Of a stretch of DNA of 64,000 bases, positions 1-64,000 are shown in pieces. The position numbers and the translations under genes are program-made. The DNA is taken from the NCBI RefSeq assembly GCF_003789055.1, contig NZ_ML119082.1, positions 434,001 to 498,000 of the forward strand. Reading direction: 5' to 3'. The notes under the pieces were generated by a model, which worked only from the letters and a program-made list of their open reading frames with translations, was not told where the DNA came from and ran no database searches. The stretch's first letter is position 1. Each line of letters starts with the position of its first letter. Origin of the DNA: Histidinibacterium lentulum. GTDB lineage: Bacteria > Pseudomonadota > Alphaproteobacteria > Rhodobacterales > Rhodobacteraceae.

Positions 1-490
1 CCACGACCACAGGCGACAGCAGCACCGGGAAGAAGAACACCGCACGGAAGAAGCCGCGGGCGCGGATCTTGCGGTTCAGGATCAGCGCGGTGACGAGGGA
101 AAAGAGGACGAGGAACGAGACCTGGAAGAAGATGAAGGTCGCGGTGTTGTAGATGCCGCGCCAGAAGCGGTCCTCGCGGCAGGAGGTCGGGTCGGCGTAG
201 TTGCCGCAATCGAAGAGGAAGGCATATTGCTCGGTCCCGGTATAGGTACGGTCCTCGAGAAAGAGCCGCGTGCCACCGGTGAGCGAATAGCCGAAGTTGA
301 TGAAGAGCGGCAGGATCACGAAGCCGCCGAAAAAGAGCAGGTTCGGCAACAGGAACCACCAGGGCATCGAGCCGATGCCGCCGAGGCGCTGGAGGGCCTG
401 GAAGGGCTTGTCGAGCGCCTCGAAGATCCAGCGCAGGGGCGCCGTGACGACGCGGGTGGCGCGGGCGCCGAAGCCCGTGGTGTCGGTCAT
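1..490 (-). CDS. sugar ABC transporter permease, N-terminal part (cut by window edge)
   Basis: The reading frame starts at an ATG whose complement is 488-490 and is still open at base 1, so only about 163 N-terminal residues are present. The protein has a polar N-terminus, a first membrane span beginning around residue 43 (MPWWFLLPNLLFF), a periplasmic loop with two cysteines (DCGNYADPTSC), and a second and third span around residues 115-160. This layout is typical of MalF/UgpA-type permeases of the CUT1 family. A strong GGGGAGGGG ribosome site lies just upstream. The gene follows a binding protein on the same strand, so it is probably one of two permeases of that importer. Assignment to the family is firm; the substrate is not known. 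Confidence 0.85.
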   Translation of the reverse strand, partial: MTDTTGFGARATRVVTAPLRWIFEALDKPFQALQRLGGIGSMPWWFLLPNLLFFGGFVILPLFINFGYSLTGGTRLFLEDRTYTGTEQYAFLFDCGNYADPTSCREDRFWRGIYNTATFIFFQVSFLVLFSLVTALILNRKIRARGFFRAVFFFPVLLSPVVV

Positions 491-517
491 GAACGCCCCT
501 CCCCGGCCGGCGAAGAG

Positions 518-545
518 GCGCGCGCCCCGAGGAGGGAGCGCGCGC
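518..545. promoter_or_regulatory. intercistronic stem-loop between binding-protein and permease genes
   Basis: GCGCGCGC occurs at 518-525 and again at 538-545; being self-complementary, the copies can pair across a 12-base loop. It lies in the 67-base gap between the binding-protein stop and the permease start. Such hairpins often protect the upstream messenger and keep binding-protein expression above permease expression. That role is inferred. Confidence 0.45.
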
Positions 546-557
546 GGTCTTTAAGTG

Positions 558-1832
558 TCAGCGGGCCTGTTCGGCCAGCTGCTGTTCGACGTCCTGCTCC
601 ATCCGGTCGAAGGCCTCGTCGAGCGTGAGCTCGCCCACGATCGCCTCGCCGAGGCGGGAGATGAAGGCGTTGAACATCACCCGGTTGTTGGCGTAGCCCT
701 GTGCCTCGTAGGCGATGGGCGAGATCGACGGCACGGCGGCCGCGAAGGTGGCGAGCGCATGGGCCGCGCGCGGATCGTCGGTGGCGAACTCGACGCCGCT
801 TTCGGCGAGGCCGAGGTGGCCGGGGATGAAGAGGGTCTCGCCGTAGAATTCGGCCAGGTTCTCCTCCTGGGTGAGGAATTCCATCAGGGTCGCCACTTCC
901 TCGGGGTGCTCGGTGCCTTCCATGGCGACGAGCGCAGCGCCTCCGGGCATCCCGGTGCAGGCCGCCGGGCCGCAGGGCGCGGGCACGGCCCACCAGTCGA
1001 AGGCGTCGCCGATCGTGGTGGCGAACTGGGGGATCTGCCAGGAGCCGGACATGTAGAGAACGGTCTGGGCGTTGGCGAATTCCTCGTTGGCGCCGAGGTA
1101 GGTGGAGCCGGAGACCGAGCCCCAGAGCTCCTTGGCCATGGTGCCGTCCTCGTGCCAGTCGTAGAGCATCTGCGCCATGGTCCGCATGCCCTCGTCGACG
1201 AGCGCGGGGTTGCCCTCTTCGTCGAAGAGCTCGGCACCCATGGAGATCGCGGGGCCGAAGACGCGGTGGCCGGAGCGGTCCCAGGCCATCGGGATCGGGA
1301 TGTCGAGGGCCGAGGCGACCTCGTTCGTCGCAGCCGCCCAGTCGTCCCAGGTGGCGCCCTCGCCCGGCATCTCGACGCCGGCCTGCTCGAACAGTGTCTT
1401 GTTCACATAGGGGCCGGTAACGGTGAGCTGGGTCATGAAACCGGAGATCGCGCCGCCGCCGGTGGGATCGAGCCAGTTGAGGAAGGGGCCGAAGTTGGTC
1501 CGCCAGTACTCGGGGTCCTCGAGATGGGGCGTGAGGTCGAGATAGTATTCCGAGAGGCCGCCGAGGTCGGTGACGCGCGCGATGTCGGGGCCGTCGCCGG
1601 CGGCGAGTTGCACGGGCAGCGATTCGAGGATCGCCTGGTAGGGCACCACGTCTAGGGTGACGGAGATGTCCGGGTTCGCCTCCTCGAAGCGGTCGAGGAT
1701 GCCCTGCATCACCTCGCCCTCGTTGCCGTCGTTGTACCAGGTCATCCGGAGTTCGGTCTGGGCCATCGCCGCAGAGGCCGCGAGCGTCAGCGCCAGAACG
1801 CTGGCCCCGGTTCTCGTCATGACAGTCTTCAT
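558..1832 (-). CDS. sugar ABC transporter periplasmic binding protein
   Basis: This 424-residue extracellular solute-binding protein (CUT1, family 1) captures a sugar in the periplasm for the downstream permease. The N-terminus is a clear Sec signal peptide ending in an ASAAMA|Q cleavage site near residue 24. It is followed by the LRMTWYNDGNEGEVMQGIL start of the first lobe, typical of maltose/glycerol-phosphate binding proteins. Length is normal for the family. It lies 67 bases upstream of the permease and 185 bases downstream of uxuA on the same strand. The neighbourhood suggests a uronate, oligouronate or related sugar as ligand, but the sequence does not prove this. Confidence 0.9.
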   Translation of the reverse strand: MKTVMTRTGASVLALTLAASAAMAQTELRMTWYNDGNEGEVMQGILDRFEEANPDISVTLDVVPYQAILESLPVQLAAGDGPDIARVTDLGGLSEYYLDLTPHLEDPEYWRTNFGPFLNWLDPTGGGAISGFMTQLTVTGPYVNKTLFEQAGVEMPGEGATWDDWAAATNEVASALDIPIPMAWDRSGHRVFGPAISMGAELFDEEGNPALVDEGMRTMAQMLYDWHEDGTMAKELWGSVSGSTYLGANEEFANAQTVLYMSGSWQIPQFATTIGDAFDWWAVPAPCGPAACTGMPGGAALVAMEGTEHPEEVATLMEFLTQEENLAEFYGETLFIPGHLGLAESGVEFATDDPRAAHALATFAAAVPSISPIAYEAQGYANNRVMFNAFISRLGEAIVGELTLDEAFDRMEQDVEQQLAEQAR

Positions 1833-1892
1833 ATCGGTTCTCCTCCTGTTGGCCTTCGCGGCCGGTCAGTCCCGGCCCTGTGCGGCCGTGTT

Positions 1893-1915
1893 GACCGGTC
1901 CCAGAGACCGGTCCC
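1893..1915. promoter_or_regulatory. tandem GACCGGTC-containing repeat, possible operator
   Basis: GACCGGTCCC occurs at 1893-1902 and again at 1906-1915, separated by AGA. Each copy contains the 8-base palindrome GACCGGTC, and the copies repeat with a 13-base period. It lies in the 185-base gap between uxuA and the sugar-binding-protein gene, where an internal promoter or regulator site would be expected. No regulator gene is adjacent within the window. Confidence 0.35.
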
Positions 1916-2017
1916 TGCAGCGTCGTCCGACAGGACGCGCTTTGCCAGTGAAGATTTTGCGCCAGCGCCCGTTCCGCCGCGGCGTCTGGACCGGCCCGGG
2001 CGTCGCGCGCGCGGCCA

Positions 2018-3220
2018 TCACGGCGCGGCCGCGGGCCGGGCGAGGGCCGCGAGCACGCCGCGCAACTCCGCGAGACCCTTGAGACGGCCGACGGCGGGGT
2101 AGCCGGGCTGATGCTTGCGCTCGAGGTCGGTCAGGATCGCCTGACCATGGTCGGGGCGGAAGGGGATCTCGGCATCGGCGCGGCCCTCGGCGCGGCGCCG
2201 CGCCTCTTCGGTCAGGAGCGTCTCGATCACCTCGACCATGTCGGTCTGTCCGGAGAGGTGCTCGTCCTCGAAGAAGGAACAGGGCACGGTTTCGGTGGTG
2301 CGGGTCACGTTGCGCAGGTGGACGAAATGGATGCGGGGGCCGAACTCCCGGGCGATCGCGGGCAGGTCGTTGTCGGGTCGCGCGCCGAGAGAACCGGTGC
2401 AGAGCGTCATCCCGGCGGCGGGACTGTCCACAGCGGTCAGAAGCTCGCGGTAGTGGGCGGCGGTGGACATCACGCGCGGCAAGCCGAGGAGAGGGAACGG
2501 CGGATCGTCGGGATGGCAGCAGAGGCGCATGCCGAGGCGCTCTGCGGTGGGCACGACCTCGGAGAGGAAGTCGACATGGTGCTGCATCAGCCGCTCGGGC
2601 GAGATGTCCTCGTAGCGCGCCAGCCCCTCGCGCAGGGCGTCGAGGGACCAGCGTTCGGTCGATCCGGGCAGGCCGCAGGTGATGTTTTCCGTCAGAGCGG
2701 CGCGAGCGGCGTCGTTCATCGTGCCGGCGAGTTCGTCGGCGCGGGCGGCGGTCTCTTCGGTGTAATCCTCGCGCGCGCCGGGGCGGGCGAGGATGTGGAT
2801 GTCGAAGGCGGCGAAGATGTCGATGTCGAAGGCCATCGCCGTGCCGCCATGGGTCATGGGCGCGGCGAGATCCGTTCGAGTCCAGTCGAGGACCGGCATG
2901 AAGTTGTAGCAGATCGTGCGAATATCGGCGGCAGCCAGCGCCTCGAGCGAGGCGCGCCAGGCGTCGAGATGGGCGCGCCAGTCGCCCGTCTGCGTGCGGA
3001 TCGCCTCGGACACCGGCAGGCTTTCGACGACGGACCAGGGCAGCGGCGCGCCACCGTCGGCGCCGAGCTCCGCGACGCGCCTGGCGATCTCCTCTGCCGG
3101 CCATGCGGCGCCTGCGGGCAGGTGGTGCAGCGCGGTGACCACCCCGGTGGCGCCGGCCTGGCGGATGTCCGACAGGCACACCGGATCAACCGGCCCGAAC
3201 CAGCGCCAGGTCTGCTGCAT
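2018..3220 (-). CDS. uxuA: mannonate dehydratase
   Basis: UxuA dehydrates D-mannonate to 2-keto-3-deoxygluconate in hexuronate catabolism. The 400-residue product has the family's usual length and features: MQQTWRWFGPVDPV start, a TIM-barrel, the CCHPDDPP motif and the late FVHLRNV motif that supplies metal ligands. I chose the ATG at 3220 because it has a GGGAGG ribosome site and matches the family start; an in-frame start 57 bases further upstream adds only a basic, non-homologous extension. It is the first gene of a minus-strand group with the sugar ABC transporter, supporting a role in uronate use. No regulator of the pathway is seen nearby. Confidence 0.92.
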   Translation of the reverse strand: MQQTWRWFGPVDPVCLSDIRQAGATGVVTALHHLPAGAAWPAEEIARRVAELGADGGAPLPWSVVESLPVSEAIRTQTGDWRAHLDAWRASLEALAAADIRTICYNFMPVLDWTRTDLAAPMTHGGTAMAFDIDIFAAFDIHILARPGAREDYTEETAARADELAGTMNDAARAALTENITCGLPGSTERWSLDALREGLARYEDISPERLMQHHVDFLSEVVPTAERLGMRLCCHPDDPPFPLLGLPRVMSTAAHYRELLTAVDSPAAGMTLCTGSLGARPDNDLPAIAREFGPRIHFVHLRNVTRTTETVPCSFFEDEHLSGQTDMVEVIETLLTEEARRRAEGRADAEIPFRPDHGQAILTDLERKHQPGYPAVGRLKGLAELRGVLAALARPAAAP

Positions 3221-3309
3221 GGTGTTCTCCCTCCCGTGGCCGGGCCGTGCGTTGCGGACCGGCCGTCTTGCGACCAAGGTATACAGGCGACCCCGGCACA
3301 GGCAATCCC

Positions 3310-4170
3310 ATGGCGCCCCTCACACGTCCCGAGCTCTGGCGCCTGCTGGGCGCATCCCCGCCGGGGCGACCGGGGGTGCGCGTGCTTTCGGAGGGAGAGA
3401 CGGAGGGCGTGAGGTGGCGGCGGCTGGAGCTTGTCGGCGAGCGCAGGGTTCCGGCGTTCGATCTCGCCCCGGTTCCGGGCGCGCCGGTGCGCTCTCCAGT
3501 GCTCTATGCCCATGCCCACGGGGACCGGCCGGGCATCGGCAAGGCGGAGGCGCTGGAGGGGCGCCCTGCCCTTCTCGATCCGCCGCTGGGGCTGGCGCTG
3601 GCGCGGGCGGGGCACCGGGTGCTGTGTCCCGACATGGCCGGGTTCGGCGAGCGGCAGGGAGAGGGGCCGGAGGGGGCGCTGGCGAAGGCGCTGCTGTGGC
3701 AGGGGCGGACGCTGCTGGGGGTGATGGTGGAGGACCTGAGCGGCGCGCTCGATCTGCTGTGCGAGGCGGAGGAAGCGCCGGCGGTGGTGGGGTTTTCCAT
3801 GGGGGCGTTCCTTGCCGCCATGGTGGGCGCGCTGCGGCCCGAGGCCTCGAAGGTGGCGCATCTGTGCGGGATGGCGGCGATCGCGCCGCTGATCGCCTCG
3901 GGGGCCCATGACCTGCACGGGCCGTACCTGACAATCCCGGGCCTGCTGCCGGAGCATGACCTGCCGGAGGTTGCCGCGCTGATCGCGCCCCGGTCGCAGT
4001 TCGTGGCGGCGGGACTGGCCGATCCGCTGACGCCGCCGGAGGCATTCGGGCCTTTGGAGAAGCGGCTCAGGGAGGTCTACGGGGACGGGCCGCTGGTCGT
4101 TCATGTGGGCGCGGAGGGGCATGTGGAGACGCGCGCGATGCGGGCGGCGCTGCTGGCGTTTCTCGCTTAG
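3310..4170 (+). CDS. alpha/beta hydrolase (dienelactone-hydrolase-like)
   Basis: A 286-residue cytoplasmic serine hydrolase of the alpha/beta fold. It has the nucleophile elbow GFSMG, a preceding YAHAHGDRPG segment that could form the oxyanion region, and a late GAEGHVETRAM segment holding the catalytic His. No signal peptide is seen. The ATG at 3310 is preferred over an in-frame ATG at 3247 because the extra 21 residues do not look like a hydrolase start and would overlap the uxuA promoter. It is transcribed divergently from uxuA and overlaps comM tail-to-tail by 4 bases. Substrate unknown; a small ester or lactone is likely. Confidence 0.75.
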   Translation: MAPLTRPELWRLLGASPPGRPGVRVLSEGETEGVRWRRLELVGERRVPAFDLAPVPGAPVRSPVLYAHAHGDRPGIGKAEALEGRPALLDPPLGLALARAGHRVLCPDMAGFGERQGEGPEGALAKALLWQGRTLLGVMVEDLSGALDLLCEAEEAPAVVGFSMGAFLAAMVGALRPEASKVAHLCGMAAIAPLIASGAHDLHGPYLTIPGLLPEHDLPEVAALIAPRSQFVAAGLADPLTPPEAFGPLEKRLREVYGDGPLVVHVGAEGHVETRAMRAALLAFLA

Positions 4171-5678
4171 CCCGATCCGTAGGAGAGGCGGAAGCTGACG
4201 GCCTCGGCGAGATGGGCGCGTGTGATGTCCTGCGATCCGGCGAGATCGGCGATGGTGCGGGCGACGCGCAGGACCCGGTGATAGCCGCGGGCGGTCAGGC
4301 CCATGCGTTCGGCGGCACGCGCCAGAAGTTCCCGCCCGTCCGCATCGAGGGGGGCGATCGTTTCGAGGAGGGCGCCCGAGGCGTCGGCATTGACGCGGAC
4401 CTTCTCGACCCCCTCGAACCGGGTGGACTGGAGGGCGCGCGCGGCGGCGACGCGGGCGGCGATGGCTGCCGAGGTCTCGCCGGTGGCGGGCATGTCGAGG
4501 TCGGACCAGGCCACGGGCGGCACCTCCACCCGCAGGTCGAACCGGTCCATGAGGGGGCCCGAGATTCGGCCCATGTACTCCTCGCCGCAGGCGGGCACGC
4601 GGGCGCAGGCGCGGGACGGCTCGGCGAGATAACCGCAGCGGCAGGGGTTCGCGGCGGCGATCAGCAGGAACCGGCAGGGATAGCGGACATGGGCGTTGGC
4701 GCGGGCCACGACCACCTCCCCTGTCTCGATGGGCTGGCGCAGGGTCTCGAGCACCTGGCGGGGGAACTCGGGGAACTCGTCCATGAAGAGCACGCCGTTA
4801 TGCGCAAGGCTGATCTCGCCGGGCTTGGCGGTGCGCCCCCCGCCGACGATGGCGGGCATGGAGGCGGTGTGGTGCGGTTCGCGAAACGGGCGGATGCGGG
4901 AGATGCCGCCCTCGTCCATCAGCCCGGCGAGGGAATGGACCATGGAGGTCTCCAGCGCCTCGGCGGGCGTGAGGGGCGGCAGGAGGCCCGGCAGGCGTGC
5001 GGCGAGCATGGACTTGCCCGATCCGGGAGAGCCGACCATCAGCAGGTGATGGCGTCCGGCAGCGGCGATCTCGAGCGCGCGCTTGGCGCGTTCCTGGCCT
5101 TTGACCTCTCTCATGTCAGGGCCGCCGGTTTCCGGGCCGACCTCGCCGGGCACGGCGGGCGCAAGGGGCGTGCGAGCGGTGATATGGCCGATGGCCTCGG
5201 CCAGCGAGCGGGGTGCGAAGACACCGCAGGCGCCGACCCAGGCGGCCTCCGCCCCGCAGGCGAGGGGACAGATCAGCGTGCGCTCCTCCTCGGCGGCGGC
5301 CATGGCGGCCGGCAGGGCGCCCAGCACCGGCACGAGGCCGCCGTCCAGCGCGAGCTCGCCCAGCGCGGTCAGTTCGGCCACCTTGTCGCGGGGGAGAATG
5401 TCGATCTCGGCCAGCAGCGCCAGTGCGATGGGCAGGTCGAAATGGCTGCCCTCCTTGGGGATGTCGGCGGGCGAGAGGTTGATCGTGATCTTCTTCGACG
5501 GCAGGGCGATGGCCATGGTGGAGAGCGCCGCGCGGACCCGTTCGCGGGCCTCGGAGACCGCCTTGTCGGGCAGGCCCACGATGGAAAACCCGGGCAGACC
5601 CGGCGAGACGGCGCATTGCACCTCGACGTCGCGGGCCTCGATCCCCTCGAAGGCTACCGTATGGGTGACCGCCACCAT
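4167..5678 (-). CDS. comM: YifB/ComM family magnesium-chelatase-like AAA+ ATPase
   Basis: A 503-residue AAA+ protein of the ComM family, a hexameric helicase promoting branch migration during natural transformation in other bacteria. Residues 1-170 form the Lon-protease-like N-terminal domain (AVSPGLPGFSIVGLPDKAV). The AAA+ core follows, with Walker A GSPGSGKS at 216-223 and Walker B VLFMDE at 296-301, then a cysteine-rich stretch (NPCRCGYL ... CARVPACG) and the C-terminal Mg-chelatase domain. Length is normal for the family. It overlaps the convergent hydrolase gene by 4 bases and stands alone as a transcription unit. Confidence 0.93.
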   Translation of the reverse strand: MVAVTHTVAFEGIEARDVEVQCAVSPGLPGFSIVGLPDKAVSEARERVRAALSTMAIALPSKKITINLSPADIPKEGSHFDLPIALALLAEIDILPRDKVAELTALGELALDGGLVPVLGALPAAMAAAEEERTLICPLACGAEAAWVGACGVFAPRSLAEAIGHITARTPLAPAVPGEVGPETGGPDMREVKGQERAKRALEIAAAGRHHLLMVGSPGSGKSMLAARLPGLLPPLTPAEALETSMVHSLAGLMDEGGISRIRPFREPHHTASMPAIVGGGRTAKPGEISLAHNGVLFMDEFPEFPRQVLETLRQPIETGEVVVARANAHVRYPCRFLLIAAANPCRCGYLAEPSRACARVPACGEEYMGRISGPLMDRFDLRVEVPPVAWSDLDMPATGETSAAIAARVAAARALQSTRFEGVEKVRVNADASGALLETIAPLDADGRELLARAAERMGLTARGYHRVLRVARTIADLAGSQDITRAHLAEAVSFRLSYGSG

Positions 5679-5734
5679 GATGCGCCGCGCCTGTTGTGCG
5701 CGGCATGGTTAACAGACCGGTCCTTACAGATTGG

Positions 5735-6403
5735 TTAACCGGGCCAGGGGCGGGTGGGCAGGTCCGTGTCGTAGCGGGTGATGCGGGTGGACTCGGCGAG
5801 GCCCTCGGCGCGCCACTGGCGGAACGCGGGACAGGCGAGGTGCGCCTCGACATAGGCGCGGGCGCGATCCGAGACCGGCAGGCTCCAGGTCACGATTCGG
5901 GTCGCAACGGGCGCGTAGAAGGCATCGGCGAGGCTGTAGTCTCCGAACAGCCAGGGGCCCGGTCCGGGGGTCATGGCCCAGAGCTCTTCCAGGCGGGCGA
6001 GGTCCGCGCGCACCGCCTCGGTGGCCGGGGGCGCGTCGTAGACGTGGCGCAGGTCCATGGGGCAATTGCTGCGCAGGGCCTGAAATCCCGAGTGCATCTC
6101 CGCCACGAGCCAGCGCGCAAGGGCGCGGCGGGCGGGGTCCGACGGCCAGAGACCGGCGTCCGGATGGCGCTCCGCCAGGGTCTCGGCAATGGCGAGGGTG
6201 TCGCCCAGGACGGTGCCGGAGGGGGTGCGGATCACCGGAACGAGCCGGGCGGGGGCAAGGGGCGCGAAGGCCGCGTCCTTGCCGGGGCCGTAGATGTCGA
6301 GAAGCTGCGTCCGCACCGGCAGGCCAAAGCGGGCGAACATGAGCCAGCCACGGAGTGACCAGCTCGAATGGAGGCGGGCGGCGATGTAAAGGTCATAGGT
6401 CAT
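5735..6403 (-). CDS. glutathione S-transferase family protein
   Basis: A 222-residue cytoplasmic protein with an N-terminal thioredoxin-like fold and an all-helical C-terminal domain. The opening TYDLYIAARLHSSWSLRGW places the likely catalytic Ser around residues 13-14, and the cis-Pro segment LVPVIRTPSGTVLGDTLAIAE binds glutathione in the family. The GDYSLADAF motif in the C-terminal domain is characteristic. The ATG at 6403 is the first that begins in the fold; a longer frame reaches 6589 but is not family-like. It is divergent from the HxlR-type regulator at 6525, which may control it. Substrate unknown. Confidence 0.85.
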   Translation of the reverse strand: MTYDLYIAARLHSSWSLRGWLMFARFGLPVRTQLLDIYGPGKDAAFAPLAPARLVPVIRTPSGTVLGDTLAIAETLAERHPDAGLWPSDPARRALARWLVAEMHSGFQALRSNCPMDLRHVYDAPPATEAVRADLARLEELWAMTPGPGPWLFGDYSLADAFYAPVATRIVTWSLPVSDRARAYVEAHLACPAFRQWRAEGLAESTRITRYDTDLPTRPWPG

Positions 6404-6524
6404 GACATATTCTTGCGCCGCGGATGGCCTGGCGTAAAGCGGTTTCCCGGTGTGATCCCGGGGGATGACAGGCTGCGTTTCCCCCGCCACAGTTGGCCCG
6501 AGGTAAGGACCGGGAGGACGCGCC

Positions 6525-6851
6525 ATGGAGATCCCCTGCCCGATGCGGATCGCGACCGAGACGATGGGCGGCCGCTGGAGGCCGGGCATCCTCTGGCGCC
6601 TGATGGACGGTCCGATGCGCTACGGGGAGCTGAGGCGGGGGATGCCGTGGATCTCGGAGAAGATCCTGATCCGGCATCTGCGCGACCTCGAGGCGGCCGG
6701 GTTGATCCTGCGCACGGATCACGGGACGCAGCCGCCGCAGGTGGATTACCGGCTGACCGAGGCGGGGCAGACGCTGGGGCCTGTGCTGACCGCGATGGCG
6801 GCGTGGGGGGCCGGGCGGAGCGCGGCGGGCGCGGAGCGGCTCGGCGCCTGA
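6525..6851 (+). CDS. HxlR-family winged-helix transcriptional regulator
   Basis: A 108-residue DNA-binding protein. It shows the HxlR signature: CPMRIATETMGGRWRPGILWRL for the first helices, MRYGELRRGMPWISEKIL for the recognition helix, and the wing ending in VDYRLTEAGQTL. Members often sense aldehydes, quinones or oxidative stress, but no sensing Cys other than C5 is present. It is divergently transcribed from the glutathione transferase gene with about 120 bases between them, so that gene is its most likely target. Confidence 0.88.
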   Translation: MEIPCPMRIATETMGGRWRPGILWRLMDGPMRYGELRRGMPWISEKILIRHLRDLEAAGLILRTDHGTQPPQVDYRLTEAGQTLGPVLTAMAAWGAGRSAAGAERLGA

Positions 6852-6902
6852 GGCGGGGGAGTGGGCCGGGCTTCTGGGGCGCCACGGTCCCTCCTCGCCC
6901 TG

Positions 6903-7325
6903 CGGCCTCGGGTTCTTGCCGGGGCGGAGAATGACAGTTGCCGAGCTCCGACATCGGCGGCTCGCTCCCGTCCGAGGGGAGCGCAGAGGCGCGCCATCGG
7001 GGGGCCGCGGATCGGCGATCACCGGTTGATCGGCAGTGCCTTATGGCGACGTGTCATTGCTCCGCATGAGCGGCGCGCTGGTGTCGGCCAATCGCCGGGC
7101 CGTGGGGGCGGTCGCCATTGGAGCGCCATTGGTCCGAGCGACAATGGCGACGCGATGGCGCGGCGGCCTGCGGCCTTGATTCCGCGCCGGGGCGGAGAAT
7201 GACGGTTGCCGAGTTCGGACATCGGCGGCTCGCTATGGTGACCGGTCATTGCTCCGACCAATCGGCGCGCTGTCGTCAGCCAATCGACGGGCCAAGGGGG
7301 CGGTCGCCATCGGACCGCCATTGCC
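6903..7325. repeat. imperfect direct repeat in a 510-base gene-free region
   Basis: The gap 6852-7361 holds no convincing gene. It contains two imperfect copies of a roughly 155-base unit. The second copy is contiguous (about 7170-7325). The first is split into about 6903-6966 and 7043-7132 by some 75 extra bases. Conserved blocks include GGGGCGGAGAATGAC, GTTGCCGAG, GACATCGGCGGCTCGCT, GTCATTGCTCCG and GGGGGCGGTCGCCAT. Several inverted CAATGGCGAC/GTCGCCATTG elements are embedded. Origin and function are unknown. Confidence 0.7.
7111..7151. other. perfect 10-bp stem-loop inside the repeat region
   Basis: GTCGCCATTG at 7111-7120 is perfectly complementary to CAATGGCGAC at 7142-7151, with a 21-base loop. 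The second repeat copy carries only the left arm with one change (GTCGCCATCG at about 7301), so the hairpin is formed by the first copy and the bases that follow it. No run of T follows, so it does not look like an intrinsic terminator. Confidence 0.5.
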
Positions 7326-7361
7326 CCGGGCGGCACCGGCGGGCGGAGGACCTGCCGCCCC

Positions 7362-8021
7362 CTACCCCCGCAGCATCCTGAGCCCCTGCGTGACGTCCGT
7401 CCGAACGGCGAGGCGCAGGCCGGGCTCGTCCCCGGCGCGCAGGGCGGCGAGAATGATGCGGTGGCCGGAGGGCGGCTCGGACCGGCGCAGCCGCGCGTAG
7501 AGCGCGGCCATCGTGGGGCCGAGCTGGAGCCAGACGGTCTCGGCCATCGCCAGCATCGCCGGGGCCTGGGCGCGCAGGTAGAGCGTGCGGTGGAACTCGA
7601 GATTGACGCGGATGTAGCCGGTGGCGTCCTGCTGCAGGACGCGCTGGCGGACCACCTCGTTGATCGCCTGGAGCCGCTCGATCAGCGCGAAATGGGCGCG
7701 CGGCAGGGCGCGGCTGGCCAGCTCTGGCTCGAGCAGCCCGCGGAGCGCGGCAAGCTCCTCGATCCGGTCGTTGGACAGCTCGGGCGTGGAGACGCGGCCC
7801 GAAGAGGACAGGAACAGCGCGCCCTCGGCCACGAGGCGGCGGACGGCCTCGCGGGCAGGGGTCATGGAGGTTCCGAATTCGCGTCCGATGCCGCGCAGGG
7901 TCAGCGCCTGCCCCGGCAGGATCTCGCCGTGCATGATGCGCGACCTCAGCGCGCGGTAGACGCGGTCGTGGGCGGCCCCCGTGGGGGCCAAAGGTTCTGC
8001 AGCGCGGGGCTGGATCAGCAT
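7362..8021 (-). CDS. GntR-family (FadR subfamily) transcriptional regulator
   Basis: A 219-residue repressor or activator with an N-terminal winged helix (YRALRSRIMHGEILPGQALTLRGI, then TPAREAVRRLVAEGAL) and a C-terminal all-helical FCD ligand-binding domain (residues about 80-210). The FCD metal-site pattern is recognisable in RVNLEFHRTLY and the late SGHRIILAALRAGD segment. Effectors of this class are usually carboxylic acids. The gene is isolated: upstream is the protease gene on the same strand, downstream the repeat region. No target operon is obvious in the window. Confidence 0.88.
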   Translation of the reverse strand: MLIQPRAAEPLAPTGAAHDRVYRALRSRIMHGEILPGQALTLRGIGREFGTSMTPAREAVRRLVAEGALFLSSSGRVSTPELSNDRIEELAALRGLLEPELASRALPRAHFALIERLQAINEVVRQRVLQQDATGYIRVNLEFHRTLYLRAQAPAMLAMAETVWLQLGPTMAALYARLRRSEPPSGHRIILAALRAGDEPGLRLAVRTDVTQGLRMLRG

Positions 8022-8051
8022 GGCATCAGTGTGACCTCGGGCCGCCTCGCG

Positions 8052-8747
8052 TCAAGCGCCGTCGAAGCGGACGGCGTGCAGCTCCGCGCCATGGGACCGG
8101 AGCCAGAGGCGGTGCGCGTCATATCCGGGCACCAGCCGCGCCACCACGGCCCAGAAGGCGCGGGAGTGGTTCATCTCCTGAAGATGGGCGACCTCGTGGG
8201 CGGCGACGTAGTCGAGCACTTCGGGCGGCGCCATCACCAGCCGCCACGAATACATGAGATTCCCCTCGGAGGTGCAGGACCCCCAGCGGGAGCGGGTGTC
8301 GCGGAGGGTGATCCGGCCGTAGCTGCGCCCGAGGGCGGCGGCGTGGTTGTCGCTGGCGCGGGCCAGCCGGTCGCGCGCGGCGGTGCGCAGGAAGGCCGCG
8401 ACGCGCGGGCCGCAGGGGGCGCCGTCGTCGGGCAGCTTCAGGACGCCCTCCTCGAGGCGCGGTCCGCGCACGCGGGCGGCCACGAGGGGAAGAGGGCGGC
8501 CTTCGAAAGGCACCGTCGCCCCGGGCGCGAGGGGCGCAGGCGGGCTCCGGCCGTCGATATGGCTGCGCAGCCAGGCCTCGCGCTCCCGCGCGAACCGCAG
8601 CGCCTCGCGCTCGGCCACCTTGGGCGGCAGCGTCAGGGTCACGCGCCCGTCGATCCGGCTGACGCGCAGGGTCAGGCGGCGCGCCCGGGCGGAGCGTCGC
8701 AGGAGAATGTCGATCGGGGGGTTGCCCAGACGCAGTGTGTCGCCCAT
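8052..8747 (-). CDS. YgjP/M48-like zinc metallopeptidase (SprT-type, DUF45)
   Basis: A 231-residue protein of the YgjP/DUF45 family of predicted zinc proteases. The zinc site is visible as HEVAH at 184-188 with a third ligand His at 194 (MNHSRAFW). The upstream motif TRSRWGSCTSEGNLMYSW near residues 151-168 is the family signature. No signal peptide or membrane span is present, so it acts in the cytoplasm. The ATG at 8747 gives the usual family start; an in-frame ATG at 8807 adds 20 basic residues of doubtful value. Its substrate is unknown. Confidence 0.85.
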   Translation of the reverse strand: MGDTLRLGNPPIDILLRRSARARRLTLRVSRIDGRVTLTLPPKVAEREALRFAREREAWLRSHIDGRSPPAPLAPGATVPFEGRPLPLVAARVRGPRLEEGVLKLPDDGAPCGPRVAAFLRTAARDRLARASDNHAAALGRSYGRITLRDTRSRWGSCTSEGNLMYSWRLVMAPPEVLDYVAAHEVAHLQEMNHSRAFWAVVARLVPGYDAHRLWLRSHGAELHAVRFDGA

Positions 8748-8921
8748 ATCCGCCCTTCGTTCGGCGACCGGCCGTCGCCACACCGTCGCCACCGAGGTTC
8801 GCGGCACAGAGGTTTTGACACCGCCCCGGCCTTATGGCAGGGGAGCGCGATCCGCTGCAAGTGAGCCGCACCAGATCCAGCCCGGAAGCCCGGGCCAGCA
8901 TACCCGAAGGACCGTGATACG

Positions 8922-9251
8922 ATGCCCAAGGAAGAGTGGGGAACCAAGCGTCTTTGTCCGACCACGGGCAAGCGATTCTACGACCTGAACGCGACGCCGA
9001 TCATCAGCCCCTACACGGGCGAGGTCGTCGAGATCGACACCGGCAAGACCCGCACCATGGTGGCCGATGCCGAGGACGCGCAGACCAAGAAGCTGAAGGC
9101 GGAGGAGAGCGACGACGAGATCGTTCTCGAGGACGACGCCGACGACGCCGACGTGGATATCGGCGACGACGTGCTCGACGATGACGAGGACGACGATACC
9201 GTTTCGCTGGACGAACTGGCCGATGTGCCGGGCGACGACAGCGACGACTGA
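8922..9251 (+). CDS. FYDLN-acid family protein (TIGR02300)
   Basis: A 109-residue alphaproteobacterial protein of unknown role. The N-terminus has the diagnostic WGTKRLCPTTGKRFYDLN block, which resembles a half zinc ribbon with a single Cys. The C-terminal half is very acidic, with runs of Asp from about residue 63 onwards, and is probably disordered. The gene usually sits beside a tRNA-Ala gene in this bacterial group, and here tRNA-Ala follows 74 bases downstream. A short G5/C5 hairpin (9266-9281) follows the stop and may help termination. Confidence 0.9.
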   Translation: MPKEEWGTKRLCPTTGKRFYDLNATPIISPYTGEVVEIDTGKTRTMVADAEDAQTKKLKAEESDDEIVLEDDADDADVDIGDDVLDDDEDDDTVSLDELADVPGDDSDD

Positions 9252-9325
9252 CGGTTTCGGGCTTCGGGGGCGTTTTCCCCCTTGAACTCCCGGTGGGCGG
9301 TGCGTAGAGACCGCCCTCACAAGGC

Positions 9326-9401
<76 letters not shown>

Positions 9402-9455
9402 GATCCCCTAGATATCCGCCGCGGGCACGACACCGCTCAACCGCGGGCGCGCCGC

Positions 9456-11954
9456 TCAGGCGGAACTGCGCAGGCTTGCCGGGGGCGCGTCCCGCCTGGT
9501 CCGGAGCGAGTCGTGGAGCGCCTGGCAATCGGGCGACCACGGGGCCGAGAAGAAGGCAAAGCGGGCGTAGAGGTCGGCAAGATCCGTGAGGCCCAGCCGC
9601 GTGGCGGCCTCGGCCGCCGCGAGAGCATGGGCGGGCTCGTGCGGCGCCCGGTCGGCCTCCTCCTCGGCCACGCGCAGGGCGGTCCCGGGGTCGCTCTCCA
9701 GCAGATGGGCGTAGAGTCGCGCATGGGGCTCCTTCGCCGCGGGATCGAGTCCGGCGGCACGGCGGAAGGCCGCGATCACCTCTGCTTGCTGCACGGGCGG
9801 ATCGAGGCGGGACAGAGCGAGGGCCTCGAGGAGGTGGTACCGGCTCTCCTGCGGGGCGAGGTCGCGCGCTGTCCGCGCCGCGGTCAGCGCCTCCGCGGGC
9901 CTGCCGGCCTCGAGGGCGGCTTCGGCCTTTCCGCCGAGTTCCCCGCATCTGTCGAAGATCCGAACGGACATCCTCAGCCCCACGAGGTCGGCATGGGAGA
10001 CGGCCCGGATCAGTTGCCTGATGATCGCCTTGCCGATCCTGCCCACCGAGTCGATCCGGAGCGAGGCCTCCCGCGCAAGAAGGTGTCTCGAGGCCCGGCG
10101 GCGCCGGAACCCTTGGAGACGGGCGGCGGGCGGTTTCATCAGGTCGAGCAGGATCGCCGGCGTCCGCTTCCCCCGCCGGTAGGCGTCGAGGAGCATGGCG
10201 GGAACCGTTCGCGGATAGCGGTGCAGCGTCAGCACGCCGGTTCCGAAGCGGACGACCTCCCGGCCCTGCAGACGCCGGTTGAAATGGGTGTCCTCCGCGA
10301 CCCGGAGATCCGGAGAGAAATAGCCGTACCGTTCGAAGACGCGCCTGTCGTAGGAGAGGCCATAGAGGCCCTGGGGTTCGGCCTCGGAACCCGGCCAGCG
10401 GGGCCAGTGCAGCCAGGCGCTGAGGGCCAGTCCCGCCAGAGACCGGGGGCGGTCCGCGATCACCCGGCTGTCGACCGCCGCGGCGCCCTGCCTGTGCCCT
10501 TCCAGCCTCTGCCGCACCCATCCGGGCGCGGCGAGGCAGTCCGCTGCGAGGAAGGCCACCACGGGCGCGCGGCTCGCGTCGATGCCGATGTTGCGGGCGG
10601 CCCCGACGTAGAGCGGGTCCGCGACCTCGATCAGGCGGACCTGGTCGCGGCGGGGGCCGAGGCGGCGCGCGGCATCGCCGCCGCCCGAGTTGACGACGAC
10701 GATCTCCGCCTTCACGTCCTGCGCCAGCAGCGAGGACACGGCCTCCCCGAGTTCCGCAGGCGCACGGAAGCCGATGACCACCACCGTGAGGGGAGCGTCG
10801 GTCACGACGCCCGGTCCGGTCCGCAGGGTCGCGGCGCCGGGAACCCAGCGACGCCAGAGCGCGTCCTCGCCGTCGAAGTCGCCAGAGGCCTCGCGGAGAC
10901 GGCGCAACTCGGTCCGGGCGATCCGAGACTCCGGCAGGGCTTCCGTCACCGCCCGGGCAAGGCCGCGCGCCCGCCCGAGATCGCCCGAGGCCCGGCAGGT
11001 GCGCGCGAGGAGCAGGTTGCGGGCCGGTGACGCCGGGAGGCTCTCGAGAAGCGCGAGAGCCTCGGCACTCTCCCCCTCCGCGCAGAGCCAGGCGGCGCAG
11101 GCCATGATCGTCGCCCCATCGGTTTCGGCGATCGCCTCCGACAGGATGTCCCGGATCACCAGCATTCGCTGTGTCGCGCAGTCGGGGGCGAGCAGGCGTT
11201 GCAGGAAGAAGAACCGGTGGCGATTCGTGTCCCGGGGCGGATCGGCCGACGGGGGGGAGGTTCCCCAAAGGCCGTGATCCTCCACATGCCCGGGGGAGTA
11301 GCGCCGGTCAGGCGGGATGGCCGTGAGCCGGAGGCTGCGCTCGTCGATCAGGTAGTCATAGCCGATCTTCTGGAACCGACGCTCGGGATCGATACTGGCA
11401 TACTGTGCCCATCGCGCCTGTCGCCGGGCGGGGTCGATCATGCGGAGGTGATAGAAATCGAGACCGGAGGGGCGGATATTCCGGGGCTTGCGGTAGGAGA
11501 ACCAGTGCCCGTGCAGTGCCTTGTCGGGGACGTGGATGCAGTCTGTAACTGGAAAGAGACACGCGCGGGTCTTCCGGTTCCAGAATCCGTCGCTGCGGTA
11601 CCGATCCGGCGCGTACAACTCCCGAAGGCCGAAGGACCAGACGATGTCCTGCTGGCGCCTGCAGAGCTGGCGCATCCGGGAGGCGAGCCGGTCCTCGTAG
11701 CGTTCGTCAGGATCGGCAACGAGGATCCACTGGGCCTCCATCGCGCGGCAGGCATCGAGAAGAATGCGGCGTCTGGCCGGTTCGCCGTCCGCCGGGGTCC
11801 TCCTGTCGTCCCAGGCCACCCAGGCATGGACGGCGGGCGACAGGTTGGCGAGCATCGCCGGGACGAGGTGGGCGTCGTCGTGGGAACAGAACGCGAGGAC
11901 GACCTTCTGTTCGTTCTTCTGGCGTCGACGCACTGTCTGCAACTGCAATGCCAT
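9456..11954 (-). CDS. two-domain glycosyltransferase-like protein with TPR-like C-terminus
   Basis: An 832-residue cytoplasmic protein. Residues about 15-240 form a glycosyltransferase-like domain (VVLAFCSHDDAHLVPAML, with WILVADPDERYEDRL at 77-90 as the DxD-like site). Residues about 388-600 form a second family-2 type domain (LTVVVIGFRAPAELGEAVSS, VVVNSGGGD, FLAADCLAAPGW). The last 190 residues look like alpha-helical tetratricopeptide repeats (AEAALEAGRPAEALTAARTA). It probably glycosylates a surface polysaccharide or protein. It is a lone gene between tRNA-Ala and the TRAP operon. The acceptor is unknown, and the second domain's DxD is degenerate (AADC). Confidence 0.75.
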   Translation of the reverse strand: MALQLQTVRRRQKNEQKVVLAFCSHDDAHLVPAMLANLSPAVHAWVAWDDRRTPADGEPARRRILLDACRAMEAQWILVADPDERYEDRLASRMRQLCRRQQDIVWSFGLRELYAPDRYRSDGFWNRKTRACLFPVTDCIHVPDKALHGHWFSYRKPRNIRPSGLDFYHLRMIDPARRQARWAQYASIDPERRFQKIGYDYLIDERSLRLTAIPPDRRYSPGHVEDHGLWGTSPPSADPPRDTNRHRFFFLQRLLAPDCATQRMLVIRDILSEAIAETDGATIMACAAWLCAEGESAEALALLESLPASPARNLLLARTCRASGDLGRARGLARAVTEALPESRIARTELRRLREASGDFDGEDALWRRWVPGAATLRTGPGVVTDAPLTVVVIGFRAPAELGEAVSSLLAQDVKAEIVVVNSGGGDAARRLGPRRDQVRLIEVADPLYVGAARNIGIDASRAPVVAFLAADCLAAPGWVRQRLEGHRQGAAAVDSRVIADRPRSLAGLALSAWLHWPRWPGSEAEPQGLYGLSYDRRVFERYGYFSPDLRVAEDTHFNRRLQGREVVRFGTGVLTLHRYPRTVPAMLLDAYRRGKRTPAILLDLMKPPAARLQGFRRRRASRHLLAREASLRIDSVGRIGKAIIRQLIRAVSHADLVGLRMSVRIFDRCGELGGKAEAALEAGRPAEALTAARTARDLAPQESRYHLLEALALSRLDPPVQQAEVIAAFRRAAGLDPAAKEPHARLYAHLLESDPGTALRVAEEEADRAPHEPAHALAAAEAATRLGLTDLADLYARFAFFSAPWSPDCQALHDSLRTRRDAPPASLRSSA

Positions 11955-12373
11955 TCACACCTCGACAGCTGGCCAAAAGACGCTTGCACAGAGACCCGGG
12001 CATGACAACGCGGAGCGGGACCCGGTCCGGGTGAGCCGGGACGGCGAAACCGATCGGACCGAGACGCGGCAATCGTTCTGCGCGATGTCGCGTCAGCGCG
12101 CCTCGATTTCAGGCAGTTGCGCGCTCGAGCCGGGCGAACCGGCCTTTCGCTAACCGGTGACACCCGGGGAATCATCCCTTGCAGCGTCATGTTTCCAAAG
12201 ACTTGCCGGGTGGCGCTGCGTTTCCGGCAACGGACAGGGCACAAATGAGCGGCAGACATCTACGCACAGAACGTCAGGATTGGTGCGCACCGCGTCGTCA
12301 GCCGGGCCGATGCCTGCCATCGGAACCGCCGCGACGCCGGGGCTGCAGAGCCACACAAGCGAAAGGTCATACC
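11955..12373. other. 419-base intergenic region holding divergent promoters
   Basis: This gap separates the divergent glycosyltransferase gene and the TRAP operon, so it must carry a promoter in each direction. I see no convincing gene in either strand. A short dyad ACCCGG-T-CCGGGT lies at 12020-12032, and a GAAAGG ribosome site at 12361-12366 precedes dctP. No regulator gene is adjacent to the TRAP operon. Confidence 0.4.
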
Positions 12374-13366
12374 ATGTTGCCCAAGTTCCTTGCACGTCTG
12401 TCCGTCATGCCGGCCCTGGTTCTGGGCGTGGCGATGGCATCCGCTCCCGCTGTCGCGGAGGCGGAGACGCTGATCCGCCTCGGCCATACGCTCAACCCGA
12501 CCGACGCGCGTCACATGGGGGCGGAGCGCTTTGCCGAGCTGGTCGCCGAGCGCAGCGACGGAGCGATCACCGTCGAGGTCTATCCGTCCTCGCAGCTCGG
12601 CGGACAGGCCGAGCTGTTCGAGGGCATGAACCTCGGGCTGGTGGAAATGAACATCGCCGGAAGCACGCATCTGTCGAACCTCGATCCGGCGTTCGGCGTG
12701 TTCGACCTGCCGAGCCTTGCGCCAGATGCCGAGTCGTTCATGGCGCTGCTCGACGGGGAGATCGGACAGAGCCTGCTCGACCGGCTGCCCGAGGTGGGCA
12801 TCCGGGGTCTTGCCTATTCTGAGGTGGGCTTCCGTCATCTCTACACCAACACGCCGGTGGAGAGCATCGAAGACGTGGCGGGTCTTGTCCTGCGCGTGCC
12901 GGGCAACCCGGTCTATAACGACACGCTCGCGACCTTCGGGGCGAGCCCGACGTCGATGGCGCTGGGCGAGGTGTTCACCGCGCTGCAGCAGGGGGCGATC
13001 GCGGGCGCGGAGAACCTGATCGGCTTCTACCGCAACTCCGGCCACTGGGAGGCCGCGCCCTATGTGGCGATGACCTATCATGCCGCCCTGCCCTCGGTCT
13101 GGATGATGTCGGAAAGCTTCTGGCAGGGGCTGTCGGCGGAGGACCAGGAGCTGATCGCGGCGGCCGCGAAGGAAGCGGCGATGTACGAGCGCGAGGTCTC
13201 CGCCGAGATGGAGGCCGCGGCGCTGGAGGAGCTGCCGGGAATGGGCGTCACCATCACCGAGGTCGATCTCGCTCCCTTTGCCGCGCTCGCGCCAGAAATT
13301 CATGCCCGCCACCGCGACACGATCGGCGCGGAGCTCATGGACTCGGTCGCGGCGGCGATGAACTGA
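12374..13366 (+). CDS. dctP: TRAP transporter periplasmic binding protein (DctP)
   Basis: A 330-residue binding protein that delivers a carboxylate-type ligand to the DctQM permease. It has a Sec signal peptide (MLPKFLARLSVMPALVLGVA..., cleaved near residue 30), the LIRLGHTLNPTDARHMGAERF start and the EVYPSSQLGGQAELFEGMNLG motif of the DctP family. The segment LRVPGNPVYNDTLATFGASP contains the conserved Arg that clamps the ligand carboxylate. The ATG at 12374 has a GAAAGG site and begins the signal peptide. It is the first gene of a six-gene operon ending in a cyclic amidohydrolase. Confidence 0.93.
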   Translation: MLPKFLARLSVMPALVLGVAMASAPAVAEAETLIRLGHTLNPTDARHMGAERFAELVAERSDGAITVEVYPSSQLGGQAELFEGMNLGLVEMNIAGSTHLSNLDPAFGVFDLPSLAPDAESFMALLDGEIGQSLLDRLPEVGIRGLAYSEVGFRHLYTNTPVESIEDVAGLVLRVPGNPVYNDTLATFGASPTSMALGEVFTALQQGAIAGAENLIGFYRNSGHWEAAPYVAMTYHAALPSVWMMSESFWQGLSAEDQELIAAAAKEAAMYEREVSAEMEAAALEELPGMGVTITEVDLAPFAALAPEIHARHRDTIGAELMDSVAAAMN

Positions 13367-13392
13367 CGACGGGCACGGCGGGACGGCGGCGG

Positions 13393-13959
13393 ATGACCGA
13401 ACGCGACACGACATCGGGGCAGGCGCTGCCCCAGGCTGGGCCGAGGGGCCTTGCCCCCGCCGTCCTGCGCCCCGCGACCCGCCTCGACGAGGGCCTCGCC
13501 CGCGCCGAGGCGGGGCTGGGCGCGCTGGTCCTGCTGGCGCTGATCGTTGTGCTGACCCTCCAGGTGGCGAGCCGGCAGTTGCCGTTCTTCGTCATCACCT
13601 GGACCGAGGAGACCTCGCGCCTGCTGTTCGGCTGGCTGGCGTTCCTCGGGACCGCCTTCGCGTTCCAGAGAAACGCGCATATTTCCATTTCTCTGCTCGT
13701 GGACCGCGCGCCGCGGCGGCTGCGGGCGGGGGCGGAAATGGTCGTGCGGGTGCTGATCGTAGGGTTCGCCGCGATCATGCTCTATTACGGGCTGCGCCTG
13801 TGTCTCTCGACGCGCATGGTCACGACTGTGCTGCGCCTGCCGATGTGGGTGGCCTATGCAGCGATCCCGGCGGGGGGCGCGCTGATGATCGTGCATGGCC
13901 TCGTGGCGATGCTGCGGCTCGTGGTGACGGGTTCCGCCGCGAGGGAGGCCGCGAGATGA
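13393..13959 (+). CDS. dctQ: TRAP transporter small permease (DctQ)
   Basis: A 188-residue membrane protein with four predicted spans (about residues 42-60, 75-95, 118-138 and 150-172). The ITWTEETSRLLFGWLAFLGTAFAF motif is typical of DctQ. It pairs with the large permease encoded next, whose ATG overlaps its stop by 4 bases (ATGA), so the two are translationally coupled. The first 40 residues form a somewhat long soluble N-terminal tail. Confidence 0.9.
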   Translation: MTERDTTSGQALPQAGPRGLAPAVLRPATRLDEGLARAEAGLGALVLLALIVVLTLQVASRQLPFFVITWTEETSRLLFGWLAFLGTAFAFQRNAHISISLLVDRAPRRLRAGAEMVVRVLIVGFAAIMLYYGLRLCLSTRMVTTVLRLPMWVAYAAIPAGGALMIVHGLVAMLRLVVTGSAAREAAR

Positions 13960-15242
13960 CGCTGGTTGCGGGTATGACCGTGCTGATGCTGGCGCTGCTG
14001 CTGGTGTCGGTGCCCGTGGCCTTTGCCGTCGGGGTCTCGGCCGTTGCGGCGCTGACGGCCATGGGCATCGACTGGCAACTCGTGCCCGCGCGGCTCTTTA
14101 CCGGCGTGGACAGTTTCACGCTGCTGGCGATCCCGATGTATGTGGTGGCGGGCGGGCTGATGCTGAAGGTCGGCATCGCCGACAAGCTGATCAACCTCGC
14201 GCTGGCGGCCATCGGGCACCGGCGGGGGGGCCTCGGGAACACGGCGGTCATCAGCTCGGTGCTGTTCTCGGGCATCTCCGGCTCCACGAGCGCGGCGACG
14301 GCGGCGCTGGGGTCGATCCTGATCCCGTCGATGCACAGCCGCGGCTATTCGCGGGCCGATGCCACGGCGATCCTGTCGGGCGCGGCGGCGGCGGGCATCC
14401 TCGTGCCGCCCGCGATGTCGATGATCGTGTTCAGCGGGTTGGCGGGGAGTTCGGTCTCGGCGCTCTTTGCCGCCGGGTTCCTGCCGGCGCTGTGCTGCGC
14501 CGCGGCGATCATGGTCTACGTGCGCTGGCACGCGGGACGGATCGGCGTGGCCCCCCTCCCCCGCCTGAGCCGCGTCGAGCGGCTGCGGGCGCTGCGCGAG
14601 GGCCTGCCCAGCCTCGTTCTGCCGATCATGGTCTTCGGCGGCATCTTCGGCGGCATCTTCACCGCCACGGAGGCCGGGGTGGTGGCGGTGCTCTATGCGC
14701 TGTTCCTGGGCGGCGTCGTCTACCGGACCTTGTCGCTGAACGATCTCTACGAGGTGCTGACGGCGGCGGTGCAGACCTGCGGCGTCGTGCTGATCATGGT
14801 GACGATCTCGGGTATCTTCTCCTGGGTGCTGACCGCGAACCAGGTGCCGCAGTTCCTGGTGGACACGATCGGCGGCTACGAGCTGTCGCAGTTCCTGTTC
14901 CTTCTGTGCATCATCGTGATCTTCATCCTGCTGGGGATGATCATGGACGAGCTCGCCATCATGGTGATGCTCATTCCCATCGCCATGCCGCTGGTCAATG
15001 CACTGGGGATTTCGCCCGTGCATTTCGGGGTGGTGATCATCGGCTGCGTGGGCATCGGGCTGTTCTCGCCGCCGGTGGCGTCGGCGCTCCTTGTGGCCTG
15101 CTCGGTGGGACAGGTGAAGATGGAGGAGGTGGCGCGGCCGCTTGCGCCGCATCTGCTGATCATCACGGCGGTGGTGATCCTGCTGGCGGCGGTGCCCGGC
15201 TTCACGCTGCTTCTGCCGCGGCTTCTGGGGATGACGGTATGA
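13956..15242 (+). CDS. dctM: TRAP transporter large permease (DctM)
   Basis: A 428-residue, roughly 12-span sodium-dependent permease. It contains the DctM hallmarks: an AIPMYVVAGGLMLKVG stretch, GISGSTSAATAALGSILIP, and the later GLFSPPVASALLVACSVG motif. The start ATG lies inside the dctQ stop (ATGA), and its own stop overlaps the ATG of the amidase gene, giving a coupled chain of translation. Upstream in-frame codons reaching back to 13800 belong to the overlapping dctQ region and are not used. Confidence 0.93.
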   Translation: MTLVAGMTVLMLALLLVSVPVAFAVGVSAVAALTAMGIDWQLVPARLFTGVDSFTLLAIPMYVVAGGLMLKVGIADKLINLALAAIGHRRGGLGNTAVISSVLFSGISGSTSAATAALGSILIPSMHSRGYSRADATAILSGAAAAGILVPPAMSMIVFSGLAGSSVSALFAAGFLPALCCAAAIMVYVRWHAGRIGVAPLPRLSRVERLRALREGLPSLVLPIMVFGGIFGGIFTATEAGVVAVLYALFLGGVVYRTLSLNDLYEVLTAAVQTCGVVLIMVTISGIFSWVLTANQVPQFLVDTIGGYELSQFLFLLCIIVIFILLGMIMDELAIMVMLIPIAMPLVNALGISPVHFGVVIIGCVGIGLFSPPVASALLVACSVGQVKMEEVARPLAPHLLIITAVVILLAAVPGFTLLLPRLLGMTV

Positions 15243-16426
15243 CTTGGGCCTATGTGGACGCGGGGGTGCGGCTGGCGCCGACAGGGCGAGGGCCGCTTAC
15301 GGGCCTGCGTTTCGCGGTCAAGGACGTGTTCGACATCGAGGGCCGGGTCACCGGGGCGGGATGCCCGGCCTATGCGGAGGGACGGGGACCGGCGGAAAGG
15401 ACGGCGCCGGTGATCCTGCGGCTCATTGCGGCGGGGGCGGAGCTGAGGGGTGTCACGGTGACGGAGGAGCTGATGTTCGGCGTTCTCGGTCAGTCCGGGA
15501 CGGGCGAGGCGCCGCCCAACCCGAAGGCGCCGGACCGGCTGCCGGGAGGCTCGTCGAGCGGGTCGGCCTCGGCGGTGGCGGCGGGGCTGTGCGATGTCGC
15601 GCTGGGCACCGATACCGGCGGATCGGTCAGGGTGCCCGCAAGCTTCTGCGGGATCTACGGGCTGAGGACGGGATGGGGGCGCGTGCCCGCCACGGGCGTG
15701 GTGCCGCTGGCGCCGCGCTTCGACACGGTGGGCTGGTTCGCGCGGGAGGCGGCGGTGCTGGAGGCGGTGACGGCGGTGCTGCTGCCCGAGCCCGTGCCCG
15801 CCCAAAGGGACAAAGACCGGCTGTGGCTGCCTGCCGAGGTGCTGGAGGGGCTGGAGCCCGCGCTCGCCCGGATGATTGCGCGGGCGGCGGAGGAGGCGGC
15901 GGAGGCGCTCGGGCTGGCGCTCGAGCGGCGGGCGCTGGGGGTTGCGAGGGGCGACTGGGGGCGGGCCTACAAGACCTTGCAGGGGCTGGCGACCTGGGCG
16001 GTCCATGGCCCCTGGCTGCGGGAGATGCGGCCGGACCTGGGACCGATCGCCCGGCGGAGGTTCGAGGCGGCGGCAGCGGTGGACCCGGCCGAGGGACCCG
16101 GCGCGGAGGCGGTGATCCGCCGGCTGACGGCGGCGGTGCTGCCCGCGCTCGACGCCGGCGCGGTGCTGGTGATGCCGACGACGCCCGGTCCCGCGCCAAG
16201 GCGCGACGCGGTGGCGGCGGCGCTGGAGCCGGTGCGGGCGGCGATTCTCGAGCGGACGGCGCTGGCGGGGCTGCTGGGGCTGGCGGAGCTGAGCCTGCCA
16301 AGCCTCGCGCATGGCGGCGCGCCGGTGGGGCTGTCCCTGGTCGGGCATGGCTGGGATGAGCGGCGGCTGGTCGCCATGGCCGCGCGGCTTGCCCCCGCGC
16401 TCGGCCGGGAGAAGGTCACGGAGTGA
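15239..16426 (+). CDS. amidase (amidase-signature family)
   Basis: A 395-residue cytoplasmic amidohydrolase of the amidase-signature family. The catalytic Ser-cisSer-Lys triad is visible: Lys28 in RFAVKDVF, Ser105 in PGGSSSGSASA and Ser129 in GTDTGGSVRVPAS. It is a little shorter than the 450-500 residues usual in the family. Translation is coupled to dctM by a 4-base overlap, so it very likely acts on the imported compound or a breakdown product of it. The amide substrate is unknown. Confidence 0.88.
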   Translation: MTWAYVDAGVRLAPTGRGPLTGLRFAVKDVFDIEGRVTGAGCPAYAEGRGPAERTAPVILRLIAAGAELRGVTVTEELMFGVLGQSGTGEAPPNPKAPDRLPGGSSSGSASAVAAGLCDVALGTDTGGSVRVPASFCGIYGLRTGWGRVPATGVVPLAPRFDTVGWFAREAAVLEAVTAVLLPEPVPAQRDKDRLWLPAEVLEGLEPALARMIARAAEEAAEALGLALERRALGVARGDWGRAYKTLQGLATWAVHGPWLREMRPDLGPIARRRFEAAAAVDPAEGPGAEAVIRRLTAAVLPALDAGAVLVMPTTPGPAPRRDAVAAALEPVRAAILERTALAGLLGLAELSLPSLAHGGAPVGLSLVGHGWDERRLVAMAARLAPALGREKVTE

Positions 16427-16492
16427 GGCCCCGTCCGGCGGGACCGGGCGGGGAGGCGACGCGTATCAACACGACAGGACAAGGAACAGGAC

Positions 16493-16906
16493 ATGTCCGA
16501 TCTCGTCATCACCGCGGGAGACTTCCGCTTCGACGCCCGGCTGGAGGAGGAGGCCGCGCCGCAGACCTGCGCGGCCTTCCGCAAGGTGATGCCCTACAAG
16601 GGCCAGATCGTGCATGTGCGCTGGTCCGGCGAGGGCGTGTGGATCCCGCTCGGCGAGACAGATTTCGGCGTGGGTTACGAGAACCACACTTCCTATCCCG
16701 CGCCTGGGCAGATCATCCTCTACCCGGGCGGGATCAGCGAGACGGAGATCCTGCTGGCCTATGGCGGGATTTCCTTCGCCTCGAAGATGGGCCAGCTTGC
16801 GGGCAACCATTTCATTACGCTGACATCGGGGCTGGAGAACCTGATGACGCTGGGCAATTCCGTTTTGTGGAAGGGCGCCCACGACATCCGCTTCGACTTC
16901 GCCTGA
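16493..16906 (+). CDS. DUF3830 family cyclophilin-fold protein
   Basis: A 137-residue protein of the DUF3830 family, small cyclophilin-like beta-barrel proteins often found beside amidohydrolases and transporters. Recognisable pieces are ETAAPQTCAAF-like (here EEAAPQTCAAFRKVMPYKG), GEGVWIPLGE, YPGGISETEILLAYG and the Gly/Asn-rich GNHFITLTSGLENL. It has no signal peptide. It sits between the amidase and the cyclic amidohydrolase, 10 bases before the latter, with a good AGGA site. Whether it is an enzyme, isomerase or ligand-binding partner is not known. Confidence 0.8.
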   Translation: MSDLVITAGDFRFDARLEEEAAPQTCAAFRKVMPYKGQIVHVRWSGEGVWIPLGETDFGVGYENHTSYPAPGQIILYPGGISETEILLAYGGISFASKMGQLAGNHFITLTSGLENLMTLGNSVLWKGAHDIRFDFA

Positions 16907-16916
16907 GGAGGCCGCG

Positions 16917-18344
16917 ATGACCCTGGACCTTGTCCTGCGCCACGGGCGCATCGTGACGGAGACGCGGATCTTCGAGGGCGCCGTGGGTGTCCGCGACGGC
17001 AAAATCGCGGTGATCGGCGCGGATTCCGACGTGCCGGAGGGACGGCAGGAGGTGGACGTGGCGGGGCGCCATCTGCTGCCCGGCTGCATCGACGTGCATG
17101 TGCATTTCCGCGAACCCGGGATGACCCACAAGGAGGATTTCGGCACCGGGACCGCCGCCGCGGCGGCGGGGGGCGTGACCACCGTCTTCGACATGCCCAA
17201 CACCGTCCCGCCCACGGACAGTGCGGAGCGGCTGCGGGAGAAGCAGACGCTGGCCGAAGAGAAGGCGCTGGTCGATTTCGGCCTTTACGGGCTGTTGGGG
17301 GAGCACAATCTGGCCGAGCTGCCCGCCATGGCAGAGGCGGGGATGATCGGAACGAAGCTCTTTCTGGGCAATACGACGGGGGACAACCCCTGCCCGTCCG
17401 ATGGCGCGGTGCTGGAGGGGTTCGAGATCCTGGCCCGGCTGGGCCTGAGGTGTTCGATCCATGCTGAGAATTCGCCGATCCTGTTCTGGCGGCAGAACCG
17501 GATGAAGGCGGCGGGGCGCACCGATCCGCTCGCCCATCTGGCGGCGCGGACGGACGTGGTGGCGATCGAGGCGCTGAACCGGGCGGCGACTCTGGCGGAC
17601 TGGACCGGCGCGCGCATCCATATCGTCCATGAAAGCTGCGCGGGATCGGTGCCGTTCATCAGGTTCTGGAAGGACCGCGGCTGCGACATCACCGTGGAGA
17701 CGCTGCCGCAGTATCTGTACCTCGATGCCGAGACCTTTGCGGCGCCCGGCGGGCATCTTCTGCGGATGAACCCGCCGATCCGGCAGAAGAGCCAGCAGGA
17801 GCCGCTCTGGGCCGCGCTGAAGGAGGGGGTGATCGACTTCGTGGCCACGGACCACGCGCCCCACGCGCCCGAGGAGAAGGAAGGCGACACCGTCTGGGAC
17901 ATGGCCTGCGGTTTTCCGGGGGTGCAGACGTCGCTTGCGCTGATGCTGGAAGGGGTCTCGGCCGGGCGGCTGACGCTGCCCGAGGTGGTGCGGATCATGA
18001 CGGGGGCGCCGGCGCGGAGTTTCGGCCTTGCGGACCGCAAAGGGGCCATCGCGGTGGGGTTGGATGCGGATCTCGTGGTGGTCGACATGGAGGCCACCGA
18101 GACGCTGAGCGCGGCGGCGCTATTTTCGCGGGGCAAGGTGTCGCCCTGGGAGGGGCACAGGGTGCGCGGCCTGCCGGTGATGACCTTCCTGCGCGGCGGG
18201 CTGGTGGCCGAAAACGGGCGGATCGTGGACGACACGCCACGGGGTCGGATGTTGCGGCCCGAGATGCCAAAGCCCGCGCCGAGGAACCTTGCCACCACGA
18301 TGGAGGCGGTGCTGGAGCCCGGGAACGTGCCTTGGGAGGACTGA
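16917..18344 (+). CDS. cyclic amidohydrolase (dihydroorotase/allantoinase/hydantoinase-like)
   Basis: A 475-residue metal-dependent TIM-barrel amidohydrolase. Metal ligands are visible as HVH (61, 63) in GCIDVHVHFREPG, a candidate carbamylated Lys147 in GTKLFL, His182 in IHAEN, the IHIVHES strand and the Asp of ATDHAPH. This set matches dihydroorotases and allantoinases, which open cyclic ureides or imides. Context with a TRAP importer, amidase and DUF3830 protein argues for catabolism of an external cyclic amide rather than pyrimidine synthesis. A GAGGAGG site precedes the start. The exact substrate is open. Confidence 0.82.
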   Translation: MTLDLVLRHGRIVTETRIFEGAVGVRDGKIAVIGADSDVPEGRQEVDVAGRHLLPGCIDVHVHFREPGMTHKEDFGTGTAAAAAGGVTTVFDMPNTVPPTDSAERLREKQTLAEEKALVDFGLYGLLGEHNLAELPAMAEAGMIGTKLFLGNTTGDNPCPSDGAVLEGFEILARLGLRCSIHAENSPILFWRQNRMKAAGRTDPLAHLAARTDVVAIEALNRAATLADWTGARIHIVHESCAGSVPFIRFWKDRGCDITVETLPQYLYLDAETFAAPGGHLLRMNPPIRQKSQQEPLWAALKEGVIDFVATDHAPHAPEEKEGDTVWDMACGFPGVQTSLALMLEGVSAGRLTLPEVVRIMTGAPARSFGLADRKGAIAVGLDADLVVVDMEATETLSAAALFSRGKVSPWEGHRVRGLPVMTFLRGGLVAENGRIVDDTPRGRMLRPEMPKPAPRNLATTMEAVLEPGNVPWED

Positions 18345-18350
18345 GGGCTT

Positions 18351-20381
18351 TCAGAAGGTGCGGACGAGCCTGAGGGCGTCGTAGACGGCGGCATGGGTGT
18401 TGCGCGCCGCGACGGCGTCGCCGATCCGGTAGAGGCTGTAGTCCCCTGCCCCGCCCCGCGGCTGGGGGCGGCGGGCGATCAGGTCCTCGTAATCCACCGC
18501 CCCCTTGTTGGCGGACCCGTCTCGCAGGTCGAAATAGAGATCGTCGAGCGGGCGCGTGCCGTGGTTGACCACGACCTGATCGACCTGCCGCCGGCGGGTC
18601 ATGGCGCCGTAATCGCTGCCCATGGTGGCAATGAGGCGGTTGCCGTCGCGCTGGACGGCGTCCAGACGCCAGGTGGGGGTGAAGGTCACGTCCAGCGTCT
18701 GGAGGATGCGCAGGGAAGGGGTGAGGGACATGGCCATCACCTCGGGCACCAGCGTGCGGTCGCGGGTGACGATCTCCACCCGCGCGCCGGTGAGGGCGAT
18801 CTTCTCGGCGGCCTGGAGCGCGGGATAGTCGCCCGCGTCGTCGTAGATCAGGACGTTCTCGCCCGGTTTCGCGTCGCCCGACAGGATGTCCCAGGCGGAG
18901 ACGACGAGGTCGTTTCCGTCGGCCAACACCTCGGTGTGCGGCAGGCCGCCGGTGGCGACGATGACGATGTCGGGGCTGTCGGCGAGGACGGCGTCGGCGT
19001 CGGCGAAGCTGTTGAAGCGGAAGCTGACGCCCTGCCGCTCGCATTCGGCCATGCGCCAATCGATGAGCTGCATCATCTCGCGGCGGCGGTCGGTCAGCGC
19101 GGTCAGGCGGACCTGCCCGCCAGGATCGCTCGCCGCCTCGTGGAGGATCACCTCGTGGCCGCGGGCGGAAGCGACGCGGGCGGCCTCCAGCCCCGCCGGA
19201 CCCGCGCCGACGATGACCACGCGCCGGGGCGCATCGGTGCGGCCCAGGTCGTGGGGCTGTTCCAGCTCGCGCCCCGTCGAGGGGTTGTGCAGGCAAAGCG
19301 CCATGCCGCCCTGGTAGATGCGGTCGAGGCAGTAGTTGGCGCCCACGCAGGGCCGGATGCGGTCCTCCTCGCCGCGCAGGATCTTGGCGACGATATGGGG
19401 ATCGGCCATGTGCGCCCGGGTCATGCCGACGAGGTCGAGCTTGCCGCTGGCGATGGCGTGGCGCGCGGTGGCCACGTCCTGGATCTTGGCGGCGTGGAAG
19501 GTGGGAATGCGCGTCGCGGCGCGGATTTCCCCGGCGAAGTCCAGATGCGGCGCGGAGGCCATGCCCTGCACCGGGATCACGTCCGTCAGCCCCGCGTCGG
19601 TGTCGATATGGCCGCGGATCACGTTGAGGAAATCGACCATCCCGCTGTCCTTGAGGCGGCGGGAGATCTCTAGGCCGTCCGATTTCGTCAGGCCGCCGGG
19701 CAGGTCCTCGTCGCCGGTGTAGCGGATGCCGACGATGAACTCCTCGCCGCAGGCGGCGCGGATCGCGCTGAGGACGTCGAAGGTGAAGCGCAGGCGGTTG
19801 TCGAGGCTGCCGCCATAGGGGCCGTCGAGATCATTCGTGAGGGGGGACCAGAACTGGTCCATCAGGTGCCCGTAGGCCTGAAGCTCGATCCCGTCGAGGC
19901 CGGCCTCCTGCATGCGCTGCGCGGCGCTGGCGTAGTCGGCGATCAGGCGCGCGATGTCCCAGTCCTCGGCCTTTTTCGGGAAGGCCTTGTGGGAGGGTTC
20001 GCGTTCGTGCCCCGGCGAGACCACGGGGAGCCAGTCGCCCTTGTCCCAGCGGGTGCGCCGCCCGAGGTGGGTGAGCTGGATCATCACCGCGCAGCCGTGG
20101 TCGTGGCATTCGTCCGTCAGCGCCTTCATCCAGCCCACGACCTCGTCCTTCCACGCGAGGATGTTGTTGAACACCGGCGGGCTGTCGCGGGAGACGCTGG
20201 CGGAGCCCGCCGTCATCGTCAGACCGACGCCCGCGCGGGCCCGTTCGGCGTGGTAGGCGCGGTAGCGGTCCTTCGGCATCCCGTCCTCGGGATAGGCGGG
20301 CTCGTGGCTGGAGATCATCAGCCGGTTCTTCAGCGTCAGGTGCTTGAGCGTGTAGGGCTGAAGTAGGGGATCGCCGGACAT
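18351..20381 (-). CDS. FMN/FAD demethylase of the DgcA (dimethylglycine/stachydrine demethylase) type
   Basis: A 676-residue flavoenzyme of the old-yellow-enzyme/trimethylamine-dehydrogenase class. Residues 1-340 are the FMN TIM barrel (LMISSHEPAYPEDGMP, GIELQAYGHLMDQFWSP). An iron-sulfur region follows with C345, C351 and C363, and then a nucleotide-binding domain from about 387 (RRVVIVGAGPAGLEAARVA). It probably oxidatively removes an N-methyl group from a product of the adjacent Rieske demethylase. The second cluster position, Cys in trimethylamine dehydrogenase, is Ala348 here. No dgcB partner gene is in the window. The start at 20381 matches the family; the frame stays open upstream inside gbcB. 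Confidence 0.7.
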   Translation of the reverse strand: MSGDPLLQPYTLKHLTLKNRLMISSHEPAYPEDGMPKDRYRAYHAERARAGVGLTMTAGSASVSRDSPPVFNNILAWKDEVVGWMKALTDECHDHGCAVMIQLTHLGRRTRWDKGDWLPVVSPGHEREPSHKAFPKKAEDWDIARLIADYASAAQRMQEAGLDGIELQAYGHLMDQFWSPLTNDLDGPYGGSLDNRLRFTFDVLSAIRAACGEEFIVGIRYTGDEDLPGGLTKSDGLEISRRLKDSGMVDFLNVIRGHIDTDAGLTDVIPVQGMASAPHLDFAGEIRAATRIPTFHAAKIQDVATARHAIASGKLDLVGMTRAHMADPHIVAKILRGEEDRIRPCVGANYCLDRIYQGGMALCLHNPSTGRELEQPHDLGRTDAPRRVVIVGAGPAGLEAARVASARGHEVILHEAASDPGGQVRLTALTDRRREMMQLIDWRMAECERQGVSFRFNSFADADAVLADSPDIVIVATGGLPHTEVLADGNDLVVSAWDILSGDAKPGENVLIYDDAGDYPALQAAEKIALTGARVEIVTRDRTLVPEVMAMSLTPSLRILQTLDVTFTPTWRLDAVQRDGNRLIATMGSDYGAMTRRRQVDQVVVNHGTRPLDDLYFDLRDGSANKGAVDYEDLIARRPQPRGGAGDYSLYRIGDAVAARNTHAAVYDALRLVRTF

Positions 20382-20392
20382 GAAAGCGCCTT

Positions 20393-22785
<2,393 letters not shown>

Positions 22786-22840
22786 TTAACTGACCTAATC
22801 CGAGACCGATTCCGACAGATGCGAGGTCAAACGCGACGCC

Positions 22841-23722
22841 ATGGCCCGGCCCTATGACCTACCCTCGATGACATCGCTGGTCTGTTTCGAGGCGGCTGCC
22901 CGGAATCTGAGCTTCAAGGCCGCGGCGGCGGAGCTGAACGGGACGCCGGCGGCGGTCAGTCACCAGATCAAGTCGCTGGAACGGGAGATTGCGGACCGGC
23001 TGTTCCGGCGGCAGCACCGGGGCGTGGAGCTGACCGAGACCGGCGCGATTCTCTTCGTGGCGCTGCAGCGGGGGTTCGAGGGGATCTCCGAGACGGTGGC
23101 GGCGATCCGGGCCCGCCGGCCGGAGGAGGAGGTGGTGATCCAGGCAACGACGGCGATGAGCGCCTTCTGGCTGACGCCGCGGATTTCCGGCTTCTGGCAG
23201 AGCCATCCGGAGATCGTCGTCTCGCAGATCGTCAGCGACACGGGCATCGCGTCGGAAAGCGCCGATCTCGTCATCCATTACGGGCAGATGCCGGACGACG
23301 GCGGGGATTACCGCGTGCTGTTTCACGACCGGATCATGGCGCTCGGTTCTCCGACCTATGCCGGGGCGCGGCGGATCAGGGGCGTGGCGGACCTTCTGGA
23401 GCAGCCCCTGATCCATGTCACGGCGGAGGATCGCGGCTGGACCGGCTGGGCGGACTGGTTCGCGGCACTGGGACACGGGGCACCCACGGGGCGGCGGCAT
23501 CCGGTCAACAACTACATGATCGCGCTTCAGATGGCGCAGGACGGGGTGGGCGCAGTGCTGGGCTGGGACGGGCTGGTGGGGCCGCTGCTGGAGGGCGGGC
23601 AACTGGTGCAACTGGTGCCGGAGACCGTCGCCTCGCCGCATCCGTTCTTCCTGAAGCTGCACCCCAGGGCCTCGCACAATGCGCGGGTGTTCTGCGACTG
23701 GCTGGAGGGGCGGCCCGGCTGA
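22841..23722 (+). CDS. LysR-family regulator (GcvA-like), probable regulator of gbcAB
   Basis: A 293-residue LysR-type regulator: winged helix-turn-helix at residues 10-65 (LVCFEAAARNLSFKAAAAEL, VSHQIKSLEREI) and a substrate-binding domain thereafter. The sequence resembles the GcvA group. It is divergent from gbcA; the shared 145-base gap carries a CTCAA-N17-TTGAG dyad (22759-22785), a plausible binding site. It therefore probably activates the betaine demethylation operon. The 3' end lies 4 bases from the convergent LacI gene. Confidence 0.85.
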   Translation: MARPYDLPSMTSLVCFEAAARNLSFKAAAAELNGTPAAVSHQIKSLEREIADRLFRRQHRGVELTETGAILFVALQRGFEGISETVAAIRARRPEEEVVIQATTAMSAFWLTPRISGFWQSHPEIVVSQIVSDTGIASESADLVIHYGQMPDDGGDYRVLFHDRIMALGSPTYAGARRIRGVADLLEQPLIHVTAEDRGWTGWADWFAALGHGAPTGRRHPVNNYMIALQMAQDGVGAVLGWDGLVGPLLEGGQLVQLVPETVASPHPFFLKLHPRASHNARVFCDWLEGRPG

Positions 23723-23725
23723 GAG

Positions 23726-24754
23726 TCAGGGCGTCCGGTGGGGCAGGTTCTCGCGCAGGATGATGCGCGGCTCGATGGGCTTGAGGGACAACAGCGGCGT
23801 GCTGGCGGCGATGGAGCCGAGGAGATGAGTCACCGCCTGTTCGCCCACGAGGCGTGGGTTCTGGTCGATCACCACGTCGATCAGCTCGCGCCTGAGCCAG
23901 TCGCGGGAGCTGTCGGTCAGGTCGTGGACGATGACGGCGGGGCGCGGGCCGGGGTGGGTTTCGAGCGCCTCGATGATGCCCGCGCGACCGGCGCCGATGC
24001 AGTAGATCCCCAGCAGGTCGGGCACCCGGCGCAGAAGCTCGAGGGTGGCGGTGTTGGAGCGGCGGTTGTCCTCTCCGGTCTCGGTGGCGGAGTGCACGCG
24101 CAGCTTCGGAAGGCGGTCGCGCAGCAGGTCCCGGAAGCCGCCCTCGCGCTCGTGATGGCCGTGGAAGGAGCGGGAGCCGAGCATCATGGCCACCTGCCCT
24201 TCTCGGCCGCGGGCGAGCATTCCCATGAGTTGGCCAGCGGTGCGTCCGGCGGTGCGGTTGTCAACGCCGACATAGGACGAGCGCGGCGTATCGGGGACGT
24301 CCGAGGCAATGGTGACGACCCGGATGCCCGAGTCGCAGAGCCGCGCGATGGCAGCGCGGGTGCGCGGCCTGTCGGTGGTCACGACGCCGACGCCGTTGGC
24401 CTGCGGCGAGATCGCGTCGAGCGCGCGCTCGAGCGCGTCGGGGCCGAGGCCGTTCATCGTGACGATGTTGCAGGAGGCGACCAGCGGCAAGCCGGAGGCG
24501 AAACTGGTGATGCTGCGCGCGAGGTCGCGCATGAAGGCGTTCTGGCCGAAGGGGATCAGGAACACGAGATGGGCGGGCCGCGCGGGCAGCATGATCATTC
24601 CGTCCGAGGGAAGGTAGCCCAGTTCCTCGGCGGCCTTCAGGACGCGGTGTCGGTTGGCGGCGCTGACCCCCTTGCGCCCGTTGAGCGCGCGGTCAACGGT
24701 GGCGGTCGAGAGACCGGCCCGCCGCGCGATATCCGGGATCGTGGCCTTGTCCAT
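23726..24754 (-). CDS. LacI-family transcriptional regulator of the desaturase/ABC operon
   Basis: A 342-residue LacI-type repressor. The helix-turn-helix and hinge are TIPDIARRAGLSTATVDRAL and the following NGRKGVSAANRHRVLKAAE segment. The rest is a periplasmic-binding-protein-like sensor, and its relatedness to sugar-binding proteins points to a sugar or polyol effector. The ATG at 24754 gives the standard start; a further 16 codons upstream run into its own operator. It is divergent from the operon starting at 25019, and a perfect palindrome lies 34 bases before its start, suggesting control of both directions. Confidence 0.9.
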   Translation of the reverse strand: MDKATIPDIARRAGLSTATVDRALNGRKGVSAANRHRVLKAAEELGYLPSDGMIMLPARPAHLVFLIPFGQNAFMRDLARSITSFASGLPLVASCNIVTMNGLGPDALERALDAISPQANGVGVVTTDRPRTRAAIARLCDSGIRVVTIASDVPDTPRSSYVGVDNRTAGRTAGQLMGMLARGREGQVAMMLGSRSFHGHHEREGGFRDLLRDRLPKLRVHSATETGEDNRRSNTATLELLRRVPDLLGIYCIGAGRAGIIEALETHPGPRPAVIVHDLTDSSRDWLRRELIDVVIDQNPRLVGEQAVTHLLGSIAASTPLLSLKPIEPRIILRENLPHRTP

Positions 24755-24787
24755 GATCCGGGCTCTCCCTGATGCCGAGATGTTGCC

Positions 24788-24810
24788 GGAGTGATGTAAC
24801 ACATCACTCC
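24788..24810. promoter_or_regulatory. perfect 10+10 palindromic operator upstream of LacI gene
   Basis: GGAGTGATGT (24788-24797), spacer AAC, then ACATCACTCC (24801-24810) form a perfect inverted repeat with a 3-base centre. It lies between the divergent LacI gene and the desaturase operon. The half-site core GTGATGT recurs at 24879-24885, and GATGTGA is repeated at 24881 and 24891, exactly one helical turn apart. These are the best candidates for LacI-type binding sites; binding itself is inferred. Confidence 0.7.
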
Positions 24811-25018
24811 TCGAAGGTCCCTGTCTGCTGCCACTTGTCGCTCAGGAAGGAGGATTCCGGGGCGGGACATGGCCGCGCGTGATGTGATCTGATGTGAAGT
24901 CCGGTTGTGGTGGCGCCGGGGATTGGTGATCCTGACGGGCGATGCTTGCCCGGTCCGCACCGGCGCCGCCCGACGGGGTGCCGCGCCTGTCGCCGGACCG
25001 ACGACCTGGGAGAACGAA

Positions 25019-26143
25019 ATGGCGAAGGATATGGCTGCCGAGCGTCGGCTGTCGGATTATTCCCTGACGGGCGACCGCGCGCACGAGGCCGTGCAGGCGG
25101 GGCTCGCGGCGGCGGAGTGGTACCACAGCGAGGTGCCGCGCAAGACGATGAAGGAGCTCATGAAGCGCAGTGACCAGCCGGCGATTCGCGATACGCTGAT
25201 CTGGGCTGCGCTCCATGTCGCGCTTGCGGGCGCGGGCATCCTGCTGTGGGGATCGTGGTGGGCGGTGCCGTTCTGGCTGGCCTACGGGGTGATCTACGGG
25301 TCGGCCTGCGACTCGCGCTGGCACGAGTGCGGCCACGGCACCGCGTTCAAGACGCGCTGGATGAACGACGCAGTCTATCACATCGCCTCGTTCCAGGTGA
25401 TGCGGAACCCGATCGCCTGGCGCTGGAGCCATGCGCGGCACCATACCGACACGATCATCGTCGGCCGCGATCCCGAGATCGCCTGGATGCATCCCATCAA
25501 CATGACGCTGAAGGCGCTGGCCTATGTGGGCATCGTGGATGCGTGGAAGTCGATGGGCATTCTCGCACGGCAGGCCATGGGAGAACTGTCGGCGGATGAA
25601 AAGGACTATATTCCCGAGAGCGAGCGGCCGAAGGCGATCTTCTGGGCGCGGGTCCACATGCTGATCTACATCGCCACGGCGACGACGGCGCTGGGCATGG
25701 CGGCGGCCGGCATGGGCTGGGCTTCGGTCATCCCCGTGCTGGTGATCGGCGGGCCGCGCATCTACGGTTGCTGGCATTTCGTGATGACCGGGCTTCTGCA
25801 GCACGGCGGTCTTGCCGAGGACGTGCTGGACCATCGGCTGAACAGCCGCACGGTCTACATGAATCCGGTGTCGGGGTGGATCTACTGGAACATGCAGTAC
25901 CACATCGAGCACCACATGTTCCCGATGGTGCCCTACTACAACCTCCCGAAGCTCCACGAGCTGATCAAGGACGACCTGCCACCGCCGAACACGTCGATCC
26001 TCGACGCTTACCGCGAGATGTTCGCGGCGGTGAAGCGGCAGAGGGAGGAGCCCGGCTACTACCTCAAGCGGGAGTTGCCGCCCACGGCACGGCCCTACCG
26101 CGACGAACTGCATCAGTTCGTGCCCGATCGGAGCGACGCATGA
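25019..26143 (+). CDS. fatty-acid-desaturase-family di-iron membrane enzyme
   Basis: A 374-residue integral membrane protein with the three histidine boxes of membrane di-iron desaturases and hydroxylases: HECGH (102-106), HARHH (138-142) and HIEHH (295-299), with an additional His at 262. Hydrophobic spans lie at about 60-95, 208-232 and 236-256. Family members use O2 to desaturate or hydroxylate lipids or small molecules. It is the first gene of an operon encoding a sugar-type ABC importer and soluble metabolic enzymes, which is unusual for a lipid desaturase, so a role on the imported compound is possible. The ATG at 25019 has a GGGAGA site. Its stop overlaps the next start. Confidence 0.85.
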   Translation: MAKDMAAERRLSDYSLTGDRAHEAVQAGLAAAEWYHSEVPRKTMKELMKRSDQPAIRDTLIWAALHVALAGAGILLWGSWWAVPFWLAYGVIYGSACDSRWHECGHGTAFKTRWMNDAVYHIASFQVMRNPIAWRWSHARHHTDTIIVGRDPEIAWMHPINMTLKALAYVGIVDAWKSMGILARQAMGELSADEKDYIPESERPKAIFWARVHMLIYIATATTALGMAAAGMGWASVIPVLVIGGPRIYGCWHFVMTGLLQHGGLAEDVLDHRLNSRTVYMNPVSGWIYWNMQYHIEHHMFPMVPYYNLPKLHELIKDDLPPPNTSILDAYREMFAAVKRQREEPGYYLKRELPPTARPYRDELHQFVPDRSDA

Positions 26144-26943
26144 GCCAGCGGAAACTGCCCACGGTGGCGGATCTGCTGGCGGCGAAGGGCCGCCGGCAGA
26201 TGACCATGCTGCGCTACTTCAGTCTGGAGGAAGCCGCGGCGGCGGAAGCGGCGGGGATCGACATCGCCTCGGTGCCCGACGACATCCTGCTGCATCCGCG
26301 CTACCGCGAGGCGGCGCCGTCGGTCTTCTCGATGACGGGACGCACCCATCTGGAGGCCGGCACGCCGGACGATTACCTGCGCTGGGCCGCGGATGCGATG
26401 AACCGAGGCGCGGATGCGATCTATTGTTCGGGGTCCTTCGATACGGTGGAGTATCTCGCCAACGAATACATCCCGGTGGTCGGCCATGTCGGGCTCTGCC
26501 CCTCGCGGGCGACCTGGACGGGCGGCTTTCGTGCGGTGGGCAAGACCGCCGAGAGCGCGCTGAAGCTCATGCAGGACGTGAAGGACTACGAGAGCGCGGG
26601 CGCCTTCGCGGTGGAGATCGAGGTCGTTCCGCCAGAGGTGGCCACGGAGATCTCGAAGCGGACCTCGATCCTCCTGTGGTCCATGGGCGCGGGGGGAGGC
26701 TGCGATGCGCAGTATCTCTTCGCCAACGATATCCTCGGCTATACCGAGGGCAAGATCCCGCGCCATTCCAAGGTCTACCGCGATTTCGCCACGGAATATG
26801 CGCGTCTGCAGGAAGAGCGGATCGCGGCGTTCCGCGAATTCGCGGCGGACGTCGAAAGCGGTGCCTTTCCAGAGGAGAGATACCTCGTCCAAATGGACGA
26901 GGCGGAGCTCGTCGCATTCCGCGGCGGGCTCGAGCCGGCCTGA
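26140..26943 (+). CDS. divergent ketopantoate hydroxymethyltransferase (PanB) family protein
   Basis: A 267-residue TIM-barrel protein related to PanB, which transfers a hydroxymethyl group from methylene-tetrahydrofolate to a 2-oxo acid. Matching blocks are PVVGHVGLCP (112-121), AVEIEVVPPEV (157-167) with Glu161 at the place of the catalytic Glu, and GYTEGKIPRHSKVYRDF. By eye, the usual metal ligands are not kept: the ADLPF Asp region reads FSMTGR here, and the KIEGG block reads IYCSGS (94-99). It may thus catalyse a different aldol or retro-aldol step. Its ATG overlaps the desaturase stop, so the two are coupled. It is not expected to be the housekeeping PanB. Confidence 0.75.
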   Translation: MSQRKLPTVADLLAAKGRRQMTMLRYFSLEEAAAAEAAGIDIASVPDDILLHPRYREAAPSVFSMTGRTHLEAGTPDDYLRWAADAMNRGADAIYCSGSFDTVEYLANEYIPVVGHVGLCPSRATWTGGFRAVGKTAESALKLMQDVKDYESAGAFAVEIEVVPPEVATEISKRTSILLWSMGAGGGCDAQYLFANDILGYTEGKIPRHSKVYRDFATEYARLQEERIAAFREFAADVESGAFPEERYLVQMDEAELVAFRGGLEPA

Positions 26944-27011
26944 CCGCCGGGGCCCGAGCGGGGCACAAGACCCCGCCGGCCGAACAATGACCGACAAGGA
27001 GGAGACATCTC

Positions 27012-27947
27012 ATGCTCAGACGGACATTCATGGGGGCGGCCGCGGCCCTTGCCCTGTCCACCGGCGCGGCCTTCGCGCAGGACACGAAGACGCTGTACTG
27101 GATCAGCCACGGCAGCCCCGCGGACCCGGTCTGGACCTATTTCCTCGAGGGTGCGGAGAAGTGGGCCGCAGATACCGGTCACACGGTCAACACCTCCTTC
27201 CACTCGGGCGACGTGCCGAGCCACCAGGAGGCGATGCGTGCGGCCATCGCTGCCGGAGCCGACGCGATCTGTTCCTCGAACCCCGACCCGGGCGCGCTGG
27301 TGGACACCGTGGCGGAAGCCCGTAACGCGGGTATCCCCACGCTGAACTTCAACACCCCCGATCCCAGCGCGGACTGGAACGCCTACATCGGCGGCAACCT
27401 CGTGGAAGTGGGCCGGCAGTGGGCCCAGTACCTCGTCGACAACGGCCACGTCGAAGAGGGCGATTTCGTCTGGATGCCCGTGGAGGTCCCCGGCGCCACC
27501 TACGGGGTCCAGGAGGAAGAGGGCATCGCGAGCGTCTTCGAGCCGCTGGGCATCACCTGGGAGGTTACCGACGCGACGCTCGACCAGGCCGAGATCATCA
27601 ACCGTATGACCGACTACCTGACGGCAAACCGCGACCGGATCGACGCGATGATCGGGCTCGGCGACCTCGTGACGGGATCGGTGCCACGGGTCTGGAACCA
27701 GGCAGGCGTTTCTCCGGGCGAGATCCCGGTCGTGGGCTGGGGCAACAGCCTCGACACCACGCAGGGCATCATGGACGGCTTCATCCTTGCCGGGATGTGG
27801 CAGGACCCGCAGGCGACGAGCTACATGTGCCTGTCCGCCGCGCTGATGGAGAGCTCGGGCATCCCCGTCGGCTTCGACATCATCACAGGGCTGCTCTACG
27901 AAGAGGATCTCGCCCCGCTCTACCACGAGATCATGGGCGGAAACTGA
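27012..27947 (+). CDS. ribose-type (CUT2) ABC transporter periplasmic binding protein
   Basis: A 311-residue periplasmic sugar-binding protein of the RbsB type. The Sec signal peptide ends at GAAFA|Q near residue 22. The mature part begins TLYWISHGSPADPVWTYF and has the AIAAGADAICSSNPDPGALVD strand typical of these folds, so it should bind a monosaccharide, polyol or similar small molecule. A strong AAGGAGGAG site precedes it. It is separated from the PanB-like gene by 68 bases and from the permease by a stable hairpin. The ligand is unknown. Confidence 0.9.
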   Translation: MLRRTFMGAAAALALSTGAAFAQDTKTLYWISHGSPADPVWTYFLEGAEKWAADTGHTVNTSFHSGDVPSHQEAMRAAIAAGADAICSSNPDPGALVDTVAEARNAGIPTLNFNTPDPSADWNAYIGGNLVEVGRQWAQYLVDNGHVEEGDFVWMPVEVPGATYGVQEEEGIASVFEPLGITWEVTDATLDQAEIINRMTDYLTANRDRIDAMIGLGDLVTGSVPRVWNQAGVSPGEIPVVGWGNSLDTTQGIMDGFILAGMWQDPQATSYMCLSAALMESSGIPVGFDIITGLLYEEDLAPLYHEIMGGN

Positions 27948-27962
27948 TCCGCCGCGACCTTC

Positions 27963-27985
27963 GCCCCCGGCCAGGTGCCGGGGGC
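27963..27985 (+). promoter_or_regulatory. stem-loop between binding-protein and permease genes
   Basis: GCCCCCGGC (27963-27971) and GCCGGGGGC (27977-27985) form a perfect 9-bp, all-GC stem with a 5-base loop (CAGGT). It sits 15 bases after the binding-protein stop and is not followed by a T run. It is probably a messenger-stabilising or partial-termination element that lowers permease expression relative to the binding protein. Confidence 0.6.
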
Positions 27986-28020
27986 GGCTTCTGTCCGCAG
28001 ACAGCCCCGGAAAGCCTTCC

Positions 28021-29073
28021 ATGACAGCCGAAAAGACCGACGCGCCCGCCGGCGCACCGCCACAGCAGAAGCGTGATTTCCTCCGCCGCCTGTCCGCGAC
28101 GCCCGAACTGGGTCCCGCGATCCTGCTCGTGGTGATGCTGGTCGTCTTCACGGCGATCAACCCGGCGTTCATGTCGCTGAACAACATCTCGAATGCACTG
28201 ACCTTTACCGTGGAACTGGGTCTGATCGCGCTCGGCATGACCCTGCTGATGACGAGCGGGGAATTCGACCTGTCCGTCGGTTCGGTCTTCGGGTTCACCG
28301 CCGTGGTGATGTGGACGCTGATCAACTCCACGGCGCTGGGAATGCCGTTGTCGTTCCTCATCGCGATGGCCGTGGCCATGGGAATCGGTGCGGTGAACGG
28401 GATATTCGTCACGCGGCTGAAGATCCCGTCGTTCCTCGTGACCCTCGGGATGCTCCTCGTGGTTCGGGGCAGCGCGCTGTGGCTGACGAGCGGCTTTCCT
28501 CAGCGCACATGGGACGCGGGCGATCAGTGGCTGGCCGAGGTGCTGGTGGGCAGCTTCTGCATCGGCGGCGACGGCGATTTCTGCACCGGCGGGCTGCGCA
28601 TCTACATGAGCCTAATCTGGTTCGTCCTCATTGCCCTCGCCTGCCACTACACGCTGACCCGCTCGCGCTTCGGGAACTGGATCCAGGCCACGGGCGGCAA
28701 CCCGGCAGCGGCGAAGAACCGGGGCGTGCCGACGCGCACCGTCAAGATGGTGCTCTTCATGCTGACCTCTGCGCTGGCGGGGTTGGCGGGGATCATCTCG
28801 TCGATCCGGGTGTCGGCGGCGAATCCGAACAGCGGCACGACCTACGAGCTCGAAGTGATCGCCATGGTGGTGATCGGGGGCACCGCCCTGATGGGCGGGC
28901 GCGGCACCATCATCGGCACGGTGCTGGGCGTGCTGATCCTGCGGCTGATGCGGAACGGGATCGTTCTGATCGGCGTGCCGGGTCTGGCCTACAACATCTT
29001 CATCGGGGCCATCATCCTCGGCATGATGGCGCTGCATTCGGCGCTGGAACGCCGCCACAACGAGGGGACCTGA
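28021..29073 (+). CDS. ribose-type (CUT2) ABC transporter permease
   Basis: A 350-residue membrane protein of the RbsC family with about ten spans from residue 38 onward. Family motifs are MTLLMTSGEFDLSVGSVFGF, NGIFVTRLKIPSFLVTLGM and the late TALMGGRGTIIGTVLGVLIL. A periplasmic insert around residues 158-196 has two cysteines (GSFCIGGDGDFCTGG), which could form a disulfide and is longer than in RbsC. It lies 3 bases before the ATPase gene. Confidence 0.92.
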   Translation: MTAEKTDAPAGAPPQQKRDFLRRLSATPELGPAILLVVMLVVFTAINPAFMSLNNISNALTFTVELGLIALGMTLLMTSGEFDLSVGSVFGFTAVVMWTLINSTALGMPLSFLIAMAVAMGIGAVNGIFVTRLKIPSFLVTLGMLLVVRGSALWLTSGFPQRTWDAGDQWLAEVLVGSFCIGGDGDFCTGGLRIYMSLIWFVLIALACHYTLTRSRFGNWIQATGGNPAAAKNRGVPTRTVKMVLFMLTSALAGLAGIISSIRVSAANPNSGTTYELEVIAMVVIGGTALMGGRGTIIGTVLGVLILRLMRNGIVLIGVPGLAYNIFIGAIILGMMALHSALERRHNEGT

Positions 29074-29076
29074 GCC

Positions 29077-29832
29077 ATGACCACCCCCATCGTCGAGATG
29101 CGCAACATCGAGAAGTTCTACGGCCGCATCCACGCCCTTCGCGGCGTGAACCTGAAGGTGAACCCGGGCGAGATCGTGGGTCTTCTGGGCGACAACGGCG
29201 CGGGCAAGTCCACGCTGATCAAGGTCCTCTCGGGCGCGGTGCCCTACACCTCGGGACAGATCTTCATCAAGGGCCGCGAGGTGCAGCTCAACTCCACCAA
29301 CGACGCCATCGCGAACGGGGTGGAGACGATCTATCAGGACAGCGCGCTGGTGCCGCAGCTGTCGATCGCGCGGAACCTGTTCCTGGGGCGCGAGCTCAGG
29401 AAGGGGCCGCGCTGGATGGACCGGATGGATACGGCGGAGATGAACCGGGTGGCCTCGGAACTGTTGCGGCGGGTCGGGATCACGAAGAACATCCCGCCCA
29501 CCACGCCGATCAGCGGCCTCTCGGGCGGCGAGCGGCAGGCGGTGGCGATCGCGCGGGCAATGTATTTCGACAGCGACATCATCATTCTGGACGAGCCCAC
29601 CAACAACCTTGGCGTGGCGGAGACGCAGGGCGTGCTGAACTTCGTGCGGGACGCGCGGGACAAGGGCCATGCCTGCATCTTCATCGCGCACAACATCCAC
29701 CACGTTTTCCAGGTCTGCGACCGGATGGTCGTGATGCGCATGGGCACCGTGGCCGCCGATGACCTGACGCCGAAAACGTCGACGATCCAGGACGTTGAGA
29801 ACGTCATCACGGGCGAGCATCTGGCAGCATGA
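29077..29832 (+). CDS. single-domain ribose-type ABC transporter ATPase
   Basis: A 251-residue ATPase. It has Walker A GDNGAGKST (about 39-47), the signature LSGGE (about 148-152) and Walker B IIILDEPTNN. Classical RbsA/XylG proteins carry two fused ATPase domains; this one has a single domain and would act as a homodimer, as in FrcA-type transporters. Its stop overlaps the ATG of the next gene by 4 bases. Confidence 0.92.
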   Translation: MTTPIVEMRNIEKFYGRIHALRGVNLKVNPGEIVGLLGDNGAGKSTLIKVLSGAVPYTSGQIFIKGREVQLNSTNDAIANGVETIYQDSALVPQLSIARNLFLGRELRKGPRWMDRMDTAEMNRVASELLRRVGITKNIPPTTPISGLSGGERQAVAIARAMYFDSDIIILDEPTNNLGVAETQGVLNFVRDARDKGHACIFIAHNIHHVFQVCDRMVVMRMGTVAADDLTPKTSTIQDVENVITGEHLAA

Positions 29833-30890
29833 TCCGGATCGCGGCGCGGGGAATAGAGGCGGCCTTTGCGGCGGAGCTCGGGCGGCTCGACGGGTTCACT
29901 GTGAGCGACGGCGGCCAGCGGATCGCCCCTCTGCACCGCGCGCCTTGGGTCGGCACCGGGGAGGCAATGCCCGCCGACGCCCCGCCGCTGATGGCGGGGC
30001 TGGGCGGCGATTTCTTCTGCGCGCCCTTCGCGCTGTCGGATGGGGACAGCCCGCTGCATGGCTGGCCGCCCAACGTCGCGTGGCATGTGCTGCTGGCGGA
30101 GGCAGGCGTCCTCAGGGCGGTCTGTTCGAAGACGGTGCGCGGCGCCGTGCTGGTCAAGGAACTGGCACTCGCGGATGATCACCCGTTCGTTTATCAGCGC
30201 CACGTCTTCGTCGGCGGAGCGGGACGGGTCACGGCGGCGAACCACGGGAACGTGTCCGTCCCCCGAGGCGCACTCATCCGGACCTCGCCCAAGTCCCATT
30301 GGGAGACGCCCCGGAACGCACAGGAAACCGATCCGGCGAGGGGACGCTCGGCCATCGGCGTGGGCGTGAGGGCGGAGGATCCGACAGCCTTTCCGACCGC
30401 GGCCGGCGGCTCGGTTGATCTGACGCGCTACCCCTGGTTCGACCGGACGGAGGATTTCGTGATCGGCGTGGAGGCGAAGAACTCGCCTCTGGGCTGGACG
30501 GCGGTGACGCGGCCCGAGGAGGGCGATCTCTATCTCTCGCTGCGCCATCCGCGGCAGGCGCCCATGAGCATGTTCTGGCAATCGAACGGCGGGCGGGACT
30601 ACGCGCCCTGGTCGGGGCGGCATACCGGCTGTCTCGGCGTCGAGGAGGGCGCGGCGGAGCACATGCTGTCGGTTTCGACAGAGGCGGACCTCGCGGGACC
30701 GGGCGCGCTGTCGCTGACGCCGGGCGGCACCGTGGAGATGCGGCATGGCACGGGCGCGATCGCCTGGCCCTCGGGCGCGGCGGTGGCGGAGGTGGTTCTG
30801 GAGGGCGACAGGCTTACGGTGCGGGGGGAGGACGGCGCGGTCAGGGATCTGCCGTTCCGCCAGGGATTCCTTGGGCTGGAGGGACCATGA
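29829..30890 (+). CDS. aldose-1-epimerase-like protein (galactose-mutarotase fold)
   Basis: A 353-residue soluble protein. The segment GGDFFCAPFAL...SPLHGWPPN resembles the PFG...HG blocks of aldose-1-epimerase-like proteins, and the later beta-rich sequence with HPRQAPMSMFWQSNGG fits the mutarotase supersandwich. No signal peptide is present. Translation is coupled on both sides (ATGA at 29829 and 30887). It may interconvert anomers of the imported sugar or act on a related acyclic acid. Identification rests on motif resemblance, so the fold is more certain than the activity. Confidence 0.65.
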   Translation: MIRIAARGIEAAFAAELGRLDGFTVSDGGQRIAPLHRAPWVGTGEAMPADAPPLMAGLGGDFFCAPFALSDGDSPLHGWPPNVAWHVLLAEAGVLRAVCSKTVRGAVLVKELALADDHPFVYQRHVFVGGAGRVTAANHGNVSVPRGALIRTSPKSHWETPRNAQETDPARGRSAIGVGVRAEDPTAFPTAAGGSVDLTRYPWFDRTEDFVIGVEAKNSPLGWTAVTRPEEGDLYLSLRHPRQAPMSMFWQSNGGRDYAPWSGRHTGCLGVEEGAAEHMLSVSTEADLAGPGALSLTPGGTVEMRHGTGAIAWPSGAAVAEVVLEGDRLTVRGEDGAVRDLPFRQGFLGLEGP

Positions 30891-31909
30891 CGAAACCTGT
30901 GGTCATCGCGGCGCCGGAGCCGCGGACGCTCGACCTGATCTTCCGCCCCGATCGGCTGGAGGAGCTGCGCGCGGGCTATGACGTGCACGAGGTGGAGGCC
31001 CACGCGCTGGAGAGCCTGCCCGACGAGGTGCTGCGCCGGGCGCGCTATGTCATCGGTCAGCCGCCCATCGGGGAGGACCTGCTGGCGCGGATGGAGAGCC
31101 TCGCTTGCGTCTTCAATGTCGAGGGCAATCTCTTTCTCAACATGCCCTACCCGCGGCTGTTCGAGCGCGGCATCCATGTGGTGACCACGATGGAGGTCTT
31201 CGCCCGTCCGGTGGCGGAGATCGGGCTGGGGCTGGCTCTGGACCTGATGCGCGAGATCACGGAGGCGGATGTCGCATTCAGCGAGGGGCGGGAGAGCTGG
31301 GGGCTCGAAAGCAACGGGCGGGCGCGGCTTCTGACCGGTGCCGATGTGGGGCTGATCGGCTTCGGCGGGATCGGGCGGTCGCTGCTGCCGCTTCTCATGC
31401 CGTTCCGGCCGAGGCTGCGGATCTACGATCCCTGGCTGCCGCCTTCGGTGATCGCGGAGGCCGGGGCCGAGGCGGTGGAGCTGGACACGCTGCTGCAGGA
31501 GAGCGAAGTCGTCTTCGTGCTCGCCTCGGTGACGGACGAGAACGAGGGGTTCCTCGGTCCGGATGCCTTTGCGCGGATGCGGCCGGGGGCGGCCTTCGTG
31601 CTCTTGAGCCGGGCGGGCGTGGTGGATTTCGACGCGCTGGTGGAGGCGGTGCAGCGCGGGCATATCGTGGCTGCGAGCGATGTCTTTCCCGAGGAGCCGA
31701 TGCCGGAGGACCATCCGGTCCGGACGCTGCGGGGGTTCCTCAGGTCGGCGCACAGGGCGGGGGCGCTCGACGTGGCGTTCAAGGCGATGGGCGATATGGT
31801 GCTGGAGGACATGGCGCTGCTGGACCGCGGCCTGCCGCCGGTGCGCTGCAAGAGGGCGGAGCGGGAGACGGTCGCAAGGATGCGCTCGAAGCCGGTGGAG
31901 AAGAGCTAA
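30887..31909 (+). CDS. D-2-hydroxyacid dehydrogenase family protein
   Basis: A 340-residue NAD(P)-dependent dehydrogenase of the D-isomer-specific 2-hydroxyacid family. The Rossmann motif is GLIGFGGIGRSL (155-166). Catalytic Arg242 (LLSRAGVVD), a Glu in DVFPEEP (266-271) and His289 (SAHRAG) are recognisable. It presumably oxidises a 2-hydroxy acid to a 2-oxo acid or the reverse within the pathway of this operon. It is the last gene; a TAACCT-C-AGGTTA dyad overlaps its stop codon (31907-31919). Confidence 0.88.
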   Translation: MTKPVVIAAPEPRTLDLIFRPDRLEELRAGYDVHEVEAHALESLPDEVLRRARYVIGQPPIGEDLLARMESLACVFNVEGNLFLNMPYPRLFERGIHVVTTMEVFARPVAEIGLGLALDLMREITEADVAFSEGRESWGLESNGRARLLTGADVGLIGFGGIGRSLLPLLMPFRPRLRIYDPWLPPSVIAEAGAEAVELDTLLQESEVVFVLASVTDENEGFLGPDAFARMRPGAAFVLLSRAGVVDFDALVEAVQRGHIVAASDVFPEEPMPEDHPVRTLRGFLRSAHRAGALDVAFKAMGDMVLEDMALLDRGLPPVRCKRAERETVARMRSKPVEKS

Positions 31910-31959
31910 CCTCAGGTTACGGCCGGGCCCCGGGGTTCAAGGTGGGGGGCGAGGTCGCC

Positions 31960-32850
31960 TCAGTCCGTTGCCAATTCGAGGGCGAGTACACCCAAAGCGT
32001 CGAGGCTTGCGCGCATGGCGGTAAGGAAATCGCCTTCGGCGGGCCGGTTCGCGAGGGGCGGAAAGACCGCCTGGGCCAGTCCCAGGTCGGCGGCGCGGAC
32101 CATCGCCTCCTCGGGAGGCGCGGCCTCCCAGATCAGGACTTCGGCGCCGGTCCCGGACATGAGGTCGGAGAGCGCCTGCCATTGCGCGTCCTCGGGCATC
32201 GCGCCCGCATCCCAGTCCAGCGAGACGATCTCTAGCCCGTAGGCGCGGGCGAAATACTGGTAGCGGGGATGGGTGGCGACGAGTGTGACGCCGGAGAGGG
32301 CGGTGCCGATGTCCTCCGCTTCGGCATCAAGAGCCATGAGATCCGCTTCGAGATCGGCGAGACGGGCATGGAGCCCGACCGCAACAGCAGGGATCCGGCG
32401 CTCCATGGCCGTGGCGAGGCTGCGCGCCTGGGTCGCGGCCTGCTCGAAATCGAGCCAGGTGAAGCTTGCGGTGCCGGTGTGGGAATGTTCACCGTCCGCG
32501 CCGTGGCTGTGGGTGATGCTCTCGGTCTCGATGAGGGTCTCCGCGAAGAGCTCCGACGTGTCCACCAGACGCGCCCGGGGCAGGGACGCACGGGCGACCC
32601 AGTCCGCGAACCCCGCGCCGTTGAGGGCGATGAGATCGGCGGACTGGATTTCGGAGATGTCGGCGATCGTCGGCCGCCAGAAGGCCGGATCGCGGTCGGC
32701 GGGGACCGGGAAGAGGACCGACACTTGCTCTGTCCCGGCCAGACGCTCGGCGAAATAGGCGAGCGGATAGTTGACCGTCGCGACCACGGCGGGCCTGTCC
32801 TGCGCAGCCGCCGGACTGGCCAGAATGGCAGCGAGGGCGAGGGATCTCAT
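31960..32850 (-). CDS. ZnuA-like metal-binding periplasmic protein
   Basis: A 296-residue member of the zinc/manganese solute-binding family (cluster A-I). It has a signal peptide (MRSLALAAILASPAAAQ), the VVATVNYPLAYFAERLAG start and a His-rich loop THSHGADGEHSHTG near residues 112-126, as seen in zinc importers. THPRYQYFARAYGLEIVSLDW carries a further likely ligand. No ZnuB or ZnuC gene is adjacent; the partner ABC genes upstream are of FtsX/LolD type instead, which is unusual. It overlaps the preceding small gene by 4 bases and ends the operon. Confidence 0.85.
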   Translation of the reverse strand: MRSLALAAILASPAAAQDRPAVVATVNYPLAYFAERLAGTEQVSVLFPVPADRDPAFWRPTIADISEIQSADLIALNGAGFADWVARASLPRARLVDTSELFAETLIETESITHSHGADGEHSHTGTASFTWLDFEQAATQARSLATAMERRIPAVAVGLHARLADLEADLMALDAEAEDIGTALSGVTLVATHPRYQYFARAYGLEIVSLDWDAGAMPEDAQWQALSDLMSGTGAEVLIWEAAPPEEAMVRAADLGLAQAVFPPLANRPAEGDFLTAMRASLDALGVLALELATD

Positions 32851-33221
32851 CCCGAGGCGTCCAGTCCCGCGGCGATGTCGGCGGGGGTCAGGAGCCAGTA
32901 ATCCCGGTGGCCGCTGCCGGCGTCGACCTCGATCCGAAGTCCGCTTTCCCTGGCGGCCCCGGTGAGGGGAAATCGCAGGGCGCCGTCCTCGGAGAGCGCC
33001 ATGGTGGCGACGAGGATGTCCGCGTCGTCGTAGATGCGCACGGTGCCCTCTGTCGGGACCCTGCCGGAGGAAAAGCGCGCCTCGACCACCACCTCGCCGT
33101 TCTCGACGAATGCAAAGACGTTGAGGCCATGGGCATGCGCGCCCGAAGCGGCGAAGCCGAGCGCGAGGGCGATCAGCAGGGCGCGGAAGCCGCGGGCAAG
33201 ATGCTCGAAGGTCTGCGTCAT
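32847..33221 (-). CDS. small secreted NikL-like protein
   Basis: A 124-residue exported protein with a signal peptide ending in ASGAHA, so the mature form would begin HGLNVFAFVENGEVVVEARF. The beta-sandwich pattern, including TVRIYDDADILVATMALSEDGALRF, resembles NikL/CbiL-type accessory components of nickel and cobalt transport. It ends with DYWLLTPADIAAGLDASG and has no clear C-terminal anchor. The N-terminal His could bind metal. An in-frame ATG at 33233 is also possible; I use 33221 because GAGGA lies at better spacing. It overlaps the ZnuA-like gene by 4 bases. Confidence 0.65.
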   Translation of the reverse strand: MTQTFEHLARGFRALLIALALGFAASGAHAHGLNVFAFVENGEVVVEARFSSGRVPTEGTVRIYDDADILVATMALSEDGALRFPLTGAARESGLRIEVDAGSGHRDYWLLTPADIAAGLDASG

Positions 33222-33223
33222 GA

Positions 33224-34003
33224 TCAGCCCCATTCCTCGAAACGAACCCAGATCACGGCGCCGAGTTCATGGTCCTTTTCCTCGCCTTCGAACATCATCG
33301 GCTCTTCGGCGGTCGTGAGAGCGGCAAAGCCCCACCATCCGGCGGCAGGGGTGGCATAGGTGAAGATGCCCTCCTCGTCGGCCTTGATCGTCTGGGTGAC
33401 CATCAGTTCGGAGGGGACGGTGGCGGTGCCCTCCTCGTTGTAGAACTCCACCTCGACCTCGGCGAAGGGCGAGGGTGCGCCGTCGAAGAGCACCGTGCCC
33501 TGGAAAACGTTACCGGCCCAGAGGCCGAAGGGCTTCGAGATCGGGACGATCTCGGTCTTGAGGCCCAGTTCGATGTCCCAGCCCTCGTCCTCGCCGAACG
33601 CGCTGACATAGGTCTTGGTGTAATGGGTGATGAAGGCATCGTCGGCGGGTTCCCAGTAGGGCTGGGGCGTCATGGCGAAGACGTAGGTCCCGGGGCGGGC
33701 GATCGGGTAGTCGAGCGTATAGCCGGGCTGGCCCATGACAGTTGCTTCCACCAGATCGCCGGTGAGGTCCGTCGTCTCGCCCTCGTGGGTCACGCTGAAG
33801 GCCTCGGGCATCTCCAGCACCATGCCGTCGAGTTCAAACGGATGGGAGAAGGACAGCGTGAGCCCGACGGAGCGGCCGTCTTTCTGGCCAAGCATCGGAG
33901 TCGTCGGGATGATCATGCCGTAATGGGCGCCCGCGGCGCCGGTCGAGAGGGCGAGCGCCAGGGTTGCGGCGGCAAGGCGGGACGGTCTGGGGTGCTGGCT
34001 CAT
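33224..34003 (-). CDS. DUF4198 (NikK-like) secreted protein
   Basis: A 259-residue exported protein of the DUF4198 family, members of which accompany nickel/cobalt transporters. The signal peptide ends at STGAAGA, so the mature protein starts HYGMIIPTTPML, again with an N-terminal His. The rest is beta-rich with GLTLSFSHPFELDGM and GLWAGNVFQGTVLFDGAP-type repeats of a carboxypeptidase-regulatory-like domain. The start at 34003 begins the signal peptide; longer frames run into the FtsX gene. It lies between the permease gene and the NikL-like gene on the same strand. Confidence 0.75.
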   Translation of the reverse strand: MSQHPRPSRLAAATLALALSTGAAGAHYGMIIPTTPMLGQKDGRSVGLTLSFSHPFELDGMVLEMPEAFSVTHEGETTDLTGDLVEATVMGQPGYTLDYPIARPGTYVFAMTPQPYWEPADDAFITHYTKTYVSAFGEDEGWDIELGLKTEIVPISKPFGLWAGNVFQGTVLFDGAPSPFAEVEVEFYNEEGTATVPSELMVTQTIKADEEGIFTYATPAAGWWGFAALTTAEEPMMFEGEEKDHELGAVIWVRFEEWG

Positions 34004-34037
34004 ACAGAAAGCTCCGGTTTGGATCGCATTCAGGTTT

Positions 34038-35198
34038 TCAGAGGGCCAGAAGCCAGGCGACGACCGACTCTCTGGAGGACCAGACCACATAGACGCAGAC
34101 CGCGGCAAGGGCCGCGGCGAGACCCAGGATCAGGCCGAGTTCCGCGAGCGCAAGACGCAGGATCACGTAACGGCCCGCACCGAGGCGGAAGGCGGTGGCC
34201 ATTTCGGGTGCCCGCAGACGCCACGACAGGAACAGGGCCAGCCCGATCGCCGCTGCTGCCGCCGCACCCACTGCGATGGCCACGGCATCGAGCAGCGCCG
34301 CGATGCGGAAGATCCGGTCCACGAGATCGTCGATCACCTCGGACGGCACGACGGCCTGCACCGGGTTTTCCTGTGACAGGTAGCGGCCGCGCAGGATGGT
34401 GCCGGATCTGTCGTCCCAGGGGGCCACGAGCACGGCAGAGACGGGAAAGCCGTCCGGATCGCCGTGGAAGTGGAAGCTGTCAAGCGTTTCGGGGGTGATG
34501 CGCGTGTATTCGATCAGCGCCGCGCTGGCGGTGACGTTACCGGCCTCGACCTCGGCAGCGTTGATGACATCCGCGTGCCCGTGGCCGATGCCCGCGATCA
34601 CCCAGGTCGTCTTTATGTCCGTGAAGACGGCCTCGTCGTCGGGCGTCCCGGTGGGGGCGAAGACGCCGGCAACCTGCATCTCGAGGGGATAGACGCCGTC
34701 GAGGTCGAAGAGGTTCTCGGGCGAGGACACCAGGGTATCCCCGGGACCCAGGCCCAGTCTCCCGGCCACGGAGGCCCCGAGCACGGTCTCTCCGAGCACG
34801 GCGAAGGGCCGGCCCTCGGCCAGTTCCAGGCCGCGGAATTCGATGTAGTCGAGCGTCGTGCCGACGATGCGCGCACCGCTTGCGGAGAAGGCGGTGTAGA
34901 GCGGGATCGGCAGGCCGAGGTCCGAGTCCCAGACCGCCTCGCTGGCGGCCATGGTCAGGGGAGCTGTGGCCTCCTCGGAGAAGTACAGCGCGCTCATCAC
35001 CAGATCGAGCCGGCTGCCGCGGCTGCCGAGAACCAGCGGCGTGGCCTCGGCGCGGCTCGTCAGGGCCTCCTCGCTGCCGCGGAGCAGCGTCTGGCTGATG
35101 AAAGGGACCGACAGGATCACGGCGGCCACGATGACCAGGATGACGCTGCGCCAGAGGTGGTAGCGCAGGTAGGCGGTGGCCAGGAAGAGCGCGTTCAT
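34038..35198 (-). CDS. FtsX/MacB-type ABC transporter permease with His-rich periplasmic loop
   Basis: A 386-residue permease with one N-terminal span (about 16-38), a large periplasmic domain (about 40-290) and three C-terminal spans (about 298-322, 338-362, 364-384), the layout of LolC/MacB/FtsX proteins. Such transporters do not import solutes through a channel but move or remodel periplasmic substrates. The periplasmic domain contains GIGHGHADV and FHFHGDPDG, His clusters suited to metal binding. It partners the ATPase whose stop overlaps its start. Confidence 0.8.
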   Translation of the reverse strand: MNALFLATAYLRYHLWRSVILVIVAAVILSVPFISQTLLRGSEEALTSRAEATPLVLGSRGSRLDLVMSALYFSEEATAPLTMAASEAVWDSDLGLPIPLYTAFSASGARIVGTTLDYIEFRGLELAEGRPFAVLGETVLGASVAGRLGLGPGDTLVSSPENLFDLDGVYPLEMQVAGVFAPTGTPDDEAVFTDIKTTWVIAGIGHGHADVINAAEVEAGNVTASAALIEYTRITPETLDSFHFHGDPDGFPVSAVLVAPWDDRSGTILRGRYLSQENPVQAVVPSEVIDDLVDRIFRIAALLDAVAIAVGAAAAAAIGLALFLSWRLRAPEMATAFRLGAGRYVILRLALAELGLILGLAAALAAVCVYVVWSSRESVVAWLLAL

Positions 35199-35863
35199 GC
35201 CCCTGCCCCCCGCCCGGCACGGAACTGCGCGAAGTCGATGACGCGGTCGAAGCGGGCGAGAAGGTCGTGATCATGGGTCACGGCGAGGACGGTCGCCCCC
35301 TCCTCCGCCGCGCGGTCGAAGAGCAGGTCGAGGATCAGCGTCTTGGTGGCCGGATCGAGGTTGCCAGTCGCCTCGTCGGCAAGGATCAGGCCGGGGCGGG
35401 TGACGAGAGCGCGGCAGATCGCGACGCGTTGCTGCTCGCCCTGGCTGAGCGCGCCCGGGCGGCGGTCGAGCTTGCCGCCGATCCCGCAGCGGTCGGCGAG
35501 AGCCTGCGCGCGGTCCCGGGCGGCCTGGTCGAGGGAGAGGCCCGATCCCACCCGGAACGGGTAGAGGATGTTCTCGCGCGCGGTGAGGTAGTCGAGAAGC
35601 GCGAAGGTCTGGAAGACGAAGCCGATGCGCCGCGCGCGGAAGGTCCGCCGGGCGCGGTCGGACAGCGAAGAGATCTCCGTTTCGCCGATGCGGATGCGGC
35701 CGGCCTCGGGCAGGAACAACCCCGCGACGAGGTTCAGGAGCGTCGTCTTGCCCGAACCGCTGGGCCCGACGATGGCCGCCCGCTCTCCCTCTTCGACGGA
35801 GAGCGAGGGAACCTCGAGACGGAACTCGGGATAGCTGAAGCGCAGGGCGTCGATGGAGAGCAT
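35195..35863 (-). CDS. LolD/MacB-type ABC transporter ATPase
   Basis: A 222-residue ATPase. It has Walker A GPSGSGKTT (about 34-42), signature LSQGEQQRV (about 139-147) and Walker B LILADEATGNLD. This short form without extra domains matches LolD and the FtsE-like partners of FtsX-type permeases. Its stop overlaps the permease start by 4 bases, and it lies 1 base after the upstream small protein gene. Confidence 0.9.
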   Translation of the reverse strand: MLSIDALRFSYPEFRLEVPSLSVEEGERAAIVGPSGSGKTTLLNLVAGLFLPEAGRIRIGETEISSLSDRARRTFRARRIGFVFQTFALLDYLTARENILYPFRVGSGLSLDQAARDRAQALADRCGIGGKLDRRPGALSQGEQQRVAICRALVTRPGLILADEATGNLDPATKTLILDLLFDRAAEEGATVLAVTHDHDLLARFDRVIDFAQFRAGRGAGA

Positions 35864-35864
35864 G

Positions 35865-36482
35865 TCAGTTGACGATCTCCGCGCCGGTTTCCGCCCCGCC
35901 CGTCCATGGTCCGTCCACCCGGTCGGTCAGCGTGCCCGAACCTGTGCGGTCCACATCCGTCAGGGCAAAGCCCGTCAGGCGCCATGCCCCCCCGACCGGC
36001 TGCAGCGTCAGGTCGGCGGCATAGGCGTTGCCGCGGACATGGAGGTGCTCGGCATGCCCCACGGTCCCGAGGACCCGCCAGCGGGCGGCTATCTCGACCG
36101 TGTCCCGGTCGGGACGGGAGGAGAGGGAGATCAATTCCATCTCGTGGATCTGCTGGTCGGGCTCCAGCCCGTGCTCGGCAAGCGCACCGATCCGTTCCAG
36201 ATAGAGGATCTCCAGCGCATCCGAGGCGGCGACCTCGGCGAGGTGGTCATAGATTTCGGCCTCGCCGGTCTCTGCGAAGGCCTCGTAGACCACGCGCAGC
36301 ACCTCGGGCACGACGCGGAAGCCCTCTGCGGAAACCTCGGCAGCGGTCGCGGGAGCCTCGAGCCCGGGCGCTGCATGTGCGGTGGCGGCGCCGCCCCCCG
36401 GCGACAGCAGAAGCGCCAAGGCAGCCCCCGCCGTGGCGAGCGCGGCGGCCGTCAGGGCGATGGGGCGTGCTCTCGGCGTCAT
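35865..36482 (-). CDS. secreted or anchored protein of unknown function, first gene of the metal-related operon
   Basis: I do not recognise this 205-residue protein. A hydrophobic N-terminal segment (PIALTAAALATAGAALALLLS) could be a signal peptide or anchor. The mature part contains EVLRVVYEAFAETGEAEIYDHLAEVAASDALEILYLERIGAL-like helices and a beta half with GHAEHLHVRGNAYAADLTLQPVGG, which reads like an NTF2-type or similar domain. It precedes the FtsX-type ABC genes without a gap, so it is probably their periplasmic accessory. The start at 36482 begins the hydrophobic segment. Confidence 0.6.
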   Translation of the reverse strand: MTPRARPIALTAAALATAGAALALLLSPGGGAATAHAAPGLEAPATAAEVSAEGFRVVPEVLRVVYEAFAETGEAEIYDHLAEVAASDALEILYLERIGALAEHGLEPDQQIHEMELISLSSRPDRDTVEIAARWRVLGTVGHAEHLHVRGNAYAADLTLQPVGGAWRLTGFALTDVDRTGSGTLTDRVDGPWTGGAETGAEIVN

Positions 36483-36552
36483 CCTGGGCTCCACGGCGGA
36501 GAACCTAGGGCGCGGCGTGCCCTCCGGCCATGACGCCGTCAAGGGCCGAGGG

Positions 36553-37752
36553 TCACCAGCCTGAAGGGCCCAGATCGGTCCAGGCCCCTCCCCGGGCATG
36601 GCTGTCGGCGCAAGCGTGGACGAATCGGACGCCCTGAAGTCCTTCGTCGGCGCCGGACAGGCAGAGGCCCTCGAGGTCTGCGGTCTGTCCGGCACGGCGC
36701 TGGCCGATGGCGATGGCGAGAGCCGCATAGAGATTGGCCCAGGCATCGGTCAGGGCCTCGCCATGGCCGCGGGGCAGATGCACGAGTTGGGCGGCCTCGG
36801 GGACGATGCCGGCGCCCTGCCCCCGCCTGACGATGCGCTCGGGTCCGTCGAGAGGCGTGTGGCGCAGATCCTCAGGGTATTCCTGGTCCCAGGACAGGCC
36901 GCCCGCGCTGCCCCAGATGTGGAAGCGGAAGCCGCAGAACTGACCGGGTGCCGCCTGGCTGATGTGCATCAGCACGGGCACGCCACCGGTAAGGCGGAGA
37001 GACACGAAGGCGGTATCCTCGAGCGGCTGCGGCGCGCCGCAGGTGTGGAACTCGGCCCGGAGCGCCTCGACCTCGCGCCCGGTGACGTGATGGAGCATGT
37101 GATAGGCATGGGTTCCGATGTCGGCCACGGCGGAACTGCGCCCCGCGGTGGCGGGATCGCGGCGCCAGAGCTGACCCTTGTCGTCGGGGCCTGCCGCATG
37201 CATCGAGCCGTCCTGCAGATATTCGATCCGGATCTGGCGCAGCTCTCCGATCTCGCCCGCCGCGACCATGGCGCGGGCCTGCCGGACCATGGCGTGGTGC
37301 ACATAGGGATAGGTGAGCAGCAAGGTGGGACCGGAACCGCCGGTGCGGGTCCGCAGGTCTTGCGCCTCCTCGACGGAATTGGTCATCGGTTTGTCGCAGA
37401 TCACGTCGATGCCCGCGTCGAGAAAGCCCGCGGCGATTGGGTGATGGGTGTGGTTCGGCGTGCAGACGACGACCGCGTCAATTCCGTCCGCCCGTGCGGC
37501 CTCGGCCCGGGCCATGTCCCGCCAGTCGCCATAGGCGCGGTCGGGGGCAATGGCCCAGTCCTGCGCGGAGAGCGCGGCGCGCTCGGGATCGGAGGACAAG
37601 GCGCCCGCAACGATGTCCCAGCGGTTCGACAGCCGCGCGCCCGAGGCGTGCCAGTCGCCCACGAGCCCGCCGCGACCACCGCCGACGAAGCCAAGCCTGA
37701 GCCTGCCGCCTGCCGGAGCGCGCCGGATGTGCGCGAGGTGCCCTGTCGCCAT
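36553..37752 (-). CDS. Gfo/Idh/MocA family oxidoreductase (inositol-dehydrogenase-like)
   Basis: A 399-residue NAD(P)-dependent dehydrogenase. The dinucleotide motif is LGFVGGGRGGLVGDWHASGA near residue 20, followed by VCTPNHTHHPIAAGFLDAG and CDKPMT, where the Lys of the EKP-type motif is kept. It closely parallels the second dehydrogenase of the region (42892). Family members oxidise inositols and related cyclic sugars. It is divergent from iolC, with a TGCAACCGGTT site between them, supporting a role in inositol or derivative catabolism. The true isomer used is unknown. Confidence 0.85.
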   Translation of the reverse strand: MATGHLAHIRRAPAGGRLRLGFVGGGRGGLVGDWHASGARLSNRWDIVAGALSSDPERAALSAQDWAIAPDRAYGDWRDMARAEAARADGIDAVVVCTPNHTHHPIAAGFLDAGIDVICDKPMTNSVEEAQDLRTRTGGSGPTLLLTYPYVHHAMVRQARAMVAAGEIGELRQIRIEYLQDGSMHAAGPDDKGQLWRRDPATAGRSSAVADIGTHAYHMLHHVTGREVEALRAEFHTCGAPQPLEDTAFVSLRLTGGVPVLMHISQAAPGQFCGFRFHIWGSAGGLSWDQEYPEDLRHTPLDGPERIVRRGQGAGIVPEAAQLVHLPRGHGEALTDAWANLYAALAIAIGQRRAGQTADLEGLCLSGADEGLQGVRFVHACADSHARGGAWTDLGPSGW

Positions 37753-37808
37753 GTCGCGTCCTCCTTTTCGTCGTGGCGCCGGGAAGCTAGGGGCGCGGCG
37801 AGCGGGAT

Positions 37809-37820
37809 TGCAACCGGTTT
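37809..37820. promoter_or_regulatory. TGCAACCGGTT operator-like site between dehydrogenase and iolC
   Basis: TGCAACCGGTTT at 37809-37820 shares its first 11 bases with the perfect 14-bp palindrome at 42848-42861. It lies 57 bases before the iolC start and in the shared promoter region with the divergent dehydrogenase. AACCGGTT-centred palindromes are typical LacI-family operators, so one of the two LacI proteins in this region is the likely reader. Confidence 0.5.
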
Positions 37821-37876
37821 CGTTCTCACCGGCGCGGGCCTAGGCTCCCGGGAAGGGACGCGAGGGAGGCCGCCGG

Positions 37877-38821
37877 ATGGTGGGGATCGGGACGGGGCCT
37901 GTGCATGTGCTGGGCCGTGCGGGCATGGACTTCTATGCCGAGCCCGCGGGGACGGCGGTGGCGCAGGCGGAGGGGTTTTTCGCCTGCCTCGGCGGGTCGG
38001 CGGGGAATATTGCGGCGGGTCTGGCGCGGCAGGGCCGGGCGGCGGCGCTGATCTCCGCCGTCTCGGACGACGCGGTGGGGCGGTTCGTGCTGGCGGAGCT
38101 TCGGCGCTACGGCGTGGGGTCAGCGCATGTGGCGGTGAAGGGCGGCGCGACGCGCACCTCGCTTGCGGTGACCGAAACGCGGGGCGCGCCGGAGACGGTG
38201 ATCTACCGCAACGGAGCGGCGGACCTGATGCTGGAGGCGGAGGATCTGGCCGGGATAGACTGGGCCGCCTCGGGCGGGCTGATCGTGACCGGGACGGCGC
38301 TGGCGGCAGAACCGTCGCGCGGGGCAGCGCTGGCGGCGATGCAGGCGGCCCGGGATACCGGGCGGGCGGTGGTGCTCGACGTGGATTACCGGCCCTATTC
38401 CTGGCGGTCGGAGGTGGAGGCTGCCGAGGTCTGCCGGAGTGCGGCGGCGCTCTGCAGCCTTGTCGTGGGCAATGACGAGGAATGGGCGGTGATGGCCGGG
38501 GGGGAGGGCCTTTCGCTGGCACGGGCAACGGGGCGGGACCGGGTCGCGATCTACAAGAAAGGGGCGGAGGGCTGCGAGACCTTCCTTCCGGGACGCGACT
38601 TTCGGACCGGCATCTTCGCAGTGACGGCGCTGAAGCCCATGGGCGCTGGGGATGGCTTCATGGCCGGCCTGATCGCGGGGCTGGCCGAGGGCGGGACGAT
38701 GGAAGAGGCCGTGGAGAGGGGCGCCGCGGCAGCGGCTCTGGTTGTCTCAAGCAAAGGCTGCGCCCCCGCCATGCCCACGGCGGCGGAGCTTGAGGCGTTC
38801 CTGGCGGAGCGGCGGCGTTAG
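37877..38821 (+). CDS. iolC: 5-dehydro-2-deoxygluconokinase-like PfkB kinase
   Basis: A 314-residue PfkB/ribokinase-family sugar kinase. The start VLGRAGMDFYAEPAG, LGGSAGNIAAGLARQG, the GTALAAEPSR block and LDVDYRPYSWRS follow IolC, which phosphorylates 5-dehydro-2-deoxygluconate in inositol breakdown. The catalytic GAGDG motif is in KPMGAGDGFMAGL. Other inositol-type genes (iolB, aldolase) lie 3-5 kb away, which supports the call. It overlaps the convergent LacI gene by 4 bases. A GGGAGG site precedes the ATG. Confidence 0.78.
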   Translation: MVGIGTGPVHVLGRAGMDFYAEPAGTAVAQAEGFFACLGGSAGNIAAGLARQGRAAALISAVSDDAVGRFVLAELRRYGVGSAHVAVKGGATRTSLAVTETRGAPETVIYRNGAADLMLEAEDLAGIDWAASGGLIVTGTALAAEPSRGAALAAMQAARDTGRAVVLDVDYRPYSWRSEVEAAEVCRSAAALCSLVVGNDEEWAVMAGGEGLSLARATGRDRVAIYKKGAEGCETFLPGRDFRTGIFAVTALKPMGAGDGFMAGLIAGLAEGGTMEEAVERGAAAAALVVSSKGCAPAMPTAAELEAFLAERRR

Positions 38822-39828
38822 CCCAGCATCGGCGGCAGCATCAGGCGCAGGGCGGCGCCGCCGGGCGGGGCGTGCATCGCGCCGCGGCTGGCGCGGGCGA
38901 GGATGATGCGGCAGGCGGTGCGGATGTCCTCGGCCAGGTCGTGGTAGAGCACGGCGTCGAGCGCACCTTCGGCGAGCAAAGCGCGGTTGTCCGGGTCGAG
39001 GTCGTGGCCGATGACGAGGGCCGGCGTCACCCCGGCGGCGGAGAGCGCGGCAAGGAGCCGCCGGTTGCTCCCGCCGATGGAATAGAGCGCATCGGGCGGC
39101 GGGCCGGACAGGGCCGCCCGTGTCAGCCGGTCCAGGAAGGCGGGGCCGTCGGTGCCCTCGGTGAGGTCCAGCACCTCCGCCGCGGGCAGATGCCGTGCGA
39201 GCGCGACGCGAAAGCCCGCCGCGCGTTCTCCCTCGCCGCGGAACCCGGGGTTGCGGATGGTCACCAGGACGCGCGCCGTGTCGGGCCGGGTGCGGGCGAT
39301 GATCCAGGCGGCGGTCTCCCCTGCCCGGCCGTTGTCGAGGCCGACATAGCCGCTGCGGCCCGATCCGGGCATGTCGGAGGCCAGCGTGATGACCGGGATC
39401 CCGGCACCTTCGAGCGCACGAATCCTCTCCGAGAGCGGCGGCGCGTCGGGGGCCATGAGGATCACGCCGTGGCTGCCCGTCCGTTCCACCCGAGCCAGCG
39501 CGGCGGAAAGCTGCGGGACGGGAAAGCGGGTGCGCATGTCGGCCCGGACACGGAAGGCGGCGGGCTGCATGAGCGGAAGCTCGCGCCGGAGGGCGGACCC
39601 GAGCTCGTCGATGAAGGTCTGGGGCGCCTCGACCAGCAGGTCGACGATGAGACGGCGACCGGCGATGGAGAGCTGACCCGCCTGGGCCTCCAGTTCCGCG
39701 ATGGCCTTCTCGACCCGGGCGACCGTGCCTGCCCGCACGCCGCCGCGCCCGTTGAGGACGCGGTCCACGGTGGCGGTCCCGACCCCGGCCTGCAGGGCGA
39801 TTTCCTTGACGGGAAAGCGGTGGGGCAT
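38818..39828 (-). CDS. LacI-family transcriptional regulator
   Basis: A 336-residue LacI-type regulator with helix-turn-helix PVKEIALQAGVGTATVDRVL and hinge NGRGGVRAGTVARVEKAI, followed by a sugar-sensing domain. The TATVDRVLNGR pattern is common in regulators of polyol and inositol genes. It is divergent from the PhyH dioxygenase gene (39930). Direct repeats ATCCATCA/ACCATCAA occur just upstream of its start on its own strand. It could read the AACCGGTT sites of this region. Confidence 0.88.
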   Translation of the reverse strand: MPHRFPVKEIALQAGVGTATVDRVLNGRGGVRAGTVARVEKAIAELEAQAGQLSIAGRRLIVDLLVEAPQTFIDELGSALRRELPLMQPAAFRVRADMRTRFPVPQLSAALARVERTGSHGVILMAPDAPPLSERIRALEGAGIPVITLASDMPGSGRSGYVGLDNGRAGETAAWIIARTRPDTARVLVTIRNPGFRGEGERAAGFRVALARHLPAAEVLDLTEGTDGPAFLDRLTRAALSGPPPDALYSIGGSNRRLLAALSAAGVTPALVIGHDLDPDNRALLAEGALDAVLYHDLAEDIRTACRIILARASRGAMHAPPGGAALRLMLPPMLG

Positions 39829-39929
39829 CCTCTTGATGGTTTCCTGATGGATTTCGGCTGCGCGGGCGCAGGGTAACCCGGCCTATCGTCGGGGAACAGA
39901 ACCGACCCACAGCATGAGAGGAGGAGACC

Positions 39930-41111
39930 ATGCTCGATCAGGGAGGGACCCGCGCGCCGGTGTGGCTGGACGATGCGTCCTGCGACATCGACGCCTTCAA
40001 GCGCCATGTGGACCGGACCACGACGGCCGCCGACTATCCCCGTGCCGCGGAGATTGTGGCGAATGTTCCGGTCTACGATGGCCCCGCGCTCGATCTCGGC
40101 ACGGAAGCCGGGGCGCGGGAGGTCATGGCGGAATGGAACCGCACCTTCCTGTCGGGGCCCGGAATCATCGCGGTGCGGCGCGGCTATACTGACCTTGCGC
40201 TCGTCGATGCGGTGACCGAGGCCCTGTCAGCGATCATCGCCGAGGAAGCGGCGGCGGGCACCGGCAAGGGCGATCACTTCGCCGCCTCGGGCGCCAACAG
40301 CCGGGTCTGGAACGCCCATGAGAAGCTGGCGGTCGCAGCGCCGGAGCTCTTCGTGCGCTACAACGCAAACGAGATCGTGCGGCGCGTGGCGGAGTCCTGG
40401 CTCGGCTCGGGCTACCAGATCACCACGCAGGTGAACGTGGTCCGGCCCGGCGGCAAGGCGCAGACGGCGCATCGCGACTATCACATGGGCTTTCAGGACG
40501 CGGAGACCCTGCGCCGATATCCCGCCTCGCAGCATGCGCTGTCGGCCTGCCTGACGCTCCAGGGCGCGGTGGCGCACAGCGACATGCCCGTGGTGTCGGG
40601 GCCGACGAAGCTCCTGCCCTATTCGCAGAGCTACCTTCCCGGCTATCTCGCCGTGCTGCGGCCGGAGTTCCGGGCGTTCTTCGAGGAGGCCCATGTGCAG
40701 CTTCCGCTCGAGAAGGGGGACCTGCTGTTCTTCAACCCGGCGACCTTTCACGCGGCGGGGGAGAATCGGACGAGCGACGTGCAGAGGTTCGCGAACCTGA
40801 TGCAGATCGGCTCCGCCTACGGGCGGTCCATCGAGATCGTGGACCGCACGAGGCTGACCGAGGCGATCTACCCTGCACTGAGCGGGCTTGCGGCGGAGGG
40901 CGCGCTCAGCGCGCGGGAAGCGGACAACGTGGTCGCGGCGGCGGCGGAGGGCTATCCGTTTCCGGCCAATCTCGACATCGATTCGCCGCTGTCGGGCATG
41001 GCGCCGCCAAGCCAGCAGGACGTTGTGCGGCAGGCGCTGGCCGAGGGCTGGGACGCGGGGCGGCTCGGCCAGGCGCTGGCCGAGCAGAATGGGCGCAAGC
41101 GGTCACACTGA
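39930..41111 (+). CDS. phytanoyl-CoA dioxygenase (PhyH) family protein
   Basis: A 393-residue non-heme iron, probably 2-oxoglutarate-dependent oxygenase. The facial triad is seen as His181-x-Asp183 (TAHRDYHMGF) and His274 (NPATFHAAGENRTSDVQRF), with Arg280 or Arg286 for 2-oxoglutarate. PhyH members hydroxylate lipids, antibiotics or small metabolites. It sits among inositol-type genes with a divergent LacI regulator, so it may hydroxylate or demethylate a substituted inositol or sugar; that is inference. An AGAGGAGGAG site precedes the ATG. It overlaps the convergent aldolase gene by 9 bases. Confidence 0.82.
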   Translation: MLDQGGTRAPVWLDDASCDIDAFKRHVDRTTTAADYPRAAEIVANVPVYDGPALDLGTEAGAREVMAEWNRTFLSGPGIIAVRRGYTDLALVDAVTEALSAIIAEEAAAGTGKGDHFAASGANSRVWNAHEKLAVAAPELFVRYNANEIVRRVAESWLGSGYQITTQVNVVRPGGKAQTAHRDYHMGFQDAETLRRYPASQHALSACLTLQGAVAHSDMPVVSGPTKLLPYSQSYLPGYLAVLRPEFRAFFEEAHVQLPLEKGDLLFFNPATFHAAGENRTSDVQRFANLMQIGSAYGRSIEIVDRTRLTEAIYPALSGLAAEGALSAREADNVVAAAAEGYPFPANLDIDSPLSGMAPPSQQDVVRQALAEGWDAGRLGQALAEQNGRKRSH

Positions 41112-41945
41112 CGGACGGTCGCCCGGCGCCAGCTCCCGCAGGAGGCGCCGGGCCGCCTCGGTCAGGGGGTCGATCGTTTCAGTCAAGATCTCGATGCGGT
41201 CGAAGCGTTCCGGGTGCCGCGCGAGGCCCTCGCGCAGGGCCGCGCCGAAGGTCCGGCGCAGTTCGGTCCCGAGGTTGAATTTCGCCACGCGGGTTCCGGC
41301 GGCAAGGCTGCGGCGCATGGCGGACGGGATGCCAGAGCCGCCGTGCAGGACAAGCGGCACGGCGGTGGCGGCCTCGATGGCGGAGAGGGCGGCGCGGTCG
41401 ATGTGGGCCTCGGGGCCGGTCTGCAGGTGCAGGTTGCCCACGGAGACGGCGAGGGCGTCGAGGCCGGTTTCCTCGGCGAGGATGCGGGCCTCCTCGGGAT
41501 CGGTCGGGGCCGAGGAGGCGCCGCCGGCATAGCCCACGGTACCGACCTCGCCCTCGACCGACACGCCCGAGGCATGGGCGAAGCGGACGACCTCTCGCGT
41601 CAGGGCGACATTCTCGGCAAGCGGCAGGTGCGAGCCGTCGAACATCAGCGAGGAGAGGCCCAGATCGAGGGCGCGGCGGCAGTCGTCCACGTCGCGGGAA
41701 TGGTCGAGATGGGTCACGACGGGGACAGGGGCGGTCTCGGCGAGGTGGGCCAGCATCGGGGCCAGCACCTCGAGCGGGGTATGGGCGCGGGCGCCGGGGC
41801 CGATCTGGAGGATCAGCGGCAGGCCTTCTGCCTCGGCGGCGCGGGTATAGGCGAGAGCGTCCTCCCAGCCCTGCACGACGAAGCCGGGCACGGCGTGGCC
41901 GCGGGCATTGGCCTCTGCCAGTACCGGGGCGAGCGCGGCCTTCAT
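41103..41945 (-). CDS. iolJ: class II aldolase (IolJ-like, 6-phospho-5-dehydro-2-deoxygluconate aldolase type)
   Basis: A 280-residue zinc-dependent class II fructose-bisphosphate-type aldolase. Motifs are VTHLDHSRDVDDCRRALDLG, EGEVGTVGYAGG, LHGGSGIPSAMRRSLAAGTRVAKFNLGTE, with the metal-binding His and phosphate-binding Gly/Ser positions kept. Its ATG overlaps the iolB stop by 4 bases, so the two are co-translated, and the context makes the inositol-pathway aldolase the best call. A tagatose- or fructose-bisphosphate aldolase is the alternative. The frame is open upstream to 42224, but that part overlaps iolB and is not used. Confidence 0.75.
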   Translation of the reverse strand: MKAALAPVLAEANARGHAVPGFVVQGWEDALAYTRAAEAEGLPLILQIGPGARAHTPLEVLAPMLAHLAETAPVPVVTHLDHSRDVDDCRRALDLGLSSLMFDGSHLPLAENVALTREVVRFAHASGVSVEGEVGTVGYAGGASSAPTDPEEARILAEETGLDALAVSVGNLHLQTGPEAHIDRAALSAIEAATAVPLVLHGGSGIPSAMRRSLAAGTRVAKFNLGTELRRTFGAALREGLARHPERFDRIEILTETIDPLTEAARRLLRELAPGDRPSV

Positions 41946-42784
41946 CGGAACTTGGCCACCATGTCCTTGATGCCGGGGATCGTCTCCACCTGATCGGCAT
42001 GGGAGGGTTGGAAATACTGAACCAGCGGGCGCTGGGATGCGCCTCCGAGAATGGTGAAATAGTACATTTCGTACCCCGGCAGGACGGCGCAGGGATGATA
42101 GCCCCGGTCGATCAGCATCGTGGAGCCATCGACCACATGGTAGGCGTCGCCCGCTGCCCCGTCCTCGCGTTGCAGCATCTGAAGGCCCGATCCGTGGGCG
42201 GGGCGGAAGCGGAAGTTGTAGCATTCGTCGTGATGCGTCTCGTCCGGCAGGCGGTCGGTGTCGTGCTTGTGGCTGGGAAAACCGGACCAGCCCCCCTGCC
42301 CCACAGTGTAGAGTTCGGACACGAGGAGGCGGCTGACGCGGCCCGCCTGTTTCTGGCCGAGGATATGCTTGATCTTGCGGTGGGTCTTGGTGTCGTCGGA
42401 GCCGTATTGCACGACGTCGATCTCGTCCTTTCGCACCGCGAAGGGGGTCAGGCGCTCATCCGTGCGGGCGCCGGCGACGAAGACCTCGGCGGCGCGCGTC
42501 CGGCAGGTAACCTCCGCGGGCACGCCTGCGGGGACGTAGACGCCCTCGGGTTCTCCGTCCCAGACATCGGCGCCGCGACCGCCCAGTGCGGTGAAGGTCT
42601 CGCCTTCGACCGAGATATCGACGGCGCCGGTAGCGGGGACGAGGCAGGTTTCGTAGCCTTCGACGCGGGTTTTGACGCGCTCGTCCGCCCTGAGGCGCAG
42701 GATATTGAAATAGACGTGGGGGAGGCGCGGGTCGTTCGCCCCGACGATCGCGGCGTTGCGGTTGTCGTGCGGGGGAATGTGCAT
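41942..42784 (-). CDS. iolB: 5-deoxy-glucuronate isomerase
   Basis: A 280-residue cupin-fold isomerase of the inositol catabolic pathway, converting 5-deoxy-glucuronate to 5-dehydro-2-deoxygluconate. Recognisable blocks are GGWSGFPSHKHD, the ETHHDECYNFRF metal-binding stretch and VLPGYEMYYFTILGG. Length is that of the family. It is co-transcribed with the aldolase and divergent from the second dehydrogenase, with a palindromic operator in between. iolA, iolD, iolE and a full iolG set are not in the window and must lie elsewhere if the pathway is complete. Confidence 0.92.
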   Translation of the reverse strand: MHIPPHDNRNAAIVGANDPRLPHVYFNILRLRADERVKTRVEGYETCLVPATGAVDISVEGETFTALGGRGADVWDGEPEGVYVPAGVPAEVTCRTRAAEVFVAGARTDERLTPFAVRKDEIDVVQYGSDDTKTHRKIKHILGQKQAGRVSRLLVSELYTVGQGGWSGFPSHKHDTDRLPDETHHDECYNFRFRPAHGSGLQMLQREDGAAGDAYHVVDGSTMLIDRGYHPCAVLPGYEMYYFTILGGASQRPLVQYFQPSHADQVETIPGIKDMVAKFR

Positions 42785-42847
42785 CGGGTGCTCCAGGGGG
42801 TGGAATTACCGTTTGACCGGGGCTCGGGGGCAAAGCTACCGATCAGA

Positions 42848-42861
42848 TGCAACCGGTTGCA
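42848..42861. promoter_or_regulatory. perfect palindromic operator TGCAACCGGTTGCA
   Basis: This 14-bp perfect palindrome lies in the 107-base gap between iolB and the divergent dehydrogenase at 42892, 31 bases before the latter's ATG. Eleven bases of it recur at 37809 upstream of iolC. The form is that of a LacI-family operator. A LacI gene follows directly after the dehydrogenase. Confidence 0.65.
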
Positions 42862-42891
42862 AGGGCAATCGGGTTCGGGAAGGGGCGGCGC

Positions 42892-44022
42892 ATGGCGGAG
42901 ATATCCTGGGGTCTGATCGGCGGAGGGCGCGGCAGCCAGATCGGCCCGGCGCATCGGCTGGGCGCACGGCTCGACGGACATTTCGCGCTGAAGGCCGCGG
43001 CGCTGGATGCGGACCCCGAGGCGGGCCGCGCCTATGCGGCGGAGCTGGGGGTGGAACGCGCCTATGGCAACTGGCGCGAGATGCTGGAGGGCGAGACCTC
43101 CCGCCCCGACCCGGTGCGTCTGGTGACGGTGGCGACGCCGAACCACACGCATTTCGAGATCGCCCACGCCTTCGTGGAGGCGGGCATCCATGTCTTCTGC
43201 GAAAAGCCCATGACGATGGAGGTGGACGAGGCCGAGCGGCTGGTGGCGGCGGCGCGGGAGAGGGGCGTGCTCTGCGCGGTGAATTACGGCTATTCGGGCT
43301 ATCCCCTGGTGCGGCACATGCGCGAGATGGTGGCCCGCGGCGATCTGGGCGCGGTGCGCGTGGTGGTGGCGGAATTCGCCCACGGGCATCATGCCGATGC
43401 GGCCGACGCCGACAATCCGAGGGTGCGCTGGCGCTACGATCCCGCGCAGGCCGGGGTGTCGGCGGTTCTGGCCGATTGCGGCATCCACGCGCTGCACATG
43501 GCGTCTTTCGTGACGGGTCAGCAGCCGGAGCGGCTGGCGGCGGATTTCGTCTCGGCCGTGCCGGGGCGGGCGCTCGAGGACGATGCGGCCGTGACACTGC
43601 GCCTTTCGGGCGGGGCGACCTGCCGGCTCTGGGCCTCGGCCATCGCGCTGGGGCGGCAGCACGGGCTGACGCTGCAGGTCTTCGGTGAGAGGGGCGGGCT
43701 CCGATGGGCGCAGGAGCAGCCGAACCAGCTCTACTGGACGCCGGTGGGCGGTCGGACGGAGATCGTCGAGCGCGGCGCGGGGGGGCTTTCGCCCGCGGCC
43801 GATGCGGCGAGCCGGGTTACGATGGGCCATCCCGAGGGAATGCCGCTGGCCTTTGCCAACCTCTATGCCGACCTTGCCGCCGAGATCGGCGGGGTGGCGT
43901 CGCTGTGCCCCACGGCGGAGGACGGGCTGCGGTCGGTGGCGGCAATCCATGCGGCGGCGGCCTCGGCCCGGTCGGGCGGCGCCTGGGTCGATGCCCGGCC
44001 ATCGTTGCTCAGAGAGGTCTGA
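42892..44022 (+). CDS. Gfo/Idh/MocA family oxidoreductase
   Basis: A 376-residue NAD(P)-dependent dehydrogenase parallel to the one at 36553. The nucleotide motif ISWGLIGGGRGSQIGPAHRLG opens the protein, followed by ATPNHTHFEIAHAFVEAG and CEKPMTMEVDE with the conserved Lys. ADCGIHALHMASFVTG carries the usual catalytic Asp/His pair. The start at 42892 has a GGGAAGGGG site; an in-frame ATG at 42847 lies inside the operator. It overlaps the convergent LacI gene by 14 bases. An inositol or derivative is the likely substrate from context. Confidence 0.87.
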   Translation: MAEISWGLIGGGRGSQIGPAHRLGARLDGHFALKAAALDADPEAGRAYAAELGVERAYGNWREMLEGETSRPDPVRLVTVATPNHTHFEIAHAFVEAGIHVFCEKPMTMEVDEAERLVAAARERGVLCAVNYGYSGYPLVRHMREMVARGDLGAVRVVVAEFAHGHHADAADADNPRVRWRYDPAQAGVSAVLADCGIHALHMASFVTGQQPERLAADFVSAVPGRALEDDAAVTLRLSGGATCRLWASAIALGRQHGLTLQVFGERGGLRWAQEQPNQLYWTPVGGRTEIVERGAGGLSPAADAASRVTMGHPEGMPLAFANLYADLAAEIGGVASLCPTAEDGLRSVAAIHAAAASARSGGAWVDARPSLLREV

Positions 44023-45022
44023 GCGTTCCGCGCAGGACCAATTCCGCCTGGAGGGTGCAGGAAGCGGGATCGACGCCGGTCTCGATCCGGGACAGGAGCC
44101 GGTCCACCGATTCCGCGATGATCCGGGGAAAGGGCTGGCGAATCGTGCTGAGGGCGATGGCTCCCCAGCCCGCCATGGCCATGTCGTTCATGCCGAGGAT
44201 GCCGACATCGCCGGGCACGGACAACCCCGCCTCCCGTAGCGCGTCGAGCGCGCCGATGGCGAGCTGGTCGTCGCCGCAGAAGTACGCCTCGGCGAGATCG
44301 CCCGCCCGGATGATCCGCCCCATTTCGGTCTGACCGGCCTCGTGGCTGTAGGCCTCGGCGAAGCTGATGCCCGGGTGCAGGGGGCCGAGACCGGCGAGAA
44401 AGCCCGAGAGACGGTCCCCGGTTGAGGTGGCGCCGCGCGGCCCGCCCAGAAAGCCGATGCGACGGTATCCGCGGGCGAGCAGCGTTTCCGCCGCGAGCCG
44501 GCCGCAGGCAATGTTGTCCACGCCGACGACAGGCAGCGCCGGGTCCGGCGCCTGTCGCCCGAAGCAGTGGACGACGGGCAGGCCCGCGGCATGGAACGCT
44601 TCGGCAAAGTCCCCCGGCAGGGTCGAGGAAGCTACGATCACGCCCTCGACAGAATAATCCTGCAGAAGGGCGAGCGAGGCCTCGGCGCGGGTCTCGCCCG
44701 AGAGGTTCACGAGAAGGGGCCGATAGCCGCGATCCTGCAACAGGCGGGTGAAGCCGTCGAAGACGGTCATGAAGACCGGGTTGCGGAAATTGTCGACGAC
44801 GAGCCCGACAAGGCCCGTGCGCCGCGTCGTGAGGCTGGAGGCGAGGCGGTTCGGGCGGTAGCCGAGCGCCTCCGCGGCCTTCAGCACCCGGGCGCGGGTG
44901 GCGGCCGCGACCGAGGCACCCTCGGTGAAGGTGCGCGAGACGGCGGAGCGGGAGACGCCTGCCCTGGCGGCCACATCGGCAAGGGTCACGCGGGGCGCGG
45001 GCGGCCTCTCCCGGCCGGTCAC
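44009..45022 (-). CDS. LacI-family transcriptional regulator
   Basis: A 337-residue classical LacI repressor with HTH VTLADVAARAGVSRSAVSRTF, hinge segment RARVLKAAEALGYRPNRLASSL and sensor domain (GLVGLVVDNFRNPVFMTVFDG). It is the third LacI protein within 21 kb. It is convergent with the dehydrogenase gene; its own promoter region (45023-45157) holds a TTACAA-N12-TTGTAA dyad. It may control that promoter, the AACCGGTT sites, or both. Confidence 0.9.
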   Translation of the reverse strand: MTGRERPPAPRVTLADVAARAGVSRSAVSRTFTEGASVAAATRARVLKAAEALGYRPNRLASSLTTRRTGLVGLVVDNFRNPVFMTVFDGFTRLLQDRGYRPLLVNLSGETRAEASLALLQDYSVEGVIVASSTLPGDFAEAFHAAGLPVVHCFGRQAPDPALPVVGVDNIACGRLAAETLLARGYRRIGFLGGPRGATSTGDRLSGFLAGLGPLHPGISFAEAYSHEAGQTEMGRIIRAGDLAEAYFCGDDQLAIGALDALREAGLSVPGDVGILGMNDMAMAGWGAIALSTIRQPFPRIIAESVDRLLSRIETGVDPASCTLQAELVLRGTLRPL

Positions 45023-45074
45023 AAGGCGACCCCGGGCGGACAGCTTGTCGCGGAGAGCGGCCCCGCGCTTGCGT

Positions 45075-45098
45075 TTACAAGTCCGAGCGTTTTTGTAA
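45075..45098. promoter_or_regulatory. TTACAA-N12-TTGTAA dyad
   Basis: TTACAA at 45075-45080 and TTGTAA at 45093-45098 form a dyad in the 135-base gap between the LacI gene and the DUF1289 gene. The AT-rich stretch around it stands out from the GC-rich surroundings and probably contains promoter elements. The regulator is not known. Confidence 0.3.
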
Positions 45099-45157
45099 GT
45101 TGAAAGTCCGGGCCTTGACTGGTCCGGCTCTCTGAGCCCTCAGCGATCCCGGTGACC

Positions 45158-45406
45158 ATGTCGAAGAAACTGCCGTCCCCCTGCATCGACGTCTGCAAGT
45201 TCCGCCGCGAGGGCCATTGCATCGGCTGCTCCATGACCAAGGCGCAGAAGAAGATGTTCAAGGCGCTGAAGAAGCCCGATCACCAGCGCGCCTTTGTCGA
45301 CCTACTGCTGCATCAGCAGTCCGACATGGGGAAATACAGCCACTGGACGCCGGTCTACCTGAAGAAGTGCGCGAAGAAGGGCGTGAAACCCCCCTTCGCG
45401 GCCTGA
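45158..45406 (+). CDS. DUF1289 family small cysteine-rich protein
   Basis: An 82-residue protein with the DUF1289 pattern SPCIDVCKFRREGHCIGCSMT, in which four cysteines (and a His) could bind zinc or an iron-sulfur cluster. The C-terminal half is basic (YLKKCAKKGVKPPF). I start at the ATG at 45158; a GTG two codons upstream (45152) is possible. The family's role is unknown. It lies tail-to-tail with dps, 17 bases apart. Confidence 0.8.
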   Translation: MSKKLPSPCIDVCKFRREGHCIGCSMTKAQKKMFKALKKPDHQRAFVDLLLHQQSDMGKYSHWTPVYLKKCAKKGVKPPFAA

Positions 45407-45423
45407 CATCAGCCCCGGGGCGA

Positions 45424-45897
45424 TCAGCCCTGCAGGTGGGCGCGGAGCATCCAGGCGAATTTCTCGTGGATGCGGCCCCGCTCGATGGCGAGATCCTCGG
45501 TCCGGGAATCGCCGTTCTCCGCCGCGATGGCCTCGAGGCCGGTCAGGGTGGAGGCGATCTGTTCCTCGGCCTTGAGCAGGAGCGCGATCATCTCCCGGTC
45601 GGTCTGGTGGCCGTCCGCCTCTTCGACCTTTGAGCGCTGGAGCATCGTCGACAGCATGCCCTCGGCATGGGCATCGAGGGCGCGGATACGTTCGGCGAGA
45701 TCGTCCTGACCCTCGAAATGGTCCTCGTAGATCTTCTGGAACAGCTCATGGAGCGGGCCGAAGGCCATGCCGCGCACGTTCCAGTGGAAGTTCTGCGCCA
45801 GCATCGTCGTCACGACCGTTTCGGCGACGCACTGGTTCAGGGCATCGACGATGGCTTCGCGCGCGCTGGGGGTGAGGTTGAAGGCCGCTTCGCTCAT
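45424..45897 (-). CDS. dps: Dps-family DNA-binding ferritin-like protein
   Basis: A 157-residue Dps protein that oxidises and stores iron and protects DNA. The inter-subunit ferroxidase ligands have the exact family spacing: His38 (FHWNV), His50, Asp65 and Glu69 (HFEGQDDLAER). The N-terminus lacks a long Lys-rich DNA-binding tail. The ATG at 45897 begins the fold. An Irr-type iron box lies 34 bases upstream, indicating iron-dependent control. Confidence 0.93.
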   Translation of the reverse strand: MSEAAFNLTPSAREAIVDALNQCVAETVVTTMLAQNFHWNVRGMAFGPLHELFQKIYEDHFEGQDDLAERIRALDAHAEGMLSTMLQRSKVEEADGHQTDREMIALLLKAEEQIASTLTGLEAIAAENGDSRTEDLAIERGRIHEKFAWMLRAHLQG

Positions 45898-45930
45898 GGG
45901 CTGTTCCTTTCCGGGTGGCGTCACCGATAA

Positions 45931-45947
45931 CTTAGACTCATTCTAAA
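45931..45947. promoter_or_regulatory. Irr-type iron-control element upstream of dps
   Basis: Read on the minus strand the site is TTTAGAATGAGTCTAAG, with a perfect TTAGA-N5-TCTAA dyad (45932-45946). It matches, with few changes, the iron control element bound by Irr in Rhizobiales and Rhodobacterales (known motif close to TTTAGAATNATTCTAAA). It lies in the dps promoter and overlaps the 3' end of the next gene. Confidence 0.75.
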
Positions 45948-46401
45948 CAATGTCCAGATGCCGCGCCACCCTGTTGGCGAGAAACGCCACCGGGCGCCGG
46001 TCCTGGCGACCGATCCGGCTTTGCAGCAGGAAACTGGCGCTCGCATCGTCGCCGCGCCGGAGGGCGGCGATCAGCGACAGGAGCCAACGTTCGTCGAAGC
46101 TGGTCTCGGTGGCACCGGGCCGGAAGAGCTTGAGTCCGTGGCCGCCGGGTGCTTGCGCGAGGGTCAGAAGCAGCGCCTCGATGTAGGCCGAGGGCTCGGC
46201 ATCGCCTGTGGCGGCCAGATGGGTGTAGAGCGCATGCAGATCGGTCCGTGCAGCGGCCCGGCAGCGCAGGTTCTGGAGCCGCAACCTGTTCAGGAGCGCA
46301 GTATCGGTCGTTGTGCCGGCACACTCTGCCGTTGCAGGGCCACGGCTTGCGGTCACCGCCGGAGGGAAGGTCGGAAGATCGCGCAGAAGAGGAGTCGTCA
46401 T
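45943..46401 (-). CDS. hypothetical protein upstream of dps
   Basis: I do not recognise this 152-residue protein. It has no signal peptide or membrane span. Its middle is helical and Leu/Ala/Arg-rich (TDLHALYTHLAATGDAEPSAYIEALL), and the C-terminus reads ASFLLQSRIGRQDRRPVAFLANRVARHLDIV. The ATG at 46401 has a GAGG-like site and begins MTTPLLRDLPTF. Coding is supported by GC-skewed third positions and a clean stop 45 bases before dps. Whether it is co-transcribed with dps or only adjacent is unclear; the Irr box lies over its end. Confidence 0.6.
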   Translation of the reverse strand: MTTPLLRDLPTFPPAVTASRGPATAECAGTTTDTALLNRLRLQNLRCRAAARTDLHALYTHLAATGDAEPSAYIEALLLTLAQAPGGHGLKLFRPGATETSFDERWLLSLIAALRRGDDASASFLLQSRIGRQDRRPVAFLANRVARHLDIV

Positions 46402-46467
46402 GTTCAGCGTCTCGTCCCGCGCGGCGGGACGCCGCGCCTGGTTATCGGGCGGAGCGAACGCCGCCGC

Positions 46468-46496
46468 CCTTTCCTGAGTACAATAGTCGGGAAAGG
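46468..46496. other. inverted repeat in the gap after the sugar ABC ATPase gene
   Basis: CCTTTCC (46468-46474) and GGAAAGG (46490-46496) pair across a 15-base loop in the 185-base gap 46402-46586. The gap lies between the stop of the ATPase gene and the start of the small hypothetical gene, both on the minus strand. It may be a weak terminator or part of the promoter of the latter. No T run is seen. Confidence 0.3.
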
Positions 46497-46586
46497 TCGG
46501 GCGGGGAAGAGGGAACGACGTGCCCTGACGTCGCAGGTTGCGCCCGGTGCTCCGGCACGACGGGCGAAACCGCGGCACAAGGGGGA

Positions 46587-47641
<1,055 letters not shown>

Positions 47642-47645
<4 letters not shown>

Positions 47646-48457
47646 GCGCCCTCCCCCTGAGTTTCGAGTGCGGGAAATTGCCATGGCGCGGCGGCCTCGG
47701 CGATCCGCCGGGCGGTCTCGTCGAGCGCGGGGCGCAGGGCGATCAGTGCGTCCGTCGTGGTGTGCTGGGTCGATGCGGTCACCGAGAGGCCGCCGATCAT
47801 GCGCCCGCCCGCCCCCAGGATCGGGACGGCGATGCAGTGAATCCCGGCCTCGTGCTCCTCCCGGTCAAGAGCGAAGCCCTGTTTCCGGATGGTGTCGAGC
47901 TCCATGCCGAGCGCCTCGGCGTCGGTGATGCTCTGCGGCGTGTGCGGAAAGAAGGCCTGCAGGCGGATCGCTGCCGCGCGTTCCAAGGGCGGAAGAAAAG
48001 CGAGCATGGCCTTGCCGATGCCGGTGCAATAGCCGGGCCCGATCTTGCCGGCTTCGGCAAACATGCGGATCGGCTTGCCGGTGTGACACTTGTCCACGTA
48101 GAGGACCTGTCCACGGTCGAGCTGACCCAGGTGCACCACCTCGCCCACGCGGCGGGACAGCGCCTCGACATGGGGCCTTGCGATGGGACCGAGGGAGCTC
48201 TGCGCCCAGGCGGCATGGGCGAATCGCACGACCCGAAGGCCCGGCGCATAGGACTGGGCGACGGGATCGTAATGCAGCATCCCCTGCTCCATCAGCGTCT
48301 GGAGCAGGCGGTGGAGCGTCGCCTTTGGAAAGCCGGTCATGTCGCGCAGTTCGGCGAACCGCACGGGGCGGCCCCGTTCGGCCACCCGGTCCATGATGGC
48401 GAGTGCCTTGCCCACCGTGCCCATGCCCGCGGCCCGCGGCATGCCTTGCCTGTTCAT
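47642..48457 (-). CDS. IclR-family transcriptional regulator
   Basis: A 271-residue regulator: N-terminal winged helix (GTVGKALAIMDRVAERGRPVRF, FPKATLHRLLQTLMEQGML) and a C-terminal GAF-like effector domain. The start at 48457 matches the family; a longer frame reaches back over the operator. It is divergent from the binding-protein gene at 48622 and is coupled to the ATPase gene, so it probably controls the whole sugar ABC system through the tandem site at 48535-48574. Confidence 0.88.
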
Positions 48458-48534
48458 CTCTGCGGCGCTCCTCCCCGTCCCCCGCCCCGCCGGATGGTTG
48501 GGGGTGTTGACATTGTTAGGGGGGGCCTCCCATA

Positions 48535-48574
48535 GTTTCAATAGTTGGAAACCAGTTTCGCTATTCGGAACCAA
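48535..48574. promoter_or_regulatory. tandem IclR-type operator
   Basis: Two adjacent 20-base units (48535-48554 and 48555-48574) match at 14 of 20 positions. Each has a dyad: GTTTC-N8-GAAAC in the first and GTTTC-N8-GAACC in the second. They lie between the IclR gene and the divergent sugar-binding-protein gene, 48 bases before the latter's ATG. Tandem dyads of this kind are typical IclR binding sites. Confidence 0.6.
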
Positions 48575-48621
48575 GGAGGGATCCGGGGCGAAACGGCCCG
48601 ACACCAGACTGGGAGGACCAC

Positions 48622-49872
48622 ATGCTGAACAAGACCACGGCAGCCCTCGCGCTGTCGACCGCGCTCGTTGCGCCTGCCGCCTTTGCGCAGGAGCTGGAAG
48701 GCACCCTGACGATCTTCTCCGACATGTCGAACCCGGCGCCGCGGGCCGTCATGGAGAGCCTCGCCGCCGAGTTCGACGAGATGCATCCCAACCTCGAGGT
48801 CGAGCTGACGATCATCGACCGCGAGGCCTACAAGACCCAGATCCGCAACTTCCTGACGGCGAACCCGCCGGACGTGGCGAACTGGTACGCCGCCAACCGG
48901 ATGCGGCCCTACGTCTCCGCGGGTCTCTTCGAGGATGTCTCCGATCTCTGGGAAGAGCCCGAGATCGCCGAGAACCTCGCCTCGACCAGGGGCGCCATGA
49001 CCATCGACGGCGCCCAGTGGGGCGTGCCCTATACCTACTACCAGTGGGGCGTGTACTACCGCGAGGACATCTACGACGAGTACGGCCTCGAGGAGCCGCA
49101 GGACTGGGAGACCTTCAAGTCGAACTGCCAGACGCTGCTCGACAACGGGGTCAAGTGCTTCACCATCGGCACGAAGTTCCTGTGGACCGCCGGCGGCTGG
49201 TTCGACTACCTGAACATGCGCACGAACGGCTATGACTTCCACATGGCCCTGACCAACGGCGAGATCGAGTGGACCGACGAGCGCGTCCGCCAGACCTTCG
49301 CCAACTGGCGCGAGCTCATCGACATGGGCGCCTTCATCGACAACCACCAGTCCTACAGCTGGCAGGAGGCGCTTCCCTTCATGGTCAATGGCGATGCCGC
49401 GGCCTACCTGATGGGCAATTTCGCCGTGGCGCCGCTGCGCGAGGCGGGGCTTTCGGATGACCAGATCGACTTCTACCAGTTCCCGGTCATCAACCCGGAT
49501 GTCGAGCTGGCGGAGGATGCGCCCACCGACACGTTCCACATCCCCTCGGGAGCCACGAACAAGGAGGCGGCGCGCGAGTTCCTGCGCTTCGTCGTGTCGG
49601 CGGACGTGCAGACCCGGATCAACGCGGGCGATGCGCTGGGTCAGCTTCCGGTGAACGCCTCGGCCTCGATCGACGACGACGAGATGCTGGCGCAGGGCTT
49701 CGAGATGCTGTCCTCGAACAGCCCGGGCGGCATCGCGCAGTTCTTCGACCGCGACGCGCCGGCCGAAATGGCCTCTGTCGCGATGGAAGGCTTCCAGGAG
49801 TTCATGGTGTTCCCGGACAACCTGGACGACATCCTGGCGCGGCTCGAGCAGGCGCGGCAGCGCATCTACTGA
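48622..49872 (+). CDS. sugar ABC transporter periplasmic binding protein
   Basis: A 416-residue CUT1 binding protein. The signal peptide ends at APAAFA|Q near residue 23. LEGTLTIFSDMSNPAPRAVM opens the first lobe, and MTIDGAQWGVPYTYYQWGVYYRED is the conserved hinge region. GGWFDYLNMRTNGYDFHMAL and the Trp/Tyr-rich ligand groove suit a sugar or oligosaccharide. A GGGAGG site precedes the ATG. It is the first gene of a four-gene operon. Confidence 0.92.
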   Translation: MLNKTTAALALSTALVAPAAFAQELEGTLTIFSDMSNPAPRAVMESLAAEFDEMHPNLEVELTIIDREAYKTQIRNFLTANPPDVANWYAANRMRPYVSAGLFEDVSDLWEEPEIAENLASTRGAMTIDGAQWGVPYTYYQWGVYYREDIYDEYGLEEPQDWETFKSNCQTLLDNGVKCFTIGTKFLWTAGGWFDYLNMRTNGYDFHMALTNGEIEWTDERVRQTFANWRELIDMGAFIDNHQSYSWQEALPFMVNGDAAAYLMGNFAVAPLREAGLSDDQIDFYQFPVINPDVELAEDAPTDTFHIPSGATNKEAAREFLRFVVSADVQTRINAGDALGQLPVNASASIDDDEMLAQGFEMLSSNSPGGIAQFFDRDAPAEMASVAMEGFQEFMVFPDNLDDILARLEQARQRIY

Positions 49873-49880
49873 GCGGGCAA

Positions 49881-49946
49881 GGTGGGGCTTGGCCCCACCC
49901 TGCCCCGGCGGCCTCCATCCTAAACGGGTTGGGGGCCGCAGCCCCC
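49881..49946 (+). promoter_or_regulatory. two tandem stem-loops between binding-protein and permease genes
   Basis: The first stem is GGTGGGGC (49881-49888) with GCCCCACC (49892-49899) and a 3-base loop. The second is GGGGGC (49931-49936) with GCCCCC (49941-49946) and a 4-base loop. Both lie in the 99-base gap. They resemble the hairpins at the same place in the other two ABC operons of the window and probably tune expression downstream of the binding protein. Confidence 0.6.
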
Positions 49947-49971
49947 CCGCCACCGCACAGGAACCGCCCGG

Positions 49972-50910
49972 ATGACGACCGCGACGCTTCCCGATACCCA
50001 CGCCGACAGCGGCCCGCGGAACGGCTGGCTCCGGCGCAACCGGATGCTCGTCTCGCCGCTGCTGTTTCTCGCGCCGGGCGTGCTGTTCTTTCTCGTCTAC
50101 GTGATCTTTCCGATCTTCCAGAGCTTCGGCCTGTCCTTCTACGCTTGGGACGGTCTCGGAGAGGCCCGGTACGTCGGGCTTGCGAACTACCAGGAGCTGG
50201 CCACGGACCGGAACTTCGAGGTCTCGCTCTGGAACAACCTCAGGTGGCTGCTGCTCTACCTGCTCGCGATCCCGGGCGGCCTGTTCATCGCGCTCTTCCT
50301 CAATCAGACGATCGTCGGCATCCGGCTTTACAAGTCGCTGTTCTTCTTTCCCTTCGTGATCAGCCAGGTCGTCGTGGGCCTTGTCTTCACCTGGTTCTAC
50401 GATCCGACTTTCGGCCTGCTGAATACCATGCTGGGCTGGGTCGGCGCAGGGCCGATCAACGTGCTCGGCGATCCGCAGCTGGCGACCTATGGCATCATCG
50501 CGGCGGGGCTCTGGCCGCAGGTGGCCTATTGCATGATTCTTTACCTGACGGGGCTGAACGCGGTGGACCCCGAGCAGATCGAGGCGGGGCGGCTCGACGG
50601 CGCGAGGGGCTGGCGGATGCTCTGGCACATCATTCTGCCGCAGCTCAGGCCCGCCACCTTCATCGCCTTCGTCGTGACGATCATCGGTGCGCTTCGGTCC
50701 TTCGACCTCATCTCGATCATGACCAACGGGGGTCCTTTCGGATCCACCCGGGTGCTCAGCTTCTACATGTTCGAGAAGGCGCTCAGCGAGTACGGCTTCC
50801 GCATGGGCTACGGCGCGGCCATCGCCGTGGTGCTGTTCCTGATCATGCTGGTCTTCATCGCCTATTTCCTTTGGTCGATGTGGCGCGACGAACAGGGGGC
50901 GCGGCGATGA
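49972..50910 (+). CDS. sugar ABC transporter permease (MalF/UgpA type)
   Basis: A 312-residue membrane protein with six predicted spans, the first at about 26-48 (LVSPLLFLAPGVLFFLVYVIF). The EAA loop reads EQIEAGRLDGARGWRMLWHIILPQLRP, the contact site for the ATPase. It is followed by an unrelated MmcQ/YjbR gene whose ATG overlaps its stop, and then by the partner permease. Confidence 0.93.
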   Translation: MTTATLPDTHADSGPRNGWLRRNRMLVSPLLFLAPGVLFFLVYVIFPIFQSFGLSFYAWDGLGEARYVGLANYQELATDRNFEVSLWNNLRWLLLYLLAIPGGLFIALFLNQTIVGIRLYKSLFFFPFVISQVVVGLVFTWFYDPTFGLLNTMLGWVGAGPINVLGDPQLATYGIIAAGLWPQVAYCMILYLTGLNAVDPEQIEAGRLDGARGWRMLWHIILPQLRPATFIAFVVTIIGALRSFDLISIMTNGGPFGSTRVLSFYMFEKALSEYGFRMGYGAAIAVVLFLIMLVFIAYFLWSMWRDEQGARR

Positions 50911-51257
50911 GCCTTCGCGACCGCTGTCTTGCGATCGCCGGGGACTGGCCCGGCGTCGTACATGCAACTGCCGATAGCGAGCTGCCATCGCTCAAGGTCG
51001 GCGGCAAGATGTTCGCCACCTTCGGGCATGTAGAGCCGGGCGTCTCGGTCAAGACCGACAGCATCGACACGGCGACCATGCTGATTGACGCGGGTGTGGC
51101 CGGGCGGGCGCCGTATTTCCACCGCTCGTGGGTCAGGTTGCCGGAGGCGGTCGCCGAGGACGAGCTGCGCCACCGGCTGGGCCTGTCCTATGATCTCGTG
51201 CGCGCCTCGCTGAAGAAGGCCGAGCGCGAGGCGCTGCCGCCGAGGGAGACCGCCTGA
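50907..51257 (+). CDS. MmcQ/YjbR family protein inserted between permease genes
   Basis: A 116-residue protein of the MmcQ/YjbR (DUF419) family, CyaY-like small proteins of unknown role. Recognisable parts are LPSLKVGGKMFATFGHVEPGVSVKTD and HRSWVRLPEAVAEDELRHRLGLSYDLVRASL. The ATG overlaps the stop of the upstream permease (ATGA), and its own stop overlaps the next permease start by one base (TGATG), so it is translated within the transporter message. No membrane span. A role in transporter regulation or simple insertion are both possible. Confidence 0.82.
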   Translation: MSLRDRCLAIAGDWPGVVHATADSELPSLKVGGKMFATFGHVEPGVSVKTDSIDTATMLIDAGVAGRAPYFHRSWVRLPEAVAEDELRHRLGLSYDLVRASLKKAEREALPPRETA

Positions 51258-52105
51258 TGTTCCCGCGTCCCATCGAGCAGGCGCCGCGCGCGGCGCAACT
51301 GACCTACCAGGGCCTCGTGCCGGTCGCGCTGCTTCTCTGGCTCGCCCCGCTGATCGCGGTGGCGGTCTTCTCGATCCGGCCGGACGTCGATTTTTCCACC
51401 GGCAATTACTGGGGCTGGCCCTCGTCCTTCGAGGGCGTGACGAACTACGGCAAGGTCTTCTTCGAAAGCGACATGCCGCGCTACCTGCTGAACTCGGTCT
51501 TCATCACCGTGCCAACGGTGATCGGCGCGGTGGCGCTGAGCTGCATGACGGGCTTTGCGCTGGGGGTCTACCGGTTCAAGGGCAACCTTCTGATCTTCTT
51601 CATGTTCGTGGCGGGCAATTTCGTGCCGTTCCAGATCCTCATGGTGCCGGTCCGGGACCTGACGCTGAACATAGGACTCTACAACACCCATGCGGGGCTG
51701 GTGCTGTTCCACATCGCCTTCCAGACCGGGTTCTGCACGCTCTTCATGCGCAACTTCATCCGTGCCCTGCCCTACGAGCTGATCGAGGCGGCCCGCGTCG
51801 AAGGCGTCGCGGAATGGCGCATCTTCTGGTTCGTGGTGCTGCCGCTGATGAAGCCCGCCATCGCGGCGCTGAGCGTGCTGATCTTCACGTTCATCTGGAA
51901 CGATTACTTCTGGGCCATCGTACTGACCCAGGGGTCCGAGACGCAGCCTGTCACCGCCGGGATCACCTCGTTCAATGCGCAGTACCGCGCGGCCTATCAC
52001 CTGATGAGCGCAGGCAGCATCGTCGCCGCCCTGCCGCCGGTGCTGATGTTCTTCCTGATGCAGCGCCATTTCATCGCCGGGCTGACGCTGGGCGCGGTGA
52101 AATAG
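51257..52105 (+). CDS. sugar ABC transporter permease (MalG/UgpE type)
   Basis: A 282-residue membrane protein with six predicted spans. The EAA loop ELIEAARVEGVAEWRIFWFVVLPLMKP is the ATPase contact site, and VAGNFVPFQILMVPVRDL is typical of MalG-type partners. It forms the translocation pore with the permease at 49972. It is convergent with the DUF6671 gene, one base apart. The cognate ATPase is encoded at 46587 on the other strand. Confidence 0.93.
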   Translation: MFPRPIEQAPRAAQLTYQGLVPVALLLWLAPLIAVAVFSIRPDVDFSTGNYWGWPSSFEGVTNYGKVFFESDMPRYLLNSVFITVPTVIGAVALSCMTGFALGVYRFKGNLLIFFMFVAGNFVPFQILMVPVRDLTLNIGLYNTHAGLVLFHIAFQTGFCTLFMRNFIRALPYELIEAARVEGVAEWRIFWFVVLPLMKPAIAALSVLIFTFIWNDYFWAIVLTQGSETQPVTAGITSFNAQYRAAYHLMSAGSIVAALPPVLMFFLMQRHFIAGLTLGAVK

Positions 52106-52106
52106 C

Positions 52107-52946
52107 TCAGGGGTTGCAGAGGGGACAGGCGCCCGGGTCCGCGAAGGCCCCGCCATCGGCCCGGCCCCGGCGTTCGGCATGGGCGCAGGCGGCGCAGGTC
52201 CAGACTTCGGCAGCGACGAGTGCGGTCGCGGACCCGCAGCAGCGGCAGGGCAGCCCCCGTTCGACGCCCGTCCGGCCGAAGCCCGGCGCGCCGCAGCGCG
52301 GACAGAGGGAAGCGAGGCGGTCCGCCAGAAGGCTCGCGAGACGGCTGAGGGTCGCCATGCGGCGGGGGTTCATGTGGGCGCGCATGTCGGTCTCGAGCGC
52401 CGCGCCCGGACTGGCGGCCTCGAGCGCGCGGCCCAGCGCCCCGGGATCGCATATGCCCTTGAGGATGGCGCCCCCACCCTGAGCCGCGGGCAGCAGGATC
52501 AGGCCCTGGGCCGGAAAGCCGACCCGCCGCAGGAAGGCCTCGACGCCTCCCCGGTCGCCGATCTCGAGCCGGGCATAGGTCGGCGCCTCGTCCGTCACGG
52601 TCTCCTGCACCTCGGCCCCGGTCGCGGCATCCACGAGCACGGCGATCTCCCGTCCCAGCGGCAGGAACGGGAGTTGCGGATGCGGGCCATAGGCTCCTTC
52701 GCTGGCGAGGCCGAGGTCGCGGCCCGTTGCCGCCATGCCGAGAAGGGCCTTGGCGCGCACCGCCTCCTCCATCGTTCCCGCGCGCGGGATCTCTCCGGTG
52801 AAGGTGCCGAGGCTGTCGGTATCGACCCCGCCCGCAACCTCGAGCGTGAGTCCGAGCCGAGCGGCAAGAGGCGGCCGAAAGGCCGCCTCCTTCCCGTGCA
52901 TCGTCGCGAAGGCCGCGGTGCGGCCGGCGAAGGGGCCTTGCCTCAT
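52107..52946 (-). CDS. DUF6671 family protein with C-terminal zinc-ribbon-like region
   Basis: A 279-residue cytoplasmic protein. The N-terminal part FAGRTAAFATMHGKEAAFRPPL and GTFTGEIPRAGTMEEAVRAKA match the DUF6671 family as I know it. The C-terminus has zinc-binding pairs CPRCGAPGFG, CRCCG, CAACAH and CPLCNP. Its function is unknown. Its ATG overlaps the dabA stop by 4 bases, so it is translated with the inorganic-carbon pump and may serve it. Confidence 0.72.
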   Translation of the reverse strand: MRQGPFAGRTAAFATMHGKEAAFRPPLAARLGLTLEVAGGVDTDSLGTFTGEIPRAGTMEEAVRAKALLGMAATGRDLGLASEGAYGPHPQLPFLPLGREIAVLVDAATGAEVQETVTDEAPTYARLEIGDRGGVEAFLRRVGFPAQGLILLPAAQGGGAILKGICDPGALGRALEAASPGAALETDMRAHMNPRRMATLSRLASLLADRLASLCPRCGAPGFGRTGVERGLPCRCCGSATALVAAEVWTCAACAHAERRGRADGGAFADPGACPLCNP

Positions 52947-55327
52947 GCGGCGGCGCTCTCCGGCTGCATGGCGCCCATGCCCCGGCGCTGCCAGCCGGCC
53001 CGGTCATAGCGCGCGGCAAGGCGGCCGCTGTCGTCCATCACATGGAGCGAGAGCCAGCCGTTGTCGAAGAGCGCGCGCACGCCGGGGTGGCGGTCGAGGA
53101 TGGCGCTGATGGCGGCCGCGGGCGCCTCTACGACCACCGACAGGCGCAGCGGTTCGTGCCGCAGCCGCTCACCGTCATGGACCGACTGGAACGGCAGGCC
53201 GGGGCGGAGGATGCCGCCGTTGCCCTCGACCACGCCGACGCCGCCCACGACATTGTGGATCAGCTTGTTGCCGCCGCCAAAGGCCGCGGGCGCCACGGAA
53301 GAGCCGTGGTATTGCAGGGAGATCCAGCTCGCCACCACAACCGGGGCGGTCAGGATCAGCTCGAGCACGGGAAAGCCCCGGGCCTCGTCCGCGCGCCAGT
53401 CATAGCTGTGCAGGAACGCCCGCCCGCCGAGGTGCCGTCCGGCGGTCCGTTCGCGCGGCGCGGCAATGAAGGCGCTGCATCCGGCGAGACCCCATTCGGG
53501 GCGCAGTTCCGACCAGTCGCCGCCCCGGGCGGGCAGGCTCGCCTGGCCCGCTGCCCGCGGCAGGGTCAGCGCGCGTTCGCCGCGCGCCAGCTTCGCCGCC
53601 TGTTTCAACACTTGTTTCAGCCGGGCAAGGTCGTCCTTGTGATCGGGTGAAGGGCTGTCCTCGAAGAGCGTGACCTCGTCTGAGACGGTGTCGTGAAGGC
53701 CCGCAACGAAAAGCGTGTCGGCCGGGATCTCGATGCCTTCCTCGGCGGCGAGACCCGCGCGGACCTCCGCGTCGTTCAGCAGCCCCGCGAGCAGCCGCGC
53801 GTTGACATCGCCCGCGTGGCCGCCGCAGGCGCCGCACTGGAGCGCGCTGGCATGGGGCGCATTGGTGACGGTGGAGCCGTGGCCCGCGACGAGCACCACC
53901 CGGGCGAAGCCGCCTGTCAGCGACATGGCGCGAAGGATCGTGGCCGCAGCCACGATCCGGGCGGAAAGCGGCATATCGGCCTTCGGGGCGGGCATCAGAG
54001 CGGGGCTTTTCGCCTTGGCCTGCGTGTCCTTCAAGAGCTTGCCCACGTAGATGGGGCCCGCCGCCTCGACGAAGGCGAAGGCCGAGACGGTGGCCATCTT
54101 GAACCGGTTCCATGCCCGCACTGCCCGCTTCTTGAGGCGGAGGGCTCGGTCCGCATCGGCATCCGCGCTCGTGGTGCTTTCGACGCCGGTCTGGAGCAGG
54201 ACCGGCGCGCGGGCCTCGAGCAGGTCGGAGGCCATCTCGCGGTGACCGGCGGCGAGGCCGAAGAAGCCCGCAAATCCGATGGTGCGGATGTCGTCGCCCG
54301 TGCTCTCGAGCGCGCGGCGGAAGATCTCGGAGCGCACGTCAATGCAAAAGGCGGCCTGGCTCGCCGGCCGCGCCTCGGCGGGAGCGGGTGCCTCCGCGGC
54401 AAGGAGCTCGGCGAGCCTGCGCTCGGCGGCGCGGTCGGCGGCCTCCTGCAGCGCGGTATCGATCAGATGATCAGCAGAGGGGGCGACCGGCTGCTCCCAG
54501 CCGTCCCGGGCGGCGGCCCAAGGGGCGCCAAGGCTCTCCCCGAAGCGGTCGAGCAGCGCCGCTTCCCAGATCAGGCGGATGGTCAGAAGCTCGAAGGTGA
54601 TGGTATCGCGGCCGCCGTCGCGCTCGGCCAGCCAGCCCTCTGCGCGCGCGATCTGCGCCCAGCCGCCCAGCGTCATCAGGAGGCGATGGAAGTAAAGCTC
54701 GGAGGCCTCGGGCGTGAGGTCCAGGGTCTCGCAGGCCCAGCCGAAGCCCGCGCGGACGTCATCTGGCAGGCCCGCGACACGCTCGGCGAAGCCCGAAAGC
54801 CCGGCGATGCCCACGGTCAGGTCGCGGCGGGCGAAAGACCGCCACGAGGCGTAGGGACGGCCGCCCGGCGCGGGCCAGAGTGCCTGGCCCCGGTCGAAAT
54901 GGGCGCCCGCCCAGAGGCCGATGCGGTCCTCGATCAGGCCGGGCCAGTCGACCCCCGTCGCCTCCGCGGCGAGATCGGCAAGGGTCGGTCCGGCCTCGGG
55001 GGCGGGCGCCTCCCGGAGGGCGCCCTCGTGCAGGTCGGCGGCGGCGAGACCCGCGGCGGCGGCGGCGGCGTCGACATCGCCCGCGCTGATCCGGCCGTCG
55101 GCGATGGCAGCGGCAAGGGCGCTCCTGTCCTGGGTGGTGCGCACGCCCGCAACCCGCTCCAGTCTTGCGGCGGCATGGGCGCGGCTTTCGCCCGCCTGCC
55201 CGAGGAAGGGGTTCACCGCGACCGTCGCGGCCAGCGGGAAGGCGGGCGGAAGGGCGGCGATCGCATCCTCGGCGGCGGCGAAATGGGCGAGGGTCCGGGC
55301 GGTGAAATGGGTTTCGAGGAAGCTCAT
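52943..55327 (-). CDS. dabA: DabA, beta-carbonic-anhydrase-like subunit of the inorganic carbon pump (DUF2309)
   Basis: A 794-residue protein of the DUF2309/DabA family. With the membrane subunit DabB it hydrates CO2 to bicarbonate in a vectorial manner. The zinc-site residues are visible as C328 and D330 (FCIDVRSEIFR) and H483 and C498 (GHGSTVTNAPHASALQCGACGG); the 15-residue spacing equals that of the characterised DabA. The start at 55327 is the family start (MSFLETHF); a frame reaching 55948 overlaps dabB and is not used. It lies 5 bases after dabB. Confidence 0.93.
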   Translation of the reverse strand: MSFLETHFTARTLAHFAAAEDAIAALPPAFPLAATVAVNPFLGQAGESRAHAAARLERVAGVRTTQDRSALAAAIADGRISAGDVDAAAAAAGLAAADLHEGALREAPAPEAGPTLADLAAEATGVDWPGLIEDRIGLWAGAHFDRGQALWPAPGGRPYASWRSFARRDLTVGIAGLSGFAERVAGLPDDVRAGFGWACETLDLTPEASELYFHRLLMTLGGWAQIARAEGWLAERDGGRDTITFELLTIRLIWEAALLDRFGESLGAPWAAARDGWEQPVAPSADHLIDTALQEAADRAAERRLAELLAAEAPAPAEARPASQAAFCIDVRSEIFRRALESTGDDIRTIGFAGFFGLAAGHREMASDLLEARAPVLLQTGVESTTSADADADRALRLKKRAVRAWNRFKMATVSAFAFVEAAGPIYVGKLLKDTQAKAKSPALMPAPKADMPLSARIVAAATILRAMSLTGGFARVVLVAGHGSTVTNAPHASALQCGACGGHAGDVNARLLAGLLNDAEVRAGLAAEEGIEIPADTLFVAGLHDTVSDEVTLFEDSPSPDHKDDLARLKQVLKQAAKLARGERALTLPRAAGQASLPARGGDWSELRPEWGLAGCSAFIAAPRERTAGRHLGGRAFLHSYDWRADEARGFPVLELILTAPVVVASWISLQYHGSSVAPAAFGGGNKLIHNVVGGVGVVEGNGGILRPGLPFQSVHDGERLRHEPLRLSVVVEAPAAAISAILDRHPGVRALFDNGWLSLHVMDDSGRLAARYDRAGWQRRGMGAMQPESAAA

Positions 55328-55332
55328 GGCGC

Positions 55333-56883
55333 TTATCCTTTCGCGGGGGTCCACCGGCCGGTGAGCCGGTCGGTGAGGGCGTTGAGGTAAAGCCCGTTCA
55401 TCAGGTGCACGCGCATCCCGGCCATGGCCGGATGGCCCGCCCAGAGCGGGAAGGTGGCTTGGGCCAGCGCCGCCAGGCCGAAGCTGCCGACCGACAGGAC
55501 GATGGCGGCCCAGACAAGGCCGTCCGGCGCCGGCGGGGGCGGAAGAGTGCCGTAGGAAAGCCAGGTCGCGACGCCGTGGAAGGCGAAATAGGCGACGGTG
55601 GCGAGACCCGACAGCGCGACGGTGCGCAGGGTCAGCTCGCGGGGGGCCAGATCCGCAAGACCCTGGGCGATGAGATAGGCGACGCCGAAGATCAGGATCG
55701 CGCCGAGGGCGACGGCCTGCGGCGGCTTCGACGCGATGCCGAAAACGAGGCCCACAGCAACGTAGAGTACGAGCGCGACACCGAAGGCCCGCCAAACGGC
55801 CCTCAGGTCCGGCACGGCGACCGGGCCGGGGCGGCGGATCGAGGCCACCTGCTCCACCGCGCCGCCCGAGGCGAGGAAGGCATGGGCCTTGTAAAGCGAA
55901 TGCGCCACGATGTGCAGGAGCGCGAGCGGGAAGAGCGCGAGGCCGCATTGCAGGACCATGAAGCCCATCTGCGCGCAGGTGGACCAGGCTAGCGAGGTCT
56001 TCACCGCCGGCTGCGTCAGCGCCACGGCCGCCCCCACGAGGGCCGAGAAGCCGCCGATCAGCGCCAGCACCGCCAGAATGCCGGGCGTCGCGATCAGGAC
56101 ATCGGCGAAGCGGATCAGGAGGAAGCCGCCCGCATTCACGATGCCCGCGTGCAGAAGTGCGGAGACGGGCGTCGGGGCCTCCATGACCTCGGTCAGCCAG
56201 CCATGGGTCGGGATCAGGGCGGATTTGAAGATGGCGGCGACAGCCAGCAGGATCGCCGCGAGCCAGAGCGTGCCGGGCACGGTACCCGCGCGCGACATCT
56301 CGACAATGGTCGCGATGTCGCCGGTGCCGTAACCCGCAAAGAGGAGGATCGCGGCCAGTGTCACGGCGCCGGAGCCTGCGACCTCGCTCAGAGTCTGCTT
56401 GCGGGCGACCCGCTGCGCGCCGGGGCGGTGGGCGTAGAACAGCAGCACCCGGTGCAGACCGATGCCGATGACGACCCAGGAGACCACGAGCTGGAGCAGG
56501 TTGCCCGAGGTCACGAGCCAGAGGACGGCGGCAAGCGCGAGGCTCATCCAGCCCATGAAGGGTGCGTGCCCCGGCTCTCCGTCGAGGGCGGTTCGGGAAA
56601 AGCGCAGCACGATCCAGCCCACGAAGGCCACGGTCAGCGCCAGTGCCACCGCCACGATATCAAGCCGGGCGGAGAAGCCGAGCCCCCCCCAGCCGATCAG
56701 GGCGGAGGTCGCGGGACCGGTCGTCGCGAGGCCGAGGGCGGCAAGGCCCGACAGGCCGAGGGCGGCGAGAGCGGCGTACTCCGGCCACCGCAGGCGGGCG
56801 TCGCCACGAGCGGCACCTTGCGTCAGCATCAGGATCGCCACCACGAGAAGCGGCACGGGCGCAAGAAGGGGCAGGAACGTCAT
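55333..56883 (-). CDS. dabB: DabB, NuoL/MrpA-like membrane subunit of the inorganic carbon pump
   Basis: A 516-residue membrane protein of the proton-pumping NADH dehydrogenase subunit 5 family with about 13 spans. The block AAIFKSALIPTHGWLTEVMEAPTPVSALLHAGIVNAGGFLL is diagnostic. It couples an ion gradient to DabA. The start at 56883 gives MTFLLP-like MTFLPLLAPVPLLV. It is first in the operon dabB-dabA-DUF6671 and divergent from a LysR gene, which probably controls it. Confidence 0.92.
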   Translation of the reverse strand: MTFLPLLAPVPLLVVAILMLTQGAARGDARLRWPEYAALAALGLSGLAALGLATTGPATSALIGWGGLGFSARLDIVAVALALTVAFVGWIVLRFSRTALDGEPGHAPFMGWMSLALAAVLWLVTSGNLLQLVVSWVVIGIGLHRVLLFYAHRPGAQRVARKQTLSEVAGSGAVTLAAILLFAGYGTGDIATIVEMSRAGTVPGTLWLAAILLAVAAIFKSALIPTHGWLTEVMEAPTPVSALLHAGIVNAGGFLLIRFADVLIATPGILAVLALIGGFSALVGAAVALTQPAVKTSLAWSTCAQMGFMVLQCGLALFPLALLHIVAHSLYKAHAFLASGGAVEQVASIRRPGPVAVPDLRAVWRAFGVALVLYVAVGLVFGIASKPPQAVALGAILIFGVAYLIAQGLADLAPRELTLRTVALSGLATVAYFAFHGVATWLSYGTLPPPPAPDGLVWAAIVLSVGSFGLAALAQATFPLWAGHPAMAGMRVHLMNGLYLNALTDRLTGRWTPAKG

Positions 56884-56932
56884 GGCATCTCTCCGCTCTG
56901 TCGGTTCAGAGGAGATAGCCGCAGCGCAGCAT

Positions 56933-56954
56933 CCTGAAAAATACATTGTTCAGG
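56933..56954. promoter_or_regulatory. CCTGAA-N10-TTCAGG dyad, probable LysR site
   Basis: CCTGAA (56933-56938) and TTCAGG (56949-56954) form a perfect dyad in the 96-base gap between dabB and the divergent LysR gene. A second, overlapping pair GTTCA...TGAAC spans 56948-56978. The AT-rich gap likely carries both promoters. Confidence 0.55.
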
Positions 56955-56979
56955 TCATATCGTTCCAATAAAGTGAACC

Positions 56980-57864
56980 ATGGCCGAGCTGAACTATCAT
57001 CATCTGCGCTATTTCCGGGAGGTCGCCCATACCGGGAACCTCACGCGTACCGCGGAACGGCTGAACCTGTCGCAATCGGCGCTCTCGACCCAGATCCGCC
57101 AGCTCGAGGCGAGGCTGGACCATGCTCTCTTCGAGCGGCGGGGGCGCAGCCTCGTGCTGACGGAGGCGGGGCGCATCGCCCTAGACCATGCCGACCGCAT
57201 CTTCGGGGCGGGGGAGGAACTGCTGGCGACGCTCAGGCAAACGGGGACGGAGCGGCAGGTGGTCCGGGTCGGTGCGCTCTCGACGCTGTCGCGGAATTTT
57301 CAGCTGTCCTTCCTGCGGCCGGCGCTGGAACGCGACGACGTGGAGCTGGTGCTGCGTTCGGGCTCGGCGCCCGTGCTGTTCGAGGCGCTGCAGTCGCTGG
57401 CGCTCGACGTGGTGCTGACGACGGAACCGCCGCCCCGGGACAGTTTCAGCCAGATGGTCTCGCACCGCATTTCGGAACAGCGGGTGGCGATCTTCGGCAC
57501 GACCGCGCGACTGGCCCATGACAGCCTGGCCGCGATGCTGGCGGCCGAGCCCGTGATCCTGCCGACGGAAAGCTCGATCAGGACCGGGTTCGACAGTCTG
57601 GTCGCCCGGCTGGGGGTGACCCCCCGCATCGCGGCGGAGGTGGATGACATGGCCATGGTCCGGCTCCTTGCGCGCGAGGACCGGGGCCTTGCCATCGTGC
57701 CCGAGGTGGTCGTATCCGACGAGCTCGCAAGCGGCCTGCTGGCCGCCTCGGGCTTCGATCTCGACATCGTCGAGGGCTTCTACGCGGTCACTGTCGCGCG
57801 AAGGTTTCCCAACGCCGTGGTTCAGTCGCTCCTGTCCGCGCCCGGCAGGGGCGCAGAGGTGTAG
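56980..57864 (+). CDS. LysR-family regulator, probable regulator of dabBA
   Basis: A 294-residue LysR regulator whose start YHHLRYFREVAHTGNLTRTAERLNLSQSALSTQI resembles NhaR-type members. The sensor domain follows from about residue 90. It is divergent from dabB and carries a dyad in the shared gap. The 3' end overlaps the convergent mrpG gene by 43 bases, so it physically links the carbon-pump and Mrp operons. Confidence 0.87.
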   Translation: MAELNYHHLRYFREVAHTGNLTRTAERLNLSQSALSTQIRQLEARLDHALFERRGRSLVLTEAGRIALDHADRIFGAGEELLATLRQTGTERQVVRVGALSTLSRNFQLSFLRPALERDDVELVLRSGSAPVLFEALQSLALDVVLTTEPPPRDSFSQMVSHRISEQRVAIFGTTARLAHDSLAAMLAAEPVILPTESSIRTGFDSLVARLGVTPRIAAEVDDMAMVRLLAREDRGLAIVPEVVVSDELASGLLAASGFDLDIVEGFYAVTVARRFPNAVVQSLLSAPGRGAEV

Positions 57865-58178
57865 GAGTCATCCAGCGGGTTCCTGAGCCCTCTGTAGAGC
57901 GGCACGCCCATGCGCAGGGCGGCGCGGCCGATCATGTGGGCGGCGATGGGAGCGGTCAGCATCAGGAACAGAAAGATCGCAACGGCGCGCACGGTCACGG
58001 ACCAGTCGAGGAAATGCAGCGCAACCCCGACAAGGATCAGGCCCGAGGACAGGGTCCCGACCTTGGTCGAGGCATGCATCCGGATCAGCACGTCGGGCAA
58101 CCGGACGAGACCCAGACCCGCGATGATGGCGAAGACCCCGCCGGCGAGCATGAACGCGCTTGCGACATAGTCGATCAT
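57822..58178 (-). CDS. mrpG: Mrp Na+/H+ antiporter subunit G
   Basis: A 118-residue, three-span subunit: YVASAFMLAGGVFAIIAGLG, VRLPDVLIRMHASTKVGTLSSGL (the MrpG signature) and the third span FLMLTAPIAAHMIGRAA. It is the last gene of the Mrp operon. Its start overlaps the mrpF stop by 4 bases, and its 3' end overlaps the LysR gene by 43 bases tail-to-tail. Confidence 0.93.
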   Translation of the reverse strand: MIDYVASAFMLAGGVFAIIAGLGLVRLPDVLIRMHASTKVGTLSSGLILVGVALHFLDWSVTVRAVAIFLFLMLTAPIAAHMIGRAALRMGVPLYRGLRNPLDDSYTSAPLPGADRSD

Positions 58179-58480
58179 GGCTGCTCCTTCTCCTCTTCCT
58201 TGCGGAGCCTGCGACGTTCCGCATATCGGGCGAGCGCCGCGGTGGCGAGAAAGCCCACCAGGGCCAGAACGAGCCCCACGTCGAGAAAGGCCACCTGTTC
58301 GTAGAGGACCGCCGCAGCGCCGCAGAAGGCGACGATGGCCACCGTCATCATGTCGAGCGCGACCACCCGATCAGGAAGCGACGGCCCCCTGAACAGACGG
58401 AAGAAGGCCAGCGCCACGGAGATGATCACCATGCCGAGGGTCAGTTCGACGGACAGGCTCAGGAACTCTCCGGATGTCAT
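58175..58480 (-). CDS. mrpF: Mrp Na+/H+ antiporter subunit F
   Basis: A 101-residue subunit with three spans and the conserved FRLFRGPSLPDRVVALDMM motif. Its start at 58480 overlaps the mrpE stop by 4 bases, and it ends in a charged tail (RRLRKEEEKEQP). The frame extends upstream inside mrpE but lacks family sequence there. Confidence 0.92.
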   Translation of the reverse strand: MTSGEFLSLSVELTLGMVIISVALAFFRLFRGPSLPDRVVALDMMTVAIVAFCGAAAVLYEQVAFLDVGLVLALVGFLATAALARYAERRRLRKEEEKEQP

Positions 58481-58953
58481 TCGACCGCGTCCTTCACCCA
58501 TTTCTCCATGCCGGCCTTCAGCGACCGGATCAGCGCCTCGGGATCGTCGGCGAACATCGCGTGGATCTTCAGGCTCTTGCGATCCTCGCTCACGTCGAGG
58601 CTGAGCGTGCCGGGCGTGAGAGTGATCAGGTTCGCGATCAGCAGAATGCCAGCATCCGATTTCACGTCGAGCGGCATCACGATGATGGCCGGCCGCGACC
58701 CCTGGCCCGGAGTGATGATGTCCCAGGCCACCTCGAGGCTGGAGACGACGAGTTCGTAGAGGAACAGGACCGCCAGCTTGACCCAGTAGATAAGGCGCAT
58801 CGGGTAGCGCGCGTTCTCTCCGAGGAGCGGGGCGATCAGCCACAGGGCCGCGTAGCCGAGGAAGAAGCCGACCACGAGGTTCGTGAGCGTGAATCCGCCG
58901 GCGAAGAAGGCCCAGCCCACAGCGAGAAAGAGGTTCAGGGCGAAGAAGTTCAT
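58477..58953 (-). CDS. mrpE: Mrp Na+/H+ antiporter subunit E
   Basis: A 158-residue subunit with N-terminal spans (MNFFALNLFLAVGWAFFAGG, FFLGYAALWLI), the VKLAVLFLYELVVSSLEVAW segment and the LITLTPGTLSLDVSEDRKSL motif typical of MrpE. Its start overlaps the mrpD stop by 4 bases. Confidence 0.92.
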   Translation of the reverse strand: MNFFALNLFLAVGWAFFAGGFTLTNLVVGFFLGYAALWLIAPLLGENARYPMRLIYWVKLAVLFLYELVVSSLEVAWDIITPGQGSRPAIIVMPLDVKSDAGILLIANLITLTPGTLSLDVSEDRKSLKIHAMFADDPEALIRSLKAGMEKWVKDAVE

Positions 58954-60446
58954 CGGACCTCTCCCAGCACGGCGTCGATGTAGGCGCCGGGGTCCAGAAG
59001 CTGCTCCGCCGCCACTTCGGAGAAGGTCAGGAGCGGCTGCGGCACGAGGCCGATCAGCACCGTCAGCCCGGCGAGCCCGCCGATGGACACGAGGTAGGCC
59101 CGGCGCAAGGCGGGGTCGAGTTGCTTCAGGCTCGGCTCCCGTCCCTCGGGATGGGGGGTCCAGAACACGGCGCCCCATATCTTGGTCATGGAGTAGATGG
59201 TCAGGAGGCCCACCACGAGGGCGACACCGGCGATCACCCAGGCCCCCACATCGAGCGAAGCCTTGACCAGCAGGTACTTCGCCCAGAACCCAGAGAGAGG
59301 CGGAAAGCCCGCGAGGGAGAACGCCGGGACGAGGAAGAGGGCCGCCAACAGCGGCGCGGAAGCGTAGAGTCCGCCGACCTTCGACAGACAGGTCGAGCCT
59401 CCGATCCGGTCGGCCACCCCGGCGATCAGGAACAGATTCGCCTTCACGATGATATGGTGGATCAGATAGAACACGGCCCCCGCCACCGCGAGCGGCGTCA
59501 GAAGCGCCAGCCCGAGCACCATGTAGCCGATCTGACTCACGATGTGGAACGACAGGATCTTGCGGAAATCGGTCTGGGAGGCGGCGCCGAGGACGCCGGT
59601 GATCATGGTCAGCGCGGCGACCCAGAGCAGCACCGGCTGGGTAAACCCGAGGTCATGGTCGAAGACCAGCGTGAACATCCGGATCAGCGAATAGACCCCG
59701 ACCTTGGTCAAGAGCCCTGCGAAGACCGCAGAGACCGAGAAGGCGGGCGTGTGGTAGGAGGCCGGAAGCCAGAAGAAGAGAGGGAAGACCGCCGCCTTCA
59801 CTCCGAAGGCCACCATGAACATCATGGCGATGACGGTGAGCAGGCCCTGGTCCACGTTCTCCGTCGCCAGGGCGAGGTCGGCCATGTTTAGCGTGCCGGT
59901 CTGACCATAAAGCAGGCCGACGCCGGTCAGGAACATGACGGTGGAGACGAGGTTGAGCGCGACGTACTTGATTCCGCCGTCGATCTGTTCGCGGTCGCCC
60001 CCTAGGACCAGGAGTCCGAAGGAGGCGATCAGCATCACCTCGAACCAGACGTAGAGGTTGAAGAGGTCGCCGGTCAGAAACGCCCCCGTCACGCCCGCGA
60101 TGAGCACGTTGTAGAGGGCGTGATAGCCCAGGTTCTCCAGCCGCTCGTCGATATCGGCGAGCGCGTAGATGGCAACCGCGAGCCCGATGACGGCGGTGAC
60201 TCCGACCATTCCGGCCGACAGGTTGTCCGCCACCAGCGTGATGCCGAACGGCGCGGGCCAGGTGCCCATCTGCCCAGCGAGAATGCCCTCGGCCGAGACG
60301 ACGCTGATGAGCAGGATCGCCGACAGCAGATGCGCGAGGGCCCCGACGATGCTGATCCACCGCCCCACTCGGTAGCCGCGCGCGAGAAAGGCCGCGACCG
60401 CCGCCACGAAGGGGATCGCGATGGGGAGTGCGAGGAACCAGCTCAT
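58950..60446 (-). CDS. mrpD: Mrp Na+/H+ antiporter subunit D
   Basis: A 498-residue proton-translocating subunit of the NuoN/NuoM type with about 14 spans. YVWFEVMLIASFGLLVLGG holds the conserved Glu, and KAAVFPLFFWLPASYHTPAFSVSAVFAGLLTKVG the conserved Lys and Pro-rich block. The start at 60446 gives MSWFLALPIAIPFVAAVAAF. It overlaps mrpC by 4 bases. Confidence 0.94.
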   Translation of the reverse strand: MSWFLALPIAIPFVAAVAAFLARGYRVGRWISIVGALAHLLSAILLISVVSAEGILAGQMGTWPAPFGITLVADNLSAGMVGVTAVIGLAVAIYALADIDERLENLGYHALYNVLIAGVTGAFLTGDLFNLYVWFEVMLIASFGLLVLGGDREQIDGGIKYVALNLVSTVMFLTGVGLLYGQTGTLNMADLALATENVDQGLLTVIAMMFMVAFGVKAAVFPLFFWLPASYHTPAFSVSAVFAGLLTKVGVYSLIRMFTLVFDHDLGFTQPVLLWVAALTMITGVLGAASQTDFRKILSFHIVSQIGYMVLGLALLTPLAVAGAVFYLIHHIIVKANLFLIAGVADRIGGSTCLSKVGGLYASAPLLAALFLVPAFSLAGFPPLSGFWAKYLLVKASLDVGAWVIAGVALVVGLLTIYSMTKIWGAVFWTPHPEGREPSLKQLDPALRRAYLVSIGGLAGLTVLIGLVPQPLLTFSEVAAEQLLDPGAYIDAVLGEVR

Positions 60447-60805
60447 TTGCCGTCCTCCCGGGGCTCGGCGAGGCGCATCTCGTCGTGTTCCAGCGTCTTG
60501 AGCTCGGTCCAGGCCCGAAAGATCAGGACGAGCGCGAAGGCGAAGAGACCGAAGCCGATCACGATGGCGGTCAGCACGAGCGCCTGCGGCAGGGCATTGG
60601 CCACGACAGTCAGGGGAGCGCTTTCGCTGCCCGGGATCAGCGGCGGGGCCCCCTCGGTCAGCCGTCCGGAGGTGAAGATCACGAGGTTGGCCGCGTTCGA
60701 GATCAGGATGAGCCCGAAGAGATAGCGCAGCATCGTCCCCGACAGCATCAGCCAGACCGAGGCCGAGACGAGCGCCCAGATGGCGATGGCGATGAGGGGC
60801 TCCAT
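60443..60805 (-). CDS. mrpC: Mrp Na+/H+ antiporter subunit C
   Basis: A 120-residue NuoK-like subunit with three spans (AIWALVSASVWLMLSG, YLFGLILISNAANLVIF, ANALPQALVLTAIVIGFGLFAF). The PQALVLTAIVIGF block is the family signature. Start and stop overlap mrpB and mrpD. Confidence 0.94.
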   Translation of the reverse strand: MEPLIAIAIWALVSASVWLMLSGTMLRYLFGLILISNAANLVIFTSGRLTEGAPPLIPGSESAPLTVVANALPQALVLTAIVIGFGLFAFALVLIFRAWTELKTLEHDEMRLAEPREDGK

Positions 60806-61224
60806 CAGATCGCCTCCTCGAGCGCGAAGACGAGGCTGAGGATCGAGCCGAAGACCACCAGGTAGACGCCGATGTCGAACACCAGCACGGTGGAGATCGG
60901 GATGTAGTCGCCGCTCTTCTGGTCGCCGATGAAGTACCACTGCCCGGTGAAGAGCGGGTCCCCGAAGAATGCCGCCAGTACGCCGGCCAGAAGCGCCACG
61001 CCCAGTCCTGCCATGGCGATCCGCTCGGGCGCGGTGCGCAGGGCGGCACGGGCGTCCTCGGTGCCGCAGGCGATGGCGTAGAGGATGAAACCGATGGCGC
61101 CGATCAGGCCGCCGATGAAGCCGCCGCCGGGCTCGTTATGGCCGCGCAGCAGCATGTGGATCGAAAAGATCAGCAGCAGGCCGACGAGAAAGCGGGTGCC
61201 GACACGCAGGATGACAGAGTTCAT
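60805..61224 (-). CDS. mrpB: Mrp Na+/H+ antiporter subunit B
   Basis: A 139-residue subunit with four spans. The motif [19 protein letters not shown] is the MrpB signature, and [21 protein letters not shown] closes the protein. It overlaps mrpA by 4 bases and mrpC by one. Confidence 0.94.
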
Positions 61225-63476
61225 TTCCCTCCTCCCCGGACGCCGCGAAGGAGCGCGACCGCCGACAGCGCCGCGACGGCGACCACGGCGATCTCACCGA
61301 AGGTGTCGAGCGCGCGGAAATCCACGAGAATGACGTTGACGATGTTGCGGCCGTAGGCCTCGGTATAGCTCGCCAACTCGAAAAAGTCGGTCAGGCGGCG
61401 GTCGATGGGTGCGGCCAGCACGGCGAAGAGAGTGAGCGTGACGACCGTACCGACGCCCAGGGCCAGCAGGGCATCGGTCGCGGGCCTGCGCTCGGGGGTC
61501 AGGAAGGGCAGGCGCAGCATCGCCACCGCCACGAGCACCACGACGAGCGTCTCCACGAGAAGCTGCGTGATGGCGACATCCGGCGCGCCGTTGATGATGA
61601 ACACCAGGGCCACGCTCACGCCGACCACGCCGAGGCCCGCGATCGCGGCGATCCGGCTCGAGGTGAGGATGACGAGGGCGATGCCCGCGAGGATCAAGAG
61701 GACGATGGCCGCCTCGATCCAGTTCGGCGCGTCGAGCGACGTCGGGATCTCCCAGACGCCGTAGACGATCATCGGCGCGGCCATCGCGACGAGCAAGGTC
61801 AGGAACGTGATCGACATGTAGGATTTCAGGCGTCCGTTCTGCAGCACGCGGGTCTGCCATGTCGCAAGGCCGATGAGCCCGTCGAGGAACCGGTCCCAGT
61901 TGCCGTCCAGGCTGAAGGTCGCCTCGTCGATGCGCGCGATCATCCGCCGCAGGGGCTGATGGAGCAGGTAGATCAGCAGGCCGAGACCGACCGTGACGCC
62001 GGACAGTATCAGCGCGAGGTTCACCCCGGCCCAGAGCTTCAGTTCCTTGGCCTCGGCGGGGTCCTGCAGCAGCGAGTCCACCGTGGGGGTCACGACGAGC
62101 GACTGGACCACGGCGGGAAAGATGCCGAGGACCGTCGCGAGAATCGCCAGCACCAGCGGCCCTGCCCACATGCCCCAGGGCGCCTCGTGGGGCTCGGCCG
62201 GCAGGGGGCCGCCCGGGGGGCGCCAGAACGGCTTGAATGCGACGACCGCCGCCACCGCCACCATCAGAGCGTTGGCAAGGACCAGCGAGGCGCCGATGAA
62301 TTCGGGCCAGGTGGGCGCGTTCTCGACACCTGCATACATCAGTTCCTTGCCGATGAAGCCGAGGAACGGCGGCAGGCCCGCCATGGACAGCGCCGACAGC
62401 ATGGCAGCGAGCGCGGTGAACGGCATCGCCCGGCCGAGCCCGCCGAGAAGAGTGGCGTCGCGGGTGCCAGTACCGTGGTCGATATTCGCGACGAGAAGAA
62501 AGAGCGCCGCCTTGTAGAGCGCATGCACGATCAGGAAGGTGGCAAAGGCGGTGATCGCGTAGCCCGTGGACTGACCGAGGAGCAGGGTCAGGGTCCCCAG
62601 CGCCATGAGCGTGGTATAGGCCAGCGCCTGTTTCAGGTCGGTCTGGCGAAGGGCGAGGAGGCTGGCCAGCACCGCGGTGACGGCTCCTGCGATGGTGAGC
62701 GCCCAGAACCAGACGTCGGTGCCGGACAGAGCCGGATGCAGCCGCGCCATCAGGTAGACACCCGCCTTGACCATGGTGGCCGAGTGCAGGAACGCGCTGA
62801 CTGGTGTCGGCGCGGCCATGGCGTTCGGCAGCCAGAAATGGAACGGATACTGGGCCGACTTGGTGAAGGCCCCGGCCAGCACGAGGATCAGGATGGGCAG
62901 GTAGAGCGCATGGTCCGTCAGCCCGTCGCCTGCCAGCAGTTCCGAGATCGACGTGGACCCGGTGGCGATGCCGATCAGGATCGCGCCGGCGAGGAAGGCG
63001 AGCCCCCCTGCCCCCGTCACGAACAGCGCCTGGAGCGCCGAGCGACGGGATTTGGCGCTGTCATGGCCATAGCCGATCAGCAGGTAGGAGGTGATCGTGG
63101 TCAGTTCCCAGAACACGAACAGCAGGATCAGGTCGTCTGCCAGCACCAGTCCGAGCATCGAGAGCATGAAGCTCATCATGAAGAGGAGGAATCGGCCGAA
63201 ATGCCTGTCGCCGCGCAGGTAGAAGTGGGCGTGCAGCATCACGGCGATACCGATGCCGGAGATCATCAGCGCGAAAGCGAGCGCCAGTCCGTCGATGGCG
63301 AAGGCGAGTTCAAGGCCCAGGGACGGAACCCACGGGACGGCGAGGCGCAGGGTCTCGCCCGCGGCCACCTGGGGCCCGAGGCTGAGGAACCAGGCGAAGA
63401 GCGCGGCGGACAGGAGGACCGGGGCAATGCCCGTCCAGCCGTTGCCGGGCGCGTCGGAGGATGCGGCAGCGCTCAT
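61221..63476 (-). CDS. mrpA: Mrp Na+/H+ antiporter subunit A
   Basis: A 751-residue, NuoL-like subunit with about 20 spans. [26 protein letters not shown] has the conserved Glu, and [34 protein letters not shown] the conserved Lys block. The C-terminal 250 residues hold the MbhD/MbhE-like part ([23 protein letters not shown]). Length is in the normal range for a stand-alone MrpA with separate MrpB. Its start overlaps the stop of the universal-stress gene by 4 bases. Confidence 0.95.
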
Positions 63477-64000
63477 GTTTCCAGCTCCACGGGAGAGACG
63501 AAGCCCTCTGGTTTGACCGTCAGAACGGAACAGCCGACGGAGCCAAGGATGGTCTCTGCGGTCTTTCCCACGAACGGTCCTCTCTTGTCGGAGCGGGCTA
63601 TCGCGCCGATGACGATGGTGTCCACACCCCGAAGCCCGGCGATCTGCGGAATAATCTCGGACGCGACACCTTTTCTATGGTGGACGGTCATCCTGTCCGA
63701 AAAACCGGCGAAATCGCGCATGAGGAGGCCGAGACGCCACGCGCTCTGACGCTCCTCGGCCGCCATGACACGGTCCACCTCTTCGGGGCGATTCCTGACG
63801 AGACTGTGCCGCAACGCCGCCTCTTCCGGCAGATGCCAGACGCTGAGCACGTCGAGCGGCGCTCCGGCGGTCTCCGCCAGGGCGTTCGCGATGCGCAGCA
63901 CCCGTCGGTTGAGCACGTCGCGCACCGGGTCCTCGGGGTCCGGATCGACCACCGCCAGAAGGCCGGCCCCTTGTTCCCTCTCATTGTCTGCCACGATCCA
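63473..64000 (-). CDS. universal stress protein, UspE-like C-terminal domain (cut by window end)
   Basis: The frame is open at the end of the window (codons for W-I-V precede a GTG at 63994), so the 5' part is missing. The visible 176 residues form a Usp domain beginning LLAVVDPDPEDP and ending SVLTVKPEGFVSPVELE. The layout and C-terminus resemble the second domain of tandem UspE proteins, so a full protein of about 280-310 residues is likely. The nucleotide-binding loop is atypical (VIGAIARSDKRGPFVGKTAE). It is coupled to mrpA by a 4-base overlap and so belongs to the Mrp operon. Confidence 0.82.
   Translation of the reverse strand, partial: WIVADNEREQGAGLLAVVDPDPEDPVRDVLNRRVLRIANALAETAGAPLDVLSVWHLPEEAALRHSLVRNRPEEVDRVMAAEERQSAWRLGLLMRDFAGFSDRMTVHHRKGVASEIIPQIAGLRGVDTIVIGAIARSDKRGPFVGKTAETILGSVGCSVLTVKPEGFVSPVELET

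Follow-up and report, generated by a model that had tools for sequence, protein, structure and literature searches.

Plants and algae are rich in methylated sugars and cyclitols, pinitol among them, and the routes by which aerobic bacteria demethylate these compounds and get rid of the formaldehyde are poorly mapped. In the rhizopine gene set mocDEF, reportedly described by Bahar et al. in 1998, MocD is the oxygenase, MocE the ferredoxin and MocF the reductase. The products of purU and folD act on folate-bound one-carbon units, and together FolD and PurU take 5,10-methylene-tetrahydrofolate (5,10-methylene-THF) to formate. In the available part of one report, MocD is the rhizopine oxygenase that demethylates 3-O-methyl-scyllo-inosamine (3-O-MSI) to SI (PMC2593844). 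The mocDEF homologs of R. mesoamericanum were up 1.5 to 2.1-fold in a root exudate in which pinitol, an O-methyl inositol, was the component at the highest concentration (accessible text of PMC5789663). The mocD of the mannopine plasmid is a name clash and belongs to a different pathway (PMC6341043, same limitation to the accessible text). The purU-mabO-folD nicotine operon of pAO1 acts on the methylene-THF that arises from demethylation (available sections of PMC3891541).

The locus studied here lies in a 64,000-nucleotide stretch of the Histidinibacterium lentulum genome, referred to as the window. The gene set and layout given by the first-pass annotation, with a LacI gene on the minus strand opposite seven plus-strand genes between positions 23726 and 31909 and ATGA overlaps, were confirmed, all eight genes being found at the coordinates that it had listed and the overlaps at 26140, 29829 and 30887. 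The features are as follows.

23726-24757, minus strand: LacI-family repressor (Pfam PF00356, 57 bits; Peripla_BP_4, 123 bits)
24788-24810, no strand: probable LacI operator, a predicted palindrome with 10-bp arms and a 3-nt spacer in the LacI/operon intergenic segment
25019-26143, plus strand: DES, a MocD-like membrane di-iron oxygenase (Pfam FA_desaturase PF00487, 125 bits), annotated elsewhere as fatty acid desaturase
26140-26943, plus strand: PanB-like protein, predicted KPHMT fold with an apparently rebuilt active site (Pfam Pantoate_transf PF02548, 145 bits)
27012-27947, plus strand: CUT2 substrate-binding protein (Pfam Peripla_BP_4, 128 bits)
28021-29073, plus strand: CUT2 permease (Pfam BPD_transp_2, 167 bits)
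29077-29832, plus strand: single-domain CUT2 ATPase of 251 aa (Pfam ABC_tran, 119 bits)
29829-30890, plus strand: mutarotase-fold protein (from a predicted structure; no Pfam or NCBIfam family)
30887-31909, plus strand: D-2-hydroxyacid-dehydrogenase-family protein, an optional member (Pfam 2-Hacid_dh_C PF02826, 125 bits)

The oxygenase DES carried the three histidine boxes already pointed out in the first-pass annotation (HECGH at 102, HARHH at 138 and HIEHH at 295). As in mocDEF, it was accompanied by a sugar-type binding protein, and it was closely related to the moc-type oxygenase encoded on Rhizobium indicum plasmid pPR13E04 (62% identity over 94%), this protein and not the S. meliloti L5-30 sequence being the reference for the kinship. 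The relative on the R. indicum and R. lentis plasmids adjoined iolE, two Gfo/Idh/MocA genes, a sugar-binding protein and a regulator of the PLP-aminotransferase family. Upstream of this plasmid oxygenase were two moc-box repeats, each with one mismatch, separated by a 13-bp spacer; a pair with such a layout is given for the mocB and mocD promoters in the available part of PMC10107442. Relatives had MocE and FAD reductase partners, as in mocDEF, and some had inositol genes nearby. Demethylation was one of three activities that the first-pass annotation had offered for the oxygenase, and the kinship supports it as possible. It is unlikely that the enzyme would instead hydroxylate or desaturate a ring or side-chain carbon. 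The breadth of the FA_desaturase family would allow this, the best NCBIfam match of DES was a weak one to an arginine hydroxylase (31 bits for a cut-off of 380), and opine-like or aromatic compounds were suggested for the P. syringae mocDEF homologs, whose role was left open (accessible text of PMC5132102); the closeness of DES to the moc-type oxygenase, the one-carbon gene neighbours described below and the induction by pinitol-rich exudate all argue for the O-methyl group.

Unlike the moc-type locus with its PLP-aminotransferase-family regulator, the window has a LacI repressor, its own CUT2 importer, the mutarotase-like protein and the dehydrogenase, and contained no match to a MocE or MocF model. 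Judged by the families of its binding protein, permease and ATPase, the transporter is a CUT2 sugar importer, the ATPase matching only the first half of the sugar ATPase models of about 500 positions in NCBIfam. The best NCBIfam model for the binding protein was that of the rhizopine binding protein (NF052284), at 52 bits for a cut-off of 420, and blastp gave no match at E <= 1e-5 between it and its counterpart in the R. indicum moc-type locus. Rhizopine itself was unsupported as a substrate, given the low score of the binding protein and the lack of DES within the 20 kb around the rhizopine-binding-protein matches that exceeded the cut-off (in 2 of 385 genomes of the class). The mutarotase-like protein had no match in Pfam or NCBIfam. 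Its predicted model was of modest quality (pLDDT 60, pTM 0.69) and its best PDB matches were galactose mutarotases, which supports the fold proposed earlier; a shallow profile comparison with DUF4432 gave nothing, and membership of that family was not retained.

Ten of 135 DES loci carried an iolC- or iolD-like gene within the stretch retrieved, a likeness to the inositol (iol) catabolic operons. The window operon differs from these in having no iol gene, an iol-like cluster being located approximately 4.6 kb downstream. Mutarotase-type and inositol genes occurred together in none of the 135 DES loci; since Fisher's p was 0.12, no mutual exclusion is claimed. A mutarotase suits an aldose better than an inositol, so that the substrate may be either.

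The probable operator is the inverted repeat GGAGTGATGT-AAC-ACATCACTCC at 24788-24810; no other site in the window matched its arms with 6 or fewer mismatches. Among ten related loci scanned, an imperfect counterpart (4 mismatches) was found at the same place in one, the nearest relative L035; the sites in L037 and L040 were inside the DES gene and likely due to chance, and the remaining seven had no site at up to 5 mismatches. LacI homologs faced DES in related loci, for example in L035 (78%) and L039 (64%).

The conserved unit was DES together with the divergent PanB gene, often with a MocE ferredoxin, and not the seven-gene operon. A membrane di-iron oxygenase or MocE was found within 8 kb of 93 of the 102 PanB-like genes from genomes of the same family, compared with none of 15 true panB genes. 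The proportion was 69/71 for PanB-like scores of 300 or more and 24/31 for scores of 200–300. Nine of the 102 had neither partner nearby, and two of these (L167 and L177) looked by eye like ribose-type operons. In the 80 named PanB-like loci the corresponding figures were 67 with and 13 without an oxygenase or MocE. A second oxygenase family was also paired with PanB-like genes, and a FastTree tree showed 10 or more changes from one family to the other. The CUT2 importer of the window was near only 4 of the 102 family-sample genes and 7 of 84 named ones. A homolog of the 2-hydroxyacid dehydrogenase was near 2 of the 102, one being the window itself, and none of the 84; in the loci scanned, homologs above 150 bits were restricted to L039, L041 and the window. 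The whole operon was consequently rejected as a conserved unit, importer and dehydrogenase being rarely near PanB-like genes. The outcome that the first-pass annotation had named as refuting its own reading was half seen: the link between oxygenase and PanB-like gene was strong, and the importer seldom accompanied them. A literature search whose coverage excluded most subscription journals returned no PanB relative linked with MocD or MocE.

A MocE-type ferredoxin was near 62 of the 80 named loci and a MocF-like protein in 28; one representative ferredoxin scored over the TIGR02377 cut-off. In three rhizobial plasmid loci, chosen during a search for moc genes, the order was oxygenase, ferredoxin, reductase, PanB-like gene and purU, followed in one locus by folD. 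In the available parts of the mocDEF literature, mocDEF is not said to be followed by a PanB-like gene and purU. PurU or FolD adjacency is a minority trait (8/80 named loci, 3/102 in the family sample, 0/15 true panB controls); among the three family-sample cases, only in L105 did both follow the PanB-like gene immediately and on the same strand. Neither purU nor folD was present in the window; elsewhere in the genome, MocE was encoded at C9 and C6, PurU at C10 and FolD at C8.

In PanB we take D45 and D84 to be Mg ligands and K112 to bind the oxo acid. The PanB-like protein is predicted to have the KPHMT barrel fold: its model had a pLDDT of 92, and its best 28 PDB matches were all KPHMT. The Pantoate_transf match covered profile positions 92–259 only, and the protein scored well below the NCBIfam panB cut-offs (107 bits for 207.55 and 126 for 272). 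S. meliloti 1021 carries a homolog on pSymB. It shares with PanB/ketopantoate hydroxymethyltransferase (1m3u, 1oy0, 3vav) the fold and the equivalents of H136 and E181, and differs in having Gly (G67) at D84, Tyr (Y95) at K112 and Ser at E114; D47 is at the D45 position, where the N-terminal alignment is weak. H136 and E181 were retained in all 191 PanB-like rows. The D84 position was Asp in 1/191 and Gly or another residue in 190/191, with Gly in 24/24 diverse members, 39/44 and 161/191; Lys was found at K112 in 0/191 and Asp at D45 in 25/191. The family as aligned thus lacks most of the Mg/oxo-acid site. An identity as the PanB of pantothenate synthesis was rejected, given these residues and the separate true panB at C4 in the same genome.

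A THF-independent aldolase that joins the released formaldehyde to a carbon acceptor such as a 2-oxo acid, with the dehydrogenase perhaps reducing the product, would fit the fold, the retained H136 and E181 and the presence of that dehydrogenase in the window operon. The scarcity of the three other residues, the rarity of dehydrogenase genes near PanB-like genes and the indication of THF by purU and folD, where present, make this improbable. The route of the first-pass annotation, in which the dehydrogenase oxidises a hydroxy acid to a 2-oxo acid that the PanB relative then cleaves by a retro-aldol step, draws on the presence of both genes in the operon; with the dehydrogenase so seldom linked and the canonical site mostly gone, it is very improbable. 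From that annotation, sugar-like import, a possibly demethylating oxygenase and the involvement of the PanB relative with one-carbon units were supported. The loss of metal ligands and the close linkage with two oxygenase families and MocE might also suggest a scaffold, stabiliser or regulator of oxygenase and ferredoxin, non-catalytic on the C1 unit. This is doubtful: many polar residues were invariant in 24 diverse members (E31, D92, Y95, C96, H116, E159, E161 and H209), giving a catalytic look, and such a role leaves the purU/folD neighbours unexplained, as well as the loci with no oxygenase nearby.

We propose, with a probability of about 0.55, that the LacI-controlled operon serves the import of an O-methylated sugar or cyclitol, its oxidative demethylation and the passing of the C1 unit to tetrahydrofolate by the PanB relative. 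In this model, the CUT2 importer, by analogy with its family, would take up the substrate. DES would quite likely hydroxylate the methoxy carbon, as its kinship to MocD suggests, with electrons from a Rieske ferredoxin of the MocE type whose gene is located elsewhere in the genome, and the hemiacetal would break down into formaldehyde and the unmethylated sugar or cyclitol. Gene context and residues give about an even chance that the PanB-like protein would then move the C1 unit onto tetrahydrofolate to form 5,10-methylene-THF; it would make no ketopantoate, and FolD and PurU would carry the product to formate. The mutarotase-like protein and the dehydrogenase might handle the demethylated product. 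Placing the methyl carbon on THF and having FolD and PurU in one operon recalls pAO1, where, unlike here, the demethylating oxidase loads THF itself and not a PanB-like protein (PMC3891541, in the part available).

The PanB-like protein, which is unstudied and travels with an oxygenase in many bacteria, probably captures a toxic one-carbon by-product. More tentatively, it may represent a new metal-independent family loading C1 units from two membrane di-iron demethylase families directly onto THF; if this is true, the loading would be a missing step in rhizopine, O-methyl-inositol and methyl-sugar pathways in several phyla. These demethylases appear to be regularly accompanied by a protein annotated for vitamin synthesis. 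If the proposal is right, that protein's annotation would be corrected in many genomes, the moc pathway would be completed and a marker for methyl-sugar use would be gained.

The linkage between PanB-like genes and oxygenases was examined in a family sample of 295 genomes, one per species, drawn evenly. Some match to DES, the MocD-like membrane di-iron oxygenase, was present in 206 genomes and some PanB match in 197 (E ≤ 0.001), totals that take in remote desaturases and true PanB. The 103 places with a PanB-like match of at least 136 bits were all fetched and scanned with HMMs built from the first loci, the training loci being in part the tested ones. L190 was discarded, as it yielded two sub-threshold pieces only (a copy containing a stop), and 102 genes remained, with the window counted and the plasmid loci and L220–L226 excluded. 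None of these genes, nor of 15 true panB controls, scored between 140 and 200 with the PanB-like model. A gene for DES, an FA_hydroxylase-type protein or MocE was located within 8 kb of 69 of the 71 PanB-like genes scoring at least 300 and of 24 of the 31 scoring 200–300, in loci related to each other inside one family and sometimes clipped by a contig end. The nine without such a neighbour within 8 kb were L093, L104, L166, L167, L168, L171, L177, L183 and L191. Around the true panB controls, nine of them from genomes also carrying PanB-like genes, the same search within 8 kb gave 0/15.

In L167 and L177 (near 8170), the PanB-like gene ends an apparent ribose-type operon without oxygenase, recognized by eye from ABC genes and a sugar kinase, with an RbsD-like protein as well in L177; this deep branch perhaps has a different function. 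Tandem PanB-like pairs, seen in L156 (7214, 7999) and L176 (7843, 8701), suggest heteromers or subfunctions.

The presence and order of the eight genes described in the first-pass annotation, a LacI repressor facing seven genes, were confirmed. ATGA overlaps join DES to the PanB-like gene, the ATPase to the mutarotase-like gene and the latter to the dehydrogenase. An inverted repeat was located in the intergenic region:

24788-24810, inverted repeat (10+3+10) between LacI and DES

It occurs once within the window; an imperfect counterpart was found in the nearest relative and none in the remaining nine loci scanned. Conserved co-occurrence of the seven genes, which the same annotation proposed as a check, held for the pairing of PanB-like genes with an oxygenase of either type or MocE (93 of 102 within 8 kb) but not for the importer, the mutarotase and the dehydrogenase, with homologs near 4, 6 and 2 of the 102 genes, respectively, and near 7, 5 and 0 of 84 in the named set (best of at least 148 matches). 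These three components are outside the conserved core.

The named set consists of the best 80 of at least 148 confirmed matches from a pattern scan of named genomes, and overlaps the family sample (L244 and L129 are apparently one contig, 74807 bases each). DES, FA_hydroxylase or MocE was present on the fetched stretch in 67 of these best 80 loci and absent from it in 13, several of them on short contigs. Among the 13, PurU adjoins the PanB-like gene in L264 (other strand) and L269 (same strand), a PhyH oxygenase lies directly upstream in L279 and approximately 3 kb off in L274, and a Rieske oxygenase approximately 3 kb off in L274 and 6.5 kb off in L267. Genes for DES, reductase, MocE, PanB-like protein, a second DES and FA_hydroxylase were all clustered in L297, L299, L301 and L302, contigs of which one is from Candidatus Pelagibacter and three are from uncultured alphaproteobacteria. 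The second partner type corresponded to PF04116 (FA_hydroxylase), as assigned by Pfam for one member (L090) and by HMM for the rest. At least ten switches between DES-only and FA_hydroxylase-only partners were needed on a tree of 191 PanB-like rows built with FastTree, a fast method; the tree has several long branches and includes no true PanB rows.

A MocE-family Rieske ferredoxin was found near DES homologs, often with an FAD/NAD reductase (62 and 28, respectively, of the best 80 of at least 148 named PanB-like loci). In plasmids from R. indicum and R. lentis, chosen during a search for moc genes, the neighbours of the DES homolog are iolE, Gfo/Idh/MocA genes, a gene for a PLP-aminotransferase-family regulator and one for a sugar-binding protein. 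Approximately 70–90 bp upstream of the plasmid oxygenase gene is a pair of repeats, GAAGTGGTTCT and AAGGCGGCTCT, with 13 bp between them, the same design as in the mocB/mocD promoters published in PMC10107442 (accessible part). The gene was read as mocD, MocD being the rhizopine oxygenase that converts 3-O-MSI to SI (PMC2593844, available excerpt). The window DES is 62% identical to this moc-type oxygenase; the binding proteins of the two loci gave no blastp match. In Mimosa exudate, where pinitol is the component of highest concentration, the R. mesoamericanum mocDEF homologs were up 1.5 to 2.1-fold, and rhizopine use was proposed by the authors (available sections of PMC5789663). This response hints at independent support for the oxygenase reading. 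As far as the accessible text of PMC5132102 goes, the role of P. syringae mocDEF was left open, with opine-like or aromatic compounds named, which counts against a MocD-type demethylase.

The window's genome has two more DES paralogs, L226 on contig C6 (65%) and L034 on contig C11 (50%). A MocE gene lies approximately 2.7 kb from the former, and no PanB-like gene was found on the fetched stretch of either. At 20396-22779 in the window, a Rieske oxygenase and reductase resemble the glycine betaine monooxygenase GbcA/GbcB under the cut-offs (486 vs 670 and 371 vs 500 bits); this adjacent system may be one more demethylase that releases formaldehyde.

The reductase gene is directly followed by a PanB-like gene and then by purU, whose product forms formate, in three rhizobial plasmid loci chosen during the search for moc genes, those of R. 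indicum, R. lentis and Mesorhizobium huakuii; in M. huakuii folD comes next. In the two Rhizobium plasmids (L220, L221; 11570-12080), FolD-like reading frames after purU have no feature in the incomplete plasmid gene table and may be partial copies. Among the best 80 (of at least 148) named loci, 8 had PurU or FolD on the fetched stretch; they came from Mesorhizobium, Nitratireductor, Rhizobium (two), Phyllobacterium, and Hyphomicrobiales, Comamonadaceae and Acidimicrobiia MAGs. The family sample gave 3/102 vs 0/15 true panB controls, a control too small to tell 3% from 0; the argument rests on gene order in separate lineages. In L105, folD and purU stand directly behind the PanB-like gene on the same strand; purU adjoins it on the other strand in L088 and lies approximately 7 kb away in L133. 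None of mocE, purU and folD was found in the window, and all are present elsewhere in its genome. In the nicotine methyl pathway reviewed in PMC3891541 (accessible part), FolD and PurU act on methylene-THF, formaldehyde is given as the end product, and a panB of P. putida J5 is reported, citing others, to be involved in nicotine catabolism.

The predicted structure of the window PanB-like protein (pLDDT 92) was confident save for residues 122–129, and its best 28 PDB matches were all KPHMT. Aligned to E. coli PanB (numbering by our own count), D84, K112 and E114 are replaced by G67, Y95 and S97, and H136 and E181 correspond to H116 and E161. Over the 191 rows, the D84 position holds G in 161, A in 21, S in 7, C in 1 and D in 1, the K112 position Y in 178 and K in none, and the D45 position D in 25, with H136 and E181 conserved throughout the 191. 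Given the active-site roles of D45, D84, K112, H136 and E181, the family retains the fold and two active-site residues, whereas the site for metal and oxo acid is not preserved. This is compatible with a THF-linked one-carbon loader and not with an ordinary aldolase of the ketopantoate type.

The substrate could be an aldose, judging by the mutarotase-type neighbour, or a cyclitol, judging by inositol genes in the vicinity of other DES loci (10/135) and by a cluster in the window:

36556-45022, iol-like cluster: two Gfo/Idh/MocA dehydrogenases, IolC-like kinase, IolB-like isomerase, PhyH dioxygenase, two LacI regulators

The cluster is over Pfam cut-offs and below the NCBIfam inositol cut-offs (kinase 290 vs 300 bits, IolB-like 159 vs 205). 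These observations suggest keeping both aldose and cyclitol as candidates, neither preferred. In the favoured reading of import of an O-methyl sugar or cyclitol, demethylation by DES and one-carbon capture by the PanB-like protein, the iol-like cluster may take the demethylated product.
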